DNA of 61,241 nt from the NCBI GenBank assembly GCA_944376655.1, contig CALWDJ010000012.1, positions 1 through 61,241 of the forward strand, given 5' to 3'. Below the pieces are notes generated by a model. The model was given only the letters and a program-made list of their open reading frames with translations, was not told the DNA's origin and did not search any database. Shown here in pieces: positions 1-61,241 of the stretch. Source of the DNA: an uncultured Clostridia bacterium (lineage in GTDB: Bacteria > Bacillota > Clostridia > Oscillospirales > Acutalibacteraceae). The position numbers and the translations under genes are program-made. The stretch's first letter is position 1. Each line of letters begins with the position of its first letter.

Positions 1-394
1 GTGTGTAAACCCCGTCGCTTACCGTGACATTCTGTCTCCCGTCAGCGGTTTTGCGGTTCTTTATTTTTCCGTTTTCCGAAATTATTTCAGCCGAAGCATA
101 CGAATTTATTATCGCGCCGTAGCTTCCGAACGGAAAATCTATCTGTATCCTACTGTTTTTTACACCGTCAGGATAATATATAAACGCGTCCGGTTCTGAT
201 GAAACAAGTCTGAAAAAGGTCTTATTCAAAATTTTACCGGCTTTAGTGCTGTCCCCGTCCTCTCTTGAGACGGGCGCCGCGCAGAAATCAAAGCTCCCCT
301 TCGACTCATCGATTGCGGCGTACCACCGGTTATTTCCAGTCCATGTTTTTATTGGATTTTCACTTTTATAAATGAGCTTACCGTATATATCCAT
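1..394 (-). CDS. Unrecognised protein, partial (C-terminus outside window)
   Basis: An open frame begins at an ATG at 394 and runs off the left window edge without a stop; its first residues read MDIYGKLIYKSENPIK. I see no signal peptide or membrane segment in the visible 131 residues, and no family I can name. It starts 28 bp behind the stop of the aldose-epimerase-like gene on the same strand, with a GGGGT ribosome-binding-like run just upstream, so the two are probably one operon. Context suggests a carbohydrate-related protein, but this is inference from the neighbour only. Confidence 0.7.
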   Translation of the reverse strand, partial: MDIYGKLIYKSENPIKTWTGNNRWYAAIDESKGSFDFCAAPVSREDGDSTKAGKILNKTFFRLVSSEPDAFIYYPDGVKNSRIQIDFPFGSYGAIINSYASAEIISENGKIKNRKTADGRQNVTVSDGVYT

Positions 395-422
395 TCTGTT
401 ACCCCGAATTTTATTCCTTCTC

Positions 423-1361
423 TTACGCACCGTAAGGAGATTCCCCGCGGAATGCAGAGAACCTGTAACTGCAGCTATGCGATTCCCCGCCGCCCAAAAC
501 ATCGCAGTCATCGGACCTGACCGCTTCGTCTATCCCAAAACAGCCACTGTTTATCGGAAGAACCGAAACCACATACGCTCCGCCGTGCCGGTGATGCCCG
601 TTTGAGTATCCGGAATTTATCCATATTCCGCAATGGCTGAAAACGGACACGTCCCACGAAAGCGCGAAGCCTGTTTTGCTGACCGTGTCTCTCACGCAAG
701 CGACACCGTCACCCGCGCAGTCATATATACGCAGTGACTGCTTCATCGCACCCTCGCACGGAACAGGCAGGCTGTCCGAAAACGGCGTTTCTATAACACA
801 CCGCTCGGAAAGAAACGTGCCGCCGATATTCGGGTGCAGCGCCCACTGGTATTTAAGCGGTATACTTCCCAGATTTTTAACACTTTCCTCAAACTCAACT
901 TCAGGGGTCCCGTCTTTTATAGTCATTGTCTTTTTTATGTAAAAAGGATATTTTGAAAGCTTGGTGCAAAACTGAAATACCATTTTTTCTTCGGTATCCT
1001 CGACAACCTGATAATCCCATGGCAGGTATGCCGTTTCAGAATTATCGCAGAAATGCATCGACTCAAATTTGCAGCTTCCTCCTACATTCGGCATTATCTC
1101 AAAAAAGCCGCCTACATAATTGTCGCTCTCGGAATATTTATCCATTTTAGAGAGCCTGTTTTTTTCAATGCAGGAAAGCCCCATGGGATTTGTCCATATA
1201 AACTCGGTATCAGTCTGCTTCAGTACGTATGAAACAATGTTCATTCCCTTATCGAGAAGAATCATCATGCGCATGGCGGAATTTTCAATTATCAGGCTCC
1301 TGCAGCCGTGAAAAACAACTTCTATGAACCTGCAGCCTTTTTTTCTTTCTCCGTAATACAT
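423..1361 (-). CDS. Aldose 1-epimerase-like (galactose mutarotase fold) protein
   Basis: A 312-residue protein resembling the aldose-epimerase/mutarotase superfamily, with a sugar-binding beta-sandwich. The visible marker is the family-type central segment with QWALHPNIGG around residue 195, where mutarotases keep a histidine; the stretch near the C-terminus with HHRHGG is histidine-rich. The start at 1361 is chosen over the longer upstream ATG because AGGGGT lies 6 bp before it and no Shine-Dalgarno precedes the longer frame. It is divergent from the AraC-type regulator at 1522 and likely controlled by it. Substrate is unknown; it may be a non-catalytic or atypical member, since I cannot confirm the full catalytic pair. 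Confidence 0.7.
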   Translation of the reverse strand: MYYGERKKGCRFIEVVFHGCRSLIIENSAMRMMILLDKGMNIVSYVLKQTDTEFIWTNPMGLSCIEKNRLSKMDKYSESDNYVGGFFEIMPNVGGSCKFESMHFCDNSETAYLPWDYQVVEDTEEKMVFQFCTKLSKYPFYIKKTMTIKDGTPEVEFEESVKNLGSIPLKYQWALHPNIGGTFLSERCVIETPFSDSLPVPCEGAMKQSLRIYDCAGDGVACVRDTVSKTGFALSWDVSVFSHCGIWINSGYSNGHHRHGGAYVVSVLPINSGCFGIDEAVRSDDCDVLGGGESHSCSYRFSAFRGESPYGA

Positions 1362-1466
1362 AATAACCCCTAAAATTGTTTTATTTGCTAAAAATATCGC
1401 ACCTGCCATATTTGTTTTGTAGAATATCATCAAATACATTATACTATTTCGCCGTTATTTTTCCCA

Positions 1467-1496
1467 TTGAATAATGTCACTATTATATGTTATAAT
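1467..1496 (+). promoter_or_regulatory. Sigma-A-type promoter of the AraC-family gene
   Basis: TTGAAT (1467-1472), an 18-bp spacer and TATAAT (1491-1496), with TG in the extended -10 position. It lies 26 bp before the AraC ATG. The 160-bp divergent region also has to contain the promoter of the epimerase-like operon, which I could not place. Confidence 0.6.
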
Positions 1497-1521
1497 GTAA
1501 CTAATCAAAAGAGGTGTTTGA

Positions 1522-2295
1522 ATGGAAAAATATAACATAATTATGGACAATAAGCAGCTCCGTGACTTTAATCCTGTTATGTTCGGATGTGAAACGTGTT
1601 CTCCCGGATACCAGTACATTACCATCAGGGACTATTACCTGATACACTATGTCGCCGACGGCGAGGGCGAGCTCTACATAGGTGAAAACACATATCCGGT
1701 TAAGGCAAGACAGATTTTCATAATTAAAAAAGGTCAGTTCTGCAGCTACAAGGCGTCTGACACCAACCCGTGGACATACATCTGGCTCGGTTTTGTCGGA
1801 GAGCTTGCGCCAAGGTTTGAGGAGCTTCCGCCCGTAATGGATTACGGTTCAGGCCTTTTTATGGATATGCTCGCCGTAAAGAATATGAATTCCTTTCAGG
1901 AAGAGTATCTTACAAGCAAGCTGTTTCAGCTTTATATAGATTTGTTTCAGAATGAAACCGTTTCAAAATACACCCAAAGGGTACGTAATTTTATTGACTA
2001 CAACTATATGGGCAGTATTTCGGTTGAAGAGCTTGCGAAATCATTTAATCTCAACAGGCGTTATCTTTCCCGCATTTTCAAAGAGCAGATCGGTTTTTCC
2101 GTTCAGGAATATCTTGTGAGGACGCGGATAACAAAGGCGACTGAATTGCTTAAAAAAGGCTTTTCCGTTCAGCAGACCGCGAATATGGTGGGATATACAG
2201 ACCAGTTCGCCTTTTCAAAAATATATAAAAAATACACCGGCGTAACACCGCTGAAAATCAAAACCGAGCTTCAGGGAAAGCCTGTTTTCCGCTGA
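1522..2295 (+). CDS. AraC-family transcriptional regulator
   Basis: A 257-residue regulator with an N-terminal cupin-like sensing domain (about 20-90, including YLIHYVADGEGEL) and a C-terminal double helix-turn-helix of the AraC type (about 160-250; SVEELAKSFNLNRRYLSRIFKE followed by TANMVGYTDQFAFSKIYKKYTG). GAGGTG stands 6 bp before the ATG. This architecture usually senses a sugar and activates neighbouring catabolic genes. It is divergent from the epimerase-like gene at 1361, its most probable target. The effector is unknown. Confidence 0.92.
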   Translation: MEKYNIIMDNKQLRDFNPVMFGCETCSPGYQYITIRDYYLIHYVADGEGELYIGENTYPVKARQIFIIKKGQFCSYKASDTNPWTYIWLGFVGELAPRFEELPPVMDYGSGLFMDMLAVKNMNSFQEEYLTSKLFQLYIDLFQNETVSKYTQRVRNFIDYNYMGSISVEELAKSFNLNRRYLSRIFKEQIGFSVQEYLVRTRITKATELLKKGFSVQQTANMVGYTDQFAFSKIYKKYTGVTPLKIKTELQGKPVFR

Positions 2296-2430
2296 AATTC
2301 ACGCTTTTTACTTCCAATCTTTTTTCTCCGGCTTTACCTGTATTACACCGTATAGCCTCTGTAAAGCAAAGCCGGTATGTTTGATTGCTTTTGCGGCATA
2401 TAAAGCCGCTTCAGATTCTTTCAACAAAAA

Positions 2431-2462
2431 GCGCCGTTCCTGCTTTAACGCAGGAACGGCGC
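2431..2462. terminator. Strong hairpin after the AraC gene
   Basis: A perfect 13-bp stem (2431-2443 with 2450-2462) and a 6-base loop. An A-tract lies on its left but there is no T-tract on its right, where the repeat element at 2465 begins. It therefore looks like a bidirectional terminator that lost its right T-run to an insertion. Confidence 0.65.
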
Positions 2463-2464
2463 TT

Positions 2465-2696
2465 CAGTCTGTCGATAAACCTCAAATTTTATTTTTCTGC
2501 GGCGGAAAGCCGCATTTTGTTTTTCCGGCGACAGGTGCGTCGGAAAAACTCCTTGTAAGCGAAAAGCCGCTTGTCAAGCGGCTTTTCAAGGGTACAGGGG
2601 TGGTATTGGCGGGGATAGAGTGCAGTCCGAAAATCTTTGATTTTCGAGCGAACGGCATTCCCGTCCAAGAGAGTGTCGACTTTTTCGACACTCTCA
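2465..2696. repeat. Hairpin-rich mobile-looking element, copy 1
   Basis: About 232 bp. It begins with CAGTCTGTCGATAAAC and ends in GACACTCTC, the same two ends as the segment at 22332-22600. The ends are imperfect inverted repeats of each other (CAGTCTGTCGA against GAGAGTGTCGA). Inside are several hairpins: TGCGGC with GCCGCA near 2498-2513, AAGCCGCTT with AAGCGGCTT near 2563-2586, and an 11-bp perfect stem at the right end (2669-2695). No coding potential; the long frames through it are composed of repeat sequence. This fills most of the 444-bp gap between the AraC gene and the gene ending at 2740. Confidence 0.6.
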
Positions 2697-2730
2697 AACG
2701 GGTGCCTGACAAAACAGGCACCCGTTTTTT
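2696..2730. terminator. Rho-independent terminator
   Basis: A stem formed by AAACGGGTGCCTG and CAGGCACCCGTTT around a short loop, followed by T6 on the plus strand. It lies between the repeat element and the convergent gene ending at 2740. Confidence 0.75.
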
Positions 2731-2739
2731 AATCTTTAT

Positions 2740-3672
2740 TCATAGCTTTGAAAGCATATTCTCTATCGAGCTGTCGTTTCTGAAATCAATATCACAGGGT
2801 CTCTTGCAAAGCGACCAGCTTTCCGTAAGCTCGGAAACCTCGCCCGGCTGAACGGATTTTAGCTCGCTTAAAGACTCGACCTCAATCATATTCTCATTGG
2901 TATAGGTTTCAAACGAACAGCCGCCGTCCGGATACTCGGCATATGGGTGCTTCGTATCAAATCTCTTGCAGAAAATATCGTCGTTAAGACAGTAGTAAAC
3001 CGTGCCGCAGTCAAGGTCAAAGCCGAGCTTTATCGGCTCCGCGGCATTTCCGTCCTGCCTTAAGGTGACATATTTTCTGCCCCAGTAAATCCTGTCGCTG
3101 CTCATATCGGTATAAGGCCATACGGATATTATGCGGTTGGAAAGCAGTCCCGTATCCTTTGTGTTCATCGGAATTATGAGGCAGCCGCCCTTTTCGGAAA
3201 CCGAAAGTCCCCACACCGAAAACTTTTTAGCCTTATCCGATATGTTCTTTACCTTCATTATGACCTGCATATTGGCGTCATCGGGGTCCATTTTAATCTC
3301 AAGTGTCTTCGCGACGCCGTTTTCCTTCTCCACGCCCGGCGTGAATACCGCGCCGTATTCGGTTATCTCATAGTCTACCGGCTCAAGGTCGGGATAATAT
3401 GTGTCCGGATAAGCCTCGGGAGATACCCAAATTCTGTGTCCGGCAAGGTTTTCCCATTTCTTGCCCTCGCCGAAATAATCGGTAAATTCCTTATCGTCTT
3501 TTGGCGGGAACGCGTCACGGTTGCTGCACATTATATTCTGTCCGCCGACATATCCGAAGCGGATTATCCTCGGTCCTATATCGACCGTAACATATGCCTC
3601 AATAGTCCCGTTTGAAACGCAGAGACATTTCCCGTAGTTCTTGAAAGAATCGATTTCCCTGATGCTTACCAT
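2740..3672 (-). CDS. Galactose-mutarotase-fold protein, DUF4380-like
   Basis: A 310-residue soluble protein with the look of DUF4380/aldose-epimerase-like families: an N-terminal beta strand set (YVTVDIGPRIIRFGYVGGQNIM, about 28-49) and a WVSPEAYPDTYYPD segment, typical of mutarotase-fold proteins acting on or binding carbohydrates. There is no signal peptide. It is the second protein of this fold within 4 kb, but in a separate transcription unit, 3 bp downstream of tmcAL on the same strand. The enzymatic role is unknown; it could be an epimerase relative without catalysis. Confidence 0.65.
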   Translation of the reverse strand: MVSIREIDSFKNYGKCLCVSNGTIEAYVTVDIGPRIIRFGYVGGQNIMCSNRDAFPPKDDKEFTDYFGEGKKWENLAGHRIWVSPEAYPDTYYPDLEPVDYEITEYGAVFTPGVEKENGVAKTLEIKMDPDDANMQVIMKVKNISDKAKKFSVWGLSVSEKGGCLIIPMNTKDTGLLSNRIISVWPYTDMSSDRIYWGRKYVTLRQDGNAAEPIKLGFDLDCGTVYYCLNDDIFCKRFDTKHPYAEYPDGGCSFETYTNENMIEVESLSELKSVQPGEVSELTESWSLCKRPCDIDFRNDSSIENMLSKL

Positions 3673-3675
3673 TGT

Positions 3676-4848
3676 TCAACACTCCGTTTTTATTATTTTT
3701 TCGGTATATTCAGCCCCGCAGGGTCTGATTTCGGGCAGAGCGAGCGCGAAAAGGTCAGAAGCGCGGCATTCGGCTTCAAAAAGCCGCTTCGCGTCCGCAG
3801 AGAGCTTCGCCGTATCGGCCGCCCTCGTGATTACCGGAACAGGCGACAGCGGCGCTTTTTTTCTTAACAGCTCTTCTCCGGTCTTATTAAAACCGAGAAC
3901 CCTGACATAAGGCGCCGGCTTCATGAAAAACCTGCTGTCAATGCCCAGAAAGGCGTTCAGTACAAGCCGTCTTATCCTCGCGTGGGTATAGCGCTTTACC
4001 TTAACTGTATTATACAGTTCCTCAAGCCCGGTTGCAACCCTTATTGACGAAAACAGCTTATTTTCTATTCCCTCGCTTAAATCCGGCAGGGTTTTAAGGC
4101 CATCAATGCTTTTTGTGCGCAGAACGGCGAGCACCGCTCTCTCAATTCGTCTTATATCAGCTATACTGCCGCTTTCAAAAAGCTCAAGAACGCTGTCCGG
4201 CATATAGGAACGGCAGAAATCACGGTCGCCCGCAAGCAGCTTCTGCCTTAAAAGGGACGCCGAGGCGTATCCGTCCGCCGCGTCAGACGAATCGTGTGCC
4301 GCTCCCTTTCGCTCAACGGTCAAAAATTCAAAGCCTGCGTTTATCCTTTTCGCCGCCAGCATATACTCCGCCGCCAGATTGTTATTGGCGCCCGCAAAAA
4401 GTCCTTTTTCTACGCCTGCGCCTTCCGCCGCCTTTTCCCTTGCCGCGGCAAAGGTGATTCCGGTGGCGAGCAGCCTTGAGACCGTACTTGAAAACTCTGC
4501 GCTTTCAAGCGCTTCGCAGGCTTCCGCCAGACGCTTTATGTCGCCGCACTCGCTTCCGAACATAAGACTGTCACAGCCTGCCGCTTTAAGCACCGACACT
4601 CCGCCGAGCGCGAAGTTCTGCGCCGTTGAAAGCGAATAGCTTACCGGCAGCTCAAGCACAAGGTCGGCCCCGCACATAAGCGCCGCCTTTGCCCTTATGC
4701 GCTTGTCCGCTATGGCGACGTCTCCCCGCTGAACGAAATTTCCGCTCATCGCGATAACCGCTGCGCCGTGCTTTTTAGCCTCCCTTATCAGATAAATATG
4801 ACCGGTGTGCAGAGGATTGAATTCCGCTATTATACCTACCGCTGACAA
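3676..4848 (-). CDS. tmcAL: tRNA(Met) cytidine acetate ligase TmcAL (YlbM family)
   Basis: A 390-residue protein. In its characterised homologues it activates acetate with ATP and acetylates cytidine 34 of elongator tRNA-Met. The nucleotidyltransferase motif GIIAEFNPLHTGH sits at residues 5-17, as usual, followed by AMSGNFVQRGDVAI and MFGSECGD. This motif fixes the start at a TTG codon (4848); an in-frame ATG upstream is not available. The gene is divergent from ackA, a common Clostridia arrangement that fits the shared acetate chemistry. Its substrate tRNA could be the CAU tRNA at 36239. Confidence 0.92.
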   Translation of the reverse strand: MSAVGIIAEFNPLHTGHIYLIREAKKHGAAVIAMSGNFVQRGDVAIADKRIRAKAALMCGADLVLELPVSYSLSTAQNFALGGVSVLKAAGCDSLMFGSECGDIKRLAEACEALESAEFSSTVSRLLATGITFAAAREKAAEGAGVEKGLFAGANNNLAAEYMLAAKRINAGFEFLTVERKGAAHDSSDAADGYASASLLRQKLLAGDRDFCRSYMPDSVLELFESGSIADIRRIERAVLAVLRTKSIDGLKTLPDLSEGIENKLFSSIRVATGLEELYNTVKVKRYTHARIRRLVLNAFLGIDSRFFMKPAPYVRVLGFNKTGEELLRKKAPLSPVPVITRAADTAKLSADAKRLFEAECRASDLFALALPEIRPCGAEYTEKIIKTEC

Positions 4849-4873
4849 AATCTCACATCATTTCAAAAAAAAC

Positions 4874-4902
4874 TTGAAAAAAGCGCTTATATAAAGTATT
4901 AT
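4874..4902 (+). promoter_or_regulatory. Promoter of ackA-galK
   Basis: TTGAAA (4874-4879), exactly 17 bp, TATTAT (4897-4902), about 70 bp before the ackA ATG. Confidence 0.65.
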
Positions 4903-4971
4903 ATATTAGTTAAGGAATACTTTTCAAGAAGTTTTTATATTACCCTGATTTTTTTACGGAGGATGTAGGAA

Positions 4972-6168
4972 ATGAAGATTTTTGTTGTAAACGCGGGCAG
5001 CTCTTCGCTCAAATATCAGCTCATTGATATGGATAATGAGCAGGTGCTCGCAAAGGGACTTTGTGAAAGGATAGGCGTAAGCGGCGCAATTTCACACAAG
5101 GCGGCTGACGGACGGACTTATTCCGCCGAAACCCCCATGCCGACTCACAGCGAGGCTTTTGAGGCTGTTGTTTACGCGCTGACCAAAAGCGAGGCAAAGG
5201 TTATCGACTCGTTTGACGAGATTTCGGCTATCGGCCACAGAATAGTGCAGGGCGGAAGCATTTTTCCGGAATCCTGCCTTATCACTCCCGACGTGCTTGA
5301 CAAAATCGAGCAGCTCGGCGCGCTCGCGCCGCTTCACAATCCGGCGCACGTTCTCGCTATACGCGCCTGCATAAAGACGTTCGGGGATAAAATCCCGCAG
5401 GTTGCCGTTTTCGACACTTCATTCCACCAGACAATGCCCCCGAAGGCCTATATGTATCCCCTGCCTTATGAATACTATGAGAAATACGGCGTCCGCAAGT
5501 ACGGCGCGCACGGCACCTCGCACCGCTTTGTAAGCGACAGGGTCGCCGCGATAGAGGGCAAGCCGAAAAAAGATATAAAGATAATCACCTGCCACCTCGG
5601 AAACGGCTGTTCCATCACTGCGATACAGGGCGGCGTATGCGTTGATACCTCCATGGGCTTCACCCCGCTCGACGGCTTTATGATGGGAACACGCACCGGC
5701 ACACTTGACCCCTCGGCGCTGACCTATATAGCCGAAAAGGAAAATCTCTCACCGGCCGATGTCAACCGTATCTGCAACAAGGAATCCGGCATGCTCGGAA
5801 TTTCCGGCATATCCAACGATAACCGCGACATTACCGCCGCCGCTGCCGCCGGCAACGAGCGCGCACAGCTTGCGGTTGATATGCAGCGCTATGAGATACT
5901 GAAGTTCGTAGGCTCTTACATCGCCGCCATGAACGGTGTTGACGCGATAGCATTTACCGGCGGTATCGGCGAAAACGACCCTGACCTGCGCAAATACGTA
6001 TGCGACAACCTGAGCTTTATGGGTCTTAAAATAGATGACGAAAAGAATGCTATTCGCGGCAAGGAAATAAAAATCTCAACCGACGACAGCAAGGTAAACG
6101 TCTATGTAATCCCCACCAACGAGGAGCTTGCTATCGCCAGAGATACGCTCGCTATAATTTCAAAATAA
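4972..6168 (+). CDS. ackA: Acetate kinase
   Basis: A 398-residue cytoplasmic kinase, the usual family length. It interconverts acetyl phosphate plus ADP with acetate plus ATP, the energy-conserving last step of fermentation to acetate. Family motifs are present: NAGSSSLKYQLID (7-19), GHRIVQGGS (about 86), HNPAH, FDTSFHQTMP, GTSHRFV, HLGNGCS and GGIGEND near the C-terminus. GGAGG lies 9 bp before the ATG. No phosphotransacetylase gene is adjacent, which is unusual, as pta often sits next to ackA. galK follows after 18 bp in the same operon. Confidence 0.97.
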   Translation: MKIFVVNAGSSSLKYQLIDMDNEQVLAKGLCERIGVSGAISHKAADGRTYSAETPMPTHSEAFEAVVYALTKSEAKVIDSFDEISAIGHRIVQGGSIFPESCLITPDVLDKIEQLGALAPLHNPAHVLAIRACIKTFGDKIPQVAVFDTSFHQTMPPKAYMYPLPYEYYEKYGVRKYGAHGTSHRFVSDRVAAIEGKPKKDIKIITCHLGNGCSITAIQGGVCVDTSMGFTPLDGFMMGTRTGTLDPSALTYIAEKENLSPADVNRICNKESGMLGISGISNDNRDITAAAAAGNERAQLAVDMQRYEILKFVGSYIAAMNGVDAIAFTGGIGENDPDLRKYVCDNLSFMGLKIDDEKNAIRGKEIKISTDDSKVNVYVIPTNEELAIARDTLAIISK

Positions 6169-6186
6169 TTTTACCGGAGGTATATC

Positions 6187-7461
6187 ATGAATATTACCGA
6201 GATAAAAAGCAATATCCTAAGCGGAAAATACGACTCCGATTTCAATATGCTCTACGGTGAGGCGGGAAACGCGCGCAGCCGTTATTCCGCGGCCTGCGAG
6301 AGCTTCCAGTCGCTTTTTCCGGAAACCGAAGATATAAGGCTCTTTACCGCTCCGGGCAGAACCGAAATAGGCGGAAACCACACCGATCACCAGCACGGCT
6401 GCGTGTTCGCGGGCAGCGTGAACCTTGATGTTATAGCAGTCGCCGCGCCCAACAAGGACGGCAAAATACGCATCAAATCCGAAGGCTTTGATATGGACAC
6501 GATCGACGTAAGCGACCTTGAGGCGAAGGCTTCGGAAAACGGACGCGCCGCGGCGCTTATAAGAGGCGTATGCAGCCGCTTCAAAGAAATGGGCTGTGAG
6601 CTTTCAGGCTTTAACGCCTATACCACCTCAAACGTAATGAAGGGCTCGGGTCTTTCTTCCTCCGCGGCGTTCGAGGTGCTTGTGGGAACAATTATAAACG
6701 GTATGATGTTCGACAACAAAGCGGACGCCATAACCGTCGCGAAAATAGGTCAGTACGCCGAACGCGAGTACTTCGGCAAGCCCTGCGGTCTGCTTGACCA
6801 GATGGCAAGCTCCATGGGCGGCTTCACATATGCCGATTTCAGCGACCCGTCGAACCCGATAACCGAAAAAATAGAGCTTGATATTCACTCGTTCGGCTAT
6901 ACCCTCTGCGTTGTGGATACAGGCGGAAACCATTCCGACCTTACTCAGGATTACGCCGATATCACGGTGGAATGCAGGAAGATCAGCAATGCTCTCGGAG
7001 TGGATTTCCTTCGTGACGCCGATGAAGCCGCGTTTTACGGCAGTATTGCGGATTTGCGTAAAAAATGCGGCGACCGCGCCGTGCTGAGAGCTTTCCATTT
7101 CTTCAACGAGCAGATACGTGTTGAAAAGCAGAAAGCGGCTCTGATTTCGGGTGATTTCGAGGAATTTTTAAAGCAGGTCAACGCCTCTGGCGATTCCTCA
7201 TATGATTATCTCCAGAATCTTTATTCCACTTCCGCGGTATCCGAGCAGGGACTTCCCCTTGCGATTGCCCTTACAAAGCGTTTCCTCGCAGATAAGGGTG
7301 CCTGCCGCGTTCACGGCGGCGGATTTGCCGGAACAATACAGTGCTATATCCCGACAGAGGCTCTGCCCGCTTACAAGAAAATGATTGAAAAAGTTTTCGG
7401 GAAAGATAGCTGCTGTGTGCTTAATGTCCGTCCGGTCGGTGGATACGAGATAAAAGCGTGA
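6187..7461 (+). CDS. galK: Galactokinase
   Basis: A 424-residue GHMP-family kinase phosphorylating galactose to galactose 1-phosphate (Leloir pathway). The galactokinase signature GRTEIGGNHTDHQHG lies near residue 58, the ATP-binding GSGLSSSAAFEV near 155, and CRVHGGGFAGT near the C-terminus. It has an N-terminal extension of about 30 residues relative to typical GalK. It is 18 bp behind ackA with a strong GGAGG. It may use galactose released by the GH35 enzyme of the glycan island 40 kb away; that link is inference. No galT or galE is visible in the window. Confidence 0.95.
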   Translation: MNITEIKSNILSGKYDSDFNMLYGEAGNARSRYSAACESFQSLFPETEDIRLFTAPGRTEIGGNHTDHQHGCVFAGSVNLDVIAVAAPNKDGKIRIKSEGFDMDTIDVSDLEAKASENGRAAALIRGVCSRFKEMGCELSGFNAYTTSNVMKGSGLSSSAAFEVLVGTIINGMMFDNKADAITVAKIGQYAEREYFGKPCGLLDQMASSMGGFTYADFSDPSNPITEKIELDIHSFGYTLCVVDTGGNHSDLTQDYADITVECRKISNALGVDFLRDADEAAFYGSIADLRKKCGDRAVLRAFHFFNEQIRVEKQKAALISGDFEEFLKQVNASGDSSYDYLQNLYSTSAVSEQGLPLAIALTKRFLADKGACRVHGGGFAGTIQCYIPTEALPAYKKMIEKVFGKDSCCVLNVRPVGGYEIKA

Positions 7462-7497
7462 CAACCTGCTTTAAACAGCAAAAAAATATTTTACCAA

Positions 7498-7526
7498 AAC
7501 AGTCGTCTTAAAGGCGGCTGTTTTTT
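7498..7526 (+). terminator. Terminator of ackA-galK
   Basis: A ten-base-pair stem (7498-7507 with 7513-7522, two G-T pairs), then T6. Confidence 0.75.
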
Positions 7527-7697
7527 ACGCTCTAAAAACACATTTCCGTATAAAATGTTAACAAAAATTTTTATTTCACACAAAATTCTGCAATTATAAT
7601 CGAATCAACGAAAAAAAACTTTTTATTTTTGTGCCGGTAATATTTTTTGTGCTTGCAAAGCACAAAAAGCAGCCGGCGCAAAGGAAAGGCGGAAAAG

Positions 7698-9032
7698 ATG
7701 AGCGATATTACACATCAGGCAGCAAAAGGCAACCGGAAAGCACTTGAGCTTTTGTACCGGAACAACAAGCAGAAGGTCTATTACATTTCCCTGCTGCTTA
7801 CCGGCTCGGAGAACGAAGCGCAGGAGATTTTGAAGCAGGTATTCAAGGATATGCTTCGCAGTGCGGAAGCCGCCGCTTCCGAGGAAGAGTTCTCGCGTAC
7901 CGCTGCTGTTAAAACTGCCGAATACTGCCGGAAAAGACAGCTGAAAAAGGATCCGCGCTCTTTCCGTCTGCCTCAGAAGCAGAATTTTTTAATTACCGAC
8001 GAGTCAGCTTTACCGGACAGCGGTGAAAAGACTTCCGTCGCCGCGATTAAAAGCCTTCCGGTGCTTCACAGATATATTTTTGTGCTACGCAACGTGGCGG
8101 GCTTTTCTCCCGAACAGACGGCGGATATGCTTAAATTTGATATTAAAACACTTACGCTGGCTTTAAAAGCCGAAGAACAGAATATAAGCAGAATAATCGG
8201 GAAACGTCTCGGAATCGATTTGACTTACAGCGATTTCATTGAGGAAATAAACTCCGCGGAAAAAGAAGCCGGCGTTCCGCAGGACGCGGACGGCTTTGTT
8301 TCAGAGATAATAGACTCTATCGCCTCACCGGCGGAAAAAAAGCGCAAGAGAAAAGCGGCGGTTATTTCTGCGGCTGCCGTTGTAATATGCGCGGCGGCGG
8401 CGCTCACTGTTTTTCTCGCCGCACGCGGACAAAAATCACCCACTTTAACTGACAGCGGCTCGTCTGACAGCAGCTCCGAAACGACAGATTCGTCGGTAAT
8501 TTCAGAGCCTGTAATAGACCTTGACGATTCGCTCACATACTATGCCGATATAGATATAGCTGATTACGGCACTGTCACCGTAAAGCTCGATCAGGAAGCC
8601 GCTCCGGTAACAGTGGCGAATTTCGTAAATCTGGCGCAAAACGGATTTTATGACGGGCTCACCTTTCATCGCATAATCGAAGGCTTTATGATGCAGGGAG
8701 GCGACCCGAATGGCGACGGAACCGGTGGCTCCGACCGGAATATTGTAGGTGAATTTTCGGAAAACGGCTATGATAACACCCTTTCACACACAAGGGGCGC
8801 TATATCCATGGCGCGTTCAAACGATTACAACAGCGCAAGCTCACAGTTCTTTATAGTCCATGAAGACAATACCGAATCCCTTGACGGGAAATATGCCGCC
8901 TTCGGTTATGTTACCGAGGGTATGGATATAGTTGACGAAATATGCGAGTCAGCAAATCCCACCGACGAAAACGGAACGATAGCGGCGGAGGATCAGCCGG
9001 TTATCAACACTATTACAATAAGGACTGAATAA
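7698..9032 (+). CDS. ECF-sigma-like domain fused through a membrane helix to a cyclophilin-type peptidyl-prolyl isomerase
   Basis: 444 residues from the ATG at 7698 (GGAAAGGCGG upstream). Residues about 1-60 resemble sigma region 2 (KALELLYRNNKQKVYYISLLLTG, then EILKQVFKDML), and about 115-165 resemble region 4 (LPVLHRYIFVLRNVAGFSPEQTADML). A basic KRKRK run precedes one hydrophobic helix (about 215-240), then a Ser/Thr-rich linker. The C-terminal 170 residues are a cyclophilin with FHRIIEGFMMQGGDP, SSQFFIV and LDGKYAAFGYV. Predicted topology: sigma-like part inside, isomerase outside. The sigma part is degenerate and probably not a working sigma factor. The gene stands alone; an IS200 element lies just downstream. 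Confidence 0.88.
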   Translation: MSDITHQAAKGNRKALELLYRNNKQKVYYISLLLTGSENEAQEILKQVFKDMLRSAEAAASEEEFSRTAAVKTAEYCRKRQLKKDPRSFRLPQKQNFLITDESALPDSGEKTSVAAIKSLPVLHRYIFVLRNVAGFSPEQTADMLKFDIKTLTLALKAEEQNISRIIGKRLGIDLTYSDFIEEINSAEKEAGVPQDADGFVSEIIDSIASPAEKKRKRKAAVISAAAVVICAAAALTVFLAARGQKSPTLTDSGSSDSSSETTDSSVISEPVIDLDDSLTYYADIDIADYGTVTVKLDQEAAPVTVANFVNLAQNGFYDGLTFHRIIEGFMMQGGDPNGDGTGGSDRNIVGEFSENGYDNTLSHTRGAISMARSNDYNSASSQFFIVHEDNTESLDGKYAAFGYVTEGMDIVDEICESANPTDENGTIAAEDQPVINTITIRTE

Positions 9033-9104
9033 TTTTTCCGCTCAAATAAAGCGCTGAAGGTAAAGGCACGGTTCAGACCCGATATCCCGTATATTAAAAA
9101 TCAT

Positions 9105-9787
9105 AACCACCCGTCAAACGGGTGGTTTGCACAAGGGCTAAAAGCCCATAATGCCGACCCGCGTCTCAAGGCGCGGGCTTTCTCTTTGTTCAAGCCTTAG
9201 AGTCTTTGCCTCTTTGGCTACCCCTAAAGGGGTTAACTAAATGGGTCTGCGTATTCTTTTACGCTTAACTTGTCTAAAGTAATATCTGCTTTCTCTTGGT
9301 CTTGTATATATTTCTTTATTGTGCTCTCATTTAAGCCTACCGTTGAAACATAATATCCTTCTGCCCAAAAGTGTCGGTTGCCAAATTTATACTTTAAATT
9401 TGCGTGTTTGTCGAACATCATCAGCGCACTTTTTCCTTTCAAGTATCCCATGAAACTTGCTACGCTCGTTTTAGGCGGTATGCTTATCAAAAGATGTACA
9501 TGGTCTGGCATCATATGTCCTTCTATTATTTCCACGCCTTTGTATTTGCAGAGTGTTCTAATTATTTCTTGCAAATCTTTTCGGTATTGATTATATATTA
9601 TTTTTCTTCGGTATTTTGGAACAATTACTATATGATACTTGCATAACCATTTTGTATGTGATAAACTATTTGTGCTCTTAGCCATTAAAATTCTCCTTTC
9701 ACAGTACTCTAAGACTTGAACAACCTTATTGTACTACTTAGGGGAATTTTTTTGTATAACTTTTTACGCACACCCGCATAGCGGGTG
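9105..9787 (-). mobile_element. IS200/IS605-type insertion sequence
   Basis: One small Y1 transposase gene lies between two subterminal hairpins with related stems: AACCACCCGT with ACGGGTGGTT (9105-9127) on its 3' side, and CACCCGC with GCGGGTG (9771-9787) on its 5' side. Such elements lack terminal inverted repeats, so exact ends cannot be fixed; they lie slightly outside these coordinates. Further hairpins at about 9135-9149, 9159-9178 and 9220-9233 sit within the 3' side. Confidence 0.75.
9233..9685 (-). CDS. tnpA: IS200/IS605-family Y1 transposase TnpA
   Basis: A 150-residue single-strand transposase, full length for the family. The HUH motif is visible in GHMMPDHVHLLISIPP (about 57-72), and the catalytic tyrosine lies in the GYYVSTVG segment (about 110-117) before KKYIQDQE. 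AAAGGAG stands 8 bp before the ATG. The gene appears intact, so the element may be active. No tnpB partner is present, as in the IS200 type. Confidence 0.93.
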   Translation of the reverse strand: MAKSTNSLSHTKWLCKYHIVIVPKYRRKIIYNQYRKDLQEIIRTLCKYKGVEIIEGHMMPDHVHLLISIPPKTSVASFMGYLKGKSALMMFDKHANLKYKFGNRHFWAEGYYVSTVGLNESTIKKYIQDQEKADITLDKLSVKEYADPFS

Positions 9788-9830
9788 GTTGTTTGGTTTG
9801 CTCTTTGAGCAAACCAGCCTAAAGGCACTA

Positions 9831-9871
9831 ATACAAACAAAAATCCGTCCACTTTCGTGAACGGATTTTCG
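9831..9871. repeat. 41-bp direct repeat (tRNA terminator duplicate), copy 1
   Basis: Identical over 41 bp to 10316-10356. It contains the stem AAAATCCGT with ACGGATTTT. Copy 2 directly follows tRNA-Thr in its transcription direction, so this copy looks like a duplicate of that tRNA terminator; here it lies downstream of the small membrane protein gene. Confidence 0.8.
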
Positions 9872-9927
9872 CTTGGGTGTTTTAAACTTAATGACACGAA
9901 TGAAATGTGCCTGAAAACTGAGGATAT

Positions 9928-10122
9928 TTATTTTTTCCTTGTTAAGAACAATAAAATACCGCTGATAGCAGGTATTACCATCATAATAATAGCAGTTATA
10001 TGAGCTTTTTCTTGTTGTTCGGGCGTAGGAAACCATTCCAACGAACCTGTAAATAAATATAAAAGTCCTAACAAGAAAATTATACAAATTATAATCCATA
10101 AAATAATTCGAACTGCTTTCAT
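9928..10122 (-). CDS. Small two-helix membrane protein
   Basis: A 64-residue protein with two hydrophobic helices (about 5-26 and 40-58) joined by a polar loop (SLEWFPTPEQQEK), ending in RKK. GGCGGTGA precedes the ATG by a suitable distance. I do not recognise the family. The gene sits alone between the two copies of the 41-bp terminator repeat, so it may have arrived with, or be framed by, a duplication event. Confidence 0.6.
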   Translation of the reverse strand: MKAVRIILWIIICIIFLLGLLYLFTGSLEWFPTPEQQEKAHITAIIMMVIPAISGILLFLTRKK

Positions 10123-10211
10123 ATAATCACCGCCTTGGGTTTATTATAGCATAAAAGCAGAAATAAATCAATGCGGAGCGTTGTATATAATCCGTGGCGA
10201 AGCCACACCGA

Positions 10212-10315
10212 AATTATTCATTATTCATCAGCGTAAGCGACTTCAATATTCATTATTCATTTGAAAATCCGTTCTTTTTAATGAATAATGAATGATGAAA
10301 AATGAATAGTAAATA
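10212..10315. repeat. AT-rich interspersed palindromic repeat
   Basis: Repeated ATTATTCATTATTCAT and its complement form nested inverted repeats across about 100 bp, around a short GC-richer core (cagcgtaagcg). Just to its left GTGGCGAAGCCAC forms a small hairpin. It looks like a non-autonomous intergenic repeat; it has no coding potential. Confidence 0.55.
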
Positions 10316-10356
10316 ATACAAACAAAAATCCGTCCACTTTCGTGAACGGATTTTCG
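10316..10356 (-). terminator. tRNA-Thr terminator; 41-bp direct repeat, copy 2
   Basis: On the minus strand this is AAAATCCGT, a loop, ACGGATTTTTG and further T, 2 bp after the tRNA 3' end. It is identical to 9831-9871. Confidence 0.75.
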
Positions 10357-10358
10357 TT

Positions 10359-10434
<76 letters not shown>

Positions 10435-10453
10435 ATATTTAGGCGACTATGAT

Positions 10454-10482
10454 ATTATACGGCAGGCGGACGTTAAAGTCAA
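10454..10482 (-). promoter_or_regulatory. Promoter of tRNA-Thr
   Basis: On the minus strand: TTGACT, 17 bp, TATAAT, about 20 bp before the tRNA 5' end. Confidence 0.75.
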
Positions 10483-10511
10483 GTATTTTTTATCTTATTT
10501 TACTTTTTCCC

Positions 10512-10540
10512 TTTAAAAAATACCGGTACAATGATATAAT
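10512..10540 (+). promoter_or_regulatory. Promoter of the PPOX-family gene
   Basis: TTTAAA, 17 bp, TATAAT, 20 bp before the ATG at 10561. Confidence 0.5.
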
Positions 10541-10560
10541 AAATCAAAAGGAGTGTTTTT

Positions 10561-11031
10561 ATGAGAAGAAAGGACCGTGAACGGGACAGGAATTTTGCGC
10601 TGGATGTCATTGACAGATGCGACTACGGGGTTATTTCGCTTGTCACACCTGACGGGCATCCTTACTGTGTTCCCCTGTCGGTAGTAAGAATCGAAAACGA
10701 AATCTTTTTTCACACGGCGACCGAAGGCACAAAGCTCGACATACTGCGCGTGAACCCTTACGCCTCTCTCGCCTGTGTTACCGGAGTGCAGGTTATTCCG
10801 GGAAAATTCACAACGGCTTATGAGTCCGCCGTCGTAAGCGGTAATGTTACGGAGGTTACGGACGAAAAGCAGAAAATCGCGGCGCTGAGAGCCTTATGCC
10901 TTAAATTTACGCCCGATAATATGGACGATTTCGACAACGCCATAAGCCGGAGCCTTGCCCGTACCGGAATTTGGAAGCTGACCATAGAAAGCATAACAGG
11001 AAAATGCAAGGAAAACAAAACAAAAAAATAA
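10561..11031 (+). CDS. Pyridoxamine 5'-phosphate oxidase-family flavin-binding protein
   Basis: A 156-residue split-barrel protein of the PPOX/NimA-like group, which bind FMN or related cofactors. Typical features are DYGVISLVTPDGHPYCVPLSVV (about 20-42), IFFHTATEGTKLDILRVNP (48-67) and an ESAVVSGNVTEV strand. AAAGGAG lies 7 bp before the ATG. It forms a single-gene unit, convergent with the glycosyltransferase gene. The substrate is unknown; nitroimidazole-reductase-like proteins share this signature, but I cannot assign that activity. Confidence 0.85.
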   Translation: MRRKDRERDRNFALDVIDRCDYGVISLVTPDGHPYCVPLSVVRIENEIFFHTATEGTKLDILRVNPYASLACVTGVQVIPGKFTTAYESAVVSGNVTEVTDEKQKIAALRALCLKFTPDNMDDFDNAISRSLARTGIWKLTIESITGKCKENKTKK

Positions 11032-11068
11032 AATGCGGTTATTTGCCGCAAAACGAATTCGTATGAAT

Positions 11069-11100
11069 AAAAGGCTGAGAAATTGACTCCTCAGCCTTTT
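11069..11100. terminator. Bidirectional terminator
   Basis: An 11-bp perfect stem AAAAGGCTGAG with CTCAGCCTTTT, T-rich on the right and A-rich on the left, between the convergent PPOX and glycosyltransferase genes. Confidence 0.8.
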
Positions 11101-11112
11101 ATTCTTTTATCG

Positions 11113-12171
11113 CTATCTTCCGGCCTTGAGCCGTGCGAAAATTTTGGTGTTCCGCGACTTGACCGCCGAAATAACGCTGCCCTCAAGCATTGTAAGAGCG
11201 GCGCTGTTCCATCTGACCGGCAGAAGCATGAGCTTCATATAGCCCGAATTAGGCTTTGCCGTCCTTACCGCTTCGCGGGCGCGGCATGAAGATATCATCT
11301 TTCTGATCTCCGTCTTTTTTTCCGCCCTTTTCAGCGTACAGTTTCTGTTCGTGACATTTTCTATACAGCCTATCAGCCGCTCAATATATCTTCTCGCGAG
11401 AAATTCCCTTATTTCAGGCGAATCCGTATGCCAATAATCATAAAGCTCAAGCAGCCAGCCGTGCTCCTCCTCACGCTTTTCGTACATATCGGCACGGTAT
11501 TTCGCCGTCTCGCTCTCGGCACGCTTGCGTATGAAATGATAATATTTTTCTGAAGTGACGGTGACTCTTTCTATATCCCGCACAACACTGAGGTTGAACG
11601 GGAAATCGTCCCAGAATGTCTCGGGAAAATACAGCTTTTTTTCAATAATATAGCTCGATAAATACAGCTTGTTCCACGGCGTGTAAAGCAGGTTTTTATC
11701 AAACAGCCTGTGCGCGTTTTTTCTGAACTCACCGCTGTTTTTATAAACCGCATCGGGACAGGACTGCTCCTGAACATACTTTTCGGTATCATTATAATAT
11801 GTGTCTATATAATAGCCGGCAACCGTAAGCTGCGCGCCGTCCCGCTCTGCAAGATTATACATATCCTCAAGCATATCAGGCTCCGCCCAGTCGTCGGAAT
11901 CAAGAAAATACATATATTTTCCTCTTGCCCTGTCAATAGCAATGTTGCGTGCGCTCGGCGCTCCGCCGTTTTCTTTATGGATTACGGTGATCCGGCTGTC
12001 TTTTTCGGCGTAACTGTCGCATATTTTGCCGCTCCTGTCGGGCGAGCCGTCGTCCACGCAGAAAAACTCCCACTCCGTAAGCGTCTGCGCCTGCATGCTT
12101 TCTATCGCCCTGCCGACATAATCCTCAACGCCGTAAACCGGCATAATTATACTGATTTTTACTTCACTCAT
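11113..12171 (-). CDS. Glycosyltransferase family 2
   Basis: 352 residues from the ATG at 12171, chosen because GGAG lies 6 bp before it; the longer frame begins at a GTG without one. The GT-A domain is N-terminal: ISIIMPVYGVEDYVGRAIESM (about 6-26), VDDGSPDRSG, and the metal-binding DSDD within YFLDSDDWAEPDM near 90. The C-terminal part is helical and basic. It overlaps the glf stop by 8 bp, so the two are translationally coupled. It probably transfers galactofuranose or another sugar onto a surface polysaccharide; that is inferred from glf. Confidence 0.9.
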   Translation of the reverse strand: MSEVKISIIMPVYGVEDYVGRAIESMQAQTLTEWEFFCVDDGSPDRSGKICDSYAEKDSRITVIHKENGGAPSARNIAIDRARGKYMYFLDSDDWAEPDMLEDMYNLAERDGAQLTVAGYYIDTYYNDTEKYVQEQSCPDAVYKNSGEFRKNAHRLFDKNLLYTPWNKLYLSSYIIEKKLYFPETFWDDFPFNLSVVRDIERVTVTSEKYYHFIRKRAESETAKYRADMYEKREEEHGWLLELYDYWHTDSPEIREFLARRYIERLIGCIENVTNRNCTLKRAEKKTEIRKMISSCRAREAVRTAKPNSGYMKLMLLPVRWNSAALTMLEGSVISAVKSRNTKIFARLKAGR

Positions 12172-13276
12172 CACTCGCTCCGAACTCACTGTCCGCCAGC
12201 GCCAGCGCCGACGCTACGACCTTATCCATATCGTAATATCTGTATTCCGCCAGTCTGCCGCCGAAAAGCATATTCTCCTTTTCTGACGCAAGCTCCCTGT
12301 ACTTTTCAAACAGGCGGTTGTTTTTACCGTCGTTCACCGGATAGTAGGGCTCCATGCCCTCCTCCCAGCTTACCGGATATTCCCTTGTTATAACCGTTTT
12401 CTCACTTTTCGCCGACTCAAAATGCTTATGCTCGATTATTCTTGTATAAGGTATTTCCCTTTCGGTGTAATTTACGACCGCGACGCCCTGATAATTTTCA
12501 GTATCAAGCACTTCGGTCTCAAATTTAAGGCTCCTGTATTCCAGCTTGCCAAAGCAATAATCGAAAAGCGAGTCGATAGTTCCGGTATACAGCGTCTTCT
12601 CCGCCATACCGCTTAAATTTTCCCTGTCCGCGTTATAATCGGTATCAAGCATTATGTCGCAGCCCTCAAAAAGCCTGCTTATCATAACGTTGTACCCGCC
12701 GACAGGTATGCCCTGATAACGGTCATTGAAATAATTGTTGTCGTAAACGTATCTTACCGGAAGCCGCTTTATAATAAAGCTCGGAAGCTCCTTGCAGCTC
12801 CTGCCCCACTGCTTTTCGGTATATCCTTTTATAAGTTTTTTGTAAATATCCTCACCCACAAGGCTTATCGCCTGTTCCTCAAGATTAGCCGGTTCGCCGG
12901 TTACCGCGGCGCGCTGCCTGTCAATTATTGCCTTAGCCTCCGCCGGAGTGCGGACACCCCACATTTTATTAAACGTATTCATATTAAAAGGCATATTGTA
13001 TATCTCGCCCTTATAGCAGGCAAGAGGACAGTTGGTATATCTGTTAAACTCCGTGACATTGTTTACGAATTTCCATACCCTGCTGTCAGACGTGTGAAAA
13101 ATATGGGGGCCGTACCTGTGAACGTTTATCCCCTCGATACTGTCGCAGTAAAGATTTCCGCCTAACTGTCCCCGCTTTTCGGCAACAAGGCATTTTTTTC
13201 CGCTTTTTACCGCCCGATGAGCGAAAACAGCCGAGAAAAGTCCTCCGCCGACCAAAAGATAATCGTACTTTTTCAT
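12164..13276 (-). CDS. glf: UDP-galactopyranose mutase
   Basis: A 370-residue flavoenzyme converting UDP-galactopyranose to UDP-galactofuranose. The FAD-binding dinucleotide motif is at the N-terminus (DYLLVGGGLFSAVFA, 4-18; normally GxGxxG, here GGGLFS). Further family segments are EKRGQLGGNLYCD, VHRYGPHIFHT and GYTEKQWGR. GGAGAAGTG precedes the ATG. It is the first gene of a two-gene operon with the glycosyltransferase, pointing to galactofuranose-containing surface glycan. Confidence 0.96.
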   Translation of the reverse strand: MKKYDYLLVGGGLFSAVFAHRAVKSGKKCLVAEKRGQLGGNLYCDSIEGINVHRYGPHIFHTSDSRVWKFVNNVTEFNRYTNCPLACYKGEIYNMPFNMNTFNKMWGVRTPAEAKAIIDRQRAAVTGEPANLEEQAISLVGEDIYKKLIKGYTEKQWGRSCKELPSFIIKRLPVRYVYDNNYFNDRYQGIPVGGYNVMISRLFEGCDIMLDTDYNADRENLSGMAEKTLYTGTIDSLFDYCFGKLEYRSLKFETEVLDTENYQGVAVVNYTEREIPYTRIIEHKHFESAKSEKTVITREYPVSWEEGMEPYYPVNDGKNNRLFEKYRELASEKENMLFGGRLAEYRYYDMDKVVASALALADSEFGASDE

Positions 13277-13536
13277 ACACTTCTCCGTTCCGCCGTCTGT
13301 TCAGGCGGTTTTATTCATTTCTTTTATGTTTTTGCCATAAAACAGCCGGTCATTCATTTAATTATATCTTTGCACGGCAGCCTTGTCAACCACAAGCCTG
13401 CCTGTACGCTTTTATTCCTGTTATATTTTTTATTTAAAGCCCGCACAGTAAAAAAAATATTGAATTAAACGCCCGCAGGCTGTATAATAAGTATGCGGTA
13501 TATCGATTTTTATATATCGATATACAAATATCGCAT
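13277..13536. other. Divergent glf-rex intergenic region (part)
   Basis: Together with 13537-13595 this is a 319-bp gene-free stretch. It holds the glf promoter (13361-13389), a second possible plus-strand promoter (TTGAAT at 13460-13465, 17 bp, TATAAT at 13483-13488), and an AT-rich block with palindromic ATCGAT sites around 13501-13525. Confidence 0.6.
13361..13389 (-). promoter_or_regulatory. Promoter of glf operon
   Basis: Minus strand TTGACA (13384-13389), 17 bp, TATAAT (13361-13366): a consensus match, about 85 bp before the glf ATG. Confidence 0.8.
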
Positions 13537-13573
13537 TTCACAGGCGCGGATAGGTATGTTAAAATATTAACAA
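13537..13573 (+). promoter_or_regulatory. rex promoter with overlapping Rex operator
   Basis: TTCACA (13537-13542), 17 bp, TAAAAT (13560-13565). The palindrome ATGTTAA-AATA-TTAACAA at 13556-13573 matches the Rex consensus TTGTTAAnnnnTTAACAA at all but the first defined position, and covers the -10 box. This predicts NADH/NAD+-sensitive autorepression of rex and of adhE behind it. Confidence 0.85.
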
Positions 13574-13595
13574 ATCAAAGCAAAGGAGGATTCTG

Positions 13596-14216
13596 ATGCA
13601 GACACGGAATATTTCCAACGCCTGTCTGAACCGTCTGCCGGTATACCTGAGTTTTCTCAAAAATCTGCCGAAGGGCGAATATCCCTGCATATCGGCGACC
13701 TCAATCGCGAAGGCGCTTGATCTCGGTGAAGTTCAGGTTCGCAAGGATTTATCCGCGGCGTGCGGCTCGGGAAGACCGAAAACCGGTTACGATACCGATG
13801 TGCTTATAAGCTCACTTGAAAGCTACCTCAAATATAACCGCAAGGACAAGGTTATAATCGTAGGCGCCGGAAAGCTCGGCAAGGCACTGCTCGATTACGA
13901 CGGCTTTGAAGCCGTGGGACTAAACGTCATAGCGGCGTTTGACAATGACCCTGCCGTATACGGGCGCACCGAACACGGGATAGCTATAAAGCCTATAACG
14001 CAAATAAAGAGCTTCTGTGCCGAAAACGGTATTAAAATCGGAATAATAGCCGTTCCCGATGTTTTCGCGCAGGAGGTATGCGACCGTATGGTGGAAAGCG
14101 GAATTTCCGCTATAATGAATTTCGCTCCGGTTCATCTTCGCGCGGGCGACAATGTATGCATCAAAAACGAAAACATTGCGGCAAATCTCGCATTGATTTC
14201 AAAAAGCGTCAATTAA
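13596..14216 (+). CDS. rex: Redox-sensing transcriptional repressor Rex
   Basis: A 206-residue dimeric repressor that releases DNA when NADH/NAD+ is high. The N-terminal winged helix (about 1-80) includes SATSIAKALDLGEVQVRKDLSAACG; the Rossmann domain starts at about 85 with VIIVGAGKLGKALLDY. The length is typical. AAAGGAGG precedes the ATG by a suitable distance. adhE follows after 25 bp, with no separate promoter visible, and a Rex operator lies on the rex promoter, so rex and adhE form a self-controlled unit. Confidence 0.96.
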   Translation: MQTRNISNACLNRLPVYLSFLKNLPKGEYPCISATSIAKALDLGEVQVRKDLSAACGSGRPKTGYDTDVLISSLESYLKYNRKDKVIIVGAGKLGKALLDYDGFEAVGLNVIAAFDNDPAVYGRTEHGIAIKPITQIKSFCAENGIKIGIIAVPDVFAQEVCDRMVESGISAIMNFAPVHLRAGDNVCIKNENIAANLALISKSVN

Positions 14217-14241
14217 GTATTTTAACAAAGGAGAAAGAACG

Positions 14242-16857
14242 ATGGAAAAGATTTATCCGGTAGTAGACAGTGTGGAAACCCTTGAAAAAGCCATTGAGAG
14301 GGTCAGAAACGCACAGAAAAAGTTTGCCGAATACACACAGGAGCAGGTGGACGCCATTTTCAAGGCTGCCGCTTCCGCAGCCAACAAGGCCCGCATACCG
14401 CTCGCGAAGCTCGCGGTTGAGGAAACCGGTATGGGAATTGTTGAAGACAAGGTAATCAAAAATCACTATGCTTCAGAATACATTTACAATGCCTACAAAA
14501 ACACCAAGACCTGCGGCGTTATCGAGGAAGACACAGAATACGGCATAAAGAAAATCGCCGAGCCGATCGGTGTTATCGCGGCGGTTATCCCCACCACCAA
14601 CCCCACCTCTACCGCTATCTTCAAGACTCTTATTTCACTTAAAACCAGAAACGGTATCATCATAAGCCCCCACCCGAGAGCCAAGAAATCCACCATTGAA
14701 GCGGCTAAAATCGTGCTCGAGGCTGCTGTTGCTGCCGGCGCACCGGAGGATATCATCGCTTGGATAGACGTTCCCTCACTTGAAATGACTACCCTTGTTA
14801 TGAAAGAAGCAGATATAATCCTTGCAACCGGCGGCCCCGGAATGGTGCACTCAGCTTATTCAAGCGGAAAGCCGGCTTTGGGCGTCGGCGCGGGCAATAC
14901 ACCTGCCATCATAGACGATACCGCCGATATACTTCTTGCCGTAAACTCAATAATCCATTCTAAAACCTTTGATAACGGTATGATCTGCGCTTCAGAGCAG
15001 TCGGTCATAGTTCTTGACAAGGTTTACAAGAAGGTCAAGAAGGAGTTTGCCGACAGAGGCTGCTACTTCCTTAACCCCGAGGAGACCGAGAAGGTAAGAA
15101 AGACCATAATCATAAACGGCGCGCTCAATGCAAAAATAGTCGGTCAGAAGCCGGTGACAATCGCCGCCCTTGCCGGTGTTGAGGTTCCCGAGAAGACCAA
15201 AATCCTTATCGGTGAGGTTGAGAGCGTTGATATTTCGGAGGAATTCGCTCACGAAAAGCTCTCCCCCGTACTTGCAATGTATAAGGCTAAAGACATTGAC
15301 GATGCCTTTGATAAGGCTGAACATCTTATAGCCGACGGCGGCTACGGTCACACCTCTTCAATTTATCTCAATGCTGTAACTGAAAAGGAAAAGATAGCAA
15401 AATTCAGCGCAAGAATGAAGACCTGCCGTATCCTCGTAAACACCCCCTCTTCACAGGGCGGTATCGGCGACCTGTACAACTTCAAGCTTGCTCCCTCGCT
15501 CACACTGGGCTGCGGCTCATGGGGCGGAAATTCCGTTTCCGAGAACGTTGGAGTAAAGCATCTTATAAATATAAAGACAGTTGCCGAGAGGAGAGAAAAT
15601 ATGCTTTGGTTCAGAGCGCCTGAGAAGGTTTATATAAAGAAGGGCTGCCTGCCCGTAGCTCTTGACGAGCTTAAAAATGTTATGGGCAAGAAGAAGGCTT
15701 TCATCGTAACCGACAGCTTCCTCTTCAACAACGGCTACACAAAGCCTATCACCGACAAGCTCGATGAAATGGGTATCCAGCATGCCACATTCGCCGACGT
15801 CGCCCCCGACCCGACGCTCCAGTGCGCGATGAAGGGCACCGAGCAGTTAAGAGCTTTCGCTCCTGACGTAATCATCGCTATCGGCGGCGGTTCCGCTATG
15901 GACGCCGCGAAGATCATGTGGGTTCTCTATGAGCATCCGGAAGCTGACTTCATGGATATGGCAATGCGCTTCTGCGACATCAGAAAGAGAGTTTACACCT
16001 TCCCGAAGATGGGCGAAAAGGCTTACTTCATAGCTATACCGACCTCCGCAGGTACAGGCTCCGAGGTTACTCCGTTCGCAGTTATCACCGACGCTGACAG
16101 CGGCATCAAATATCCGCTTGCGGACTATGAGCTTATGCCGAACATGGCTATTGTTGACGCCGACCTGCATATGTCCGCTCCTAAGGGTCTTACCGCGGCT
16201 TCCGGTATTGACGCCGTAACGCACGACCTTGAAGCTCTCGCTTCAATGATGGCTACCGACTATACCGACGGTCTGGCGCTCCGCAGTCTCCAGATGATAT
16301 TCAGATATCTGCCCGACGCTTATAACAACGGTCAGAATGACCCTGTTGCCCGCGAGAAGATGGCAAACGCCGCCACAATGGCAGGTATGGCTTTTGCCAA
16401 CGCTTTCCTCGGTGTATGCCACTCAATGGCTCACAAGCTCGGCGCTTTCCACCACATTCCGCACGGTGTCGCCAACGCTCTTATGATAGACGAGGTGATC
16501 CGCTTCAACTCAGCCGAGGTTCCTGTAAAGATGGGTACATTCCCGCAGTATGACCATCCGCACACAATGGCACGCTACGCCGAAGTTGCCGACTTCTTGG
16601 GACTCAAGGGCAAGAATGATGAGGAAAAGGTTGAAAGCCTTATCGCCGCTATCGACGAGCTCAAAGAAAAGGTCGGCATAAAGAAGACCATAAGGGATTA
16701 TGTTCCGGACGAGGCGGACTTCCTTGCGCGTCTCGACGAAATGACCGAGCAGGCGTTCGATGACCAGTGCACAGGCGCCAACCCGCGCTATCCGCTGATG
16801 AGCGAAATCAAGCAGATGTATCTCAACGCTTACTACGGCAACCACGAAACCGTCTGA
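14242..16857 (+). CDS. adhE: Bifunctional acetaldehyde-CoA / alcohol dehydrogenase
   Basis: An 871-residue fusion of full family length. The N-terminal aldehyde dehydrogenase domain (about 1-440) reduces acetyl-CoA to acetaldehyde; its active-site cysteine lies in FDNGMICASEQSV near 250. The C-terminal iron-dependent alcohol dehydrogenase domain (about 455-871) makes ethanol; visible are GGGSAMDAAK, IPTSAGTGSEVTPFAV, and metal-ligand histidines in HSMAHKLGAFHHIPHG. It uses two NADH per ethanol, hence the Rex control. AAAGGAG stands 8 bp before the ATG. Three genes that follow at short spacing lead toward the hydrogenase genes. Codon use is biased toward preferred codons, fitting high expression. 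Confidence 0.97.
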   Translation: MEKIYPVVDSVETLEKAIERVRNAQKKFAEYTQEQVDAIFKAAASAANKARIPLAKLAVEETGMGIVEDKVIKNHYASEYIYNAYKNTKTCGVIEEDTEYGIKKIAEPIGVIAAVIPTTNPTSTAIFKTLISLKTRNGIIISPHPRAKKSTIEAAKIVLEAAVAAGAPEDIIAWIDVPSLEMTTLVMKEADIILATGGPGMVHSAYSSGKPALGVGAGNTPAIIDDTADILLAVNSIIHSKTFDNGMICASEQSVIVLDKVYKKVKKEFADRGCYFLNPEETEKVRKTIIINGALNAKIVGQKPVTIAALAGVEVPEKTKILIGEVESVDISEEFAHEKLSPVLAMYKAKDIDDAFDKAEHLIADGGYGHTSSIYLNAVTEKEKIAKFSARMKTCRILVNTPSSQGGIGDLYNFKLAPSLTLGCGSWGGNSVSENVGVKHLINIKTVAERRENMLWFRAPEKVYIKKGCLPVALDELKNVMGKKKAFIVTDSFLFNNGYTKPITDKLDEMGIQHATFADVAPDPTLQCAMKGTEQLRAFAPDVIIAIGGGSAMDAAKIMWVLYEHPEADFMDMAMRFCDIRKRVYTFPKMGEKAYFIAIPTSAGTGSEVTPFAVITDADSGIKYPLADYELMPNMAIVDADLHMSAPKGLTAASGIDAVTHDLEALASMMATDYTDGLALRSLQMIFRYLPDAYNNGQNDPVAREKMANAATMAGMAFANAFLGVCHSMAHKLGAFHHIPHGVANALMIDEVIRFNSAEVPVKMGTFPQYDHPHTMARYAEVADFLGLKGKNDEEKVESLIAAIDELKEKVGIKKTIRDYVPDEADFLARLDEMTEQAFDDQCTGANPRYPLMSEIKQMYLNAYYGNHETV

Positions 16858-16886
16858 TATAAAAAGAGCTTTTGGAGGTAAATAAA

Positions 16887-17636
16887 ATGAAACTTGATAA
16901 AATCATCGCAGTCAGAACCGGCAAGACAATATACAAGGACGAGGACAAGGCAGTAAAGGTCTTCGACAGCGACTATTCAAAGGCTGATATTTTGAATGAG
17001 GCTCTCAATCAGGCGCGTATAGAGGAGACCGGTCTTAATATCCCGAAAATTCTCGGCGTTACAATGGAAAACGGCAAGTGGGCCATTGTCAGCGAATACA
17101 TCAAGGGCAAGACCATGGCGCAGCTCATGGAGGAAAACCCCGACAAGTTTGACGAGTACCTCGAGCAGTTTGTCGATATTCAGATGAGCATACACGAGAA
17201 AAAGGCTCCCCTGCTCACAAAGCTCAAGGACAAGATGAACCGCAAGATAAGCCAGGCCGACATTGACGCTACCACACGCTATGAGCTTCACACCCGTCTT
17301 GAGGGTATGCCCAAGCACAACAAGGTATGCCACGGCGACTTCAACCCCTCAAATATCATCATAACCGACGAAGGCGTACCCTACATTCTCGACTGGTCGC
17401 ACGCCACTCAGGGAAATGCCTCCGCGGACGTTGCGAGAACCTATCTTCTCTTCTGGCTTGACGGCAACATTGAAGGCGCCAAGAAATATATGGAGCTCTT
17501 CTGCAAGAAGAGCGATACTGCAAGACAGTACATTGAAAAATGGCTTCCCATCGTAGCCGCGTCACAGTCGGTAAAGGGCAACGCCAAGGAGAGAGAATTC
17601 CTGCTTTCATGGGTTGACGTTGTAGATTACGAATAA
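16887..17636 (+). CDS. APH-family phosphotransferase (kinase-like)
   Basis: 249 residues from the ATG at 16887, preceded by GGAGG. A protein-kinase-like fold of the aminoglycoside/choline kinase family: catalytic loop CHGDFNPSNIII (148-159; H149, D151, N156) and metal-binding aspartate D169 in ILDWSHA, both intact. N-terminal lobe: VKVFDSDYSK and WAIVSEYIKGKTMAQL, the hinge. It lies between adhE and a [2Fe-2S] protein in a redox cluster, not near resistance genes, so drug phosphorylation is improbable. A protein- or metabolite-kinase role opposite the SpoIIE-type phosphatase three genes downstream is possible; inference only. Confidence 0.85.
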   Translation: MKLDKIIAVRTGKTIYKDEDKAVKVFDSDYSKADILNEALNQARIEETGLNIPKILGVTMENGKWAIVSEYIKGKTMAQLMEENPDKFDEYLEQFVDIQMSIHEKKAPLLTKLKDKMNRKISQADIDATTRYELHTRLEGMPKHNKVCHGDFNPSNIIITDEGVPYILDWSHATQGNASADVARTYLLFWLDGNIEGAKKYMELFCKKSDTARQYIEKWLPIVAASQSVKGNAKEREFLLSWVDVVDYE

Positions 17637-17654
17637 TTTTCCGGAGGTAAGAAA

Positions 17655-17897
17655 ATGAAGGTAACAGTTTGCATAGGCAGCTCCTGCCACTTAAAGGGTT
17701 CAAGACAGGTAGTTGAAGAATTCCAGTATCTTATTGCCGAAAACGGTCTTAAAGACACCGTTGAGCTCGGCGGCACCTTCTGCATGGGCAACTGTCAGAA
17801 AGGCGTCTGCGTCACCGTTGACGATGAGCTTTATTCCGTATCCCCCGAAACCGCAAAATCATTCTTTGAAGAAAACATACTCGCCAAGGCAAAATAA
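17655..17897 (+). CDS. Thioredoxin-like [2Fe-2S] ferredoxin-domain protein
   Basis: An 80-residue protein, the size of a lone NuoE/HndA-type domain. Cysteines C6, C11, C43 and C47 follow the thioredoxin-like [2Fe-2S] pattern (VCIGSSC, then FCMGNC); C52 is additional. GGAGG precedes the ATG. It is soluble and probably shuttles electrons or couples to the hydrogenase-like proteins downstream. A NuoF/HydB partner, normally required for bifurcating hydrogenases, is absent here. Confidence 0.9.
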   Translation: MKVTVCIGSSCHLKGSRQVVEEFQYLIAENGLKDTVELGGTFCMGNCQKGVCVTVDDELYSVSPETAKSFFEENILAKAK

Positions 17898-17914
17898 TCT
17901 CTTATTCGTTTAAA

Positions 17915-17939
17915 CCCCGCCGGCTTTACGCCGGCGGGG
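17915..17939 (+). promoter_or_regulatory. Perfect GC-rich hairpin between the [2Fe-2S] gene and hydS
   Basis: A ten-bp perfect stem, CCCCGCCGGC with GCCGGCGGGG, and a 5-base loop, 17 bp after the stop codon. It lacks a T-run, so it may be an RNA-processing or attenuation element inside the operon rather than a full terminator. Confidence 0.6.
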
Positions 17940-17988
17940 ATACTGTCCGTAAATACCGTAAATTTATTCGATAAAGGATGGAACGAAA

Positions 17989-19668
17989 ATGGCTGAGTTT
18001 TTAAAGCTGAAAAAATCCAACTGCAAAAACTGCTACAAGTGCATAAGGCACTGCCCCGTAAAATCAATAAAATTTTCGGGCAACCAGGCGCATATTGTCG
18101 GCAATGAGTGTATTCTCTGCGGTCAGTGCTTTGTTGTATGTCCGCAGAACGCCAAGGAAATAGCCGATGAAACCGAGCGCGCAAAGGTTCTTATAAATTC
18201 AGGCGCTCCGGTAATCGCGAGCGTGGCGCCGTCGTTTATAGCCAATTATGACGGTGTCGGCTTTGAAGAGCTGAAATCGGCGCTCAAAAAGCTGGGCTTT
18301 GCCGACGCGGAGGAAACCGCTGTCGGAGCCACAATAGTAAAACGCGAATACGAGCGGCTGCTTGAGGACGAGCACCGTGATATACTTATCTCCTCCTGCT
18401 GCCATTCGGTCAATCTTCTTATACAGAAATATTATCCTATGTGTCTTCCCTATCTTGCCGATGTATTATCCCCCATGCAGGCGCACTGCAAGGATATAAA
18501 GCGCCGTAATCCCGATGCAAGGACGGTTTTCATAGGCCCCTGCGTCGCCAAGAAGGACGAGGCTGACCATTATGCCGGAATTACCGACGCGGTGCTGACC
18601 TTTGAGGAGCTTACAAACTGGCTTGCCGAAGCGGGAGTCACCCTGGAACACAAATTAGACAAAAACGACCGCAGTCTCGCGCGCTTCTTCCCCACCACGG
18701 GAGGAATACTCAAGACAATGCAGGCAAATATGCGGTCTGACTACACCTATCTCGCGATAGACGGCGTGGAAAACTGCAAAGCCGCGCTCCATGACATCGC
18801 GGAAGGCAAAATACATAACTGCTTTATAGAAATGTCCGCCTGCGCGGGCAGCTGTATAGGCGGTCCGGTAATGGAAAAATATCACCGTATGCCCGTAAGG
18901 GACTATATGGCGGTATCCGACTACGCCGGCAAAGAGGACTTCGACGTAGCACAGCCCGATTTTATCACTCTGCGCAAGAATATGGAATACATAGAGCGCA
19001 AGGCGCCGCAGCCCTCCGAAAAGGAAATAAGCGACGCACTCAAAAAAATGGGCAAATTAAAGCCGGAAGACGAGCTCAACTGCGGCTCATGTGGCTACAA
19101 TACCTGCCGCGAAAAGGCTATCGCCATAATCGAAGGCAAGGCTGAGGTCTCGATGTGCCTGCCCTTCCTTAAGGAGCGCGCAGAAAACTTCTCTGACAAT
19201 ATTATAAACAACACCCCGAACGGTATTGTTGTGCTCAATGAAGACTATGAGGTGCAGCAGATAAACCGCGCGGCGCTTAAGCTGATGAACATACCGAGGG
19301 CGTCGGACGTTATGGGCGAGCCTATAATACGCATACTCGACCCCAAGCCGTTTATGGACGTGCAGCGCACCGGACGCTCGCTTCGCGACAGCAAGGTTTA
19401 TCTTGCGGAATACGATAAATATGTCGAACAGACGATTGTGTTTGACAAGGAATACAAGGCGCTTATCTGCATAATGCGCGATGTGACCGAGGAAGAGGAG
19501 CAAAAGCAGAAAAAAGAGGATTTGAGCCGTCAGACAGTTGAGACCGCCGACAGGGTGGTCGACAAGCAGATGCGCATCGTACAGGAGATAGCGTCACTGC
19601 TGGGTGAAACCGCCGCCGAGACCAAAATCGCTCTTACAAAGCTCAAGGAGTCGATGACAGATGAATAA
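17989..19668 (+). CDS. hydS: Putative sensory [FeFe]-hydrogenase with PAS domain (HydS type)
   Basis: 559 residues. Two N-terminal [4Fe-4S] motifs (C12/C15/C18/C22 and C41/C44/C47/C51) are followed by an H-cluster domain (about 65-350): SSCCHS, GPCVAKKDEA and EMSACAGSCIGG, retaining all expected cluster cysteines although the flanking residues differ from catalytic enzymes. Then comes a four-cysteine Fe-S module (CGSCGYNTCREKA...MCLPF, about 365-395), a PAS domain (about 400-490) and a C-terminal coiled coil. This is the architecture of group C hydrogenases, proposed hydrogen sensors. Its stop overlaps the SpoIIE-type phosphatase start by 8 bp, tying the sensor to a signalling output. Confidence 0.92.
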   Translation: MAEFLKLKKSNCKNCYKCIRHCPVKSIKFSGNQAHIVGNECILCGQCFVVCPQNAKEIADETERAKVLINSGAPVIASVAPSFIANYDGVGFEELKSALKKLGFADAEETAVGATIVKREYERLLEDEHRDILISSCCHSVNLLIQKYYPMCLPYLADVLSPMQAHCKDIKRRNPDARTVFIGPCVAKKDEADHYAGITDAVLTFEELTNWLAEAGVTLEHKLDKNDRSLARFFPTTGGILKTMQANMRSDYTYLAIDGVENCKAALHDIAEGKIHNCFIEMSACAGSCIGGPVMEKYHRMPVRDYMAVSDYAGKEDFDVAQPDFITLRKNMEYIERKAPQPSEKEISDALKKMGKLKPEDELNCGSCGYNTCREKAIAIIEGKAEVSMCLPFLKERAENFSDNIINNTPNGIVVLNEDYEVQQINRAALKLMNIPRASDVMGEPIIRILDPKPFMDVQRTGRSLRDSKVYLAEYDKYVEQTIVFDKEYKALICIMRDVTEEEEQKQKKEDLSRQTVETADRVVDKQMRIVQEIASLLGETAAETKIALTKLKESMTDE

Positions 19669-20833
19669 TCTTTGCGCCGATATAGGCTACCGCAGCATTT
19701 TTCACGAGGGTGAGGAGCTTTGCGGCGACCATGTCGATGTCATAGAGCAGGAGGACGGCTCGACAGTCGTTGTTCTCGCCGACGGACTCGGAAGCGGCGT
19801 AAAGGCAAGCATTCTCTCCACCCTGACCTCTAAAATTATTTCCACAATGATAGCGGCGGGGCTTTCACTTGAGGACTGCGTCCACACGATAGCCGAAACC
19901 CTGCCGGTATGCTCGGTAAGAAAGGTCGCTTACTCCACCTTTACCATAATGCGTATAGTAAACAGCAATGAAGCCGAGCTGATACAGTACGACAATCCGA
20001 CAGTTATACTCCTGCGTGACGGCGAGGAATACGATTACCCGAAAACCGAGGTAAACATCGAGGGTAAAAAGATATTCCAGTCAAGAATCAGACTCAAGGA
20101 AGACGATGTTTTCATTCTTATGAGCGACGGCTGTCCCCATGCCGGAATAGGCACAGAATACAATTTCGGCTGGGAGCGCAGCGACATAGTAGAGTTTATG
20201 AAGACATTTTACTCGGTAGGCTACACCGCCAAAACGCTTTCAACAATACTTATTGACGAGTGCAACCGTCTTTACGGCGGAAAGCCCGGAGACGACGCCA
20301 CCGCCTGCGTAGTGCGCATAAGAAAGCGTGAGCCTATGAACCTGCTTTTCGGTCCCCCGTCAAACAGGGACGACTGCAACAAAATGATGTCGCTGTTTTT
20401 CTCAAAGGAAGGAAAGCACATCATATGCGGCGGCACAACCTCTACAATCGCCTCACAGTACCTCGGCAAGCCGCTTAAGCCGAAGCTCGAGTTTATTGAC
20501 AAGGACGTTCCGCCGATAGCCGAGCTTGAGGGCGTAGACCTTGTGACCGAAGGCGTCATAACAATAAACAAGGTGCTTTCTTACGCTAAGGATTACCTTA
20601 ATGAAAACGAATCCTATTCACAGTGGGGAGTAAAAAGAGACGGAGCCTCGCTTATATGCCGTCTGCTTTTCGAGGAAGCTACCGACATCAACTTTTTTGT
20701 CGGCAGGGCGGTAAATCCGGCACATCAGAACCCGGATCTTCCGATAAATTTCAACATTAAAATGCAGCTTGTCACAGAGCTGTCCGACTGCCTTAAAAAA
20801 ATGGGCAAGCGCATAAAGGTAAGTTATTTTTAA
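19661..20833 (+). CDS. SpoIIE/PP2C-type serine phosphatase
   Basis: 390 residues. The N-terminal half is a PPM/SpoIIE phosphatase domain with the metal-binding ADGLGSG motif (about 41-47), VLMSDG-like FILMSDGCPHAG (about 150-161) and GDDATACVV (about 211-219). The C-terminal about 170 residues are a conserved extension that I cannot assign. It starts inside the hydS gene (overlap), so the two are translated together. The likely role is dephosphorylating a signalling protein in response to HydS; the substrate is unknown. The upstream APH-type kinase is a candidate opponent. Confidence 0.9.
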   Translation: MNNLCADIGYRSIFHEGEELCGDHVDVIEQEDGSTVVVLADGLGSGVKASILSTLTSKIISTMIAAGLSLEDCVHTIAETLPVCSVRKVAYSTFTIMRIVNSNEAELIQYDNPTVILLRDGEEYDYPKTEVNIEGKKIFQSRIRLKEDDVFILMSDGCPHAGIGTEYNFGWERSDIVEFMKTFYSVGYTAKTLSTILIDECNRLYGGKPGDDATACVVRIRKREPMNLLFGPPSNRDDCNKMMSLFFSKEGKHIICGGTTSTIASQYLGKPLKPKLEFIDKDVPPIAELEGVDLVTEGVITINKVLSYAKDYLNENESYSQWGVKRDGASLICRLLFEEATDINFFVGRAVNPAHQNPDLPINFNIKMQLVTELSDCLKKMGKRIKVSYF

Positions 20834-20878
20834 TAAAACCGCCGCAGGGGTTTAAAGCGGCAGACAAGGAGAAAAGCT

Positions 20879-22300
20879 TTGAGAAAATTTGATACAAAAG
20901 TTCAGCATCTTAAATACAAGGTACTGCGCGAGGTCGCGCGGGAGGCGTGGAACGGGACTCTTATGCAGAATCTGCTTGATATTCCGAAAACCATAGTTCC
21001 CGGAAACACGCCTACAATGCGCTGCTGCGTATATAAGGAGCGGGCTATTTTAGGCGAACGCGTCAAAATAGCCATGGGCGGAGACAAAAGCAACCCGAAT
21101 GTCATAGAGGTTATCGAAATAGCCTGCGACGAATGTCCTATGGGCGGCTACGAGGTTACAGACGCCTGCCGCGGCTGTCTCGCGCACCGCTGCGAGGACG
21201 TATGCCGCAAGGGCGCCATAACCTTTGACAGCCACCAGAAAGCGCATATCGACAAATCAAAGTGCGTTGAATGCGGTCAGTGCGCGAAGGTCTGTCCTTA
21301 CAGCGCCATTATGAATTTCAAACGTCCCTGCGTAAGCTCCTGCAAGGTAAAGGCAATTTCAATGACCGATACCAAGGCGGCCTGCATAGACAATGAAAAA
21401 TGTATTTCCTGCGGCGCCTGCGTTTACCAGTGTCCTTTCGGGGCGATAACAGACAAATCTTTTATTCTTGACGCTATTGAAATGCTCAAGAAAAAGGACA
21501 ACAAGGTTTTCGCCGTTGTGGCGCCGTCAATATCCAGCCAGTTTACATACGCAAAGCTCGGTCAGGTTATCGCCGGAATAAAGGCGCTCGGCTTCCATAC
21601 GGTGGTTGAGGCGGCTCTCGGAGCTGATATGGTAGCTTACGCCGAATCAGGCGAGCTTGCCGAAAAAGGGTTTCTTACAAGCTCCTGCTGCCCCGCGTTT
21701 GTAAGCTATATTCAAAAGCAGTTCCCCGATCTTGCGGACAATATTTCGCACAACCTCTCCCCCGCCGCTACAATTTCAAAATACATCAAGGAGCACGAGC
21801 CGGGCGCAAAGGTCATATTTATAGGACCCTGCACCGCCAAGAAAATGGAGTTCCAGAAGGAAGAGGTACGCCCGTACATCGACTGCGTGCTCACCTTTGA
21901 GGAGCTTCAGGCGCTGTTTGACAGCCGCGACCTTGAAATTATGGATATGCACGAGGACATACTCGACAACGCCTCTTACTTCGGCAGAATTTTCGCGCGC
22001 TGCGGCGGTCTTGCCGACGCGGTAGCCGAGGGACTCAAGGAGCGCGGAATAACCGACTTTGAGCTTAAGCCCTGTTCCTGCGACGGTATAGAGGAATGCC
22101 GTATCGCCCTGCTCAAAAAGAGCAAGAATGTGCTTGACGCCAACTTTATAGAGGGTATGGCGTGCGTCGGCGGCTGCATAGGCGGCGCGGGCTGTCTTAC
22201 TCACGGCGAGAAGAACAAGGCGGAGGTTGACAAATACGGCAAGGAAGCCTTTGAAAAGACCATTACCGACGCTATAAGCCAGCTCGGAAAAGTAAAATAA
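20879..22300 (+). CDS. hydA: [FeFe]-hydrogenase, monomeric group-B-like
   Basis: 473 residues from a TTG start with AAGGAG 9 bp upstream; no ATG is near, and the N-terminus MRKFDTKVQHLKYKVLREV is family-like. It carries several [4Fe-4S] motifs (CVECGQCAKVCP about 129-140; CISCGACVYQCP about 178-189, plus earlier cysteines) and a complete H-cluster domain: TSSCCPAF, GPCTAKKMEF and EGMACVGGCIGGAGC. The expected reaction is reversible reduction of protons to H2 with ferredoxin electrons. It is the last gene of the rex-adhE-hydS cluster, 45 bp after the phosphatase. HydE/F/G maturases are not in the window. Confidence 0.93.
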   Translation: MRKFDTKVQHLKYKVLREVAREAWNGTLMQNLLDIPKTIVPGNTPTMRCCVYKERAILGERVKIAMGGDKSNPNVIEVIEIACDECPMGGYEVTDACRGCLAHRCEDVCRKGAITFDSHQKAHIDKSKCVECGQCAKVCPYSAIMNFKRPCVSSCKVKAISMTDTKAACIDNEKCISCGACVYQCPFGAITDKSFILDAIEMLKKKDNKVFAVVAPSISSQFTYAKLGQVIAGIKALGFHTVVEAALGADMVAYAESGELAEKGFLTSSCCPAFVSYIQKQFPDLADNISHNLSPAATISKYIKEHEPGAKVIFIGPCTAKKMEFQKEEVRPYIDCVLTFEELQALFDSRDLEIMDMHEDILDNASYFGRIFARCGGLADAVAEGLKERGITDFELKPCSCDGIEECRIALLKKSKNVLDANFIEGMACVGGCIGGAGCLTHGEKNKAEVDKYGKEAFEKTITDAISQLGKVK

Positions 22301-22309
22301 GCATTAAAA

Positions 22310-22331
22310 ACCGGACCTTTTCAGGTCCGGT
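22310..22331. terminator. Terminator hairpin after hydA, duplicate copy A
   Basis: ACCGGACCT, TTTC loop, AGGTCCGGT, with an A-tract on the left. It is identical over 22 bp to 22601-22622. The repeat element at 22332 starts where the T-run should be. Confidence 0.85.
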
Positions 22332-22600
22332 CAGTCTGTCGATAAACATTGAACGAAAAGCAAATAGTATAAACGTAAAAGTTTCGTTCAAACCTTTTTA
22401 AAGGTTTGCGGTTTCTAAAGGCGGAGCCTTTAGCCGCTTTCCGCAGAAAGCGGAACTCTTTTGCATTGTAAAACGCAGGAAAGGGTGAAAAAACAGTCCG
22501 GCGGACTGTTTTTGAGGGGAAACCCTCGTCGGGGGTTTCCCCTTAACTTACTTTTTATTTGTGCGATTTTTCAATTAAAGATGACTTTTTTGACACTCTC
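22332..22600. repeat. Hairpin-rich mobile-looking element, copy 2
   Basis: 269 bp, bounded exactly by two 22-bp copies of a terminator hairpin. The left end is CAGTCTGTCGATAAAC and the right end is TTTTTTGACACTCTC, as in copy 1 at 2465. The interior is a chain of stem-loops: GAACGAAA with TTTCGTTC, AAACCTTTTTAAAGGTTT, CTAAAGG with CCTTTAG, CCGCTTTC with GAAAGCGG, CAGTCCGGCGGACTG, and AGGGGAAACCC with GGGTTTCCCCT. No plausible gene is present. It fills the gap between hydA and the EamA gene. Confidence 0.7.
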
Positions 22601-22630
22601 ACCGGACCTTTTCAGGTCCGGTTTGTTTTT
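22601..22630. terminator. Terminator hairpin, duplicate copy B with T-run
   Basis: Identical to copy A (22310-22331), then TTTGTTTTT. The convergent EamA gene ends inside it (stop at 22612-22614). Confidence 0.85.
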
Positions 22631-23487
22631 ATTCTTACTTCGTTTAAAAGCGTAAATCCGAGAATCATCAGTCCGCCTGCCGCCTGAAGCGGCGTTATGC
22701 TTTCCCCGAGCACGGTTACAGACATTACAACGGCGACAAGTGGGTCGATATAGCTTAATACCGCGGCCTGCTGACCGGTAAGCCCCGTAACCGAGGAAAA
22801 ATATAGGCAGTAGGTCACGCCGGTATGGATAAAGCCTACCGCGAGCAGGTTGAGCGTACCCGCAAAATCAAGCGACATAAGGTGAAAGCCTCCTGCCGCC
22901 GCCGTGTACGGCAAAAGCACTGCCGCCGCTGCGATAAACTGTATAAATGTGCGGTTTATTCCGTCTACCGTTCTGATACGCTTGTTGAGCAGTATGACAG
23001 AGGCGTAAAACACCGCCGCGGAAAGACCGAGCGCTATACCTTTAATTTCGCTGCCTGAGCCTAAACCGCCTACTCCCGTTATCAGCACAACACCCGCCGT
23101 TGCCATCACAAAACAGAAAACTTGCTTTACGGTAAGTCTTTCACGGAAAAGAAAAGGACAGGCGATTGTTACAATTACCGGCGCGAAATAATAGCTCAAT
23201 GTCGCCACCGAAACCGAGGTATATCTGTAAGCCTCAAACAGAAGTATCCAGTTTATTCCCATGGCGGCGCCGGAAACAAGAATCAGGGGAAGCTCCCGCC
23301 GTATTCTTTTAAATTTCGCGTTCTTTTTCGCCGCCGCGATGTATATCCCCGTAAGCACAGCGGCGAGAACAGCGCGGTAAAGCGCGATTTCAGCCGATGA
23401 AAGCGGAATATTCTTTACAAATACCGGCAGTGTTCCGAACACCGCCATAGACAAAGCCATCAGAATCTTCGGGTGGCTGTTCCGCAT
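22612..23487 (-). CDS. EamA/DMT-family transporter
   Basis: 291 residues from the ATG at 23487 (GGAGG 9 bp upstream; a longer TTG frame lacks one). About ten hydrophobic helices in two EamA repeats. The first begins at ILMALSMAVFGTLPVFVKNIPLSS, and the second near IALGLSAAVFYASVILLNKRI; a glycine-rich helix and a final LMILGFTLLNE follow. It is probably an exporter of a small metabolite such as an amino acid; the substrate cannot be read from sequence. It is a single-gene unit. Confidence 0.88.
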   Translation of the reverse strand: MRNSHPKILMALSMAVFGTLPVFVKNIPLSSAEIALYRAVLAAVLTGIYIAAAKKNAKFKRIRRELPLILVSGAAMGINWILLFEAYRYTSVSVATLSYYFAPVIVTIACPFLFRERLTVKQVFCFVMATAGVVLITGVGGLGSGSEIKGIALGLSAAVFYASVILLNKRIRTVDGINRTFIQFIAAAAVLLPYTAAAGGFHLMSLDFAGTLNLLAVGFIHTGVTYCLYFSSVTGLTGQQAAVLSYIDPLVAVVMSVTVLGESITPLQAAGGLMILGFTLLNEVRIKTNRT

Positions 23488-23515
23488 TTTTATTCCTCCG
23501 TACAATAAACATCTT

Positions 23516-23540
23516 AAAACCCGCCTTTACGGCGGGTTTT
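23516..23540. terminator. Hairpin between citrate synthase and EamA genes
   Basis: A perfect ten-bp stem, AAAACCCGCC with GGCGGGTTTT. It lies after the citrate synthase stop and ends the upstream gene on the minus strand. Confidence 0.75.
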
Positions 23541-23553
23541 AAGCAGTACATTT

Positions 23554-24930
23554 TTATCTGTCCGACATTTTAATATAATCACGCTGAGGACTTACGCTCA
23601 TATAAGCCGGTCTTATAATCTTTCCGGCGTTTATAAGCTCCTCTATACGGTGAGCGCTCCAACCCGCAATACGCGCTATGGCAAAAAGCGGGGTGAAAAG
23701 CTCGTGCGGAAGCCCCAGCATATCGTAAACAAAGCCGCTGTAAAAGTCAACATTTATGCTGACGCCCTTGTACATCTTGCGCTCGTTTGCGATTATCTGC
23801 GGAGCCAGATTCTCAACCAGACTGTAAAGCCTGTACTCCCTGGCAAGGCCCTTCTCGTCCGAAAGGCTCTTGACAAAGCTCTTGAATATCAGGGCACGTG
23901 GGTCGGACACCGAATAAACCGCATGACCGATACCGTAAATAAGACCCGCCTTGTCAAAGGTTTCCTTGTGAAGTATCTTTTTGATGTATTCGGCCACCTC
24001 TTCCTCATCGTCCCAGTCCCTGACGTTCGCCTTTATATCGTTGAACATCGCGCAGACCTTGATATTGGCGCCGCCGTGCTTCGGTCCTTTCAATGAACCG
24101 AGCGCCGCCGCGACCGTAGAATAGGTATCCGTTCCGGACGACGAGACAACGTGCGTTGTAAATGTGGAGTTGTTTCCTCCGCCGTGCTCGGCGTGAAGCA
24201 CAAGCGCCATATCGAGCACCTTTGCCTCAAGAGGCGTGTACTTACCGTCAAGTCTAAGCATATAAAGTATGTTTTCCGCCGTTGAAAGCTCAGGCCGCGG
24301 CTCGTGAATAAAAAAGCTGTTGCTTCCCTTTATGTAATAATCATAGGAATGATAACCGTACACAGAAAGCAGCGGAAATCTCGCTATAAGCTGGAGGCAC
24401 TGGCGCAGCACGTTGGCTGTATCTGTGTTATCCGGATCACTGTCATACGAGTAAAGGGTGAGTACGCTTCTCGCAAGCGAGTTCATCATATCCGTAGAAG
24501 GCGCCTTCATTATGATATCGCGCACAAAGGTTCCTGGAAGCACGCGGTATGATGTAAGCACGTTATTGAATTCCTTGAGCTGCTCCGCGGTAGGAAGCTC
24601 GCCGAAAAGGAGAAGATAGACTATCTCCTCAAATCCGAAGCGTTTATCGCTTATAAAGCCCCTTACAAGATCCTCAACGTCATATCCCCTGTAATAAAGA
24701 TGACCCGGGCAGGGTACCTCCTCACCGTCCACAATCTTTTTTGAAACTATCTCTGATATTTCAGTAAGTCCTGTAAGCACGCCCTTGCCGTTTAAATCGC
24801 GAAGGCCGCGGTTTACCTTATGCTCTATGTAAAGCTGCGGTTCTATCCGGCAGTTTGAAGTACAGTAGTCGGTATACTTAAGTATTTCCGCAGTAATGGC
24901 ATTATAATCGTTATTCATTCTTCCGCTCAT
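23554..24930 (-). CDS. gltA: Citrate synthase (citrate/2-methylcitrate synthase type)
   Basis: About 458 residues. It condenses acetyl-CoA with oxaloacetate, feeding glutamate synthesis in anaerobes with an incomplete cycle. Catalytic regions are visible: LHAEHGGGNNSTFTTHVVSSSG, GPKHGGAN, and GIGHAVYSVSDPRA. The N-terminus is extended compared with classical enzymes, as in other Clostridia. The start is uncertain: the longest frame begins at 24957 without a ribosome binding site, while the ATG at 24930 has GAGTG 5 bp upstream and another at 24918 is possible. No aconitase or isocitrate dehydrogenase is nearby. Confidence 0.9.
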   Translation of the reverse strand: MSGRMNNDYNAITAEILKYTDYCTSNCRIEPQLYIEHKVNRGLRDLNGKGVLTGLTEISEIVSKKIVDGEEVPCPGHLYYRGYDVEDLVRGFISDKRFGFEEIVYLLLFGELPTAEQLKEFNNVLTSYRVLPGTFVRDIIMKAPSTDMMNSLARSVLTLYSYDSDPDNTDTANVLRQCLQLIARFPLLSVYGYHSYDYYIKGSNSFFIHEPRPELSTAENILYMLRLDGKYTPLEAKVLDMALVLHAEHGGGNNSTFTTHVVSSSGTDTYSTVAAALGSLKGPKHGGANIKVCAMFNDIKANVRDWDDEEEVAEYIKKILHKETFDKAGLIYGIGHAVYSVSDPRALIFKSFVKSLSDEKGLAREYRLYSLVENLAPQIIANERKMYKGVSINVDFYSGFVYDMLGLPHELFTPLFAIARIAGWSAHRIEELINAGKIIRPAYMSVSPQRDYIKMSDR

Positions 24931-25065
24931 TTTATCACTCTTTTCATTTTGTATCATGTTATTATTTTATCAAAAAAAGCACATGATTTTTTTAACTGTA
25001 TGTTAATTTTACTCAATTAAATAATTAAGTATTTAGCGCGGCTTGTTTATTGTATAAAAAAACAC

Positions 25066-25112
25066 TTGACATTTATTTTAGAATGATTATAATAATATTA
25101 GAATAATTCTAA
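25066..25112 (+). promoter_or_regulatory. perR promoter with two Per-box-like palindromes
   Basis: TTGACA (25066-25071), 16 bp, TATAAT (25088-25093). Two 15-bp sites, TTAGAATGATTATAA (25078-25092) and TTAGAATAATTCTAA (25098-25112, a perfect palindrome), match the Per/Fur-box style TTATAATnATTATAA and cover the promoter. This predicts autorepression and peroxide-inducible expression of the operon. Confidence 0.8.
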
Positions 25113-25129
25113 ATTTAAGGAAAACCGAT

Positions 25130-25492
25130 ATGACCAGATACGAAAAGAAAATATACGAAATTATAAATTCGTCATACGATCACATGACCGCCGAAGATGT
25201 ATTTGCCGAGCTCAAAAAAGCCTTTCCCTCAGTTTCACTTGCTACGGTATACAACAATCTCAACAAGCTGTGTGACACGGGTCTTATCCGCAGGATAAGC
25301 TGCGGGGATTCCGCAGACAGGTATGACCGTACCGCAAGGCATGACCATCTTGTGTGCAGAAAATGCGGAAAGCTGGCGGACATCACCTTTGATGATATTA
25401 CGCAGCCCTTAAAAAGCCGGCTTGGCGAGGATTTCCTCTATTATGACCTTAAAGTATATTATATCTGTCCCGAATGCAGAAAAAAGGGATAA
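25130..25492 (+). CDS. perR: Fur-family regulator, PerR-like
   Basis: A 120-residue metal-dependent repressor. A winged helix (about 15-70; MTAEDVFAELKKAFPSVSLATVYNNLNKL) precedes the regulatory domain with HDHLVCRKCGK and a C-terminal CPEC. The two CxxC pairs form the structural zinc site of PerR/Fur. It is short for Fur but normal for PerR-like proteins. PerR is favoured because the operon behind it encodes rubredoxin and rubrerythrin peroxide-defence proteins and Per-box-like sites cover its promoter. AAGGAAAA precedes the ATG. Confidence 0.88.
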   Translation: MTRYEKKIYEIINSSYDHMTAEDVFAELKKAFPSVSLATVYNNLNKLCDTGLIRRISCGDSADRYDRTARHDHLVCRKCGKLADITFDDITQPLKSRLGEDFLYYDLKVYYICPECRKKG

Positions 25493-25556
25493 CGGTAAAC
25501 TTTTTATCATCACCGGAGCTGCGGTGTGAAAATAAAAAAAGAAAGGAGAAATCACA

Positions 25557-26201
25557 ATGAAGTATGTCTGTCCTGTATGCGGATATGTTTACGATGAGGA
25601 CAAGGAAGGAAAGCCTTTTGACGAATTGCCCGAAACTTGGGTCTGTCCGCTTTGCGGAGCCGTGAAATCGGTTTTCAGGGCGGAAGAAGCGGCAAAAGAA
25701 AAGGGCGTGCCCGATACTCCGCCTCATTTTGACAAAGACATCAGGAAGCTGTCAGCCGGAGAACTTTCCGCTGTTTTCTCAAACCTCGCGCGCGGCTGCG
25801 AAAAACAGTACAAGGAGGAGGAAGCGGCTTTATTCAGAAAACTTGCCGATTATTTCGCCGCGGTTACTCCCGACCTTCCAGAGGCTGATACGGCAGAGCT
25901 TTCAAAGCTCATCAGAAACGACCTTGAAAAACGGTATCCCGCCTTCCGCGCCGCATGGACCGCGGAAAACGACAGAGGCGCCGGCAGAGCCTGCGTATGG
26001 GGTGAGAAGGTTACCGGCATGCTCGATTCGCTTATGCGACGGCTTGAGACCGAGGGGGACGCTTTTCTGCGCGGCACAGAAGTCTGGGTCTGCACGGTCT
26101 GCGGCTTTATATACATAGGTGACAAGGCTCCTGAGCTTTGCCCGGTATGCAGGGTTCCGTCATGGAAATTCGAGAAAATCGAAGGGAGGCAGGCTTTATG
26201 A
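25557..26201 (+). CDS. Double-rubredoxin protein with helical middle domain
   Basis: 214 residues. The N-terminal rubredoxin (1-45) has [14 protein letters not shown]...WVCPLCG; the C-terminal rubredoxin-like knuckle (about 175-210) has [11 protein letters not shown] and LCPVC. The 130-residue middle is helical with many Glu residues ([18 protein letters not shown]); it may be a degenerate ferritin-like bundle, but I see no complete ExxH set. AAAGGAG lies 9 bp before the ATG. It is the second gene of the perR operon, overlapping the next by the ATGA tetranucleotide. It probably supplies electrons to rubrerythrin-type peroxide reductases. Confidence 0.85.
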
Positions 26202-27376
26202 AAAAAGTTGCCGTAAGAAATCTCCGTCTTTGCACAAAGGACTGTCTTTGTCTTTACGTCTGCCCTACCGGGGCGACTGACACCGAGAACAGTATTATAG
26301 ACACGAAAAAGTGCATAGGCTGCGGTGTCTGCGCCGGCGCCTGCCCGGGAGGCGCGATATCAATGGTACCTCTTGAGTATCCTCCGCAGCAGGAAAAAAC
26401 AGAAAGGGTAATATCCGCCGCACGTCCGCTTATTAAAAGCAAGGCAGACGCCGAAAAGGTCGCGCTGCAGTTAGCAGCGTCCGCCGAAAGCGACGGAGTA
26501 TACCGGCTTATGACCGCCGTGGCGAAATCATCAAGACTTATGAACGAAGACCTTTTAAGGGAATCGGGATATATGCTCCCGCAGAGTATCGAAGCGCACG
26601 AGCTTCTCTCCTCCCTTATAACACCGCCCGTGCCGGACGGGTTTCTGGCTGACGCCGCTAAAAAGCTTATGGAAATCATACCGGTAAAAAATTCAGAAAA
26701 AGGAGAAAGAAAAATGAGCAAATGGAAATGCAAGGTATGCGGATACATATATGAAGGAGACGAGCTTCCGGCAGATTTTACCTGTCCGGTATGCAGGCAG
26801 CCCGCCTCATCGTTTGAGAAGATAGAGGAACCGGCAAAAGCCGGAAAATACGCCGGAACACAGACCGAAAAAAATCTTGAGGCAGCGTTTGCCGGAGAAT
26901 CCCAGGCCCGCAACAAGTACACCTATTTTTCATCTGTCGCAAAAAAAGAGGGCTATGAGCAGATTGCAGCGCTCTTCCAGAAAACCGCCGACAATGAAAA
27001 AGAGCACGCGAAAATGTGGTTCAAGGAGCTTAACGGCATCGGCGATACAGCGGAGAACCTCCTCCATGCCGCCGAGGGCGAAAATTACGAATGGACCGAT
27101 ATGTACGACGGCTTCGCCAAAACCGCCGAAGAGGAAGGCTTCCCCGAGCTTGCGGCGAAATTCCGCCTTGTAGCCGCCATTGAAAAGCACCATGAGGAAC
27201 GCTACCGCGCGCTTCTGCATAATGTTGAGGCGGCGGAAGTATTTGCGAGAAGCGAGGTCAAGGTATGGGAGTGCCGCAACTGCGGTCACATAGTGGTCGG
27301 AACCTCCGCCCCCGATGTATGCCCTACCTGCAGCCACCCGCAGAGCTATTTTGAGATAAACTGTGAAAACTACTGA
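26198..27376 (+). CDS. Ferredoxin-rubredoxin-rubrerythrin-rubredoxin fusion protein
   Basis: 392 residues from the ATG at 26198, which overlaps the previous stop (ATGA) behind GGGAGG. Residues 1-55 are a two-cluster ferredoxin (C12/C16/C18/C22; C39/C42/C45/C49). Residues about 56-165 are an unassigned linker. Rubredoxin follows at about 173-210 ([10 protein letters not shown]...CPVC), then a rubrerythrin diiron domain (about 220-355; [31 protein letters not shown]) and a final rubredoxin knuckle ([10 protein letters not shown]...CPTC). It probably reduces hydrogen peroxide using ferredoxin or rubredoxin electrons. An internal ATG at 26714 with AGGAG 8 bp upstream begins a complete stand-alone rubrerythrin in the same frame. 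Confidence 0.88.
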
Positions 27377-27401
27377 TTAAGCGGCAGAATTTACAATATA
27401 T

Positions 27402-27452
27402 AATACCAGTGCAGTCCGGATATAATAATTCCCGACTGCACTGGTATTTTTA
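27402..27452. terminator. Bidirectional terminator
   Basis: A 15-bp perfect stem, AATACCAGTGCAGTC with its complement (27434-27448), and a T-run. It ends both the perR operon and mutS2. Confidence 0.85.
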
Positions 27453-29840
27453 TTCGTTTATCTCCGCTATTGTAACGCCGGTTTCTCCCTCTCCGAAGGT
27501 GCCGGTTCTGAATGATTTTATATTCTTATGGCCGCGCAGGTGCGCCTGCACCGCCTTTCTCAGCACTCCCGTACCCTTTCCGTGAATTATCGTGACGGTA
27601 TTTATGCCCGAAAGCACCGCGTTATCGATATACTTGTCGAGCTCCATTATCGCCTCGTCCGACGCCATTCCGCGCAGGTCAACCTCGCCGGATACCGAAC
27701 GCTGTCCCCTTGAGACAAGTCCGGATACCTTTCTGGTTTTCTTAAATTCGGTAGACTGGCTGTTTTTCGATTTAAGCCTCAGATTGTCAAAATCAGTCCA
27801 CATCTTTATTGAGCCTGACATCACATACGCCCGCTTTTCGGCAGGCTTTACATCAATTACCGTAGCGTCACGGTTTATATCGGCAACAAGAACTACATCT
27901 CCCTTGTTCACAGCTGTTACTGCCTCACCTGAAGCCGCGCGCTTCATAACCGGATCGGCGCTTTTCTCAAGCTCGTCAAGCGTCTTTTTATAATCGGTTC
28001 TCGCCTTTTCCGCCAGCTTGGCGGCGTTTTCGGCGTTCAACTGCTTTTTCATCTCCTCAAGCTCGTTTAAAAGCTGTGAAGACTTATATCTCGCGTTCTC
28101 TATAATACGGTCGGCGTTTTCACGGGTCTTTTCCATCAGCTTTTGCTGCTTAACATCAAACTCGTGTTCTCTCTGCTCTGCCTTTCTTTTCGCCTCGTCA
28201 AGCCTGTGACGCAGCTCCTGCGCCTTGGCGTGCTCCTCCTCGGCGAGCTTTCTCGCCCTCTCAAGCGACTCGACCACACGCTCAAAACGCATATCGTTAT
28301 CCGAAACCTGTTCTTTCGCGTTTTCTATAATACTTTCATCAAGACCCAGACGCTTCGATATGGCAAAGGCATTTGAGCGTCCCGGCATACCTATTATCAG
28401 CCTGTATGTCGGCTTAAGCGTGGCGACGTCAAACTCGCAGCAGGCATTTTCCACCCTGTCGGTGTCGATAGCATAGGATTTAAGCTCGGCGTAATGGGTG
28501 GTAGCCACCGTTTTTGTACCGTACGCCGCAAGTCTCATAAGTATAGCCTTTGCCAGCGCCGCTCCCTCTATCGGATCAGTACCGGCGCAGAGCTCGTCAA
28601 ACAGCACCAGAGAATCATCGTCCGCCTGCTCGGTTATGAATATTATATTGACCATATGCGATGAAAAAGTAGAAAGTGACTGCTCTATGCTCTGTTCATC
28701 GCCTATATCGGCGAAAATTTTGCCGTAAACGGCGATTTTGCTGCCGTCGTCCGCCGGAATCATAAGTCCGCACATTGTCATCAGAGTAAGCAGACCGACC
28801 GTTTTAAGCGTGACGGTTTTGCCGCCGGTATTCGGTCCTGTAATAATCAGCGTGTCATATTCCCTTCCGAGCTCAACCGTGACAGGTACAACGCTTTTAT
28901 AGCTTATAAGCGGGTGGCGGGCACGCTTCAAAAAAGTATGACCGTCCTTATTTATTTCAGGCATAGCCGCCTTCATTTTATAGGCGAGCTTCGCTTTTGC
29001 GAAAACAAGGTCAAGCCCGCAAAGCGCCTGATACGAATAAATGATACTGTCCGCGAAGCTGCCTGCCTCGGCCGAAAGCTCCGCCAGAATACGCTCTATT
29101 TCCTCCGCCTCGCGAAGCCTCAATACCCTTATCTCGTTGTTGGTCTCAACAACAGTCATCGGCTCAATAAAGACGGTGGAGCCGGTGGCCGAGGTGTCGT
29201 GCACTATACCGTTTATCTGTCCCTTATGCTCAGCTTTGAGCGGCACGACGAACCTGCCGTCACGCTGGGTAATAATCGCTTCCTGCAAATATTTTGCGCT
29301 CGGTCCTCTTACTATTCTTTCAAGGCTTTCGCGTATTTTTGACGATTTCGCGGATATTTTCCGCCTTATATCGTAAAGCGCGGGAGAAGCGTTGTCATTA
29401 AGCTCCTCCTCTGATTTTATAGCAAAAGTGATTTTTTCTTCTAAATATTTGTTCGGTACAAGCGTGCCGAACAGCTCCTCAAGCGAGGTTTTCTGAACGC
29501 CCGAACAGTTTTCCCGCCAGCCCTTGACCGAGCGTATTACCCTCAAGGTCTCGGCGATATCAAGCAGCTCCGGAATGGAAAGCACCGCCGAAGCCTCCGC
29601 CCTTCTAAGCTGTGACGAGACATTGCAGGCCGCTCCGAAGGACGGCGCCGAATACCTTGCCATGAACATATACGCGTCGCCCGTGTTGGCAAGCAGTGTT
29701 TTTACCGCCTCAATATCGGTTTTAGGAACGGTTCCCCGCGCGGCTTCCGCCGTATCCGCGAGAGAAGCCTCTCCGGCCAACATTTCAAGTATTTTATCAA
29801 GCTCGAGGGTTTTCAAATATCTTCCGATATTATAATCCAT
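27450..29840 (-). CDS. mutS2: MutS2 endonuclease / ribosome-rescue ATPase
   Basis: 796 residues, the usual length. MutS-type core, Walker A GPNTGGKTVTLKTVG at about 332-346, Walker B region SLVLFDELCAGTDP, and signature ATTHYAELK; then a long charged coiled coil (about 510-630), a KOW-like segment and the C-terminal Smr domain (about 715-796; VDLRGMASDEAIMELDKYI and IIHGKGTGVLR). MutS2 suppresses recombination in some species and in B. subtilis acts on collided ribosomes. AAGGAG precedes the ATG. It lies 3 bp after recO, at the end of the yqfC-mutS2 gene line. Confidence 0.97.
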   Translation of the reverse strand: MDYNIGRYLKTLELDKILEMLAGEASLADTAEAARGTVPKTDIEAVKTLLANTGDAYMFMARYSAPSFGAACNVSSQLRRAEASAVLSIPELLDIAETLRVIRSVKGWRENCSGVQKTSLEELFGTLVPNKYLEEKITFAIKSEEELNDNASPALYDIRRKISAKSSKIRESLERIVRGPSAKYLQEAIITQRDGRFVVPLKAEHKGQINGIVHDTSATGSTVFIEPMTVVETNNEIRVLRLREAEEIERILAELSAEAGSFADSIIYSYQALCGLDLVFAKAKLAYKMKAAMPEINKDGHTFLKRARHPLISYKSVVPVTVELGREYDTLIITGPNTGGKTVTLKTVGLLTLMTMCGLMIPADDGSKIAVYGKIFADIGDEQSIEQSLSTFSSHMVNIIFITEQADDDSLVLFDELCAGTDPIEGAALAKAILMRLAAYGTKTVATTHYAELKSYAIDTDRVENACCEFDVATLKPTYRLIIGMPGRSNAFAISKRLGLDESIIENAKEQVSDNDMRFERVVESLERARKLAEEEHAKAQELRHRLDEAKRKAEQREHEFDVKQQKLMEKTRENADRIIENARYKSSQLLNELEEMKKQLNAENAAKLAEKARTDYKKTLDELEKSADPVMKRAASGEAVTAVNKGDVVLVADINRDATVIDVKPAEKRAYVMSGSIKMWTDFDNLRLKSKNSQSTEFKKTRKVSGLVSRGQRSVSGEVDLRGMASDEAIMELDKYIDNAVLSGINTVTIIHGKGTGVLRKAVQAHLRGHKNIKSFRTGTFGEGETGVTIAEINE

Positions 29841-29843
29841 TTT

Positions 29844-30602
29844 TTACTCCTTAATGCTGTTGTAGAACTCCAGTGTGGCGAACCTGTGCTCGGTCCGGTA
29901 GGTTATATATTCGCCCGTGATATCCGAAAGCCGCCTTGCGCTTTTGTCAGGCACCGTAAAGGCGTACAGCTTCTGAAACTCGGAATAAATTATATGCCGC
30001 ATAGCCGTGAGCACCGTTCTGTCAACCGCGGCGGCTTTCCTGCCCGCGGGCAGGCAATCCCCGCAGAAAAGCGTACCCTCAGCTACATCGAAATACATTA
30101 TATCGTCCTCAAATTTACCGCAGCCCGAGCAGGCTACAAGATCCGGCATAAATCCGGAGATCGACGCCGCGCGCAGCTCGGTTACAGCCTTGATAAGCGG
30201 CGGAAAGCGCTTTTCCTTTGTAAGAAAGTGAAGAGAATTGAGGATAAGGCGCAGAAATTCACCGTCCGCCACGCCGGAAGACACAAGCACGCCGCTTAAT
30301 TCGCAGAAATACTGAGCGAGAGCCAGCACTGCGATATCGCTTCCCGCTCCGAAAAAAATTCTTATGGGCGAGGCTTCCCTGACCCTGTAAGCGTCCTGCT
30401 TTTTTACAAGCGTAAAGCTCGAATATGTAAGCAGCGATGTAGCCGCTCCCTTTTTTGATTTTATGGATTTGGCGCCCGGCGCAAAGGCACGGATTATCCC
30501 GTAATCACGCGTAAAGAGAGTAACCAGACGGTCACTCTCTCCCACGTTCATTTCCTTTATTACCAAAGCCTCTGTTGTAAAGCGCGTCTCTGTTTCCTTC
30601 AC
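29844..30602 (-). CDS. recO: DNA repair protein RecO
   Basis: 252 residues. It has an N-terminal OB fold (TTEALVIKEMNVGESDRLVTLFTRDYG, about 9-32) and a zinc finger at about 153-183 (CSGCGK...CGDC). It loads RecA in the RecFOR pathway. The start is a GTG at 30602 with AAGGAG 10 bp upstream; a later ATG would remove the first beta strand. Its 5' end overlaps the YqzL-like gene by 71 bp in another frame, so translation is probably coupled. Confidence 0.93.
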   Translation of the reverse strand: MKETETRFTTEALVIKEMNVGESDRLVTLFTRDYGIIRAFAPGAKSIKSKKGAATSLLTYSSFTLVKKQDAYRVREASPIRIFFGAGSDIAVLALAQYFCELSGVLVSSGVADGEFLRLILNSLHFLTKEKRFPPLIKAVTELRAASISGFMPDLVACSGCGKFEDDIMYFDVAEGTLFCGDCLPAGRKAAAVDRTVLTAMRHIIYSEFQKLYAFTVPDKSARRLSDITGEYITYRTEHRFATLEFYNSIKE

Positions 30603-30696
30603 TTATTTCGTGCTCCTTGCGCGAATTGACAAAAGACAGATAGTCGTTGACACTTCCGCTTCTCATAAATTTTTCCCACGATTTTTCTATTTCCAT
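30532..30696 (-). CDS. YqzL-like small protein
   Basis: A 54-residue frame starting MEIEKSWEKFMRSGSVNDYL, with AGGCGG upstream of the ATG. The pattern W-x2-F-x2-(T/S)G-x2-x-YL is that of the YqzL family, whose gene lies between era and recO in Firmicutes, exactly the position found here. The final 24 residues overlap recO in another frame. Function is unknown in the family. It is short and easily missed by gene callers. Confidence 0.7.
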   Translation of the reverse strand: MEIEKSWEKFMRSGSVNDYLSFVNSRKEHEISEGNRDALYNRGFGNKGNERGRE

Positions 30697-30794
30697 TTCT
30701 TTTACCGCCTGTCATAAAAGGTAACATTAAAAGTGTTTGCCCGCAGGCTTTTTTTATGATAGGAAATAAAAGTAAAGTAATTTCTATAAATTTT

Positions 30795-31712
30795 TCAGTC
30801 GAGCCCGAAGGTATGGATAAGCCCCTGGCGGTTGCGCCAGTCCTCCTTAACCTTTACCCATAGCCTAACCGAGGCTCTGATGCCGAAAAAGTCCTCTATA
30901 TCGCGCCTTGCCAGCGTTCCGACCTTTTTGAGCATACTGCCGCCCTTGCCGATGATAATGCCCTTGTGCGACTCCTTTTCGCAAATAACCGTGGCTTCAA
31001 CCTCGATTATCGGCTCGCCCTCAGCCGTGTCGCGCTCAATGAATTTCTCAAGGTCAACCGCTATTCCGTGCGGCACCTCCTTGTCAAGCAGGCGCAGCAG
31101 CTTTTCCCTTATCATCTCGGCTACCATCACCTTTTCGGGCTGGTCGGTCACCTCGCCGTCAGGGAAAAAATGCGGCGACGGCTTTGAGAATTTTTTAAGC
31201 TCGTCCGCCAGAATATCCGTACCGTCGCCCGTTTTGGCGGAAAGCGGCACCACCGCCGAAAAATCAAATTCACCCGTATAAAGAGCTATAAGGCTCAGGA
31301 GCTTTTCCTTTTTATCAAGCAGATCGATTTTGTTTATAACGAGCACCGCCGGCAGCTTTCTGCGCTTAAGCTCCTTTATAAGCTCCGCCTCAGCCGGCGG
31401 AAGTCCGTTTTCAAGGCTGAATTTCGGCGCGGCCTCGACAACAAGCACGGCGGCGTCAACGTCCGACATACCGTCCCCCACAGCCTTGTTCATACTCCTG
31501 TCAAGCATATTGCGCGGCTTGTGAAAACCGGGAGTGTCTATAAACACAAGCTGATCATCGCCCCTTGTGTATACTCCCATTATCCTTGTGCGGGTGGTCT
31601 GCGGCTTATCCGAAACAATAGCCACCTTCTGCCCTAAAATACGGTTCATAAGAGATGATTTGCCGACATTCGGACGCCCTATCATAGTTACAAACGCTGT
31701 TCTCTGCTCCAT
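30795..31712 (-). CDS. era: GTPase Era
   Basis: 305 residues. The GTPase domain has G1 GRPNVGKSS (12-20), switch region KPQTTRTRIMGV, G3 DTPG and G4 NKID; the C-terminal KH domain (about 200-305) has IIIGKGGSMLKKVG. Era binds the 3' end of 16S rRNA and assists 30S assembly. Length and domain order are standard. AAAGGG precedes the ATG. It follows ybeY by 26 bp; these genes share rRNA maturation roles. Confidence 0.97.
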   Translation of the reverse strand: MEQRTAFVTMIGRPNVGKSSLMNRILGQKVAIVSDKPQTTRTRIMGVYTRGDDQLVFIDTPGFHKPRNMLDRSMNKAVGDGMSDVDAAVLVVEAAPKFSLENGLPPAEAELIKELKRRKLPAVLVINKIDLLDKKEKLLSLIALYTGEFDFSAVVPLSAKTGDGTDILADELKKFSKPSPHFFPDGEVTDQPEKVMVAEMIREKLLRLLDKEVPHGIAVDLEKFIERDTAEGEPIIEVEATVICEKESHKGIIIGKGGSMLKKVGTLARRDIEDFFGIRASVRLWVKVKEDWRNRQGLIHTFGLD

Positions 31713-31738
31713 CTGAAATCCCTTTGAAAAATTATGTA

Positions 31739-32221
31739 TTACAGCTTATTTATCGCAAGACCGAGCGCGTCGAGCACCTGCTCTTCCTTTTCGCGCATAA
31801 TAGTCTTCTCAAGTCCGCCCTTTTCATGGTCATAGCCGAGCAGGTGAAGCATTGAGTGCACCGTTAAAAACGCTACCTCACGCTCTATTCCGTGGCCGTA
31901 CATATCCGCCTGCGCGAGCGCGTGCTCAACCGATACGACTATATCGCCCAGCATTTTCGCTCCGGTTTCGGGATTCGTGTCATACTGACCGTTTTCTCCG
32001 AGCGGGAAGGACAGCACGTCTGTCGACGCGTCGATATTGCGGAACTGTCTGTTCATTTCCCTTATCATACTATCGTTTACAAGTGTCACGTTTACCTCCG
32101 CAGACTCCTCAAAGCCCTCGAGCTTCAGCGTGGCGATACAGGCTTTCCTTATAAGGAGCCTTGTTCCGGTAGGCAGCTTGATTTTTTTCTGTTCGTCTTT
32201 GATATTAACCTTTACGCTCAT
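31739..32221 (-). CDS. ybeY: Endoribonuclease YbeY
   Basis: 160 residues from the ATG at 32221; a start at 32242 is also possible and would add seven residues. The zinc motif HSMLHLLGYDHE (HxxxHxxxxxH) is near 115-126, preceded by the family's SFPLGE and LGDIVVSVEHA segments. It processes rRNA and takes part in ribosome quality control. Its start overlaps the phoH end, and it lies between phoH and era as in many bacteria. Confidence 0.93.
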   Translation of the reverse strand: MSVKVNIKDEQKKIKLPTGTRLLIRKACIATLKLEGFEESAEVNVTLVNDSMIREMNRQFRNIDASTDVLSFPLGENGQYDTNPETGAKMLGDIVVSVEHALAQADMYGHGIEREVAFLTVHSMLHLLGYDHEKGGLEKTIMREKEEQVLDALGLAINKL

Positions 32222-33176
32222 TTTTTTCAGCACTTCTTTCATAAGCTTTTATAATTTCCTGTACAAGTCTGTGACGGACAACGTCACGCCCCGTAAGGTA
32301 ATGAATAGCAATTCCTTCAATGTTTTTTAGGATTCTTACTGCATCTTTAAGTCCGGATTTTTTGCCGTCCGGCAAATCTATCTGGGTAACGTCTCCGGTA
32401 ACCACTGCCTTTGAATTGAAGCCGAGCCTTGTGAGAAACATTTTCATCTGCTCGGGTGTGGTGTTCTGTGCCTCGTCAAGTATGATAAAGCTGTCGTCCA
32501 GCGTTCTGCCGCGCATATAGGCAAGCGGCGCCACCTCAATATCCCCGCGCTCCTGACACTTCTGGAAATTTTCCGCTCCAATCATATCAAACAGCGCATC
32601 GTACAGCGGTCTTAAATACGGGTCTACCTTCTGCTGCAGATCACCCGGAAGAAAGCCGAGCTTTTCCCCAGCCTCGACCGCCGGACGGGTAAGGATTATG
32701 CGGTTTACCTCCTTTGCCCTGAAAGCGCTCACCGCCGAGGCTACCGCGAGATAAGTCTTTCCGGTTCCGGCAGGGCCAACGCCTATGGTAACCGTGTTTT
32801 TCTTTATCGCCTCAACGTACTGCCGCTGTCCTATCGTTTTGGGCTTTACCGGTTTTCCCTTTGAGGTTATACAGACACAGTCCGCGTCGGTAAGGGCAGC
32901 TATATTGCCGTCCTCCCCGTCTTCCACGAGGGCAGCCACATAATTTATGCTCTGCTCGGTAATCTGCTCGCCCTTGTTTATCATGACGAGCAGGCCCTCT
33001 ACCGTCCTCGCGGCACACATAACATCTGCAACGTCGCCCGTTATTTTTATCTGGCTGCCGTGCGAGGTTATAACCACACGGTACTTTTTTTCTATCCTTT
33101 TTATGTTCTCATCGAAATTACCGAACAGATTTACAATTTGTTCTATACGCTCAATGTCAACCGTCTGTTCAAACAA
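32205..33176 (-). CDS. phoH: PhoH-like ATPase (YbeZ/PhoL family)
   Basis: 323 residues. N-terminal KH-like region (about 15-80), then a P-loop ATPase with Walker A GPAGTGKTYLA (about 136-146), LTRPAVEAGEKLGFLPGDLQQKVDPYLRPLYD, and Walker B DDSFIILDEAQN. It probably acts with YbeY on RNA. The start is a TTG at 33176 with AAGGG just upstream; no ATG is closer in frame. Overlap with ybeY suggests coupled translation. Confidence 0.93.
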   Translation of the reverse strand: MFEQTVDIERIEQIVNLFGNFDENIKRIEKKYRVVITSHGSQIKITGDVADVMCAARTVEGLLVMINKGEQITEQSINYVAALVEDGEDGNIAALTDADCVCITSKGKPVKPKTIGQRQYVEAIKKNTVTIGVGPAGTGKTYLAVASAVSAFRAKEVNRIILTRPAVEAGEKLGFLPGDLQQKVDPYLRPLYDALFDMIGAENFQKCQERGDIEVAPLAYMRGRTLDDSFIILDEAQNTTPEQMKMFLTRLGFNSKAVVTGDVTQIDLPDGKKSGLKDAVRILKNIEGIAIHYLTGRDVVRHRLVQEIIKAYERSAEKNERKG

Positions 33177-33228
33177 TCCCTTTACCCCTTAAGACTTGAA
33201 ATACTTATATTTTTGGCTTTTCTTATAT

Positions 33229-33237
33229 ATTATACCA
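33229..33237 (-). promoter_or_regulatory. Extended -10 element before phoH
   Basis: Minus strand TGGTATAAT (TATAAT at 33229-33234), about 53 bp before the TTG start, within the gap after yqfD. There is no good -35 at the usual distance. It would give the phoH-mutS2 genes a promoter separate from the sporulation genes. Confidence 0.4.
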
Positions 33238-33246
33238 CATTTTTTC

Positions 33247-34413
33247 TCAATTTCCAGCATTAAATAACAGAATTTCCGGCGCTGCGATGTCTGACTCCGC
33301 CGAAACAAGCGCTTTAAGGCAAATACCGCCGTTTATTTCGTCATATTCACGATTTTTGACCTCAAAATCGCTTAAATTTTCTACTTCCGCAGCTTCTTTC
33401 AAAAGCGTATCAAGCTGATTTTTAAGCTCTTTTTCCGTATACTTTACCGTTTTCCGTCCTGTTTCCTCAAAGTATCCGGTATAAAGCCTTAAAGGCAGCT
33501 TCTGACCGTAAAACTCCGCCTGCTTTACCTTTAAGCTGCTTTCATACTCATAGTTTTCCTTTCCGAGAAAAAGCGGAATTTTTATACCGAAAACCGAAAG
33601 CACGCTTTTTCTCCTTGTTTTTTCGGTTCTTACGGTTATTTCCTGCTCATAATAAGCCTCAACCTTTATCTCTTTTTCTATGCGCGCCGTAATGCTTCCT
33701 GAAGAATGCACGAACCTTGTGGAGTTTTCTCTTTCTATCGCCCCAGATACAAGAAGATCTCCCTTTCCCACGGTATCGCCCACTTTTACCACACAGTTCC
33801 CTGAAGTGATATCAATCTTTGTGATCACCCCGTCATGCGACGCTTTGAGATTTGTAGGTACGCTGTTGTCCTCTGCCTTCTGTATCGCCTCGGTAACATC
33901 AACGGTAAGACGGCAGCCCTCTATATTAAACGATGCCCACGCAAGCGAATCGAGCTTTAAAAGCAGCTTTTGCTTGGCGCTCTGCGGGTCTATTGCGCTT
34001 TTAGGAGTGCCCTCGCGTATTCCCATTTCCGCACAGGCTTCCGTTATTTCATATGCCGGCACATTACCGTTTCCGTTTACCTCCACTGTCCATATGAAGT
34101 GCGACATTATTTCGAGAAAGCAGAAAAAAATAATCGCTCCGACGGGGATTCCCCATCTTCTTTTATATCGAGCGGCGACAAACGGAAAGCCGTATTTGTT
34201 CAGAATATGTATTCTTATGCCGCTTTTTTTAAGCACCGACGGCATAAATCTGTAATCCCTTACGGTCATTTTCGCGCGCAGCTTCTTATCGCGCCGCTTT
34301 ACGTTCCAAAGCGTTATCCCGTTTTTCGCGCAAAGGTTGATCGCCGTTTCGGCTACGTCGCCGCTGATTTCCGTTTCGATATATCCTGTAAGGAATCTGT
34401 ACAGCCAAAGCAT
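33247..34413 (-). CDS. yqfD: Sporulation protein YqfD
   Basis: 388 residues from the ATG at 34413 (AGGTGATATT upstream). One membrane helix (about 85-105; GIPVGAIIFFCFLEIMSHFIW) separates a short cytoplasmic part from a large outer domain with a VEVNGNGNVPAYEI POTRA-like start and a C-terminal YEYESSLKVKQAEFYGQKLP region. In spore formers YqfD is made in the mother cell under sigma-E and is needed for forespore integrity. It follows yqfC after 8 bp, the classic pair. It supports this genome belonging to a potential spore former. Confidence 0.9.
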   Translation of the reverse strand: MLWLYRFLTGYIETEISGDVAETAINLCAKNGITLWNVKRRDKKLRAKMTVRDYRFMPSVLKKSGIRIHILNKYGFPFVAARYKRRWGIPVGAIIFFCFLEIMSHFIWTVEVNGNGNVPAYEITEACAEMGIREGTPKSAIDPQSAKQKLLLKLDSLAWASFNIEGCRLTVDVTEAIQKAEDNSVPTNLKASHDGVITKIDITSGNCVVKVGDTVGKGDLLVSGAIERENSTRFVHSSGSITARIEKEIKVEAYYEQEITVRTEKTRRKSVLSVFGIKIPLFLGKENYEYESSLKVKQAEFYGQKLPLRLYTGYFEETGRKTVKYTEKELKNQLDTLLKEAAEVENLSDFEVKNREYDEINGGICLKALVSAESDIAAPEILLFNAGN

Positions 34414-34421
34414 AATATCAC

Positions 34422-34721
34422 CTATATGCAAAATTCAATAGAGGATATATTCCCTCTAACCGTTATAGTGCTGCCCTCGAATGCCACTATGTCAAAATTA
34501 CAGCCGCACACTGTAAGCGAGCCTTTAGGCAGCTTCAGCTTCATATATGTATCGCTGTATTCAAAAACTCCCATACACCCCTCGACTATTATTTCCCTGT
34601 TCCCGAACAGCTCAAGTCTCGGTCCCTTAACATTCTTTATTTCCTTATCCGCCGACGCGCAGCCGAATATCTGCCATTTTTCCTTTGGCTTTTCCGATTT
34701 GAACTTAAATTTTTCAGACAC
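34422..34721 (-). CDS. yqfC: YabP/YqfC-family sporulation protein
   Basis: 99 residues from a GTG at 34721 (GGGGAG 9 bp upstream; the TTG at 34730 lies too close to it). A small beta-rich protein: RLELFGNREIIVEGCMGVFEYSDTYMKLKLPKGSLTVCG then DIVAFEGSTITVRGNISSIEF, typical of the YabP/YqfC family. It is divergent from ylbJ, another sporulation gene, so the gap between them may hold sigma-E promoters; I could not define them. Confidence 0.9.
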   Translation of the reverse strand: MSEKFKFKSEKPKEKWQIFGCASADKEIKNVKGPRLELFGNREIIVEGCMGVFEYSDTYMKLKLPKGSLTVCGCNFDIVAFEGSTITVRGNISSIEFCI

Positions 34722-34812
34722 TGTATACAACTCCCCTGCAATAAATGTTATGAAAAATTCATTATAATAATGCTTAAAAGCATATACTTAATTTGAAGAG
34801 GCGGTGACTTGT

Positions 34813-35865
34813 ATGAAAAAGAAAAATATCATTCTGACGATTTCCGCCGCTGCCGCGTCCGTTCTCGCTTTATTTATCGTAACCGAGCCCGATATATGCG
34901 GCAGGGGAGCCGCCGAAGGCATTATCCTTTCAGGCAGAGTGATTATTCCGTCTCTTTTTCCCTTTACCGTATGCGTGCTCTTTCTTATGAAAAGCGGCGC
35001 TCTTAATATTCTGAATTTTGCGGACGGTTTCACAAGGCGGATTTTCGGCATTACGGCACAGAATTTCTCCGCGATGCTTTTCAGCTTTATCGGCGGCTAT
35101 CCTACCGGAGCCAAAATGCTGAACGAATCGGTAAGAGAGAAAAAAATATCTCCGGAAAACGCCGGTGTGCTTCTCTGCTGCTGCGTAAACGCCGGACCCG
35201 CGTTTGTAATTCTCGCGGTGGGAAGCTCTACCTTAGGCTCGCGCAAAGCCGGATACATACTTCTCGCGGCACATATAATCTCCGCGCTTATTTTGAGCTT
35301 TTTTCTGCGTTTTTTTATAAAAAAGGACAATGCGGCGTTGCAAAGCACCCGAACGCGAATCAGTGTATCGGATAATTTTGTCAGCTCGGTAGCCGACGCC
35401 GCCGCGTCGGTTATGACTGTATGCGCGTATGTGATACTGTTTTCGGTAATAGGCTCGTACATAGATAATTTATCGGGAAATATATCTTTTCTGCGTTTTG
35501 TCTCGCCCTTGCTTGAGGTCACAAACGGTGTTCAAAGTATATGCAATATTCATGCAATATCCTTTCTCCTCGGCTTTGCGGGAATTTCCATATGGTGTCA
35601 GGTAATAAGCGTTGGAAGCCTCATTAAATTCAATTTTCCCTTATTCGCCGCGGCAAGAATAATTCACGGACTTTTGTCCTCCGGTATCTGTATGCTTCTG
35701 CTTAAAATTTTCAGAATAACATTAAGCGTATCGGCGGGAATCAGCTTTAAGGCAAATTACGGCGGAGCGGCTCTTACGGTCTCTATGGCAAGCATGCTGA
35801 TTCTGCTTCTTATCTCGCTTTTCAGAAAAAAAGATACTGGAAATCTGCTTAACGATATAGTATAA
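34813..35865 (+). CDS. ylbJ: Sporulation integral membrane protein YlbJ
   Basis: 350 residues from the ATG at 34813 (GGTGA 7 bp upstream). About eight to ten hydrophobic helices. A family signature region SGRVIIPSLFPFTVCV and FSFIGGYPTGAKMLNE (about 85-100) is visible. YlbJ belongs to the nucleoside-transporter gate superfamily and is needed for sporulation in B. subtilis. It is divergent from yqfC-yqfD and is followed after 18 bp by a small cysteine protein. Confidence 0.93.
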   Translation: MKKKNIILTISAAAASVLALFIVTEPDICGRGAAEGIILSGRVIIPSLFPFTVCVLFLMKSGALNILNFADGFTRRIFGITAQNFSAMLFSFIGGYPTGAKMLNESVREKKISPENAGVLLCCCVNAGPAFVILAVGSSTLGSRKAGYILLAAHIISALILSFFLRFFIKKDNAALQSTRTRISVSDNFVSSVADAAASVMTVCAYVILFSVIGSYIDNLSGNISFLRFVSPLLEVTNGVQSICNIHAISFLLGFAGISIWCQVISVGSLIKFNFPLFAAARIIHGLLSSGICMLLLKIFRITLSVSAGISFKANYGGAALTVSMASMLILLLISLFRKKDTGNLLNDIV

Positions 35866-35883
35866 TATCTGCGGTGATTATAA

Positions 35884-36096
35884 ATGTCTTCTTTTTTCAA
35901 TAAAAATCTTCCGCGCGCCTGCAAGTACTGTGTGTACGGAAAAGATTCGGTAATAAGCGACGAGGTGCTCTGCAGCCGGCACGGCGTCACCCTGCCGGGC
36001 GATTCGTGCAGGCATTACAGGTATGACCCTTTAAGGCGTGAGCCTCAGCGTGCAAAGATTGCCGGCAACTACAAACCCGAAGACTTTTCTCTTTGA
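35884..36096 (+). CDS. Small cysteine-motif protein
   Basis: 70 residues with CKYC (13-16), CSRHG (about 30) and CRHYRYDP (about 42), consistent with a small zinc-binding site of four Cys/His ligands; the C-terminus is basic. GGTGA precedes the ATG. I do not recognise the family, but similar short proteins accompany ylbJ-type genes in Clostridia as far as I recall. Function unknown; co-transcription with ylbJ is likely from the 18-bp gap. Confidence 0.7.
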   Translation: MSSFFNKNLPRACKYCVYGKDSVISDEVLCSRHGVTLPGDSCRHYRYDPLRREPQRAKIAGNYKPEDFSL

Positions 36097-36179
36097 TTTC
36101 AATAAGTTATACAGTACTTTTTCGGGTTTATCTTCCAGTAAAAAAACATAGCAATTTTTAAGTTTCAAAAAAACAAAAA

Positions 36180-36223
36180 ATTTGTCAAACAGCTATTGAC
36201 AAATCCGTATTTTGTGATATAAT
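36180..36223 (+). promoter_or_regulatory. Promoter of tRNA-Met/tRNA-Trp with inverted repeat
   Basis: TTGACA (36196-36201), 16 bp, TATAAT (36218-36223), 15 bp before the first tRNA. A perfect 9-bp inverted repeat, ATTTGTCAA and TTGACAAAT (36180-36204), includes the -35 box. Confidence 0.75.
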
Positions 36224-36238
36224 AATTCTTGCTTGTTC

Positions 36239-36315
36239 GGGCCATTAGCTCAGTTGGTTAGAGCAACCGGCTCATAACCGGTCGGTCCGCGGTTCGAGTC
36301 CGTGATGGCCCACCA
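36239..36315 (+). tRNA. tRNA with CAT anticodon (Met type)
   Basis: 77 nt with encoded CCA. Acceptor GGGCCAT pairs with ATGGCCC; anticodon stem CCGG/CCGG around loop CTCATAA. The CAT anticodon means elongator Met or lysidine-modified Ile; the first pair G-C excludes an initiator tRNA. Confidence 0.92.
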
Positions 36316-36327
36316 AATAAGCATTTT

Positions 36328-36403
36328 AGGGGTATAGCTCAGCTGGTAGAGCATCGGTCTCCAAAACCGAGTGCCGAGGGTTCGATCCCTTCTGCCCCTG
36401 CCA
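36328..36403 (+). tRNA. tRNA-Trp (CCA anticodon)
   Basis: 76 nt with encoded CCA. Acceptor AGGGGTA pairs with TGCCCCT; anticodon loop CTCCAAA; T-arm GAGGGTTCGATCCCTTC. It shares a transcript with the preceding tRNA. Confidence 0.95.
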
Positions 36404-36406
36404 GCG

Positions 36407-36442
36407 AAAAACGGCTTAAACCTGCGGGTTTAAGCCGTTTTT
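36407..36442 (+). terminator. Terminator of the tRNA operon
   Basis: A 16-bp perfect stem (36407-36422 with 36427-36442), ending in T5. The 220 bp that follow, up to the GNAT gene, contain no feature I can name. Confidence 0.85.
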
Positions 36443-36663
36443 CTTATGCTTTTTCTTATCGGCACTTGGTCTGCTTTTCCGCATTTTGATGCTCAAAATG
36501 AGCGTCAATTTCGTATCCGGTGCTATCTGTTTGCAATGATTTCGTCTGGTACATCATCAATTTAGCATCAATTTTCAATAGGAATTTGCACTTCAAATAC
36601 TTTGTGTGTTATAGTTAATTCTTAAAAGAAAACATCTTTTCATAACAAAAAGGAGAAATTAAC

Positions 36664-37167
36664 ATGAAGCTCCTTGAGACAAACAGATTAATACTACGTG
36701 ATTGGAATGAACAAGATTTAAATGATCTGTTTATTATACTATCTAATCCCAATGTAGCGCTTCCGGCTGATTCATCGCCAATTACTACATTATGTGAATG
36801 TAAAAACATTTTAGACTACTTAATTGATATGAAAAACAATTATGCTATTGAATTAAAATCTACCGGTCACATTATAGGTACAATAGGATTAAATGAAGAT
36901 GCAAAAAGAAATGCAGACACACGAAATCTCGGATTTTCATTGGCCGAGGAATTCTGGAATCAAGGAATTATGACAGAAGCACTTACAGCTGTTATAGCAA
37001 ATGCCAAGAGTATCACAAATAAATTATCAGCAATACATAAACAAAACCCTAAAACAGAACATATACTAAAAAAATTCGGATTTCAACAGATTGATGTTAT
37101 TCATAATATTCAAAGAAGAGCAAATGAAGTTCCTCATGACGAACCGTATTATATATTGATTTTATAA
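36664..37167 (+). CDS. GNAT-family N-acetyltransferase (RimJ/RimL-like)
   Basis: 167 residues. Typical start TNRLILRDWNEQDLNDLFIILSNP, then GHIIGTIGLNEDA, LGFSLAEEFWNQGIMTEALTAVI (acetyl-CoA-binding region, about 95-120), and KKFGFQQID near the end. AAAGGAG lies 9 bp before the ATG. The gene is noticeably AT-richer than the core genes to its left and lies between the tRNA cluster and an integrase, so it was probably acquired. The substrate is unknown. Confidence 0.88.
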   Translation: MKLLETNRLILRDWNEQDLNDLFIILSNPNVALPADSSPITTLCECKNILDYLIDMKNNYAIELKSTGHIIGTIGLNEDAKRNADTRNLGFSLAEEFWNQGIMTEALTAVIANAKSITNKLSAIHKQNPKTEHILKKFGFQQIDVIHNIQRRANEVPHDEPYYILIL

Positions 37168-37298
37168 TTGCTATCAAGGTGTATACGAACTGATTGCGAT
37201 GTATATAAATGCTGTTTTCGTTGGATTTTACTTTATTTCTTTGTTTACTCCGTATCAAATTTTGACCGTCCAAGCTTCCTCTTGGACGGTCTTTCTCG

Positions 37299-38513
37299 TT
37301 ACATTTCAAATCCTTCAGTTATTCCGCTTAGTCTTGACGTATCCTTTTTCACATAGTAAAGCTCTGTTATCTGCGAGGTGCTATGTCCAAGCAGATCCGC
37401 CACCTGCCGTGGCGATAACGATTTGATTGTTCCGTCAGGCTGTTTCTGTCCATTAACCAGATTGGTAGCAAAGGTATGCCGAAGGCTGTGCAAGCCTTTC
37501 CGTTTAATACCTGCCGCTTTAAGTATACGGTAAAATCTTTTTCTCAGATTGACCGGCTTTGTATAATCCCCCTTCTCGTCGCATACAAGGGGTGTATTTT
37601 CGCCGAAGTAGCTTTCATCGCGTAAATCCCTTACCGATTCCAATGCCGCCGAATTAAGCGGTACAGTGCGCTTACTTGTTGCGCTTTTAGGTTTTCCAAT
37701 TTTAATTTCTGTTCCGCCTGCGCTTTTAACACCATCACGCTTGAATATCTCTTTTACGCCCTGCCGTACCGTCAGGGTTTTATTTTCAAGATCAATATCG
37801 CTGTTAAGGAGCCCCAGCAGTTCGCCTGTTCTGAGTCCTGTATTAAGCATCAGAATATATGCCGCGGCTTGCCGGTATTTCCGCTTTCCGTCTTTGAATG
37901 TGCTGAAAGCTTCTGCTTTAAATTTTTCAATTTCTTCCGGTTCAAAAATTGTTACCGTTTCACACTCGGGAAGATTTTCTTTGTTTTGCGCCGAAAGGAA
38001 ATTACTTTTCTTTATCATCTCCACATTTGACATAGGATTTTTCGGGATAAGCTCTTCTCTGTACAGATAACGGAAATATTCATTAAGCATCACATATGCT
38101 TTTTTAACGGTAGTATAAGCATAATTTTCATTCATCAGGCAGTTGAGCAGATTTTTGATATCTACCGCCGTAATATCTCCTACCGGCTTTTCTCCAAGCA
38201 TTGGATAGATTTGATTCTTAGCACTGCATTCACATCGGTCATATGTAGTCTGCTCTACAGATGGGAATTTGAATACCTCCAGCCAGCTCTGCATACTGTC
38301 CTGTAACTTTTTTACTGTTTCATCCGATGCCGCCGCCTGATTTTCAAAGTCCGTAATATAGTCCGTCATCTTTTTATTGACTTCTGCTTTCGTTGTTCCG
38401 GAAAAGCTTTTCCGTTTTCGCTCACCGTGTTCGTCCATATACCAGACTACACCGCACCATCGGTTATCCGTTCTTTTGAAAGCACTTCCGTTAGTTAACA
38501 GCTTTCTCTGCAT
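37299..38513 (-). CDS. int: Tyrosine-type site-specific integrase
   Basis: 404 residues. N-terminal arm-binding domain (GVVWYMDEHGERKRKSFSGTTKAEVNKKM), core-binding SAM-like domain (about 70-165), and catalytic domain with the first Arg in LNTGLRTGELLGL (about 240), HSLRHTFATNL (H-x-x-R, about 344), LGHSTSQITELYY with the terminal Tyr (about 385). All catalytic residues appear present, so it is probably active. It integrates and excises the element. It overlaps the small gene before it by 19 bp. Confidence 0.95.
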   Translation of the reverse strand: MQRKLLTNGSAFKRTDNRWCGVVWYMDEHGERKRKSFSGTTKAEVNKKMTDYITDFENQAAASDETVKKLQDSMQSWLEVFKFPSVEQTTYDRCECSAKNQIYPMLGEKPVGDITAVDIKNLLNCLMNENYAYTTVKKAYVMLNEYFRYLYREELIPKNPMSNVEMIKKSNFLSAQNKENLPECETVTIFEPEEIEKFKAEAFSTFKDGKRKYRQAAAYILMLNTGLRTGELLGLLNSDIDLENKTLTVRQGVKEIFKRDGVKSAGGTEIKIGKPKSATSKRTVPLNSAALESVRDLRDESYFGENTPLVCDEKGDYTKPVNLRKRFYRILKAAGIKRKGLHSLRHTFATNLVNGQKQPDGTIKSLSPRQVADLLGHSTSQITELYYVKKDTSRLSGITEGFEM

Positions 38514-38803
38514 TCCTTGCCGCCTCCCGGTATTTCAAATTCATAAATACTGTTTTGTGTAGTTAAAGTGATTATGTCGCCTTCAGTGGCTATATCTCCG
38601 CAACCCGTTATAAGGTCGTACTCCGAATTCATAAAACGGATGAAGTATTTTCCGGGATACTTTTTCTCGCTTTCGAAGATAAACAATATTCCTTTAAGAG
38701 CGACACATTCTTCTCTCCAATTCCAGATTTTATACGGCATATTGGAAATACGGCGTATGCTCTTACATACCGTTTCCTCATAGCTTTCGATAAGCTTCGG
38801 CAT
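38495..38803 (-). CDS. Small unrecognised protein upstream of integrase
   Basis: 102 residues from the ATG at 38803, chosen for AAGGGGCTG upstream; a longer frame has no such site. Two halves: a polar helical start (MPKLIESYEETVCKSIRRISNMPYKIWNW) and a beta-rich end (LKGILFIFESEKKYPGKYFIRFMNSEYD). I do not recognise it. The position directly before and overlapping the integrase suggests a role in the element, for example recombination directionality, but the sequence does not look like a typical excisionase. Confidence 0.6.
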   Translation of the reverse strand: MPKLIESYEETVCKSIRRISNMPYKIWNWREECVALKGILFIFESEKKYPGKYFIRFMNSEYDLITGCGDIATEGDIITLTTQNSIYEFEIPGGGKECRESC

Positions 38804-39043
38804 TATTTTCAGCCCCTTTCTTAACGACACACTATACCACAAAACCTTGTTCATATCCAGCGTCTTTACGAGAAGTAATAAAAAAGTCACATACTGAAGT
38901 GAATGCTTTGTTTTTCATCCCCACCGTGGCTTGTCTGTGTACCAGACGGTCGGTTTCCAAGTCGTGAACCTGCTATATAGGTTTTCTTGAATTTTAACCG
39001 CTTTTATGTTATACTATTATCAGAAAAACAGGGAGGTGTTTTC

Positions 39044-39355
39044 GTGAACGACAAGATATATACCATTGAAGAAATCCAAAAAATTGTTTCTCCAATTGCC
39101 GCCAATCATGGCGTTGAAAGAGTCTTTTTGTTTGGTTCTTATGCTCGCGGAGAAGCTTCCGCTGATAGCGATCTTGATTTTCGTATAGACTCCGGTAAGG
39201 CCACCGACTATTTTACATTGGGACAAATGTATTGTGACCTTGAAGATAGCTTTCAAAAAAGACTTGATTTATTAACAACCGGCAGCCTTGACCAAAAATT
39301 TCTTGATAGAATAGGAAAGGAGGAAATCCTGATTTATGGAAACCAAAGAACGTGA
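39044..39355 (+). CDS. mntA: MNT-type nucleotidyltransferase antitoxin (MntA-like)
   Basis: 103 residues from a GTG at 39044 with GGGAGGTG 5 bp upstream. The minimal nucleotidyltransferase motif GSYARGEASADSDLDFRID (about 31-49: GS...DxD) is intact. MntA-type proteins add AMP units to a HEPN partner toxin and neutralise it. The gene overlaps its partner by 20 bp. It points against the flanking mobile-element genes, as a self-standing addiction or defence unit. Confidence 0.88.
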   Translation: MNDKIYTIEEIQKIVSPIAANHGVERVFLFGSYARGEASADSDLDFRIDSGKATDYFTLGQMYCDLEDSFQKRLDLLTTGSLDQKFLDRIGKEEILIYGNQRT

Positions 39356-39725
39356 TATGTCAATCATTGAAAAAATACATGAGTATTGTACTCAAATTGC
39401 TGATACGCACGAAAGATTTAACGATTCATATGAACAGTTCGATTCTGATTTCATATATCGAAATGCCATCTGCCTTTGTCTGTTACAAATAGGAGAACTA
39501 TCCGGCAAGTTATCTGATGAATTCAAAGAAAGTAACAATGATATTCCCTGGCGTGCAATTCGCGGTATGCGAAATATGGTCGCGCACGAATACGGTCACA
39601 TAGATATTCCCACACTCTGGAATACTTCGCATAAATACATTCTGGAATTAAAATCGTTTTGCGAAACGGTTTTATCTATTGAAGAAACAGAAGATATATC
39701 GCAAGACTTTATACAAAAGATGTAA
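39336..39725 (+). CDS. hepT: HEPN-domain toxin (HepT/DUF86-like)
   Basis: 129 residues, all-helical. The HEPN RNase motif R-x4-H is present in RGMRNMVAHEYG (about 69-80), followed by a tyrosine within three residues of the His, the site modified by AMP addition in the characterised HepT/MntA pair. DUF86 features: FIYRNAICLCLLQIGELSGKLSDEF. The predicted activity is RNA cleavage when not neutralised. Paired with the MNT gene in the type VII toxin-antitoxin layout, though the gene order here is antitoxin first. Confidence 0.88.
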   Translation: METKERDMSIIEKIHEYCTQIADTHERFNDSYEQFDSDFIYRNAICLCLLQIGELSGKLSDEFKESNNDIPWRAIRGMRNMVAHEYGHIDIPTLWNTSHKYILELKSFCETVLSIEETEDISQDFIQKM

Positions 39726-39730
39726 TGGGA

Positions 39731-39758
39731 GCAGATCGGCTGTGGCCGGTCTGCTTTT
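39731..39758 (+). terminator. Terminator of the mntA-hepT pair
   Basis: A ten-bp stem (39731-39740 with 39745-39754, one wobble) and T4, reaching the end of the convergent relaxase gene. Confidence 0.7.
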
Positions 39759-41112
39759 ACATATTCATGGTAAATCCCTGTTCCTCATCTTCGCTGTGAT
39801 CTGTCTGCACGGAACGATCGGTTTTCAAGCCGTGGGCCTGTTTCTTCTGCTCAATTTTTGATTTCAGTTTTCCGTCTATCTGCGAATTAAGACGGGATAT
39901 TTTTTTCTTGTAGCTTTGTGTGATCATTCGCACAAGCGCACTTACAAAGGATTTTACGGTTGTATCAATCTCTGCGGTGTGCGCTGCGGATATCTCCGCG
40001 GTTGTAAATTCCACTGCTGCTTTCACGATCATATTTTTAATACTGCGGAATTCTTTGTTATGCTCAAGAGGAACCGGAGCCTTTTTCTTATCGTAATACA
40101 GTGATAACTTTTCACGGTTTACTTTGCTCCACTCATCATACAGCTCGGCAATACCATTGTCTTTGGCAAGCTCCGAAACAATTTTATTAACAGTATCTTT
40201 TATATCGGCAGGCAAATATCCGTACTGCTTTCTGCCGTTGTAATTTTGAAGTTTAGAAACCAATTCTCTGAACAGAACCGTCATCCGTGTAGTTGTTTCA
40301 TAGGAATTACCGATACTTGCTGCCGTCGCATAGAGATCATATTTTGCCTCCTCTTTCAGGCGGTTACGCAGATCCGTTTCCATCGCGAACAGCTTATACT
40401 GCTCGTTCCGGAAAATATCATTACCGAAAGCGCTTCGCAGATCATCAATGCTTTTCTTTGTCATCCAGCCCTGCTTTGCGTCCTTGCTGTAAACCAGAAG
40501 ATGCATATGCGGATGGTGGGTTGTATTATGGAATGCGCCGTACCATTGCAGGTTGTTGATGTCAATATTATGCGCATGGGCTATTTCAATAACATTGCGG
40601 CGGACTAAATCTTTCCAGACCTGTGCACTGTTGTATCCGAGCCGTTCCGCATCTTCGCGCCGCAGACTGATTACGTGTGTCCAGATGATTCCCTGATGCT
40701 GACCGACTTCATTTGCAACCTCTTTAAGATCAATTTTATCGTCTGTCTGCGAGAACAATCCGTGTCCGCTGAGCTTTTCAACTCCGGGGCGGTTAGCCAT
40801 ATACTCCACAATCTTTTTCATATCACCGATACGGTCGGCGTTGCGTTCAATAAAGGCATCAATAAATTCCGTGGCATTATTTTTCATAGGTGCTTTCAGG
40901 TAATCCTGATATTCAGGATATTTCTCTACTTCGGAATCGATTTTTAATATCTGCTTTATAAGCCTTTGTTGACGAACAGTAGAAGGAGCGACGTCCGTTC
41001 CTACTGGAACTTTTTCTACGCCTACACGGGTAGCCATATATTTTACAAGGTTGCCCGCCGTTTTCTTTGGCGTGTTTCGCATATACCTGCTTGTCACAAT
41101 AATTTTCGGCAT
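39757..41112 (-). CDS. Relaxase, MobL-like (HUH family)
   Basis: 451 residues. The HUH metal-binding motif HNTTHHPHMHLLVYS lies at about 200-214. The N-terminus (MPKIIVTSRYMRNTPKKTAGNLVKYMATRVGVEKV) matches MobL/MobP-type relaxases of Firmicutes, with tyrosines at 10 and 25 as nicking candidates. The C-terminal third is helical. It would nick oriT and lead DNA transfer. The ATG overlaps the stop of the accessory protein (TGATG). The gene appears full length. Confidence 0.9.
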   Translation of the reverse strand: MPKIIVTSRYMRNTPKKTAGNLVKYMATRVGVEKVPVGTDVAPSTVRQQRLIKQILKIDSEVEKYPEYQDYLKAPMKNNATEFIDAFIERNADRIGDMKKIVEYMANRPGVEKLSGHGLFSQTDDKIDLKEVANEVGQHQGIIWTHVISLRREDAERLGYNSAQVWKDLVRRNVIEIAHAHNIDINNLQWYGAFHNTTHHPHMHLLVYSKDAKQGWMTKKSIDDLRSAFGNDIFRNEQYKLFAMETDLRNRLKEEAKYDLYATAASIGNSYETTTRMTVLFRELVSKLQNYNGRKQYGYLPADIKDTVNKIVSELAKDNGIAELYDEWSKVNREKLSLYYDKKKAPVPLEHNKEFRSIKNMIVKAAVEFTTAEISAAHTAEIDTTVKSFVSALVRMITQSYKKKISRLNSQIDGKLKSKIEQKKQAHGLKTDRSVQTDHSEDEEQGFTMNM

Positions 41113-41516
41113 CAGTATTCACCCTTCTGCCAGTCGTAGGCATCCTCGAAAGTAATAATTCCGTTATTCTCCGACACCATTCTTGAACAGGATTCGCGGA
41201 GCTTGTCCATCATATTAGGATTGATATTAAATTCGGCAGCGATTACATTACTGTTCATTGCCTGTTCTACTGCTAACTTGAAGAGCATTTCACAAATATT
41301 TTTCTCGACGGAACGAATTTCGCTTTTGATTGCTCCGGATAATACCGGAGACAAATAATTCATATTCTTCTGTGAGCGAAGATATCCGATATAGAAGCTA
41401 ACCGCCTTACAAACAAAATCTCCTTTGGATTTTGCTCCCGCTTCTGTCATCATTTCTTCTATCTCCGATACCATAGAAGGATACATCCAATAGGCGTATT
41501 TTTTCTTGTTTTCCAT
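41112..41516 (-). CDS. Relaxase accessory protein
   Basis: 134 residues from the ATG at 41516 with AAAGGAGGA upstream. The N-terminal 50 residues (KKKYAYWMYPSMVSEIEEMMTEAGAKSKGDFVCKAVSFYIGYL) look like a ribbon-helix-helix DNA-binding unit of the kind that helps relaxases at oriT; the rest is helical. It is translationally coupled to the relaxase. Function is inferred from position. Confidence 0.75.
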   Translation of the reverse strand: MENKKKYAYWMYPSMVSEIEEMMTEAGAKSKGDFVCKAVSFYIGYLRSQKNMNYLSPVLSGAIKSEIRSVEKNICEMLFKLAVEQAMNSNVIAAEFNINPNMMDKLRESCSRMVSENNGIITFEDAYDWQKGEY

Positions 41517-42098
41517 CAAAACTCCTCCTTTCAGACAGACCCCTCAAAGGAGCTTTTACGACCCCTTTGAAAAGCCCCTAACGGTCGGCTCTGCCGTCCG
41601 ATGTGGTGCGTGCGGGAGACCCCGCACTTTAACCTGCTATAATAATCAGACAAGGGAAAACGCTGCATATTACTCGAATATTTAAACCGCTTGTTTCGGT
41701 CGATTGTAGTTTTATGTTTCTAAGGATCAAGAAAAAATATATCAACAAGTGAAGAAACGTACCTATATAATAAAACTGCAATTTGGCTTACAAAGCACAC
41801 TACGCCCATTATATAAAAAAGAAAATAACTGCTTCCGAATTTGAGGAATGAACACACTTTACATCCATTATCCAGGACAAGGCTCTTGCGGGAAAAATGC
41901 CATATGTGCAATATTATGACTTTTTTAAGCAATAATTTCATCTTAAAATATTTACTGTAAATTAAAACTTTTAGTACCGCAATAACTTCCATGCTTATTA
42001 AATCAAAGATTAATTTCGGTAATCTTTGCGTCTGATCGTTTTTCAGCAGTGAATTAAGTAATCTGTTGCTTGTTTAACAGCTGAAAAAATGTATATTT
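41517..42098. other. Gene-free region with candidate oriT
   Basis: 582 bp upstream of the mobilization genes. A cluster of stems occupies about 41541-41627: CCTCAAAGG near a CCCCTTTGA repeat, ACGG with CCGT at 41581-41597, and a perfect GTGCGGG/CCCGCAC hairpin at 41610-41627, followed by a conserved-looking AACCTGCTATAATAATCAGAC tail. This fits an oriT next to a relaxase gene. The rest (41650-42098) is AT-rich; a 90-residue minus frame at 41720-41992 lacks a ribosome binding site and is not called. Confidence 0.4.
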
Positions 42099-45000
42099 TC
42101 ACTTTAAATAAACATTTGGTGCGGACAGGAGTCCCGCAGGTTTCAGCTGATACTCATAGCTCCAGCGGCTGCCGGTCGTTCTCCATGAATCAGGGCCTAA
42201 CCATCTGTATGCGCTGTCAAACAGATGTACCTGTCCGAATGTGTTATACCGGTTGCCGAATACGGTTATATCAAGAGTATGGCGCCCGGCTGAGACATCG
42301 GATTTTTCGCATATGTACGGCGGAACAAAGATTTTTCCAAATTGCTCTCCGTCAAGCGAAGCACTTATCAGAGCGCCCCTGAAGTGGTCCGCCTCCAGAA
42401 CAAGCCTTCCGGCAGACGTATTAAAATCAACACGGTATATTATGTTTCCGCCGTAGAAAGGCAGACCCTGCTGGACAATATCGGCAAAGGTCAATGAACG
42501 TACCGGTTCGGTAATTACTTTTTCACGTCCGGAAACACGAACGCCGAAATCCCCGAGTATATAACACCATTCAATATTTGTCCGCCGCCCGAAAGGAAGC
42601 GAAATCTCCAAAATATTGTTTCCTTTAAGAATCGGAGGCAAAGCGACTGTTTTTATGGATTTGTCCACATACCATCCGGTCACTTCAGACTTGACCTCTA
42701 CTCCGTTAAAACGGATCGTAACTGATTCAGCATCTTCGATAGCCAGTTTGCAACCGCATACCTTTTCTTCGCTTTTAAAGATAAAACGAAGGTTGACGGA
42801 ATGGGTGATTTCTTCTTGTTCAATAGCCCAAGGCTGTGCCACGGCTCTCTTACGGCTGGGCCATCCCAGCTTTTTACGACAAATATTATCTGCAATCAAC
42901 AGTTCTTCGACCGAATTGAACGGCTCGCCGTCAAGCGAATATTCCCCCATATCAAGCAACAAAACATTCGGTTCACAAAGTGTAATCGGTACACGGTCTG
43001 CAATATGGATTTTCTTTTTCTCTTCTTGTATTTTCGCAATGCTGGTACTACTTGCATTAACAGAAGGATTTTCTTTAGGTGTGAACTGAATGAGAAGGCT
43101 GTCATAATCATAAATTTCGCATAAAATGACCGTTGCGTTTTTTTTATAAAAGCAATCAAGAGGATTGGTTTCTCCAGTCATGGTATTATAGAGAAGCGGA
43201 GTGTAAATACCTTTAAGATTGATGATAAGCGATTGTTTGTTTACAACATCCTTATTGTAAGGTTCGGTTCCGTGCGCGATAAAAAGCCAAAGCTTATCAC
43301 CGTCCCGCCGAAGCTGATGCAGTAAGTTTTTTGTATAAGTGCCATCGATGTTACGAATATCAAGCAAACGCAATGATTCGAGAGATTTAAGAATTGCCGC
43401 GCGTGAAAACGGAATAACTTCCGATTCCGCTGCCAGTTTAGCCGGCTCACTGTTTTCCGAAGCATCCATCAGTGTGGGCACGCTGCCCATAAATATCAGC
43501 TTGCCGCCTTGACGGCGAAATTCATTTAAACGCTGTACCGTGCTATAACGCAAAGTCTCACATCCGGGAACAATAACGGCATCATATTCCATTTCACCTA
43601 CACGAAGCGGGTTGCTTCCGGTTTTACACTGACTTGGAAGAAGAGATTCACAGATAAAATCAAAATCAACAGAGCCGAACAGCAGCCATTCGGTTATGTT
43701 TTTAAAGTTTTCATCTAACTGTTCTCGAATCAATGAAGTTTGTTCTGATGGTCCCCAATGCAGCCAATAGCTCTCAATCGGATGAATAACCCCCACTTTA
43801 ACGACAGGTTTGCCGCGAGTCATAGCGGTATTAACACGTGCAAAATGGTCTTCAATTATCGGATATTCACGGAACCACGGCGACTGATAATTAATAGACG
43901 CGGGAAAGTCACGCTTTGCCTCACCTGCCATACATACCCAAGATAAATGATGGACCCGGATAGTCACTCCTAACGCGGCTTGCCAGTCGCCGTGCAACTT
44001 ATGCCCGCGAAAATCAAAATCCCAGCCGGTCACACCGTACAGTTCAGACAGCATACCTTCGTAACCGTACTGATGAACAGCAGATTGTGCCTGTTTAGCA
44101 GTAGTATACTCGAATCTGGCACATAACATATCAATGCCCGGAAGATCAAAAGAACGGTAAGAGCGCATAGCCTCGCCCAATGCAACCGTTTGTGAACAGA
44201 GTGTGGGTTCTTTCATCATATGCCCTGTAAGCTTAACTCCGTTTTGACGACACCAGCTGCCGCAGGTGTCTGCAAATGCCGAAGCAAAGCGTTCGGCGAT
44301 ATGGTCATGGTAATGATAGCGTACAAGCGATACTTTTCCGTCCGGCAAATCCCAGAACAGCTGCGGAAGCTCAGCCATAATGTCCTCGCCGTATGCCGCC
44401 GAAAACGTGTCAGGCAAATCATCAGTCCACGGAAAAGTTACATCGTTCACCATTGTGGCAGATGCCAATGTGGTTTTATGGGAAAATTGCGGCTCGTCTG
44501 TGAAAATGGCCGGAATGGATTTCCCGAATTCATTTCCGAAATTTTGCTTATATGATTCATGGGTTATTTCTATAAAACGCTCTATTGCTTTTTTATCAAG
44601 AGTGTTTACATATGTCTGGTTATTGTACCACGGATTCGGAGCAGACATTTCCAGATACGCGTACCATTTCATGCCTTCGGCAGGATCGTTTGCACCGATT
44701 TTGTGATATTCTTTTAAAGAACCATCTTCATTCAAAAGGATATCATAACAAGCTAAGAGCTGTCCGTTTCCGGTACGTACAGCACGGGCACTTGCATCAT
44801 CCGCACTGTGATTTGTTTGATCTTCACTGCCATAAGGTTTATTAGTGAAAAGCAAATGACGCGCACGATATTTCTCATCCTTTGTAACATATCCGCCTGC
44901 CGCTCCTGAAGGCCAACGGTCTTCGTCATACAGCCAGGTAAGCATTTTTTCCTCTTTGCCCTTTTCAAGGCAGTTCCTGACAAGAGTCATATATTCTTCA

Positions 45001-45206
45001 CTGAGGTATTTCGTTTCCATACCAGTACGTACATGAATATGATAACCGCCCATGCCCATTTCCTTCAAATACCCGATTTCTTCCAAAAGCAATTCCGACG
45101 TTAATCTTCCGTTCCATGCCCAGAACGGTGCGGCGCGGTATTCGCAGGTTGGATTTTTAAAAAGTTCTTTTGAAAGCTCTTTCCTTGCATTTTTTTCATA
45201 TAGCAT
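42099..45206 (-). CDS. GH106-like glycoside hydrolase (alpha-L-rhamnosidase-related)
   Basis: 1035 residues from the ATG at 45206 (GGGGAAAGAG upstream); no signal peptide. The N-terminal TIM-barrel-like region carries segments typical of the GH106-like group: RAAPFWAWNGRLTSELLLEEIGYLKEMGMGG (about 20-50) and MLTWLYDEDRWPSGAAGGY (about 86-104), then FTDEPQFSH. A glutamine-amidotransferase-like middle (VIVPGCETLRYSTVQRL) and C-terminal beta-sandwich with EISLPFGRRTNIEW follow. The likely action is exo-hydrolysis of a terminal deoxyhexose or related sugar inside the cell. Exact specificity cannot be read. It is the last gene of the glycoside hydrolase operon, 121 bp after the GH20-like gene. Confidence 0.72.
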   Translation of the reverse strand: MLYEKNARKELSKELFKNPTCEYRAAPFWAWNGRLTSELLLEEIGYLKEMGMGGYHIHVRTGMETKYLSEEYMTLVRNCLEKGKEEKMLTWLYDEDRWPSGAAGGYVTKDEKYRARHLLFTNKPYGSEDQTNHSADDASARAVRTGNGQLLACYDILLNEDGSLKEYHKIGANDPAEGMKWYAYLEMSAPNPWYNNQTYVNTLDKKAIERFIEITHESYKQNFGNEFGKSIPAIFTDEPQFSHKTTLASATMVNDVTFPWTDDLPDTFSAAYGEDIMAELPQLFWDLPDGKVSLVRYHYHDHIAERFASAFADTCGSWCRQNGVKLTGHMMKEPTLCSQTVALGEAMRSYRSFDLPGIDMLCARFEYTTAKQAQSAVHQYGYEGMLSELYGVTGWDFDFRGHKLHGDWQAALGVTIRVHHLSWVCMAGEAKRDFPASINYQSPWFREYPIIEDHFARVNTAMTRGKPVVKVGVIHPIESYWLHWGPSEQTSLIREQLDENFKNITEWLLFGSVDFDFICESLLPSQCKTGSNPLRVGEMEYDAVIVPGCETLRYSTVQRLNEFRRQGGKLIFMGSVPTLMDASENSEPAKLAAESEVIPFSRAAILKSLESLRLLDIRNIDGTYTKNLLHQLRRDGDKLWLFIAHGTEPYNKDVVNKQSLIINLKGIYTPLLYNTMTGETNPLDCFYKKNATVILCEIYDYDSLLIQFTPKENPSVNASSTSIAKIQEEKKKIHIADRVPITLCEPNVLLLDMGEYSLDGEPFNSVEELLIADNICRKKLGWPSRKRAVAQPWAIEQEEITHSVNLRFIFKSEEKVCGCKLAIEDAESVTIRFNGVEVKSEVTGWYVDKSIKTVALPPILKGNNILEISLPFGRRTNIEWCYILGDFGVRVSGREKVITEPVRSLTFADIVQQGLPFYGGNIIYRVDFNTSAGRLVLEADHFRGALISASLDGEQFGKIFVPPYICEKSDVSAGRHTLDITVFGNRYNTFGQVHLFDSAYRWLGPDSWRTTGSRWSYEYQLKPAGLLSAPNVYLK

Positions 45207-45327
45207 TTCTCTTTCCCCTAACCAAACTGTTTTCTTAAAACAAAAAGCCGCCAAAGATTTGTTTAACATAAATCCCGGCAGCCTTTAAGACAATTGGTAT
45301 TCTCATTTCTTTACTTAATCCGATAAT

Positions 45328-47076
45328 TTATATCTTCGCAATAAAGTTTCGTATCTCATTTATTTCACTGGGTTTCGAAGAAGCAAACCAACATTTTTTA
45401 TATTCCGAAAACCAACTGCTTGCACTGCGTTGCCAGCACACGTCTGTTTTTCCGTATTTCTTTATCATTAAAACAGCATCATTTAAAAGACCGATTCCTT
45501 TTGCGGCAACCGCGATAAAACCAAGCGGACCGCTGCTTTCTTTCAATACATCATATATTTTTTTACATTTTTCCGATGCCGAATAAAGCGTTTCTTCATC
45601 AGAAGTAAAACACGACGCGTCACGTGTTTCCACCCATTTATAAATTTGTATCCAGTCAGCGGAATGCTGAGCAGTGCTCAATTCTTTTATCACAGGTACA
45701 ATATCCGTATCGCTCTCGTATACGAGTTTCGATATTGATTTATTGAAATCATCGTCTGCCTGTGTTTTCACATTCCACGAAACGGATGCCCCAAATACCG
45801 CGCCGTATAATGAACATTCAGGATTACAGGGATGTCCGAAATCTCCCCAATTGGTATTGAGCATACCAATTGCTCCGGCTTTTTTGCCTGCTAGTACCAT
45901 TTGCAGAATATTGAGAACAGAAATATCAATATATTCTATAAGAGAAGACCATGATGAGGTTCCGGGGCAAACAATTTGTCTATTCCCTGTAAGACTGACT
46001 CTTTCGATTTGAGAAATATTTGGATTTTTTCCGTAATCATAATTAAGAATTATTGTGCCTTCCGGTATACGTGACAGCAAATGAGGATAATTTAAAACTA
46101 TATCTCCCCACATCATTACAGTTTTTCCAGCACCGGTTACGTGTGCGGCTATTTTAGACACAAAATCAATATAAAGCTCAGCGCTCTCTTTACCAAGATT
46201 TTTTCCTCTGCAAAGATCAAAGGTTTCATCACAGCAAATATTAAAATACTTTGAACGGAAAAGAGGAAGATATTGATCTATAAGAGAAGATACTACTTCA
46301 AAGCTTTGCGGATTGGACGCGTCAATAGTATGATGCTTCATTCTTTCAAGCCAAAAATGCGATGTGGGCTTGTAATTCTCAAGTTCACATAGATGCGTGT
46401 ATTCCTTTTTCATAAGAAGCTCATATAAATGACCGAAAGTTGAAAGTGACGGTATAAAATCAATAAAATTATCATAACAATATCTGTCTATCTCGAGTAT
46501 ATCCTCAGCAGTCAGATAATCGTCTTCGGTTCGGATACTGCTTCTGAATTCATCGAAATTAAAGCTGTGTTCAATATAAAGCTGCAGAGAATTCATTTTA
46601 AAGCGGGCAATATTGTCTACCATTTCTTTAATGCCTTTTACACTTGGCACCCGTCCGCGAGTAGCATCATGATAAAATCCGCGGTATTCCATGTCCGGAT
46701 AGTCATTTACGGTCATAGCAGAGATTGCATCCTTACTGTTATCCATTATTTGTATCAGAGTACCTATACCGTAAAAACAGCCAGCATCGTCGCCTCCGTA
46801 AATTCTGATGCTTTTTTCAGTAATTTCTATTCTGTACCCATCTTTTGGCAATTCGGTATTTTTGCTTATACAAATTGAATTTTCCCGTTCATCTGTAATA
46901 CGGGAAAATTTGTGGAAATTTCCTGTCTTATACTCGAGATATTTTTTTAATTTTAACGCAGCCCGTACAACGCGCAGGTCAATCCCGTCAGAAACATAAA
47001 TATCACAATTATTAAAGCAAAAATGTCCTTCATGTTCCGTTAGTTCTTTCGGAGCCGGTAAAATCATATATTTCAT
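45328..47076 (-). CDS. GH20-like hexosaminidase, divergent
   Basis: 582 residues, cytoplasmic (no signal peptide). The N-terminal GH20b-like domain (1-125; DGYRIEITEKSIRIYGGDDAGCFYGIGTL) is followed by a GH20 barrel: YRGFYHDATRGRVPSVKGIKEMVDNIARFKMNSLQLYIEH (about 130-170) and NICCDETFDLCRGKNLG (about 276-292), where D-E are the catalytic pair. Unlike its neighbour it has CCDETF rather than GGDE, suggesting another subfamily and substrate. AAAGGT precedes the ATG. It probably removes terminal GlcNAc or GalNAc from imported oligosaccharides. Confidence 0.82.
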   Translation of the reverse strand: MKYMILPAPKELTEHEGHFCFNNCDIYVSDGIDLRVVRAALKLKKYLEYKTGNFHKFSRITDERENSICISKNTELPKDGYRIEITEKSIRIYGGDDAGCFYGIGTLIQIMDNSKDAISAMTVNDYPDMEYRGFYHDATRGRVPSVKGIKEMVDNIARFKMNSLQLYIEHSFNFDEFRSSIRTEDDYLTAEDILEIDRYCYDNFIDFIPSLSTFGHLYELLMKKEYTHLCELENYKPTSHFWLERMKHHTIDASNPQSFEVVSSLIDQYLPLFRSKYFNICCDETFDLCRGKNLGKESAELYIDFVSKIAAHVTGAGKTVMMWGDIVLNYPHLLSRIPEGTIILNYDYGKNPNISQIERVSLTGNRQIVCPGTSSWSSLIEYIDISVLNILQMVLAGKKAGAIGMLNTNWGDFGHPCNPECSLYGAVFGASVSWNVKTQADDDFNKSISKLVYESDTDIVPVIKELSTAQHSADWIQIYKWVETRDASCFTSDEETLYSASEKCKKIYDVLKESSGPLGFIAVAAKGIGLLNDAVLMIKKYGKTDVCWQRSASSWFSEYKKCWFASSKPSEINEIRNFIAKI

Positions 47077-47157
47077 AACTTTTATACCTTTCGTGTTAAT
47101 AAGATGTTCTTTGATTATCTATAATCTCGAATGTCTGTATTACAATTAAAAAAGCTT

Positions 47158-48732
47158 TCAGTCTTTTCGCACCTTTGAAATCCTGACTTCATAATCCGGA
47201 TCATTTCGCCACAAATTACGACTGTATTTGATACGCTCTTCCATATCTTCAGGCGCTCCGTCAGGCAATGTATCGCCACGATATATGCTTTTAGCCGCAA
47301 TATTTATTCCAAGATCGGAAAAATATTTTCTCATTGCCTCAAGCCTCATCTCAAAATCCTCATATCTGCGTAGCTTTGCAGGAGTCCATTCAACTTCTGA
47401 CGCGGCGATAAGCCTTGCATATGTATTCAGATCAAATTTTTCACATGTCGCAACGCGCTCTGTCCACTGCGGTATTTCCATACCCATAACAGAGCTTTCG
47501 TCATTTAATCCGAGCATCGAAGTATCAAAGCCGTATGTTTTCCAAAGCGGACGTTCCGCATAGAGATGATCCATATAAAAATATGAAGCAAGCGATACAA
47601 TTACTCTGCCTCCGCTTTCTATCCAATTTTTTTCGGTATCAGTGGAAGAATCGTACCACCACTGAGCAACCGCATATTTCTTATCCGGATGTCCGGTATG
47701 GAGTATTTCATTCCAGCCTATCATTATTTTGTTTTTTGAAGCGAGATACTTTGTTATCCTGTCATTAAAATAGCCCTGAAGCGCCTCCTCGTCGGCCAGG
47801 CCTTCTTCACGTATGCGCTGTTGACAATAAGGACACTCTTTCCAGTGGTTTTTAGGCACCTCATCGCCGCCTATATGAAAATATCTTCCCGGAAAAAGCT
47901 CACACAGTTCATCAATGACATTTTCAGCAAAAGAGAAAAACTCCTCACGACCGACACATCCGATATTGTCATGGACTCCCCATCTGTCGCTCACCTCTAT
48001 CGGTTCTTCGGTGCAGTACAACTCAGGATAACAGGCTATGGCAGCCGTGAGATGTCCCGGCATATCAAACTCCGGTATAACCTCTATCATACGCTCTGAG
48101 GCGTAATTTACAATTTCTTTTATTTCGTTCTGGGAATAGAACATCCCCTCTCCGTAAGTTTCTCCTATGTGGTCAGGATGCTGGGTGCCGCTGTTGTCCC
48201 TTCCCTCGATTATCACACGCACAGTGCCCTTTTCTGTCAGCAATGGATATTTCTTTATTTCTACTCTCCATCCCTGATCATCAGTCAGATGCCAGTGAAA
48301 TTCATTCATTTTCAGTCTCGCCATAAGGTCGATCACTTCTTTGATCTTTTCTATTGACTGAAAATGCCGGGCGCTGTCAAGCATGAACCCCCTGAAGGAA
48401 TATTTCGGCGCATCTTCTATTTCTACCGCATCTGTTTCTCCGGATCCGGCAAGCTGTAAAAGTGTCATTACGCCGTAAAATGCTCCGCGTTCGTCTGCCG
48501 ACGAAATTTCAATATTTCCGTAATTGCAATGTATGCGGTATCCTTCATCCCGCAAAGTACTGTCCCTCTTAAATATCAGCCTGTTTTCAGCAGCCGCTTC
48601 ATATCGCGGCATCATTTCTTTTATCACCTGATAAATACCTGAATATTCTCCTTCTAACACTGTTTCAGAAGAAATCCAAACCTTACCTTCTATTTTTTTT
48701 ATTGAATACGGTTTCGGAATTATGTTGAACAT
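47158..48732 (-). CDS. GH20 beta-N-acetylhexosaminidase
   Basis: 524 residues, no signal peptide, so probably intracellular. It has a GH20b domain (about 1-100) and a catalytic barrel with RGFMLDSARHFQSIEKIKEVIDLMARLKMNEFHWHLTDDQGWR (about 114-156), IPEFDMPGHLTAAI (about 220) and FHIGGDEVPKNHW, whose D-E are the catalytic residues (about 283-284). It releases terminal beta-linked GlcNAc or GalNAc by substrate-assisted catalysis. AGAGGTG precedes the ATG. It lies 11 bp after the GH35 gene, consistent with sequential trimming of Gal-GlcNAc glycans such as mucin or milk-type chains. Confidence 0.93.
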   Translation of the reverse strand: MFNIIPKPYSIKKIEGKVWISSETVLEGEYSGIYQVIKEMMPRYEAAAENRLIFKRDSTLRDEGYRIHCNYGNIEISSADERGAFYGVMTLLQLAGSGETDAVEIEDAPKYSFRGFMLDSARHFQSIEKIKEVIDLMARLKMNEFHWHLTDDQGWRVEIKKYPLLTEKGTVRVIIEGRDNSGTQHPDHIGETYGEGMFYSQNEIKEIVNYASERMIEVIPEFDMPGHLTAAIACYPELYCTEEPIEVSDRWGVHDNIGCVGREEFFSFAENVIDELCELFPGRYFHIGGDEVPKNHWKECPYCQQRIREEGLADEEALQGYFNDRITKYLASKNKIMIGWNEILHTGHPDKKYAVAQWWYDSSTDTEKNWIESGGRVIVSLASYFYMDHLYAERPLWKTYGFDTSMLGLNDESSVMGMEIPQWTERVATCEKFDLNTYARLIAASEVEWTPAKLRRYEDFEMRLEAMRKYFSDLGINIAAKSIYRGDTLPDGAPEDMEERIKYSRNLWRNDPDYEVRISKVRKD

Positions 48733-48743
48733 TTTAACACCTC

Positions 48744-50507
48744 TTAAATGTTGGTTTTTACTGTCCTTCTATCGCGCAGTTGCACCCGAGGAGCAGACAC
48801 TTTTTCAAGCTCAAATATAATTATTTCATTTTTACCTTTACGCAGCAGCGGAGCCGGAAGATACAAATCAAGATACGGTCCTTGTTCCCAGTATCTTCCG
48901 AGATTAAAGCCGTTAATAAAAACGCAACCTTTTCCGAAGCCTGACATATCTATAAATGTGTCCCGGCAGTCTTCGGCATAAAAAACTCCGCGGAAAAATG
49001 TTGGCGTACCGTCAAAAGAAAATTCTTCTTTATACCTGATTCCTGAAATATCCTTCAACGTAATAGGATACATCGTATATCCGTACTGTATCTGTGTTCC
49101 GAGAACAACCCCCGAAAGCAGACCTTTTTCATCTTTGAGATGAGCTCCGTAGTTTATTCTTCCGAGATTTTCTACAAGCACATCCAACACTACATCATGC
49201 TCTGTTCTGTAAAACCATATATCTTCATTTACTTTGCTGCTCCGGTCAAATACACCGATTTTTTTACCGTCAGCATAATATATTGCCCTGTCATGCACCT
49301 TTCCGGGCAGCAGCTGATTATAATCGGCCGGATGCCTGACCGTTGTTCTGTAAAGAACAAACCCATAATCTGCGCCAAGTGCTTCAAACGTGAGCGGCAA
49401 AGCACCTGTGACCGGCTCAGAAATTATATCGAGGCAATCAAAAAGTCTGCAGCACCGCGTAAATTCAACAGTTCCGTAATCATACGGCCGGCAGCTGTCT
49501 TCTTCTGGAAAAACAAGCTTTTCCCCCGTAAGCATTTGCTTTAACAGGCTGTATTTTTCGGTATATCCGCCGTTTTCAGTAAGCGGAGCATCACTGTCGT
49601 AGCTTGTAGCTGTAGGCTGCAAAATATCAGTATAATTCGAACCGTTGTAAAACCCGAAATTAGTACCTCCGCAGAACATATAAAGATTAAATGATGCTCC
49701 TGCGTCTACTATTTTACTGACTGTAGCAACCATCTCATGCGGATCACGAATATGATGATTTTCTCCCCAATGGTCAAACCATCCGCCCCAGAACTCCATG
49801 CAACAATGAGGCTGACCCGGTCGCACGTTATCCATTTTACGGAAATTTTCCTCCGGTTTCGAACCAAAGTTTGCACAGGCATAAACATTATCGGTAAGAC
49901 CTCCGGTAAGCATATAATCCTGTGTGCCGTCTGCAGTAAAAAGAAATGTATCTATCCCGTACTTTGTAAAAAGTGCACGCAAAGCGGGCAAATACTTCCG
50001 GTCATTGCCATAGCTTCCGTATTCATTTTCAAGTTGCATAGCTATTACAGGACCGCCGTTCTGCCACAAAAAACGCCGCAGTCTAGGTAATAGCACCCCG
50101 TAATATCTGTCAACATACTTAAGAAACAAATCATCGCTGCTTCTTAAGCAAATATTTTTTTCACGAATCAGCCAATATGGCAGACCTCCGAATTCCCATT
50201 CGGCGCATATATAAGGCGAGGGACGCACTATAACATACAGTCCGAGTTTTGCAGCCGTTTCGATAAAAGACTCTATATCACATAAGCCATCAAAGCAATA
50301 TTTCTCAGGTTCAGGCTCATGCAGATTCCACGGCACATAAGTTTCAACGGTATTAAATCCGCAATCTTTAAGCTTTTGCAGACGATCTTCCCAGTATTCG
50401 GGTACTATTCTGAAATAATGTATTGCTCCCGATATTATTCTTAAATGCTGACCGTCAAGCATAAATCTCCCGTTTTTGATTGTTAAATTAGTTTTTATAA
50501 TAAACAC
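48744..50507 (-). CDS. GH35 beta-galactosidase
   Basis: 587 residues, no signal peptide. GH35 signatures are strong: SGAIHYFRIVPEYWEDRLQKLKDCGFNTVETYVPWNLHEP (about 25-65), RPSPYICAEWEFGGLPYW (about 95), and the acid/base region AMQLENEYGSYG (about 154-165); the nucleophile lies near MEFWGGWFDHWG (about 237). C-terminal beta domains carry FINGFNLGRYWEQGP. It removes terminal beta-galactose. The start is uncertain: the frame opens with a GTG at 50507 that overlaps the GGGGTG ribosome-binding-like run. It lies between the surface protein and GH20. Confidence 0.94.
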   Translation of the reverse strand: MFIIKTNLTIKNGRFMLDGQHLRIISGAIHYFRIVPEYWEDRLQKLKDCGFNTVETYVPWNLHEPEPEKYCFDGLCDIESFIETAAKLGLYVIVRPSPYICAEWEFGGLPYWLIREKNICLRSSDDLFLKYVDRYYGVLLPRLRRFLWQNGGPVIAMQLENEYGSYGNDRKYLPALRALFTKYGIDTFLFTADGTQDYMLTGGLTDNVYACANFGSKPEENFRKMDNVRPGQPHCCMEFWGGWFDHWGENHHIRDPHEMVATVSKIVDAGASFNLYMFCGGTNFGFYNGSNYTDILQPTATSYDSDAPLTENGGYTEKYSLLKQMLTGEKLVFPEEDSCRPYDYGTVEFTRCCRLFDCLDIISEPVTGALPLTFEALGADYGFVLYRTTVRHPADYNQLLPGKVHDRAIYYADGKKIGVFDRSSKVNEDIWFYRTEHDVVLDVLVENLGRINYGAHLKDEKGLLSGVVLGTQIQYGYTMYPITLKDISGIRYKEEFSFDGTPTFFRGVFYAEDCRDTFIDMSGFGKGCVFINGFNLGRYWEQGPYLDLYLPAPLLRKGKNEIIIFELEKVSAPRVQLRDRRTVKTNI

Positions 50508-50520
50508 CCCAACTGTTTTT

Positions 50521-50549
50521 TGTCCGGGCGAAATTAACCCGCCCGGACA
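50521..50549 (-). promoter_or_regulatory. Intercistronic hairpin in the GH operon
   Basis: A perfect ten-bp stem, TGTCCGGGCG with CGCCCGGACA, between the dockerin-protein stop and the GH35 start. There is no T-run on the minus strand, so it could set different transcript levels for the surface protein and the enzymes rather than end transcription. Confidence 0.5.
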
Positions 50550-50559
50550 CTTTTAATTT

Positions 50560-53500
50560 TCACTTACCGTTTATAAGCAGCTTTTTTAAGGCAGTTATAT
50601 CCACGGCTTTTTCAATGCTTCCGTTCAAATCGCAGTCGGCAGCACTGTAATTTACTTTTACAGTAAAATCTGCCGCATATTTTTTATATCGTACTAAATC
50701 TTTCAGATCGACCGCACCGTCCTGATTTACATCGCCTTTTTCAAAGGTTGTGGCAACCGCCGAAACTTTATCATAAGCCGTAAGAGCCGAATAATGATTA
50801 TTTGATCCGTCATCATTTTTCGGGAAATCCGGGAAAGGTGTTTTTCCGTCCCACTGAAGCGTGAACCAGTTTACCGCATCTATTCCTTCAACTGCCGAAA
50901 GCTGTGAAGATAACTGTGCACGATCACCTTCTTTCACCGTCAGTTTCAAATTGCGTATTCTTACGGTTATGGGTGAATCGGAAGATACCCCTACAACCGA
51001 ATCGGTGAGACTTACAATTACGTCTCCGCAAGCCCAATGTGGATCCCCGTTTTCAGTATGAAGTATTTCTTCAACTGTCGCGGTTCGGCTTATCCAGATA
51101 TTCGCAGGAATATTCTCATATGTGTCAAATGTTCCGTAGTCTTTATATCCAGAATTGTTTGTATATTGAGGCTGCGGTCCTATTTTAATACCTACTTCCC
51201 TGCCGGATGCGTCCTCAACATATATATCATATGAAACAGTAAGATATCCCTGCATTGCCTCAAGTATTTTGCGGCTTTGAACCCATCCTAAAAATCCGTC
51301 TCCGTTATTGTGTCCGGTATTAACGAATCCGCTGTCAATAACTGCCCCGCCTGTTTCTCCTGCAGAAGTCATTTCTATTTCATAATAAGGTATCGCTTCG
51401 TCATATCTTACTTTTGAATTTCCGGTAACCTTTGAGCCGAAATTCAATGTGTCTGCTCCTGTCCACGACGGTGAAGCGTCCGTGCCGTCAGTCAGTGAGA
51501 AACGCTTAGGATCAGCTTCCCATATTACATATGACACATTATCGTTTTCAGATGCTTCAGCAAACACAGCCTTGACCGTAACATTACCAGACGGCATTGC
51601 AAAGGAATATTTGTTTTCCTCGATGCGGTTAATCAAAATATTTTTACCTTCATCGGAAATGACTGTTACAAGCTCCGCTCTGTAACCTTCTTTGGGGAAA
51701 GCCGTCACAACTGCGGTTTCTCCCGCTCTCAAAACTGTATCGGAAATACTGATATTTCCGTTTTCATCATCTGTAATATCGTTTATCGTCAAAAGATTAG
51801 GGCTGTATTCACTAAGCTCATCATACTTAATAAGCTGACCAAAATAATCCGGATTACCGTTTACATCAAGCGAAGGGGTAAAATCATTGTTCCAGTCCCA
51901 ACCTCCTGAACGTACATAATCTATATCCGCAAGATACTGGTTGAACGCGAGACGATCTTTTTCACTCAATGTCAGCTTCATTCCGCGTATATCTATCACC
52001 GCGGGATTTTCCTCGGATATATCTCCTGATACCGCGCCGAATCTGAATGCCCCGGACGACCAATGATCGCCGGCCGAATCAGATACCATATCCGTAGTTT
52101 CTTCATCAAGATTTGAATAACTGTAGCTATGCCATACATTACGCTCTGTATTAAGTGCGTCTCCGTTCTCTATGGTTCCGAATCTTGCGGAATCCCATCC
52201 TCCCCATGCAGACGCCATTCCTGCTTCAAACTCACCGGTGCTGCTGTTTTCATCTGTGCGTCTTGCCTCAAAGCTCATTGTGGCATACTGCATAAGAGCG
52301 TTTACAAACACTCTGTCGTCCTGCCATCCGCTCATACGTCCGTCATTTCTAATCAGTCCTGAAAACAGACCAGCCATTCCGGCTTCTCCTACGGTATTTA
52401 CCGTAAGGGAATAATAAGCTCCGTCCTCGTCCTCTTTTATCTCAGCGTTTCCGCTGAATTTGTTATTTATCCAGCCGCTCTTTCCGGCAAGCCCGTCCGA
52501 ACCCTCAGGAAGATTTGCCGGATTGGCGTCCCATATCACATATTCCTTGTCCTCTATCGCCGTTTCGCTTTCAAAAACCGCCGTTACGGTAAGCGCGCTG
52601 TTAGGCATTACAAAACTGTATGTAAGCGGTCCGGTACGTACAAGCGCCGTTCTGTCTCCGACAGTATCTTCCGCCTTTATCTCCTTTACCCTGTACCCAT
52701 CAGCCGGCTCAGCAGTGACGGTTACGGTATTACCCGCTTTGGTACGGTATGTAGAAAGTTTTATTGTGCCGTTTTCATCTGTAGAAGCATCTGTTATATT
52801 ATTGGTCTGAAGATTAGGGCTGTATTCACTGTGCGCATCATACGCAATAAGTCCCTCGAAGTAATCAAGAGCACCGCTTTCCTGCTTCGGGAAGTCGCCT
52901 ACCGTTGATGAACCGTTGTAATTGCCGGTAAACCAACTGAGCTTGTCTATGTTTTCTACTTCGGCAAGCGCTGAGTTCACTGCTTCTCGGTCCTCTTCCC
53001 TTATTTCAAGACACAGCTTTCTTATGCTTACCTTGACAGGTGTTTCCGCTGAAACTCCCTCTTTATCTATACTGATAAGCACCGCCGCGTCTGACCAGTG
53101 AGGATCTCCGTCCGCACTGTGAAGTATTTCCTTTACCTGTACGGTGCGCTCTATCCATTCTCCAGAAGGAATATTTTCATATTCGTCGAATGTTCCGTAA
53201 TCCGAAGTCGGGTCGCCTCCCCATTTCGGCTGCGGCTGCACGGTCAGACTTACATTATCCGTCCCTTCTTCCACATATACCTCATACGAAACATAAAGGT
53301 ACGGTTTTATTGCCTCCAGCACCGAACGGTGGCTTACCCAGCCTGTAAAGCCCAGCTTATCGTTATACCAGTTGTACTTGAAGCCCGAGCTTATCAGCGC
53401 GCCGTTCGCAGTACCGCTGCCGGTAAAGGTCAGCTCATAATACGGCATTTCCCCGCCGTACCTTACTGCACTCTGTCCTGTTGTTTTCGTTCCGAACAGA

Positions 53501-53685
53501 TAGCTTTCCCATGTCGGTTTAGCCGTTGCGCCTTCTTCCTCTGTCACATTGAGCGGATTTGCGTCCCATATCACATATGATACTTCCGTATTTAAAGCAA
53601 GCAGAAGTATACTTGAGACCGGAAGACTTACTGCAAGTACAGAGATTGCAAGAAAAAGGCTCAGTAACCGTTTGATTCGCAACAT
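50560..53685 (-). CDS. Secreted three-module protein with C-terminal dockerin
   Basis: 1041 residues. A signal peptide (1-about 32: MLRIKRLLSLFLAISVLAVSL) is followed by three related modules starting near 37, 379 and 717 with YVIWDANP, YVIWDANP and YVIWEADP, each about 240 residues and beta-rich; modules 1 and 2 are followed by a repeat ending in FVMP-(N/S)-xALTVTAVF-type strands. The C-terminus (about 983-1041) is a type I-like dockerin: DVNQDGAVDLKDLVRYKKYA and a diverged second half, DCDLNGSIEKAVDITALKKLL. No catalytic domain is visible; the modules may bind carbohydrate. AAAGGAATG precedes the ATG. It is the first gene of the glycoside hydrolase operon. Confidence 0.85.
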   Translation of the reverse strand: MLRIKRLLSLFLAISVLAVSLPVSSILLLALNTEVSYVIWDANPLNVTEEEGATAKPTWESYLFGTKTTGQSAVRYGGEMPYYELTFTGSGTANGALISSGFKYNWYNDKLGFTGWVSHRSVLEAIKPYLYVSYEVYVEEGTDNVSLTVQPQPKWGGDPTSDYGTFDEYENIPSGEWIERTVQVKEILHSADGDPHWSDAAVLISIDKEGVSAETPVKVSIRKLCLEIREEDREAVNSALAEVENIDKLSWFTGNYNGSSTVGDFPKQESGALDYFEGLIAYDAHSEYSPNLQTNNITDASTDENGTIKLSTYRTKAGNTVTVTAEPADGYRVKEIKAEDTVGDRTALVRTGPLTYSFVMPNSALTVTAVFESETAIEDKEYVIWDANPANLPEGSDGLAGKSGWINNKFSGNAEIKEDEDGAYYSLTVNTVGEAGMAGLFSGLIRNDGRMSGWQDDRVFVNALMQYATMSFEARRTDENSSTGEFEAGMASAWGGWDSARFGTIENGDALNTERNVWHSYSYSNLDEETTDMVSDSAGDHWSSGAFRFGAVSGDISEENPAVIDIRGMKLTLSEKDRLAFNQYLADIDYVRSGGWDWNNDFTPSLDVNGNPDYFGQLIKYDELSEYSPNLLTINDITDDENGNISISDTVLRAGETAVVTAFPKEGYRAELVTVISDEGKNILINRIEENKYSFAMPSGNVTVKAVFAEASENDNVSYVIWEADPKRFSLTDGTDASPSWTGADTLNFGSKVTGNSKVRYDEAIPYYEIEMTSAGETGGAVIDSGFVNTGHNNGDGFLGWVQSRKILEAMQGYLTVSYDIYVEDASGREVGIKIGPQPQYTNNSGYKDYGTFDTYENIPANIWISRTATVEEILHTENGDPHWACGDVIVSLTDSVVGVSSDSPITVRIRNLKLTVKEGDRAQLSSQLSAVEGIDAVNWFTLQWDGKTPFPDFPKNDDGSNNHYSALTAYDKVSAVATTFEKGDVNQDGAVDLKDLVRYKKYAADFTVKVNYSAADCDLNGSIEKAVDITALKKLLINGK

Positions 53686-53991
53686 AAAATCATTCCTTTC
53701 GACTTCATAACGCTATAATATTGAATTTGCCTTATTTCTCAGTCTAAAAGTAGAAAACAAACTTGGAATTTTTGGCAAGCTTCACCATTATATTTATTAT
53801 CGATATATTGAAGAACTATAATCAGTATACACATTTAATAAAATTTTGTCAATATTAAATTCTATTTTTTCATACTTTTTAACATCAATTTAACATCGAT
53901 TATTTTTATATAAAAAATAATTTGTGCAATTTGTCAGATAATAAAATTCAAAAAATCGGTTTTTAATCTTAACCCAAACAATCAACTACAT
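53686..53991. other. Gene-free promoter region of the GH operon
   Basis: 306 bp, strongly AT-rich. It contains the shared ATCGAT operator/promoter block (53783-53808) about 100 bp before the surface-protein gene. I see no gene or T-run hairpin for mgtC in the remainder. Confidence 0.6.
53783..53808 (-). promoter_or_regulatory. Shared operator/promoter block, copy A
   Basis: Minus strand: ATATATCGATAAT, AA, ATATAAT, G, GTG. TATAAT makes a -10 box and the ATCGAT palindrome lies in the spacer. It matches copy B at 56965-56990 in 23 of 26 positions. It is placed to drive the dockerin-protein/GH operon. Confidence 0.75.
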
Positions 53992-54663
53992 CTATTCTTC
54001 CGCCACAAATACCACTCCGTCAAGTTGTAATAGCGTTATGAGATCCGAATTATCGCGTTTGACCAACGCCAATTCTATTCCGATATGATCTGAAGCTCCG
54101 CTTTTGGGAGGTACTATGCGGTATGTAAATTCCTTTTGCAGATTGTCATGCACTTTATCAAGCAAAGCGTTTGTTTCATACATATTATCACACTCAATAT
54201 AGAACACAGCGGATAACTTCTTCCGCCTTTCGAGCTTTGAAAGCAACGCAGTTGCCGAAAGACACAATAAAGCCGCACCCACAGCACCTATATAAAATCC
54301 GTAACCTACCGCTAAGCCTATAATTCCTGTTGTCCAAATACCCGCCGCCGTAGTAAGACCTGTTATTACACTGTTGTTTTTCAAAATAATCATGCCTGCT
54401 CCGAGAAATCCAATACCCGAAACAACCTGTGCCGAGATTCTGAAAACATCTCCGGTTGCTCCGTGTATCTCATTGATGTAGAGACTCATCATAGATGTAA
54501 GTGAGGCGCCAAGGCACACTATCATATGAGTTCTCATACCTGCCGCTCTGCCGTGACGTTCCCTTTCATTTCCTATAAGGCCGCCTAAAACTACGGAAAG
54601 CAAAAGATTAAACACTACCTTTAATGCATAGTCTTCGGTAATCCCGGAAATAAAAAAATCCAT
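53992..54663 (-). CDS. MgtC/SapB-family membrane protein
   Basis: 223 residues. The N-terminal MgtC domain has about four to five helices, with the family motif LGGLIGNERERHGRAAGMRTHMIVCLGASL (about 26-55) and SGIGFLGAGMII; the C-terminal soluble ACT-like domain (about 150-223) includes FYIECDNMYETNALLDKVHDNL. MgtC proteins are linked to growth at low magnesium and to control of membrane ATPases. GAGG stands 8 bp before the ATG. It sits 100 bp behind the G1PDH-like gene; any link with glycan use is unclear. Confidence 0.92.
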   Translation of the reverse strand: MDFFISGITEDYALKVVFNLLLSVVLGGLIGNERERHGRAAGMRTHMIVCLGASLTSMMSLYINEIHGATGDVFRISAQVVSGIGFLGAGMIILKNNSVITGLTTAAGIWTTGIIGLAVGYGFYIGAVGAALLCLSATALLSKLERRKKLSAVFYIECDNMYETNALLDKVHDNLQKEFTYRIVPPKSGASDHIGIELALVKRDNSDLITLLQLDGVVFVAEE

Positions 54664-54763
54664 ATCGTTTTCCTCACTTTCATTATATTATTCTGCACTG
54701 TGTGATTTATGGTGTTTTTAATTTTACTAAAATCATTTAAACGAAAATATGATTCGATATAAA

Positions 54764-56017
54764 TTAAATTATCATATCCTTTAGTCTTAAAAGCGTTAAT
54801 CTGCGTCTCATATAAGGTGAATATTTTACGCAATTTTGAAAAAACTCAGGTTCTTTTCCAATATCTTCGACTGTAAGCTTACATTTCGCTTTATTCATGG
54901 CAGCACGGCATTCTTCGGCAGAAGGGACACTTCTTACTATTTTCCTTATTTCAGCCCAATTTTTTTCCAGATCTTCTGGTGTCACCTGATCTGTTATTGT
55001 ATCCGGAGTGTTCAAAATGCGTACATTATCAGCCATATCACCGTAAAAGGCATATACATCATCCCAGTCAACCATTTCTTTCTTTGCATGTATTGTTTTG
55101 GGGTTTGTAAGTTTTCTGTAATATTCCAGCATTTCAAGTGTGCAAACTCCTATATCCTCACCATGATAGTTCGGTATAATACCATCCTTCAGCTGAAGAC
55201 ACTCTATAAGATGAGCTATTATATGCTCACTTCCTGAAGCCGGACGTGAATTTTGCGTAAAACTCATTCCAAGACCGGTTTTTATAAGCGATGCAAAAAT
55301 TTCACCTGCCGTATCCTCATCTTCATGCGTCACTTTGTCAGCCATATTTATCAGGCGATCTACTGCATTCCTGGTCAGCAACGCCACTTTAGGGCAGTAT
55401 ATTTCTCCGGAAAGAAGAGATGATATTTTCCAATCACACAAACCGACATATTTTGCCATCATATCGCCGAACCCGGCCGATTTGAGTTCCACCGGAGATT
55501 TTGCAAGTATTCTTGTGTCTCCGATTATTACCTCCGGACTTTTAGCAGGATAGCTTTGCTTGAAGCCTTGATCAACTATCGGTGAACTATATGACGCAAA
55601 ACCGTCCATCGAAGGTGCCGTCGCAAACAGACAAAGCTTTTTGTCTTGTCTTGCACAGGCAAGGCGGCACGGATCGTGTATCGAACCAGTTCCGATTGCC
55701 AGAACAGAAATATCCCGACCCCTTATTATCTCCTCTATAAGCTCCACGTGCCGCATTTCAGCCACACGAAGGTCATCAAAAATATGATATTCCTTCCTGT
55801 AGCCGGACAAGCTTTTTTCAAAAGCTCCTGCAGCGGCCACCGTTTTCCTATCCCCCACTATGAGCAGTCTTTCGGCAAATTCGTTAGCACGGAGAATATC
55901 TCCCAGCTCTTCCGAGATACGCGAGCCTATCCTTATATCTTTTACAGCAGTCTTATGGTCCACCCCACACTCACAAACACCTGACATTTTATGTACGGTT
56001 TCCATTAAATTTTCCAT
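54764..56017 (-). CDS. sn-Glycerol-1-phosphate dehydrogenase-like (AraM/EgsA family)
   Basis: 417 residues from the ATG at 56017 (AGAGGAAG upstream). It belongs to the iron/zinc-dependent alcohol dehydrogenase superfamily, AraM branch: ISVLAIGTGSIHDPCRLACA (NAD-binding, about 110), FATAPSMDGFASYSS, KSAGFGDMMAKYVGLCDWK with the metal-binding Asp, and SGSEHIIAHLIE and NYHGEDIGV with metal-binding His. AraM of B. subtilis reduces dihydroxyacetone phosphate to glycerol 1-phosphate. Here it lies with an MBL hydrolase, PfkB kinase and zinc dehydrogenase, so a phosphosugar or polyol-phosphate step in catabolism is possible; inference. Confidence 0.85.
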   Translation of the reverse strand: MENLMETVHKMSGVCECGVDHKTAVKDIRIGSRISEELGDILRANEFAERLLIVGDRKTVAAAGAFEKSLSGYRKEYHIFDDLRVAEMRHVELIEEIIRGRDISVLAIGTGSIHDPCRLACARQDKKLCLFATAPSMDGFASYSSPIVDQGFKQSYPAKSPEVIIGDTRILAKSPVELKSAGFGDMMAKYVGLCDWKISSLLSGEIYCPKVALLTRNAVDRLINMADKVTHEDEDTAGEIFASLIKTGLGMSFTQNSRPASGSEHIIAHLIECLQLKDGIIPNYHGEDIGVCTLEMLEYYRKLTNPKTIHAKKEMVDWDDVYAFYGDMADNVRILNTPDTITDQVTPEDLEKNWAEIRKIVRSVPSAEECRAAMNKAKCKLTVEDIGKEPEFFQNCVKYSPYMRRRLTLLRLKDMII

Positions 56018-56074
56018 CTTAATACTTCCTCTGATATTGTAATTTTCAAACACATAACTGCTTTTAAAAAATAC

Positions 56075-56905
56075 TTAAATAACTATGGTTTTTCCGTCAT
56101 ATGAAACATCAAATCCGTATTCTGCTGCTTTTTCCGAAAATTCCTTATAAAGTACATTTTCAGCATTATGAGTAAAATGATTCAGGCAAAAATCAGTATT
56201 TTTATCAGCCGCGCCGCATTCCATTAGCTTCTGCCGCATAATCATACAATTTTCAAGATTCATATGAACATTATTATATATTTTCTGACATGCAAAGGTA
56301 CAGTCAAGCGAAACAAAATCAAACCGTATCTCGTTTTGCTTAATATAATCAAATGTGCTCTGATTATATATTCCAGTATCGTGAGCATAAAGAATTGACG
56401 TCTTGCCGTCACTTATAATGAAATTAAGAGGCATATCAGTGCCGTGCTCCGCCTTAACTGCTGTTACCTCATATCCGACGGCATGAAAAGGCTTGAACGG
56501 CTCAATAACATTTACCGTAAAGCCATAATGTTCAGCCTCATCGTTTATACTATTTTCTTCAAGTTCTTTCGCCGCTTCCTGTGAACAGTATATTTCAAGT
56601 TTATCGCCTTTTTTGAGGTTGGCAAAATATCTGCGCCGTAAGCTCAGATCCTGCGGATAAAAATGATCGGCATGAGTATGAGTAAAAAACAAAGCCTTTA
56701 TATCCATCATATCAATACCGTAATTTATTGAATGATACCATGTATCGGCATTCAGATCTATCATGAGCTTTCCATCAATCAACGCCTGCGATCTTGAGCG
56801 TATTTCTCTGCCGCCGCGTCTGCGCGCCTCCGCGCAGGTTTCACATTCACAAAAAAGTGCAGGTATTCCCTCTGCTGCAGCCGTTCCCAAATACTTGAAT
56901 TTCAT
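56075..56905 (-). CDS. MBL-fold metal-dependent hydrolase (PhnP-like)
   Basis: 276 residues from the ATG at 56905 (CGGTGA upstream). The N-terminus MKFKYLGTAAAEGIPALFCECETCAEARR resembles PhnP-type enzymes, including the CxCxxC segment that binds an extra zinc. The metal motif is FFTHTHADHFYPQDL (about 78-92); later ligands are YAHDTG, SLDCTF and NHFTH. PhnP cleaves cyclic phosphoribosyl phosphate; here a cyclic phosphate or other phosphodiester of the glycan pathway may be the substrate (inference). It heads a unit with the G1PDH-like gene, 57 bp apart, behind operator copy B. Confidence 0.85.
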   Translation of the reverse strand: MKFKYLGTAAAEGIPALFCECETCAEARRRGGREIRSRSQALIDGKLMIDLNADTWYHSINYGIDMMDIKALFFTHTHADHFYPQDLSLRRRYFANLKKGDKLEIYCSQEAAKELEENSINDEAEHYGFTVNVIEPFKPFHAVGYEVTAVKAEHGTDMPLNFIISDGKTSILYAHDTGIYNQSTFDYIKQNEIRFDFVSLDCTFACQKIYNNVHMNLENCMIMRQKLMECGAADKNTDFCLNHFTHNAENVLYKEFSEKAAEYGFDVSYDGKTIVI

Positions 56906-56964
56906 AATTATCACCGTTTCCTTTAATATAATAAATACTCTGATCATAATCTATATGTTTACGT

Positions 56965-56990
56965 CACAATTATATCGATTATCGATATAT
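56965..56990 (-). promoter_or_regulatory. Shared operator/promoter block, copy B
   Basis: Minus strand: ATATATCGATAAT, CG, ATATAAT, T, GTG. It is 60 bp before the MBL hydrolase ATG, in the 99-bp gap after the ROK gene, with a second ATCGAT half overlapping the -10. It matches copy A in 23 of 26 positions. Confidence 0.75.
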
Positions 56991-57004
56991 AAACTTAAAA
57001 ATAT

Positions 57005-58135
57005 TTAATAAAATTTGTCTATAACCTTATCAACTGCCATAAGAGCTGCTCCTATCGCAGTATAATTTTCGTCCTGATCAGAAAGAACGATATGTATTTC
57101 ACCGTTGATATGCTTTTTTATATTTTTTATAACTGAATCCTTATACAGATTCGCATAAGAATCCCTCATTCCGCCAAGCAAAACAAGTTCGGGATCAAAA
57201 AGATTGACACAGTTCGCCACAGCAATTCCTATACGAAATCCCAGACGATCAAATTCCGCTTTTGCCGATTCTTCGCCTTTTAAAGCAGCAACAGCCAAAT
57301 CGTCAAAACTTTCAGTTTGTGGAAAATATTTATGATATTCGTCAAATACAGTTCTTTCTGTTATTGTACGTTCAAGAATAACTCCCTCATTTGTACCATC
57401 GGGTATAATCATACGCCCGATTTCTCCTGCCCTTCCGCTGAAGCCCGTATAAATATTACCGTCTAAAATTACCGGAGCGCTTATTCCTACTTTCGGAGAA
57501 TAATATATCAAAATAGCGCTTTTTGCGGCGCGAGCAGCCGTATTTAATGAAATTTCTGCTTTAAGCGCACAAAAAGCATCATGAAAAACAAAAACAGGAA
57601 GTCGGTATCTCTCAAAAAATATTTCCGCAAGTCGTACATTTCTCCAGCCCTTTATATCGTAAATGCATACAGACTCACCGCCGGATAAATCAACGCTCCC
57701 CTGAACCGAAAAAGATATCGCTCTTATACTCCCTTGGTCATAATCTTTCATTATTGCGTCAACAGCACAGAAAAGTCGAGATATGATCGTATCCTTCTCC
57801 ATTACGGTATCCTTAAATACTCTGCGGCGAAGTACGCAACCGCATAGGTCTGTTACAATAACACGAAAATCATAGCAGTTGACATCAATCCCTATAAAAA
57901 TATTATTGTTCTGGTTAATTCCAACAGTTTCAGGACGTCTCCCAACAAAGGTATTCTGCTTACTTAAAACGCACAGAAAACCTTCATCGATAAGTTCGGC
58001 AGTAAGCATTGAAATTGTACTCCAGCTGAGTCCTGTAACTTCCTGAAGCTTACGTTTTGAAATTTGCCCGTATTCGCGTATCGCATGCAATATTTTACTG
58101 CGGTTTGTTTTTTTCAGATTTGCTTTGCTGTCCAT
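57005..58135 (-). CDS. ROK-family transcriptional regulator lacking the usual zinc motif
   Basis: 376 residues from the ATG at 58135 (GGGGGGACG upstream). The N-terminal winged helix (about 8-70; ANLKKTNRSKILHAIREYGQISKRKLQEVTGLSWSTISMLTAELIDEGF) precedes a ROK sugar-kinase-like domain (GIDVNCYDFRVIVTDLCG). The region where ROK proteins carry GH and CxCGxxGCxE reads GRAGEIGRMIIPDGTNEG with no cysteines, so it is an atypical regulator, probably sugar-sensing without kinase activity. It probably controls the flanking glycan genes. It has its own promoter. Confidence 0.87.
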   Translation of the reverse strand: MDSKANLKKTNRSKILHAIREYGQISKRKLQEVTGLSWSTISMLTAELIDEGFLCVLSKQNTFVGRRPETVGINQNNNIFIGIDVNCYDFRVIVTDLCGCVLRRRVFKDTVMEKDTIISRLFCAVDAIMKDYDQGSIRAISFSVQGSVDLSGGESVCIYDIKGWRNVRLAEIFFERYRLPVFVFHDAFCALKAEISLNTAARAAKSAILIYYSPKVGISAPVILDGNIYTGFSGRAGEIGRMIIPDGTNEGVILERTITERTVFDEYHKYFPQTESFDDLAVAALKGEESAKAEFDRLGFRIGIAVANCVNLFDPELVLLGGMRDSYANLYKDSVIKNIKKHINGEIHIVLSDQDENYTAIGAALMAVDKVIDKFY

Positions 58136-58173
58136 TTGCGTCCCCCCGTCAAACTGCAATAATACCTAAGACA

Positions 58174-58209
58174 AATATATCACATTAAAATATTTTTGTC
58201 AAGTTGACA
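58174..58209 (-). promoter_or_regulatory. Promoter of the ROK gene with a 13-bp palindrome
   Basis: Minus strand TTGACA (58197-58202), 17 bp, TATATT (58174-58179). A perfect palindrome TGTCAA-G-TTGACA at 58197-58209 contains the -35 box and may be an operator, though it is unlike the ATCGAT block. Confidence 0.7.
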
Positions 58210-58234
58210 TGGACAGAGCATACCATTTAAAGTC

Positions 58235-59257
58235 TCAATCAAAAGTCACAATATACTTTCCCATAGCTCGTGCAACATTATCTGACAAAATTCCGGGAAG
58301 TTCTTCCAGCGTTATTTTTTTATATAACATAGAACTTACATCTAATCTGCCTGATTTTATTAAATCTAAAGCCCTTCGCTGAGTATAAGGGTTTATGAAT
58401 GAGGATTTAAGGATTATTTCTTTCTTAAAAAACTCAAAAGGCTTTACTGTTATTATATCTGACGGCTTTGTGAGTCCGTACATCATAACAACGGATTTTC
58501 TGCCGGCTATTGAAATTGCCTGCTCTATAACTGCGGGCTTCCCAACACATTCAATTACTGCGGATATACGCTTTATGCCGTGTTTTTCGGCAACCTGTGC
58601 AATATCCTCCTTCGTCGGATCAACAAAAATATCTGCTCCAAGCTTTGCGCCAAGTTCTCTTTTTTCAGCCACAGGCTCACTTAGAATAATTGTTGCAGCT
58701 CCCTTCAGTCTCGCGAGCTGAACCATGATGAGCCCTATCATTCCTCCGCCCAAAACTGCTACCGTATCACCCGCTTTTATGCCACACATATCTATTCCGT
58801 GAAGACAACAGGCAACCGGCTCTGTCATGGCAGCTTTTTCATACGAAAGCTCTTCTGAAAAAGAATAAACCTGACTTTGCGGAACGCAGCAATATTCAGC
58901 AAATCCTCCGTTGACTGTTGTCCCTATACCGATAATATTTTCGCAAAAATGTCCTCTTGCAGAAAGGCAGTTTTCGCAGTGACCGCAAAGTACATTCGGA
59001 TCAACGCATACCCTGCTGCCTGTTCTGATACCAGTGACATCTTTTCCGACTGCCACAACTTCACCGGAAAACTCATGCCCCAGAACAGTACCTGCCGGCG
59101 TAGCCGCAGCGCCTTCATCACCGTCAAAAATATGAACGTCAGTTCCGCATACACCGCAGGCATGCACCTTAATTAAAACGTAATCATCTTTAATTTCCGG
59201 CATTTGAACATCTTGCAGTCTTAAATCTCTTTTGCCGAAAAAAACAAGAGCTTTCAT
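58235..59257 (-). CDS. Zinc-dependent alcohol/polyol dehydrogenase (MDR family)
   Basis: 340 residues. Catalytic zinc region ACGVCGTDVHIFDGDEGAAATPAGTVLGHEFSGEVVAVG (about 34-72), the four structural-zinc cysteines in CGHCENCLSARGHFC (about 94-108), and the NAD-binding GGGMIGLIMVQLA (about 168-180). It resembles sorbitol/threonine/xylitol dehydrogenases. The start codon overlaps the kinase stop by one base (TAATG), with GAGGTGG upstream. With the PfkB kinase it suggests oxidation of a sugar or polyol followed by phosphorylation; the substrate is unknown. Confidence 0.92.
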   Translation of the reverse strand: MKALVFFGKRDLRLQDVQMPEIKDDYVLIKVHACGVCGTDVHIFDGDEGAAATPAGTVLGHEFSGEVVAVGKDVTGIRTGSRVCVDPNVLCGHCENCLSARGHFCENIIGIGTTVNGGFAEYCCVPQSQVYSFSEELSYEKAAMTEPVACCLHGIDMCGIKAGDTVAVLGGGMIGLIMVQLARLKGAATIILSEPVAEKRELGAKLGADIFVDPTKEDIAQVAEKHGIKRISAVIECVGKPAVIEQAISIAGRKSVVMMYGLTKPSDIITVKPFEFFKKEIILKSSFINPYTQRRALDLIKSGRLDVSSMLYKKITLEELPGILSDNVARAMGKYIVTFD

Positions 59258-60198
59258 TAATCGTCCACCTCTTTCATACTTGGTATTGACCTGATGGCTC
59301 CTTTTTTGGCAGTACTCATTCCCGCCGCCTTAACAGATCGCTCGATACACCATTTAAGTTCTTCCGGAGTTAATGCTGCACATTTCTTACCTACTTTCAG
59401 AAACGAAGCTATGAAAACTCCGAAAAAAATATCTCCTGCTCCGGTAGTATCTACTGTCTTTACCCTGAAAGACGGCAGATGTCCCGAAAGGATTTCGGAA
59501 GCAAAGTACACGCCGTTTGCACCGTCGGTCACCAAGACAATTTGAGGACCCATTTGCAGGATTTTATCAGCAGCTTTTTCTGGTTGTTCTATTCCGCAAA
59601 TTATCCGAGCTTCTTCATGCGAAACCTTCAGAATCTGAACATATTTAATATACTGTCTTATCTTTTCAAATGCGGTTTGCTCATCATTCCACAGTGCTGA
59701 CCTGTAATTAGGATCAAAAGTAATAATACACCCAGCCTCGACCGCAGCTTCAAGCGCATATTTTGTAGCAGATAATGCCGGTTCATCTGTAAGTGAAAGA
59801 GAACCGAAGTGAAAAATTTTTGAATGCTTTATCAGATCTGTGTTTACTTCAGCAGCTGTCAAAAAAATATCCGCACCGAATTTCCTGCAAAAGCTGAAAG
59901 AGCGATCTCCATGCTTATCAAGTTCGACAAACGCCAGCGTAGTATTATGATATTCGTCACGTACTACTCCCTCAGTCATAACACCGTTTTGCTTTAAAAT
60001 ACTAACAAGCCATTCGCCGAGCATATCGTTTCCCACTTTAGTTATAAAAGCAGTTTTTCCTCCGAAACGGGAAACTGCAACCAGAAGGTTGGCCGGAGCT
60101 CCCCCTGCATTTTTCCAGAAGAGACAGCTATCGTCATCTCCTATGCCATACTCAGTAAAATCAATCAGATATTCCCCTATTGCCGTAACATCAATCAT
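59257..60198 (-). CDS. PfkB-family carbohydrate kinase (fructokinase-like)
   Basis: 313 residues from the ATG at 60198 (AGGATG at suitable spacing; an upstream GTG is too close to it). PfkB signature regions are AGGAPANLLVAVSRFGGKTAFITKVGND (about 30-57) and DTTGAGDIFFGVFIA (about 250-264), which includes the catalytic Asp. It phosphorylates a ketose or similar sugar in the cytoplasm. It lies 17 bp behind the PHP gene and overlaps the dehydrogenase start, so the three are one operon. Confidence 0.92.
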   Translation of the reverse strand: MIDVTAIGEYLIDFTEYGIGDDDSCLFWKNAGGAPANLLVAVSRFGGKTAFITKVGNDMLGEWLVSILKQNGVMTEGVVRDEYHNTTLAFVELDKHGDRSFSFCRKFGADIFLTAAEVNTDLIKHSKIFHFGSLSLTDEPALSATKYALEAAVEAGCIITFDPNYRSALWNDEQTAFEKIRQYIKYVQILKVSHEEARIICGIEQPEKAADKILQMGPQIVLVTDGANGVYFASEILSGHLPSFRVKTVDTTGAGDIFFGVFIASFLKVGKKCAALTPEELKWCIERSVKAAGMSTAKKGAIRSIPSMKEVDD

Positions 60199-60215
60199 GT
60201 GGTTCACATCCTTTA

Positions 60216-61037
60216 TTAAAAATTGATCTTTATCCCCTTGCGTTTTTTGTAGTAATAATATCCATTAAAACCGATTCTTTTCAGAATCTCAACAACTCTT
60301 TTAAAGCTGTTTCCAATGTTTTGCGTGATATGTGCATCGCTTCCCAAGGTGATTTTTTCCCCGCCGAGCGACCTATAAAGGCTCAAAATACGCTCATCAG
60401 GCATAAGATAACCATTTTGTCCTTTCATTCCGGAAGTATTTACTTCAAGAGCCATATCTCTTTTTATAATTTTTCGCAAAATCTCTGTGATTTCATCCGT
60501 AAATTTCATAATGTCTGCATTTCTTCCGTATTTACCGTTTATATACCGCAACGGGCATGTAAGATGAGCTGCTATGTCTAAATCAAATTTATCTACCATA
60601 CGATTTATATACAATAAGTATTCTTCTAAAAAAGCATAAATCTCCTCATCCTTGAAGTCAGGACCGAAAGGAATTCTTGAATAAGCATCATGGAATCCTT
60701 CGAACTCCACACAGTGTACAGATCCTAAAACTGCGTCATATTCGGTAAGTTCAAGCAATTCAGCTGATTTTTGCGGGTCATAGTCATATTCTGAAAGCTC
60801 TATACCGCAGAAGACGCTTAGTCTGTCACCGTATTTTTCAGCTGCTTTGCAAGTATCGCTGATTGAACTCTTTATTCTGCTGAGGGTGTCCGTTTCTGCA
60901 TAATACCACATATCAGCATGATCGGTAACTGTTACACCCGAAATTCCTTTTTTTATAGCTGTGCTGCATATCATATCTAAGGTCTGATCCGAGTCAACAG
61001 AATTGACGCTATGTATGTGACAATCATATTTCAACAC
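60216..61037 (-). CDS. PHP-domain phosphoesterase (histidinol-phosphatase-like)
   Basis: 273 residues from a GTG at 61037 with GAGGG 6 bp upstream. PHP metal motifs: CHIHSVNS (6-13), VTDHADMW, GIELSEYDYDP, GSVHCVEFEGFHDAY, LEVNTSGMKG and LGSDAHI. The family includes histidinol-phosphate phosphatase; with no his genes nearby and a kinase and dehydrogenase downstream, another sugar-phosphate substrate is plausible. It is the first gene of the three-gene PHP-PfkB-dehydrogenase unit. Confidence 0.88.
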   Translation of the reverse strand: MLKYDCHIHSVNSVDSDQTLDMICSTAIKKGISGVTVTDHADMWYYAETDTLSRIKSSISDTCKAAEKYGDRLSVFCGIELSEYDYDPQKSAELLELTEYDAVLGSVHCVEFEGFHDAYSRIPFGPDFKDEEIYAFLEEYLLYINRMVDKFDLDIAAHLTCPLRYINGKYGRNADIMKFTDEITEILRKIIKRDMALEVNTSGMKGQNGYLMPDERILSLYRSLGGEKITLGSDAHITQNIGNSFKRVVEILKRIGFNGYYYYKKRKGIKINF

Positions 61038-61149
61038 TTTTATCCCTCAAAACATATGCTTTTACTGTAAATCATTCAAAACTTTATATTCGCAAATTGC
61101 AATAGCAACCTGCAATAGTTCACAGAAAAGTAACGATTTGTAGCAGAAT

Positions 61150-61200
61150 GATGTTGGATTGCGGAGAGAGGGCGAAGCCCGAGCGGAGAAATCCAACATC
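61150..61200. repeat. Nested hairpin upstream of the PHP gene
   Basis: An 11-bp perfect inverted repeat, GATGTTGGATT and AATCCAACATC, encloses a GGGC/GCCC stem (61170-61180). It could be the end of a further repeat element or a leader structure; the window stops 41 bp beyond. Confidence 0.45.
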
Positions 61201-61241
61201 GGAGCCGGCGACTTCCCATCTCTTATGCGGCATAAATGAGG

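Follow-up and report, generated by a model that had tools for sequence, protein, structure and literature searches.

A 26-base block that occurs twice in a 61,241-nt stretch of an uncultured Clostridia bacterium (the window) is very probably the 23-bp palindromic operator of the ROK-family repressor encoded at 57005-58135, a dimer of which would bind three copies and repress until a sugar binds. This would tie one repressor to a surface dockerin protein and the glycan-degrading enzymes of an uncultured gut Clostridium, with exact candidate sites given. The genes concerned are listed below.

42099..50507, minus strand: GH35, two GH20 and GH106-like genes, following the dockerin gene with gaps below 100 bp; predicted to belong to the same operon (the GH106-like gene scores just under the Pfam cut-off)
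50560..53685, minus strand: secreted protein with InlB-type repeats and a dockerin; first gene of a predicted target operon
53992..54663, minus strand: MgtC-family membrane protein, possibly in the same unit as MBL-G1PDH
54764..56053, minus strand: glycerol-1-phosphate dehydrogenase-like protein (G1PDH; Fe-ADH_2), below the NCBIfam cut-off; predicted target
56075..56947, minus strand: MBL-fold hydrolase (MBL; Lactamase_B_2); predicted target, likely real start 56905
57005..58135, minus strand: ROK-family repressor, 376 aa (Pfam HTH_24, E 1.9e-5; ROK, E 2.2e-23)
58235..61037, minus strand: Zn-ADH, PfkB kinase and PHP genes, upstream of ROK

The two near-identical minus-strand blocks described in the first-pass annotation were located at 53783-53808 (ATATATCGATAATAAATATAATGGTG) and 56965-56990 (ATATATCGATAATCGATATAATTGTG), with 23 of 26 bases identical. 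With up to three mismatches allowed, the 26-base pattern was found twice in the window, versus no match in 100 dinucleotide shuffles, and nowhere else in the organism's own genome assembly (1,985,638 bases, or 1.99 Mb; 96% complete), for which the reversed control gave none. Self-comparison of the window (best ungapped 26-mer pair per diagonal, 23 or more identities) listed 11 pairs, six inverted and five direct; of the direct pairs, two fall within the dockerin gene and another is the block pair. The blocks had been placed 60–100 bp before a start codon, and the measured distances agree: the dockerin ORF starts 98 bp after block 1, at 53685, and block 2 is followed after 60 bp by an ATG at 56905, itself preceded by the ribosome-binding-site-like AAAGGAAACGGTGA. 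Most relatives of MBL align from residue 11–15 of the longer ORF starting at 56947. The gene order is ROK, site 2, MBL, G1PDH, MgtC, site 1, dockerin; the ROK gene, previously thought to sit between the two units, is thus upstream of both. Each block can be read as a 23-bp palindrome, ATTATATC-N7-GATATAAT, the symmetry spanning the whole 23 bp and not the ATCGAT alone that had been named as the palindrome. The operators and promoters are as follows.

53787..53809, minus strand: operator 1, AATATATCGATAATAAATATAAT; 14/16 outer positions of the palindrome, in front of the dockerin/GH operon
56969..56991, minus strand: operator 2, TATATATCGATAATCGATATAAT; 14/16, between the ROK and MBL genes
58174..58196, minus strand: operator 3, degenerate, AAAATATTTTAATGTGATATATT; 12/16, inside the ROK gene's own promoter
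53847..53852, minus strand: -35 box TTGACA of the dockerin-operon promoter (consensus match only)
53824..53829, minus strand: -10 box TATACT of the dockerin-operon promoter, 17-bp spacer (consensus match only)
58197..58202, minus strand: -35 box TTGACA of the ROK promoter, immediately next to operator 3 (consensus match only)
58174..58179, minus strand: -10 box TATATT of the ROK promoter, forming the final 6 bases of operator 3 (consensus match only)

The TATAAT of the block had been read as a -10 box. Indeed, it is a perfect -10 sequence, but it was rejected as the working -10 of the dockerin operon, which it probably is not, because a better promoter, TTGACA-17-TATACT, lies just upstream; the transcription start predicted from the latter falls about 8 nt before operator 1. 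No convincing promoter was found before operator 2, the best outside the operator being TTGATA-17-TATTAA. The ROK promoter had been described as carrying a different palindrome, and TGTCAACTTGACA is present there (58197-58209), but a degenerate copy of the same operator begins directly after the TTGACA and ends with the -10, and the notion that this promoter holds only an unrelated palindrome was rejected on that ground. In the window, a matrix built from other genomes only ranked operator 2 (17.8), operator 1 (17.1), and operator 3 (16.6) highest, with the next-best score being 13.0. Across the organism's own genome, high scores were also obtained for C53:2540 (20.4), C6:63972 (17.9), and C2:4990 (17.5), which puts operator 2 third and operator 1 fifth among the 33 scored of 48 matches listed. 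Genome-wide, operators 1 and 2 are singled out by position, not by sequence alone.

The ROK protein comprises a winged HTH with the recognition helix GLSWSTIS and a C-terminal ROK domain, and its homologues in the PDB are Lmo0178, Mlc, and XylR (E 4.1e-10), the likeness to XylR being seen only as this PDB relationship. It scores below the cut-offs for both NagC (85.6 bits vs 650) and Mlc (73.9 vs 530). CxCGxxGCxE is the zinc motif of the ROK domain, common but not universal. On alignment, CxCGxxGC is missing from the window protein, as it is from those of G023, SUG1531, G007, RGIG8690, SIG604, RGIG2081, and RGIG1702, and is present in E11b35, G193, G381, G259, G088, and G057. Membership in the ROK family was retained despite this absence because the family scores are clear. 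A palindromic candidate operator within the range of ~20–28 bp lies near its own promoter and at adjacent predicted targets.

Comparison with other genomes supports the earlier proposal of a regulon signature bound by the neighboring ROK protein, in that the palindrome is kept in other species of gut bacteria both upstream of a homologous dockerin-type gene and beside ROK homologues. Among 60 genomes (the organism's own and 59 relatives), the 26-base block matched in one further genome, G023, where it lies 33 bp before the ORF of a dockerin-protein homologue and behind that genome's one ROK match at E 1e-20 or better; weak single matches were seen in G030 and G041. In the nearest relatives, the palindrome lies between the ROK gene and the gene homologous to the window's dockerin gene, and such homologues (37%) directly follow the operator in G023 and SUG1531. 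Homologues of MBL, mostly 38–45% identical, occur in 19 of the 60 genomes (own included). No relative came up when the genome contigs were searched with the ROK protein by itself; an alignment-based search yielded nine loci.

Fourteen ROK loci, of which 12 came from protein search alone, were compared across the flanks of the gene (300 bp upstream, 250 bp downstream). L053 and surplus records of G023 and G007, each represented once, were left out of these counts. A site scoring at least 14/16 was found at seven of the 14 (window, G023, SUG1531, G007, RGIG1702, G193, and G381), the palindrome being perfect (16/16) at five, and two further loci scored 13; the chance of at least 14/16 in 550 bp was 0.0028 in a background sample that included MBL-homologue loci. 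RGIG8690 has none in its 550-bp flanks (best 11) and a 14/16 site ~0.7 kb upstream of ROK. G259, which falls inside the ROK clade, has no site nearby (best 10/16) on its 5.9-kb contig. In a tree of 26 ROK proteins, the 14 labelled, leniently, as site-bearing fall in one group of 16 with a support of 100/100, and none of 500 label shuffles was as clustered. In the class search, a score of at least 13 was reached in the flanks of 2/4 SW loci vs 1/25 non-SW loci (Fisher p 0.042), and anywhere in the fetched locus at 3/4 vs 2/25. Thus, as judged from sequence comparison, the distribution of the palindrome tracks a ROK clade that is well supported and has an "SW" recognition helix.

The operator of a sister subclade is embedded in a symmetric block, TTGACA-ATTATATCAC-n3-GTGATATAAT-TGTCAA. 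This 35-bp block reads TTGACA-17-TATAAT on both strands—that is, as two interleaved sigma-A promoters—and one repressor dimer would therefore silence two divergent promoters. With up to three mismatches, it was present in three genomes out of 391 in the class, in all cases within ~1 kb of a ROK gene of the SW type; G722, one of these three, had played no part in defining the block. The scan missed two SW class genomes, G471 (25/32) and G668 (start of gene cut off). In G743 and G722, ADH and kinase genes lie to one side of the block, and MBL and ROK to the other; the window's Zn-ADH is only distantly related (25–35%, in a large family) to the ADHs beside the sister-subclade ROK genes. Operator 3 with its flanks (58168-58202) is the window's best 35-mer, matching 24/32 positions of the symmetric-block consensus, with 30 shuffles reaching a maximum of 21; operators 1 and 2 match 20/32 and 19/32, values that shuffles also reach. 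There is about an even chance that the SW-clade operator is the heart of a symmetric double promoter with both directions silenced by one dimer, and that the window's lineage kept a decayed copy of the block at the ROK promoter and reused just the operator, placing it downstream of ordinary promoters. The GH35/GH20 enzymes and the surface dockerin protein would then be recruits to the old regulon, perhaps along with a second dockerin gene carried on contig C53.

A promoter element needing no repressor, whether the -10 TATAAT in A/T-rich DNA or a site read by an alternative sigma factor, is an improbable account of the block, although TATAAT is a perfect -10 and, at G193, at G381, and at the upstream site in each of G007, RGIG8690, and RGIG1702, a good promoter does have the palindrome's right arm as its -10. 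The -10-side arm is also somewhat better kept over 16 sites (120/128 letters vs 111/128 for the other arm). However, at the window's dockerin gene and in G023, SUG1531, and RGIG2081, a complete promoter is found upstream, with the palindrome after the predicted start, and at these sites both arms are equally kept (29/32 and 29/32); furthermore, the sites track one ROK clade. In this comparison of 17 site rows, operator 2, the downstream sites of G007 (weak TAAACA-17-TATAAT) and RGIG1702, both E11b35 rows, SIG604, and the reverse reading of the G007 upstream site fit neither arrangement clearly.

That the palindrome is instead read by a different regulator, such as a LacI- or AraC-type protein encoded elsewhere, is similarly improbable. 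At one mismatch, ATTATATC-N7-GATATAAT occurs in 80 of 394 genomes of the order and only two of 30 loci fetched with it hold a ROK gene, showing that the pattern is too loose order-wide; among the matches listed, five of seven perfect palindromes also have no ROK gene next to them, and similar sites may thus be read by other proteins; in G007 an AraC-type gene is found ~4 kb from ROK. Against this, the ROK protein is the regulator common to the loci, the site tracks its recognition helix and clade, and the 35-bp block matches only beside SW ROK genes in the 391 genomes. Least credible, with a very small probability, is that the blocks owe their similarity to recent duplication of one upstream region and thus to descent, not regulation. 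Beyond the 26 bases, GAC(A)AAATTTTATTAAAT, a stretch that forms the end of the ROK coding region at site 2, is also common to both upstream sides, and gapped alignment of the two regions scored 83 vs a maximum of 74 in 500 shuffles, a score that includes the block. Yet the palindrome was found beside ROK genes of relatives when looked for and recurs in other species with different flanks, on which ground duplication was rejected as the whole story, and a copied operator would still be an operator.

Sequence comparison establishes the sites, their symmetry, their tie to a single ROK clade, and their placement with respect to consensus promoters. For the preferred reading, we infer that the ROK dimer binds at the MBL-G1PDH unit, at the dockerin/GH operon, and, more weakly, at its own promoter. 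At the last of these, the operator fills the space between the -35 and -10 boxes and takes in the -10, and a bound dimer would thereby exclude RNA polymerase; operator 1 lies just past the predicted dockerin-operon start, so binding would block initiation or escape. A sugar released by glycan breakdown would act as inducer, freeing the dimer from the DNA, whereupon the MBL-G1PDH unit would be switched on along with the dockerin surface protein and the GH35/GH20 enzymes.

A full-text literature search with the operator half-sites gave, among the matches listed, papers that look unrelated by title; the operator may still match a published motif logo, Kazanov 2013 and Brechemier-Baey 2015 being key papers on ROK operators. 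NagR, a ROK protein of Bifidobacterium longum subsp. infantis, is, as proposed for the window protein, a repressor encoded in its own target region and acting on palindromic operators; 10 of its 11 operators overlap a -10 or -35, its targets are genes for host-glycan uptake and breakdown, and its inducers are GlcNAc and its phosphates (PMC9599254). In the window, GH35 and GH20 genes lie behind operator 1, which follows the predicted start, and the -10 overlap is found at the ROK promoter. By analogy, the window ROK protein may work like NagR, with no claim of orthology. The phylum differs, and three operators are seen in this window vs 11. XylR of Clostridia and Bacilli is likewise a repressor with an HTH and a ROK domain, with a 25-bp inverted-repeat operator in Clostridia derived from comparative genomics, ACTTattAAAnnnnnTTTaaAAAgt, which differs from the window's (PMC2873477). 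No xylose genes were recognized among the window's predicted targets. RokB of Streptomyces coelicolor also has an inverted-repeat operator with sites at its own promoter, but the repeat is TTTGTTC-11-GAACAAA, there is a second motif with a conserved center, and the targets are suggested to be amino-acid genes (PMC4856308). Thermotoga ROK regulons are treated in PMC3750489.

The 35-bp block of the sister subclade resembles the bidirectional promoters of E. coli and Salmonella in being symmetric and potentially firing both ways, but the latter have one shared -10 and starts 7–25 bp apart, mostly 18 (PMC12825309, PMC10268837). In the block, two complete -35/-10 sets interleave, the -10 boxes are separate and 11 bp apart, not shared, and the repressor operator is the center of symmetry. 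In its abstract, a 2026 E. coli study describes nothing as having been known about the control of bidirectional promoters (PMC12825309). With an operator and two divergent promoters in the same 35 bases, the block would offer a simple natural test case for such control, its divergent starts being estimated to lie ~36 bp apart.

The first-pass annotation had claimed two near-identical 26-base blocks on the minus strand, at 53783-53808 and 56965-56990, and both are indeed present, with 23 of 26 positions identical. The block also proved confined to these two positions: in a scan of the window's own genome (1.99 Mb) at up to three mismatches, the two blocks were the sole matches, and 100 shuffles of the window gave zero. 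Beyond that genome, the block was matched in one of 59 relatives, G023. The two window blocks and the G023 match together define an odd-centred 23-bp palindrome, ATTATATC-N7-GATATAAT. Its two copies in the window and the neighbouring ROK gene are:

53787..53809, minus strand: predicted operator 1, before the predicted dockerin/GH operon
56969..56991, minus strand: predicted operator 2, between the ROK and MBL genes
57005-58135, minus strand: ROK, a repressor-family protein predicted to sense a sugar

In G023, the palindrome lies directly behind a ROK homologue (42% to the window ROK) and ends 33 bp upstream of an ORF homologous to the window dockerin protein (~40% identity). These elements recur in the window, but spaced apart, in the order ROK, operator 2, MBL, G1PDH, MgtC, operator 1, dockerin gene, and GH genes. 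Both operators share an upstream stretch, GAC(A)AAATTTTATTAAAT (53833-53850 and 57003-57019). At operator 2, this stretch forms the tail of the ROK coding sequence; thus, the dockerin promoter may have descended from a copied ROK-operator junction.

ROK homologues in relatives, the named ones being metagenome assemblies, were gathered by protein comparison, and 14 loci were scored over 300 bp upstream and 250 bp downstream of the ROK gene. At least 14 of the 16 outer palindrome positions were matched within these flanks at seven of the 14 loci (five perfectly)—the window and G023 not being tests of the site-ROK link, because the motif was defined on them, and SUG1531 not being independent, because it is 95% identical to G023. 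Two loci scored 13 (E11b35 and SIG604), one scored 12 (RGIG2081), and four scored 11 or less (RGIG8690, G259, G088, and G057). The chance per random 550-bp stretch is 0.0028 for at least 14, 0.020 for 13, and 0.11 for 12; shuffles of the loci's own flanks matched the observed 13s in 4 and 22 of 2000 cases, respectively, and the 12 in 95 of 2000. Outside the flanks, RGIG8690 has a 14/16 site before the small gene that precedes ROK, E11b35 has a 15/16 site ~1.4 kb past ROK, and G007 and RGIG1702 have second sites. A fifteenth locus, from Bacteroidales (L053), contained no site of at least 12/16. The region of the second G007 operator is shared by genes divergent from the HAD-ROK unit (L039:13262-17277): one resembles Card1 endonuclease weakly, at a score below cut-off, and others encode a PrsW protease and a TIR-LRR protein.

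All ROKs counted as site-bearing have the residue pair SW in the recognition helix (e.g., GLSWSTIS and GFSWGNIS); G088 and G057 lack both SW and sites, and G259 has SW and no site. A class-wide search of 391 genomes matched ROK in 34, including the window's own, and 29 further loci were examined, four being of the SW type by printed sequence (including L111, with its gene start cut off). Scores of at least 13 in the 550-bp flanks were found at two of these four (13 and 14) versus one of 25 non-SW loci (13; Fisher p 0.042), and anywhere in the fetched locus at three of four versus two of 25 (13 and 14). At the third SW locus, the site is perfect and is enclosed by a divergent gene pair, ~0.9 kb away from ROK. 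In a tree of 26 ROK proteins, drawing on 12 of the 29 loci, a branch supported at 100/100 set the 14 labelled site-bearing, together with L111 and G259, apart from the rest, the label being lenient in taking in RGIG2081 (12/16) and sites up to ~0.9 kb off (RGIG8690 and L113), and L118 (non-SW, 13) being counted as without a site.

Two promoter arrangements were recognized by consensus reading. In one, the operator begins directly after TTGACA or one base within it, and its final six bases are the -10 element, with a spacer of 17 bp in G193 and G381 and of 16 bp at the upstream sites of G007, RGIG8690, and RGIG1702. In the other, a complete promoter stands upstream and the operator lies past the predicted start:

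Promoters of the second arrangement
Window dockerin gene: TTGACA-17-TATACT
G023: TTGACA-17-TAGTAT
SUG1531: TTGACA-17-TAATAT
RGIG2081: TTGACT-17-TATAAT

Neither is clear at several sites, including operator 2. A symmetric block, TTGACA-ATTATATCAC-n3-GTGATATAAT-TGTCAA, is matched at 32/32 positions in G193, G381, and G743, where each strand reads as a perfect example of the first arrangement, and scores 29/32 in G433 and 25/32 in G471. In G743 and G722, it is flanked on one side by a Zn-ADH gene and then a kinase-like ORF, judged by eye to be of the FGGY type, the family that Pfam assigns in G193 and G381, and on the other by an MBL-fold gene and then ROK. The 35-bp pattern, at up to three mismatches, occurred in three of the 391 class genomes (G433, G743, and G722, the first two known before the pattern was set and the G722 site not) versus none for the reversed control, each match lying within ~1 kb of an SW ROK gene (33 bp in G433, ~0.9 kb in the others). 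Two further SW genomes of the class sample, G471 and G668, gave no match at that threshold. Before the G471 ROK gene stand paired adjacent operator-like palindromes (L112:1415-1462), the second being ATTATATCAAGAAGTTGATACAAT, with an 8-base centre.

The best window match to the 35-bp consensus of other genomes lies at 58168-58202, in the ROK gene's own promoter (24/32; maximum of 30 shuffles, 21), operators 1 and 2 scoring 20 and 19, inside the shuffle range. A 23-bp matrix built from 14 sites of other genomes ranked operator 2 (17.8 bits), operator 1 (17.1), and this ROK-promoter site (16.6) highest in the window, with the fourth at 13.0. The ROK gene is thus probably self-regulated through a decayed operator copy.

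Most likely, a ROK dimer would repress all three units until a sugar binds. This sugar-released repression, predicted from sequence for the window ROK, is likened to that by NagR, which keeps milk-glycan genes repressed until sugar binds (PMC9599254). The presence of GH35 and GH20 among the predicted targets suggests galactose- or N-acetylhexosamine-containing host glycans. The window ROK and seven relatives lack the CxCGxxGC zinc motif kept in other ROKs of the clade, so its sugar may differ or its sugar pocket be changed. In G007, the products of the operon that follows the site are a ROK kinase, a GatZ/KbaZ-like protein, and a protein whose weak match to sulfoquinovose isomerase falls far below cut-off.

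Across the own genome, the 16-position pattern, at up to three mismatches, gave 48 sites versus 24 for the reversed control. Among the 33 of 48 scored by matrix, C53:2540 (2540-2562, L106) was top at 20.4 bits, operators 2 and 1 were third and fifth, and C6:63972, C2:4990, and C7:7434 scored close to the window sites. At C53:2540, TTGACA-17-TATTAT precedes the palindrome, which lies ~0.1 kb before a gene for a BspA-type LRR protein with dockerin—a candidate further target—and is flanked on the opposite side by a gene for a sigma-70-like factor. Separately, the 23-mer ATTTTAACTCGATTTTATATAAT or its complement is a multi-copy element, with five copies (C4:47, C17:45330, C21:18, C23:30185, and C43:4489), two of them <50 bases from a contig start.

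In the window, tyrosine integrase and MobL relaxase genes (37299-41112) adjoin the GH operon, so the glycan island may abut a mobile element or have been brought in by one. An exact direct repeat of 26 bases occurs at 9829-9854 and 10314-10339, ~485 bp apart.
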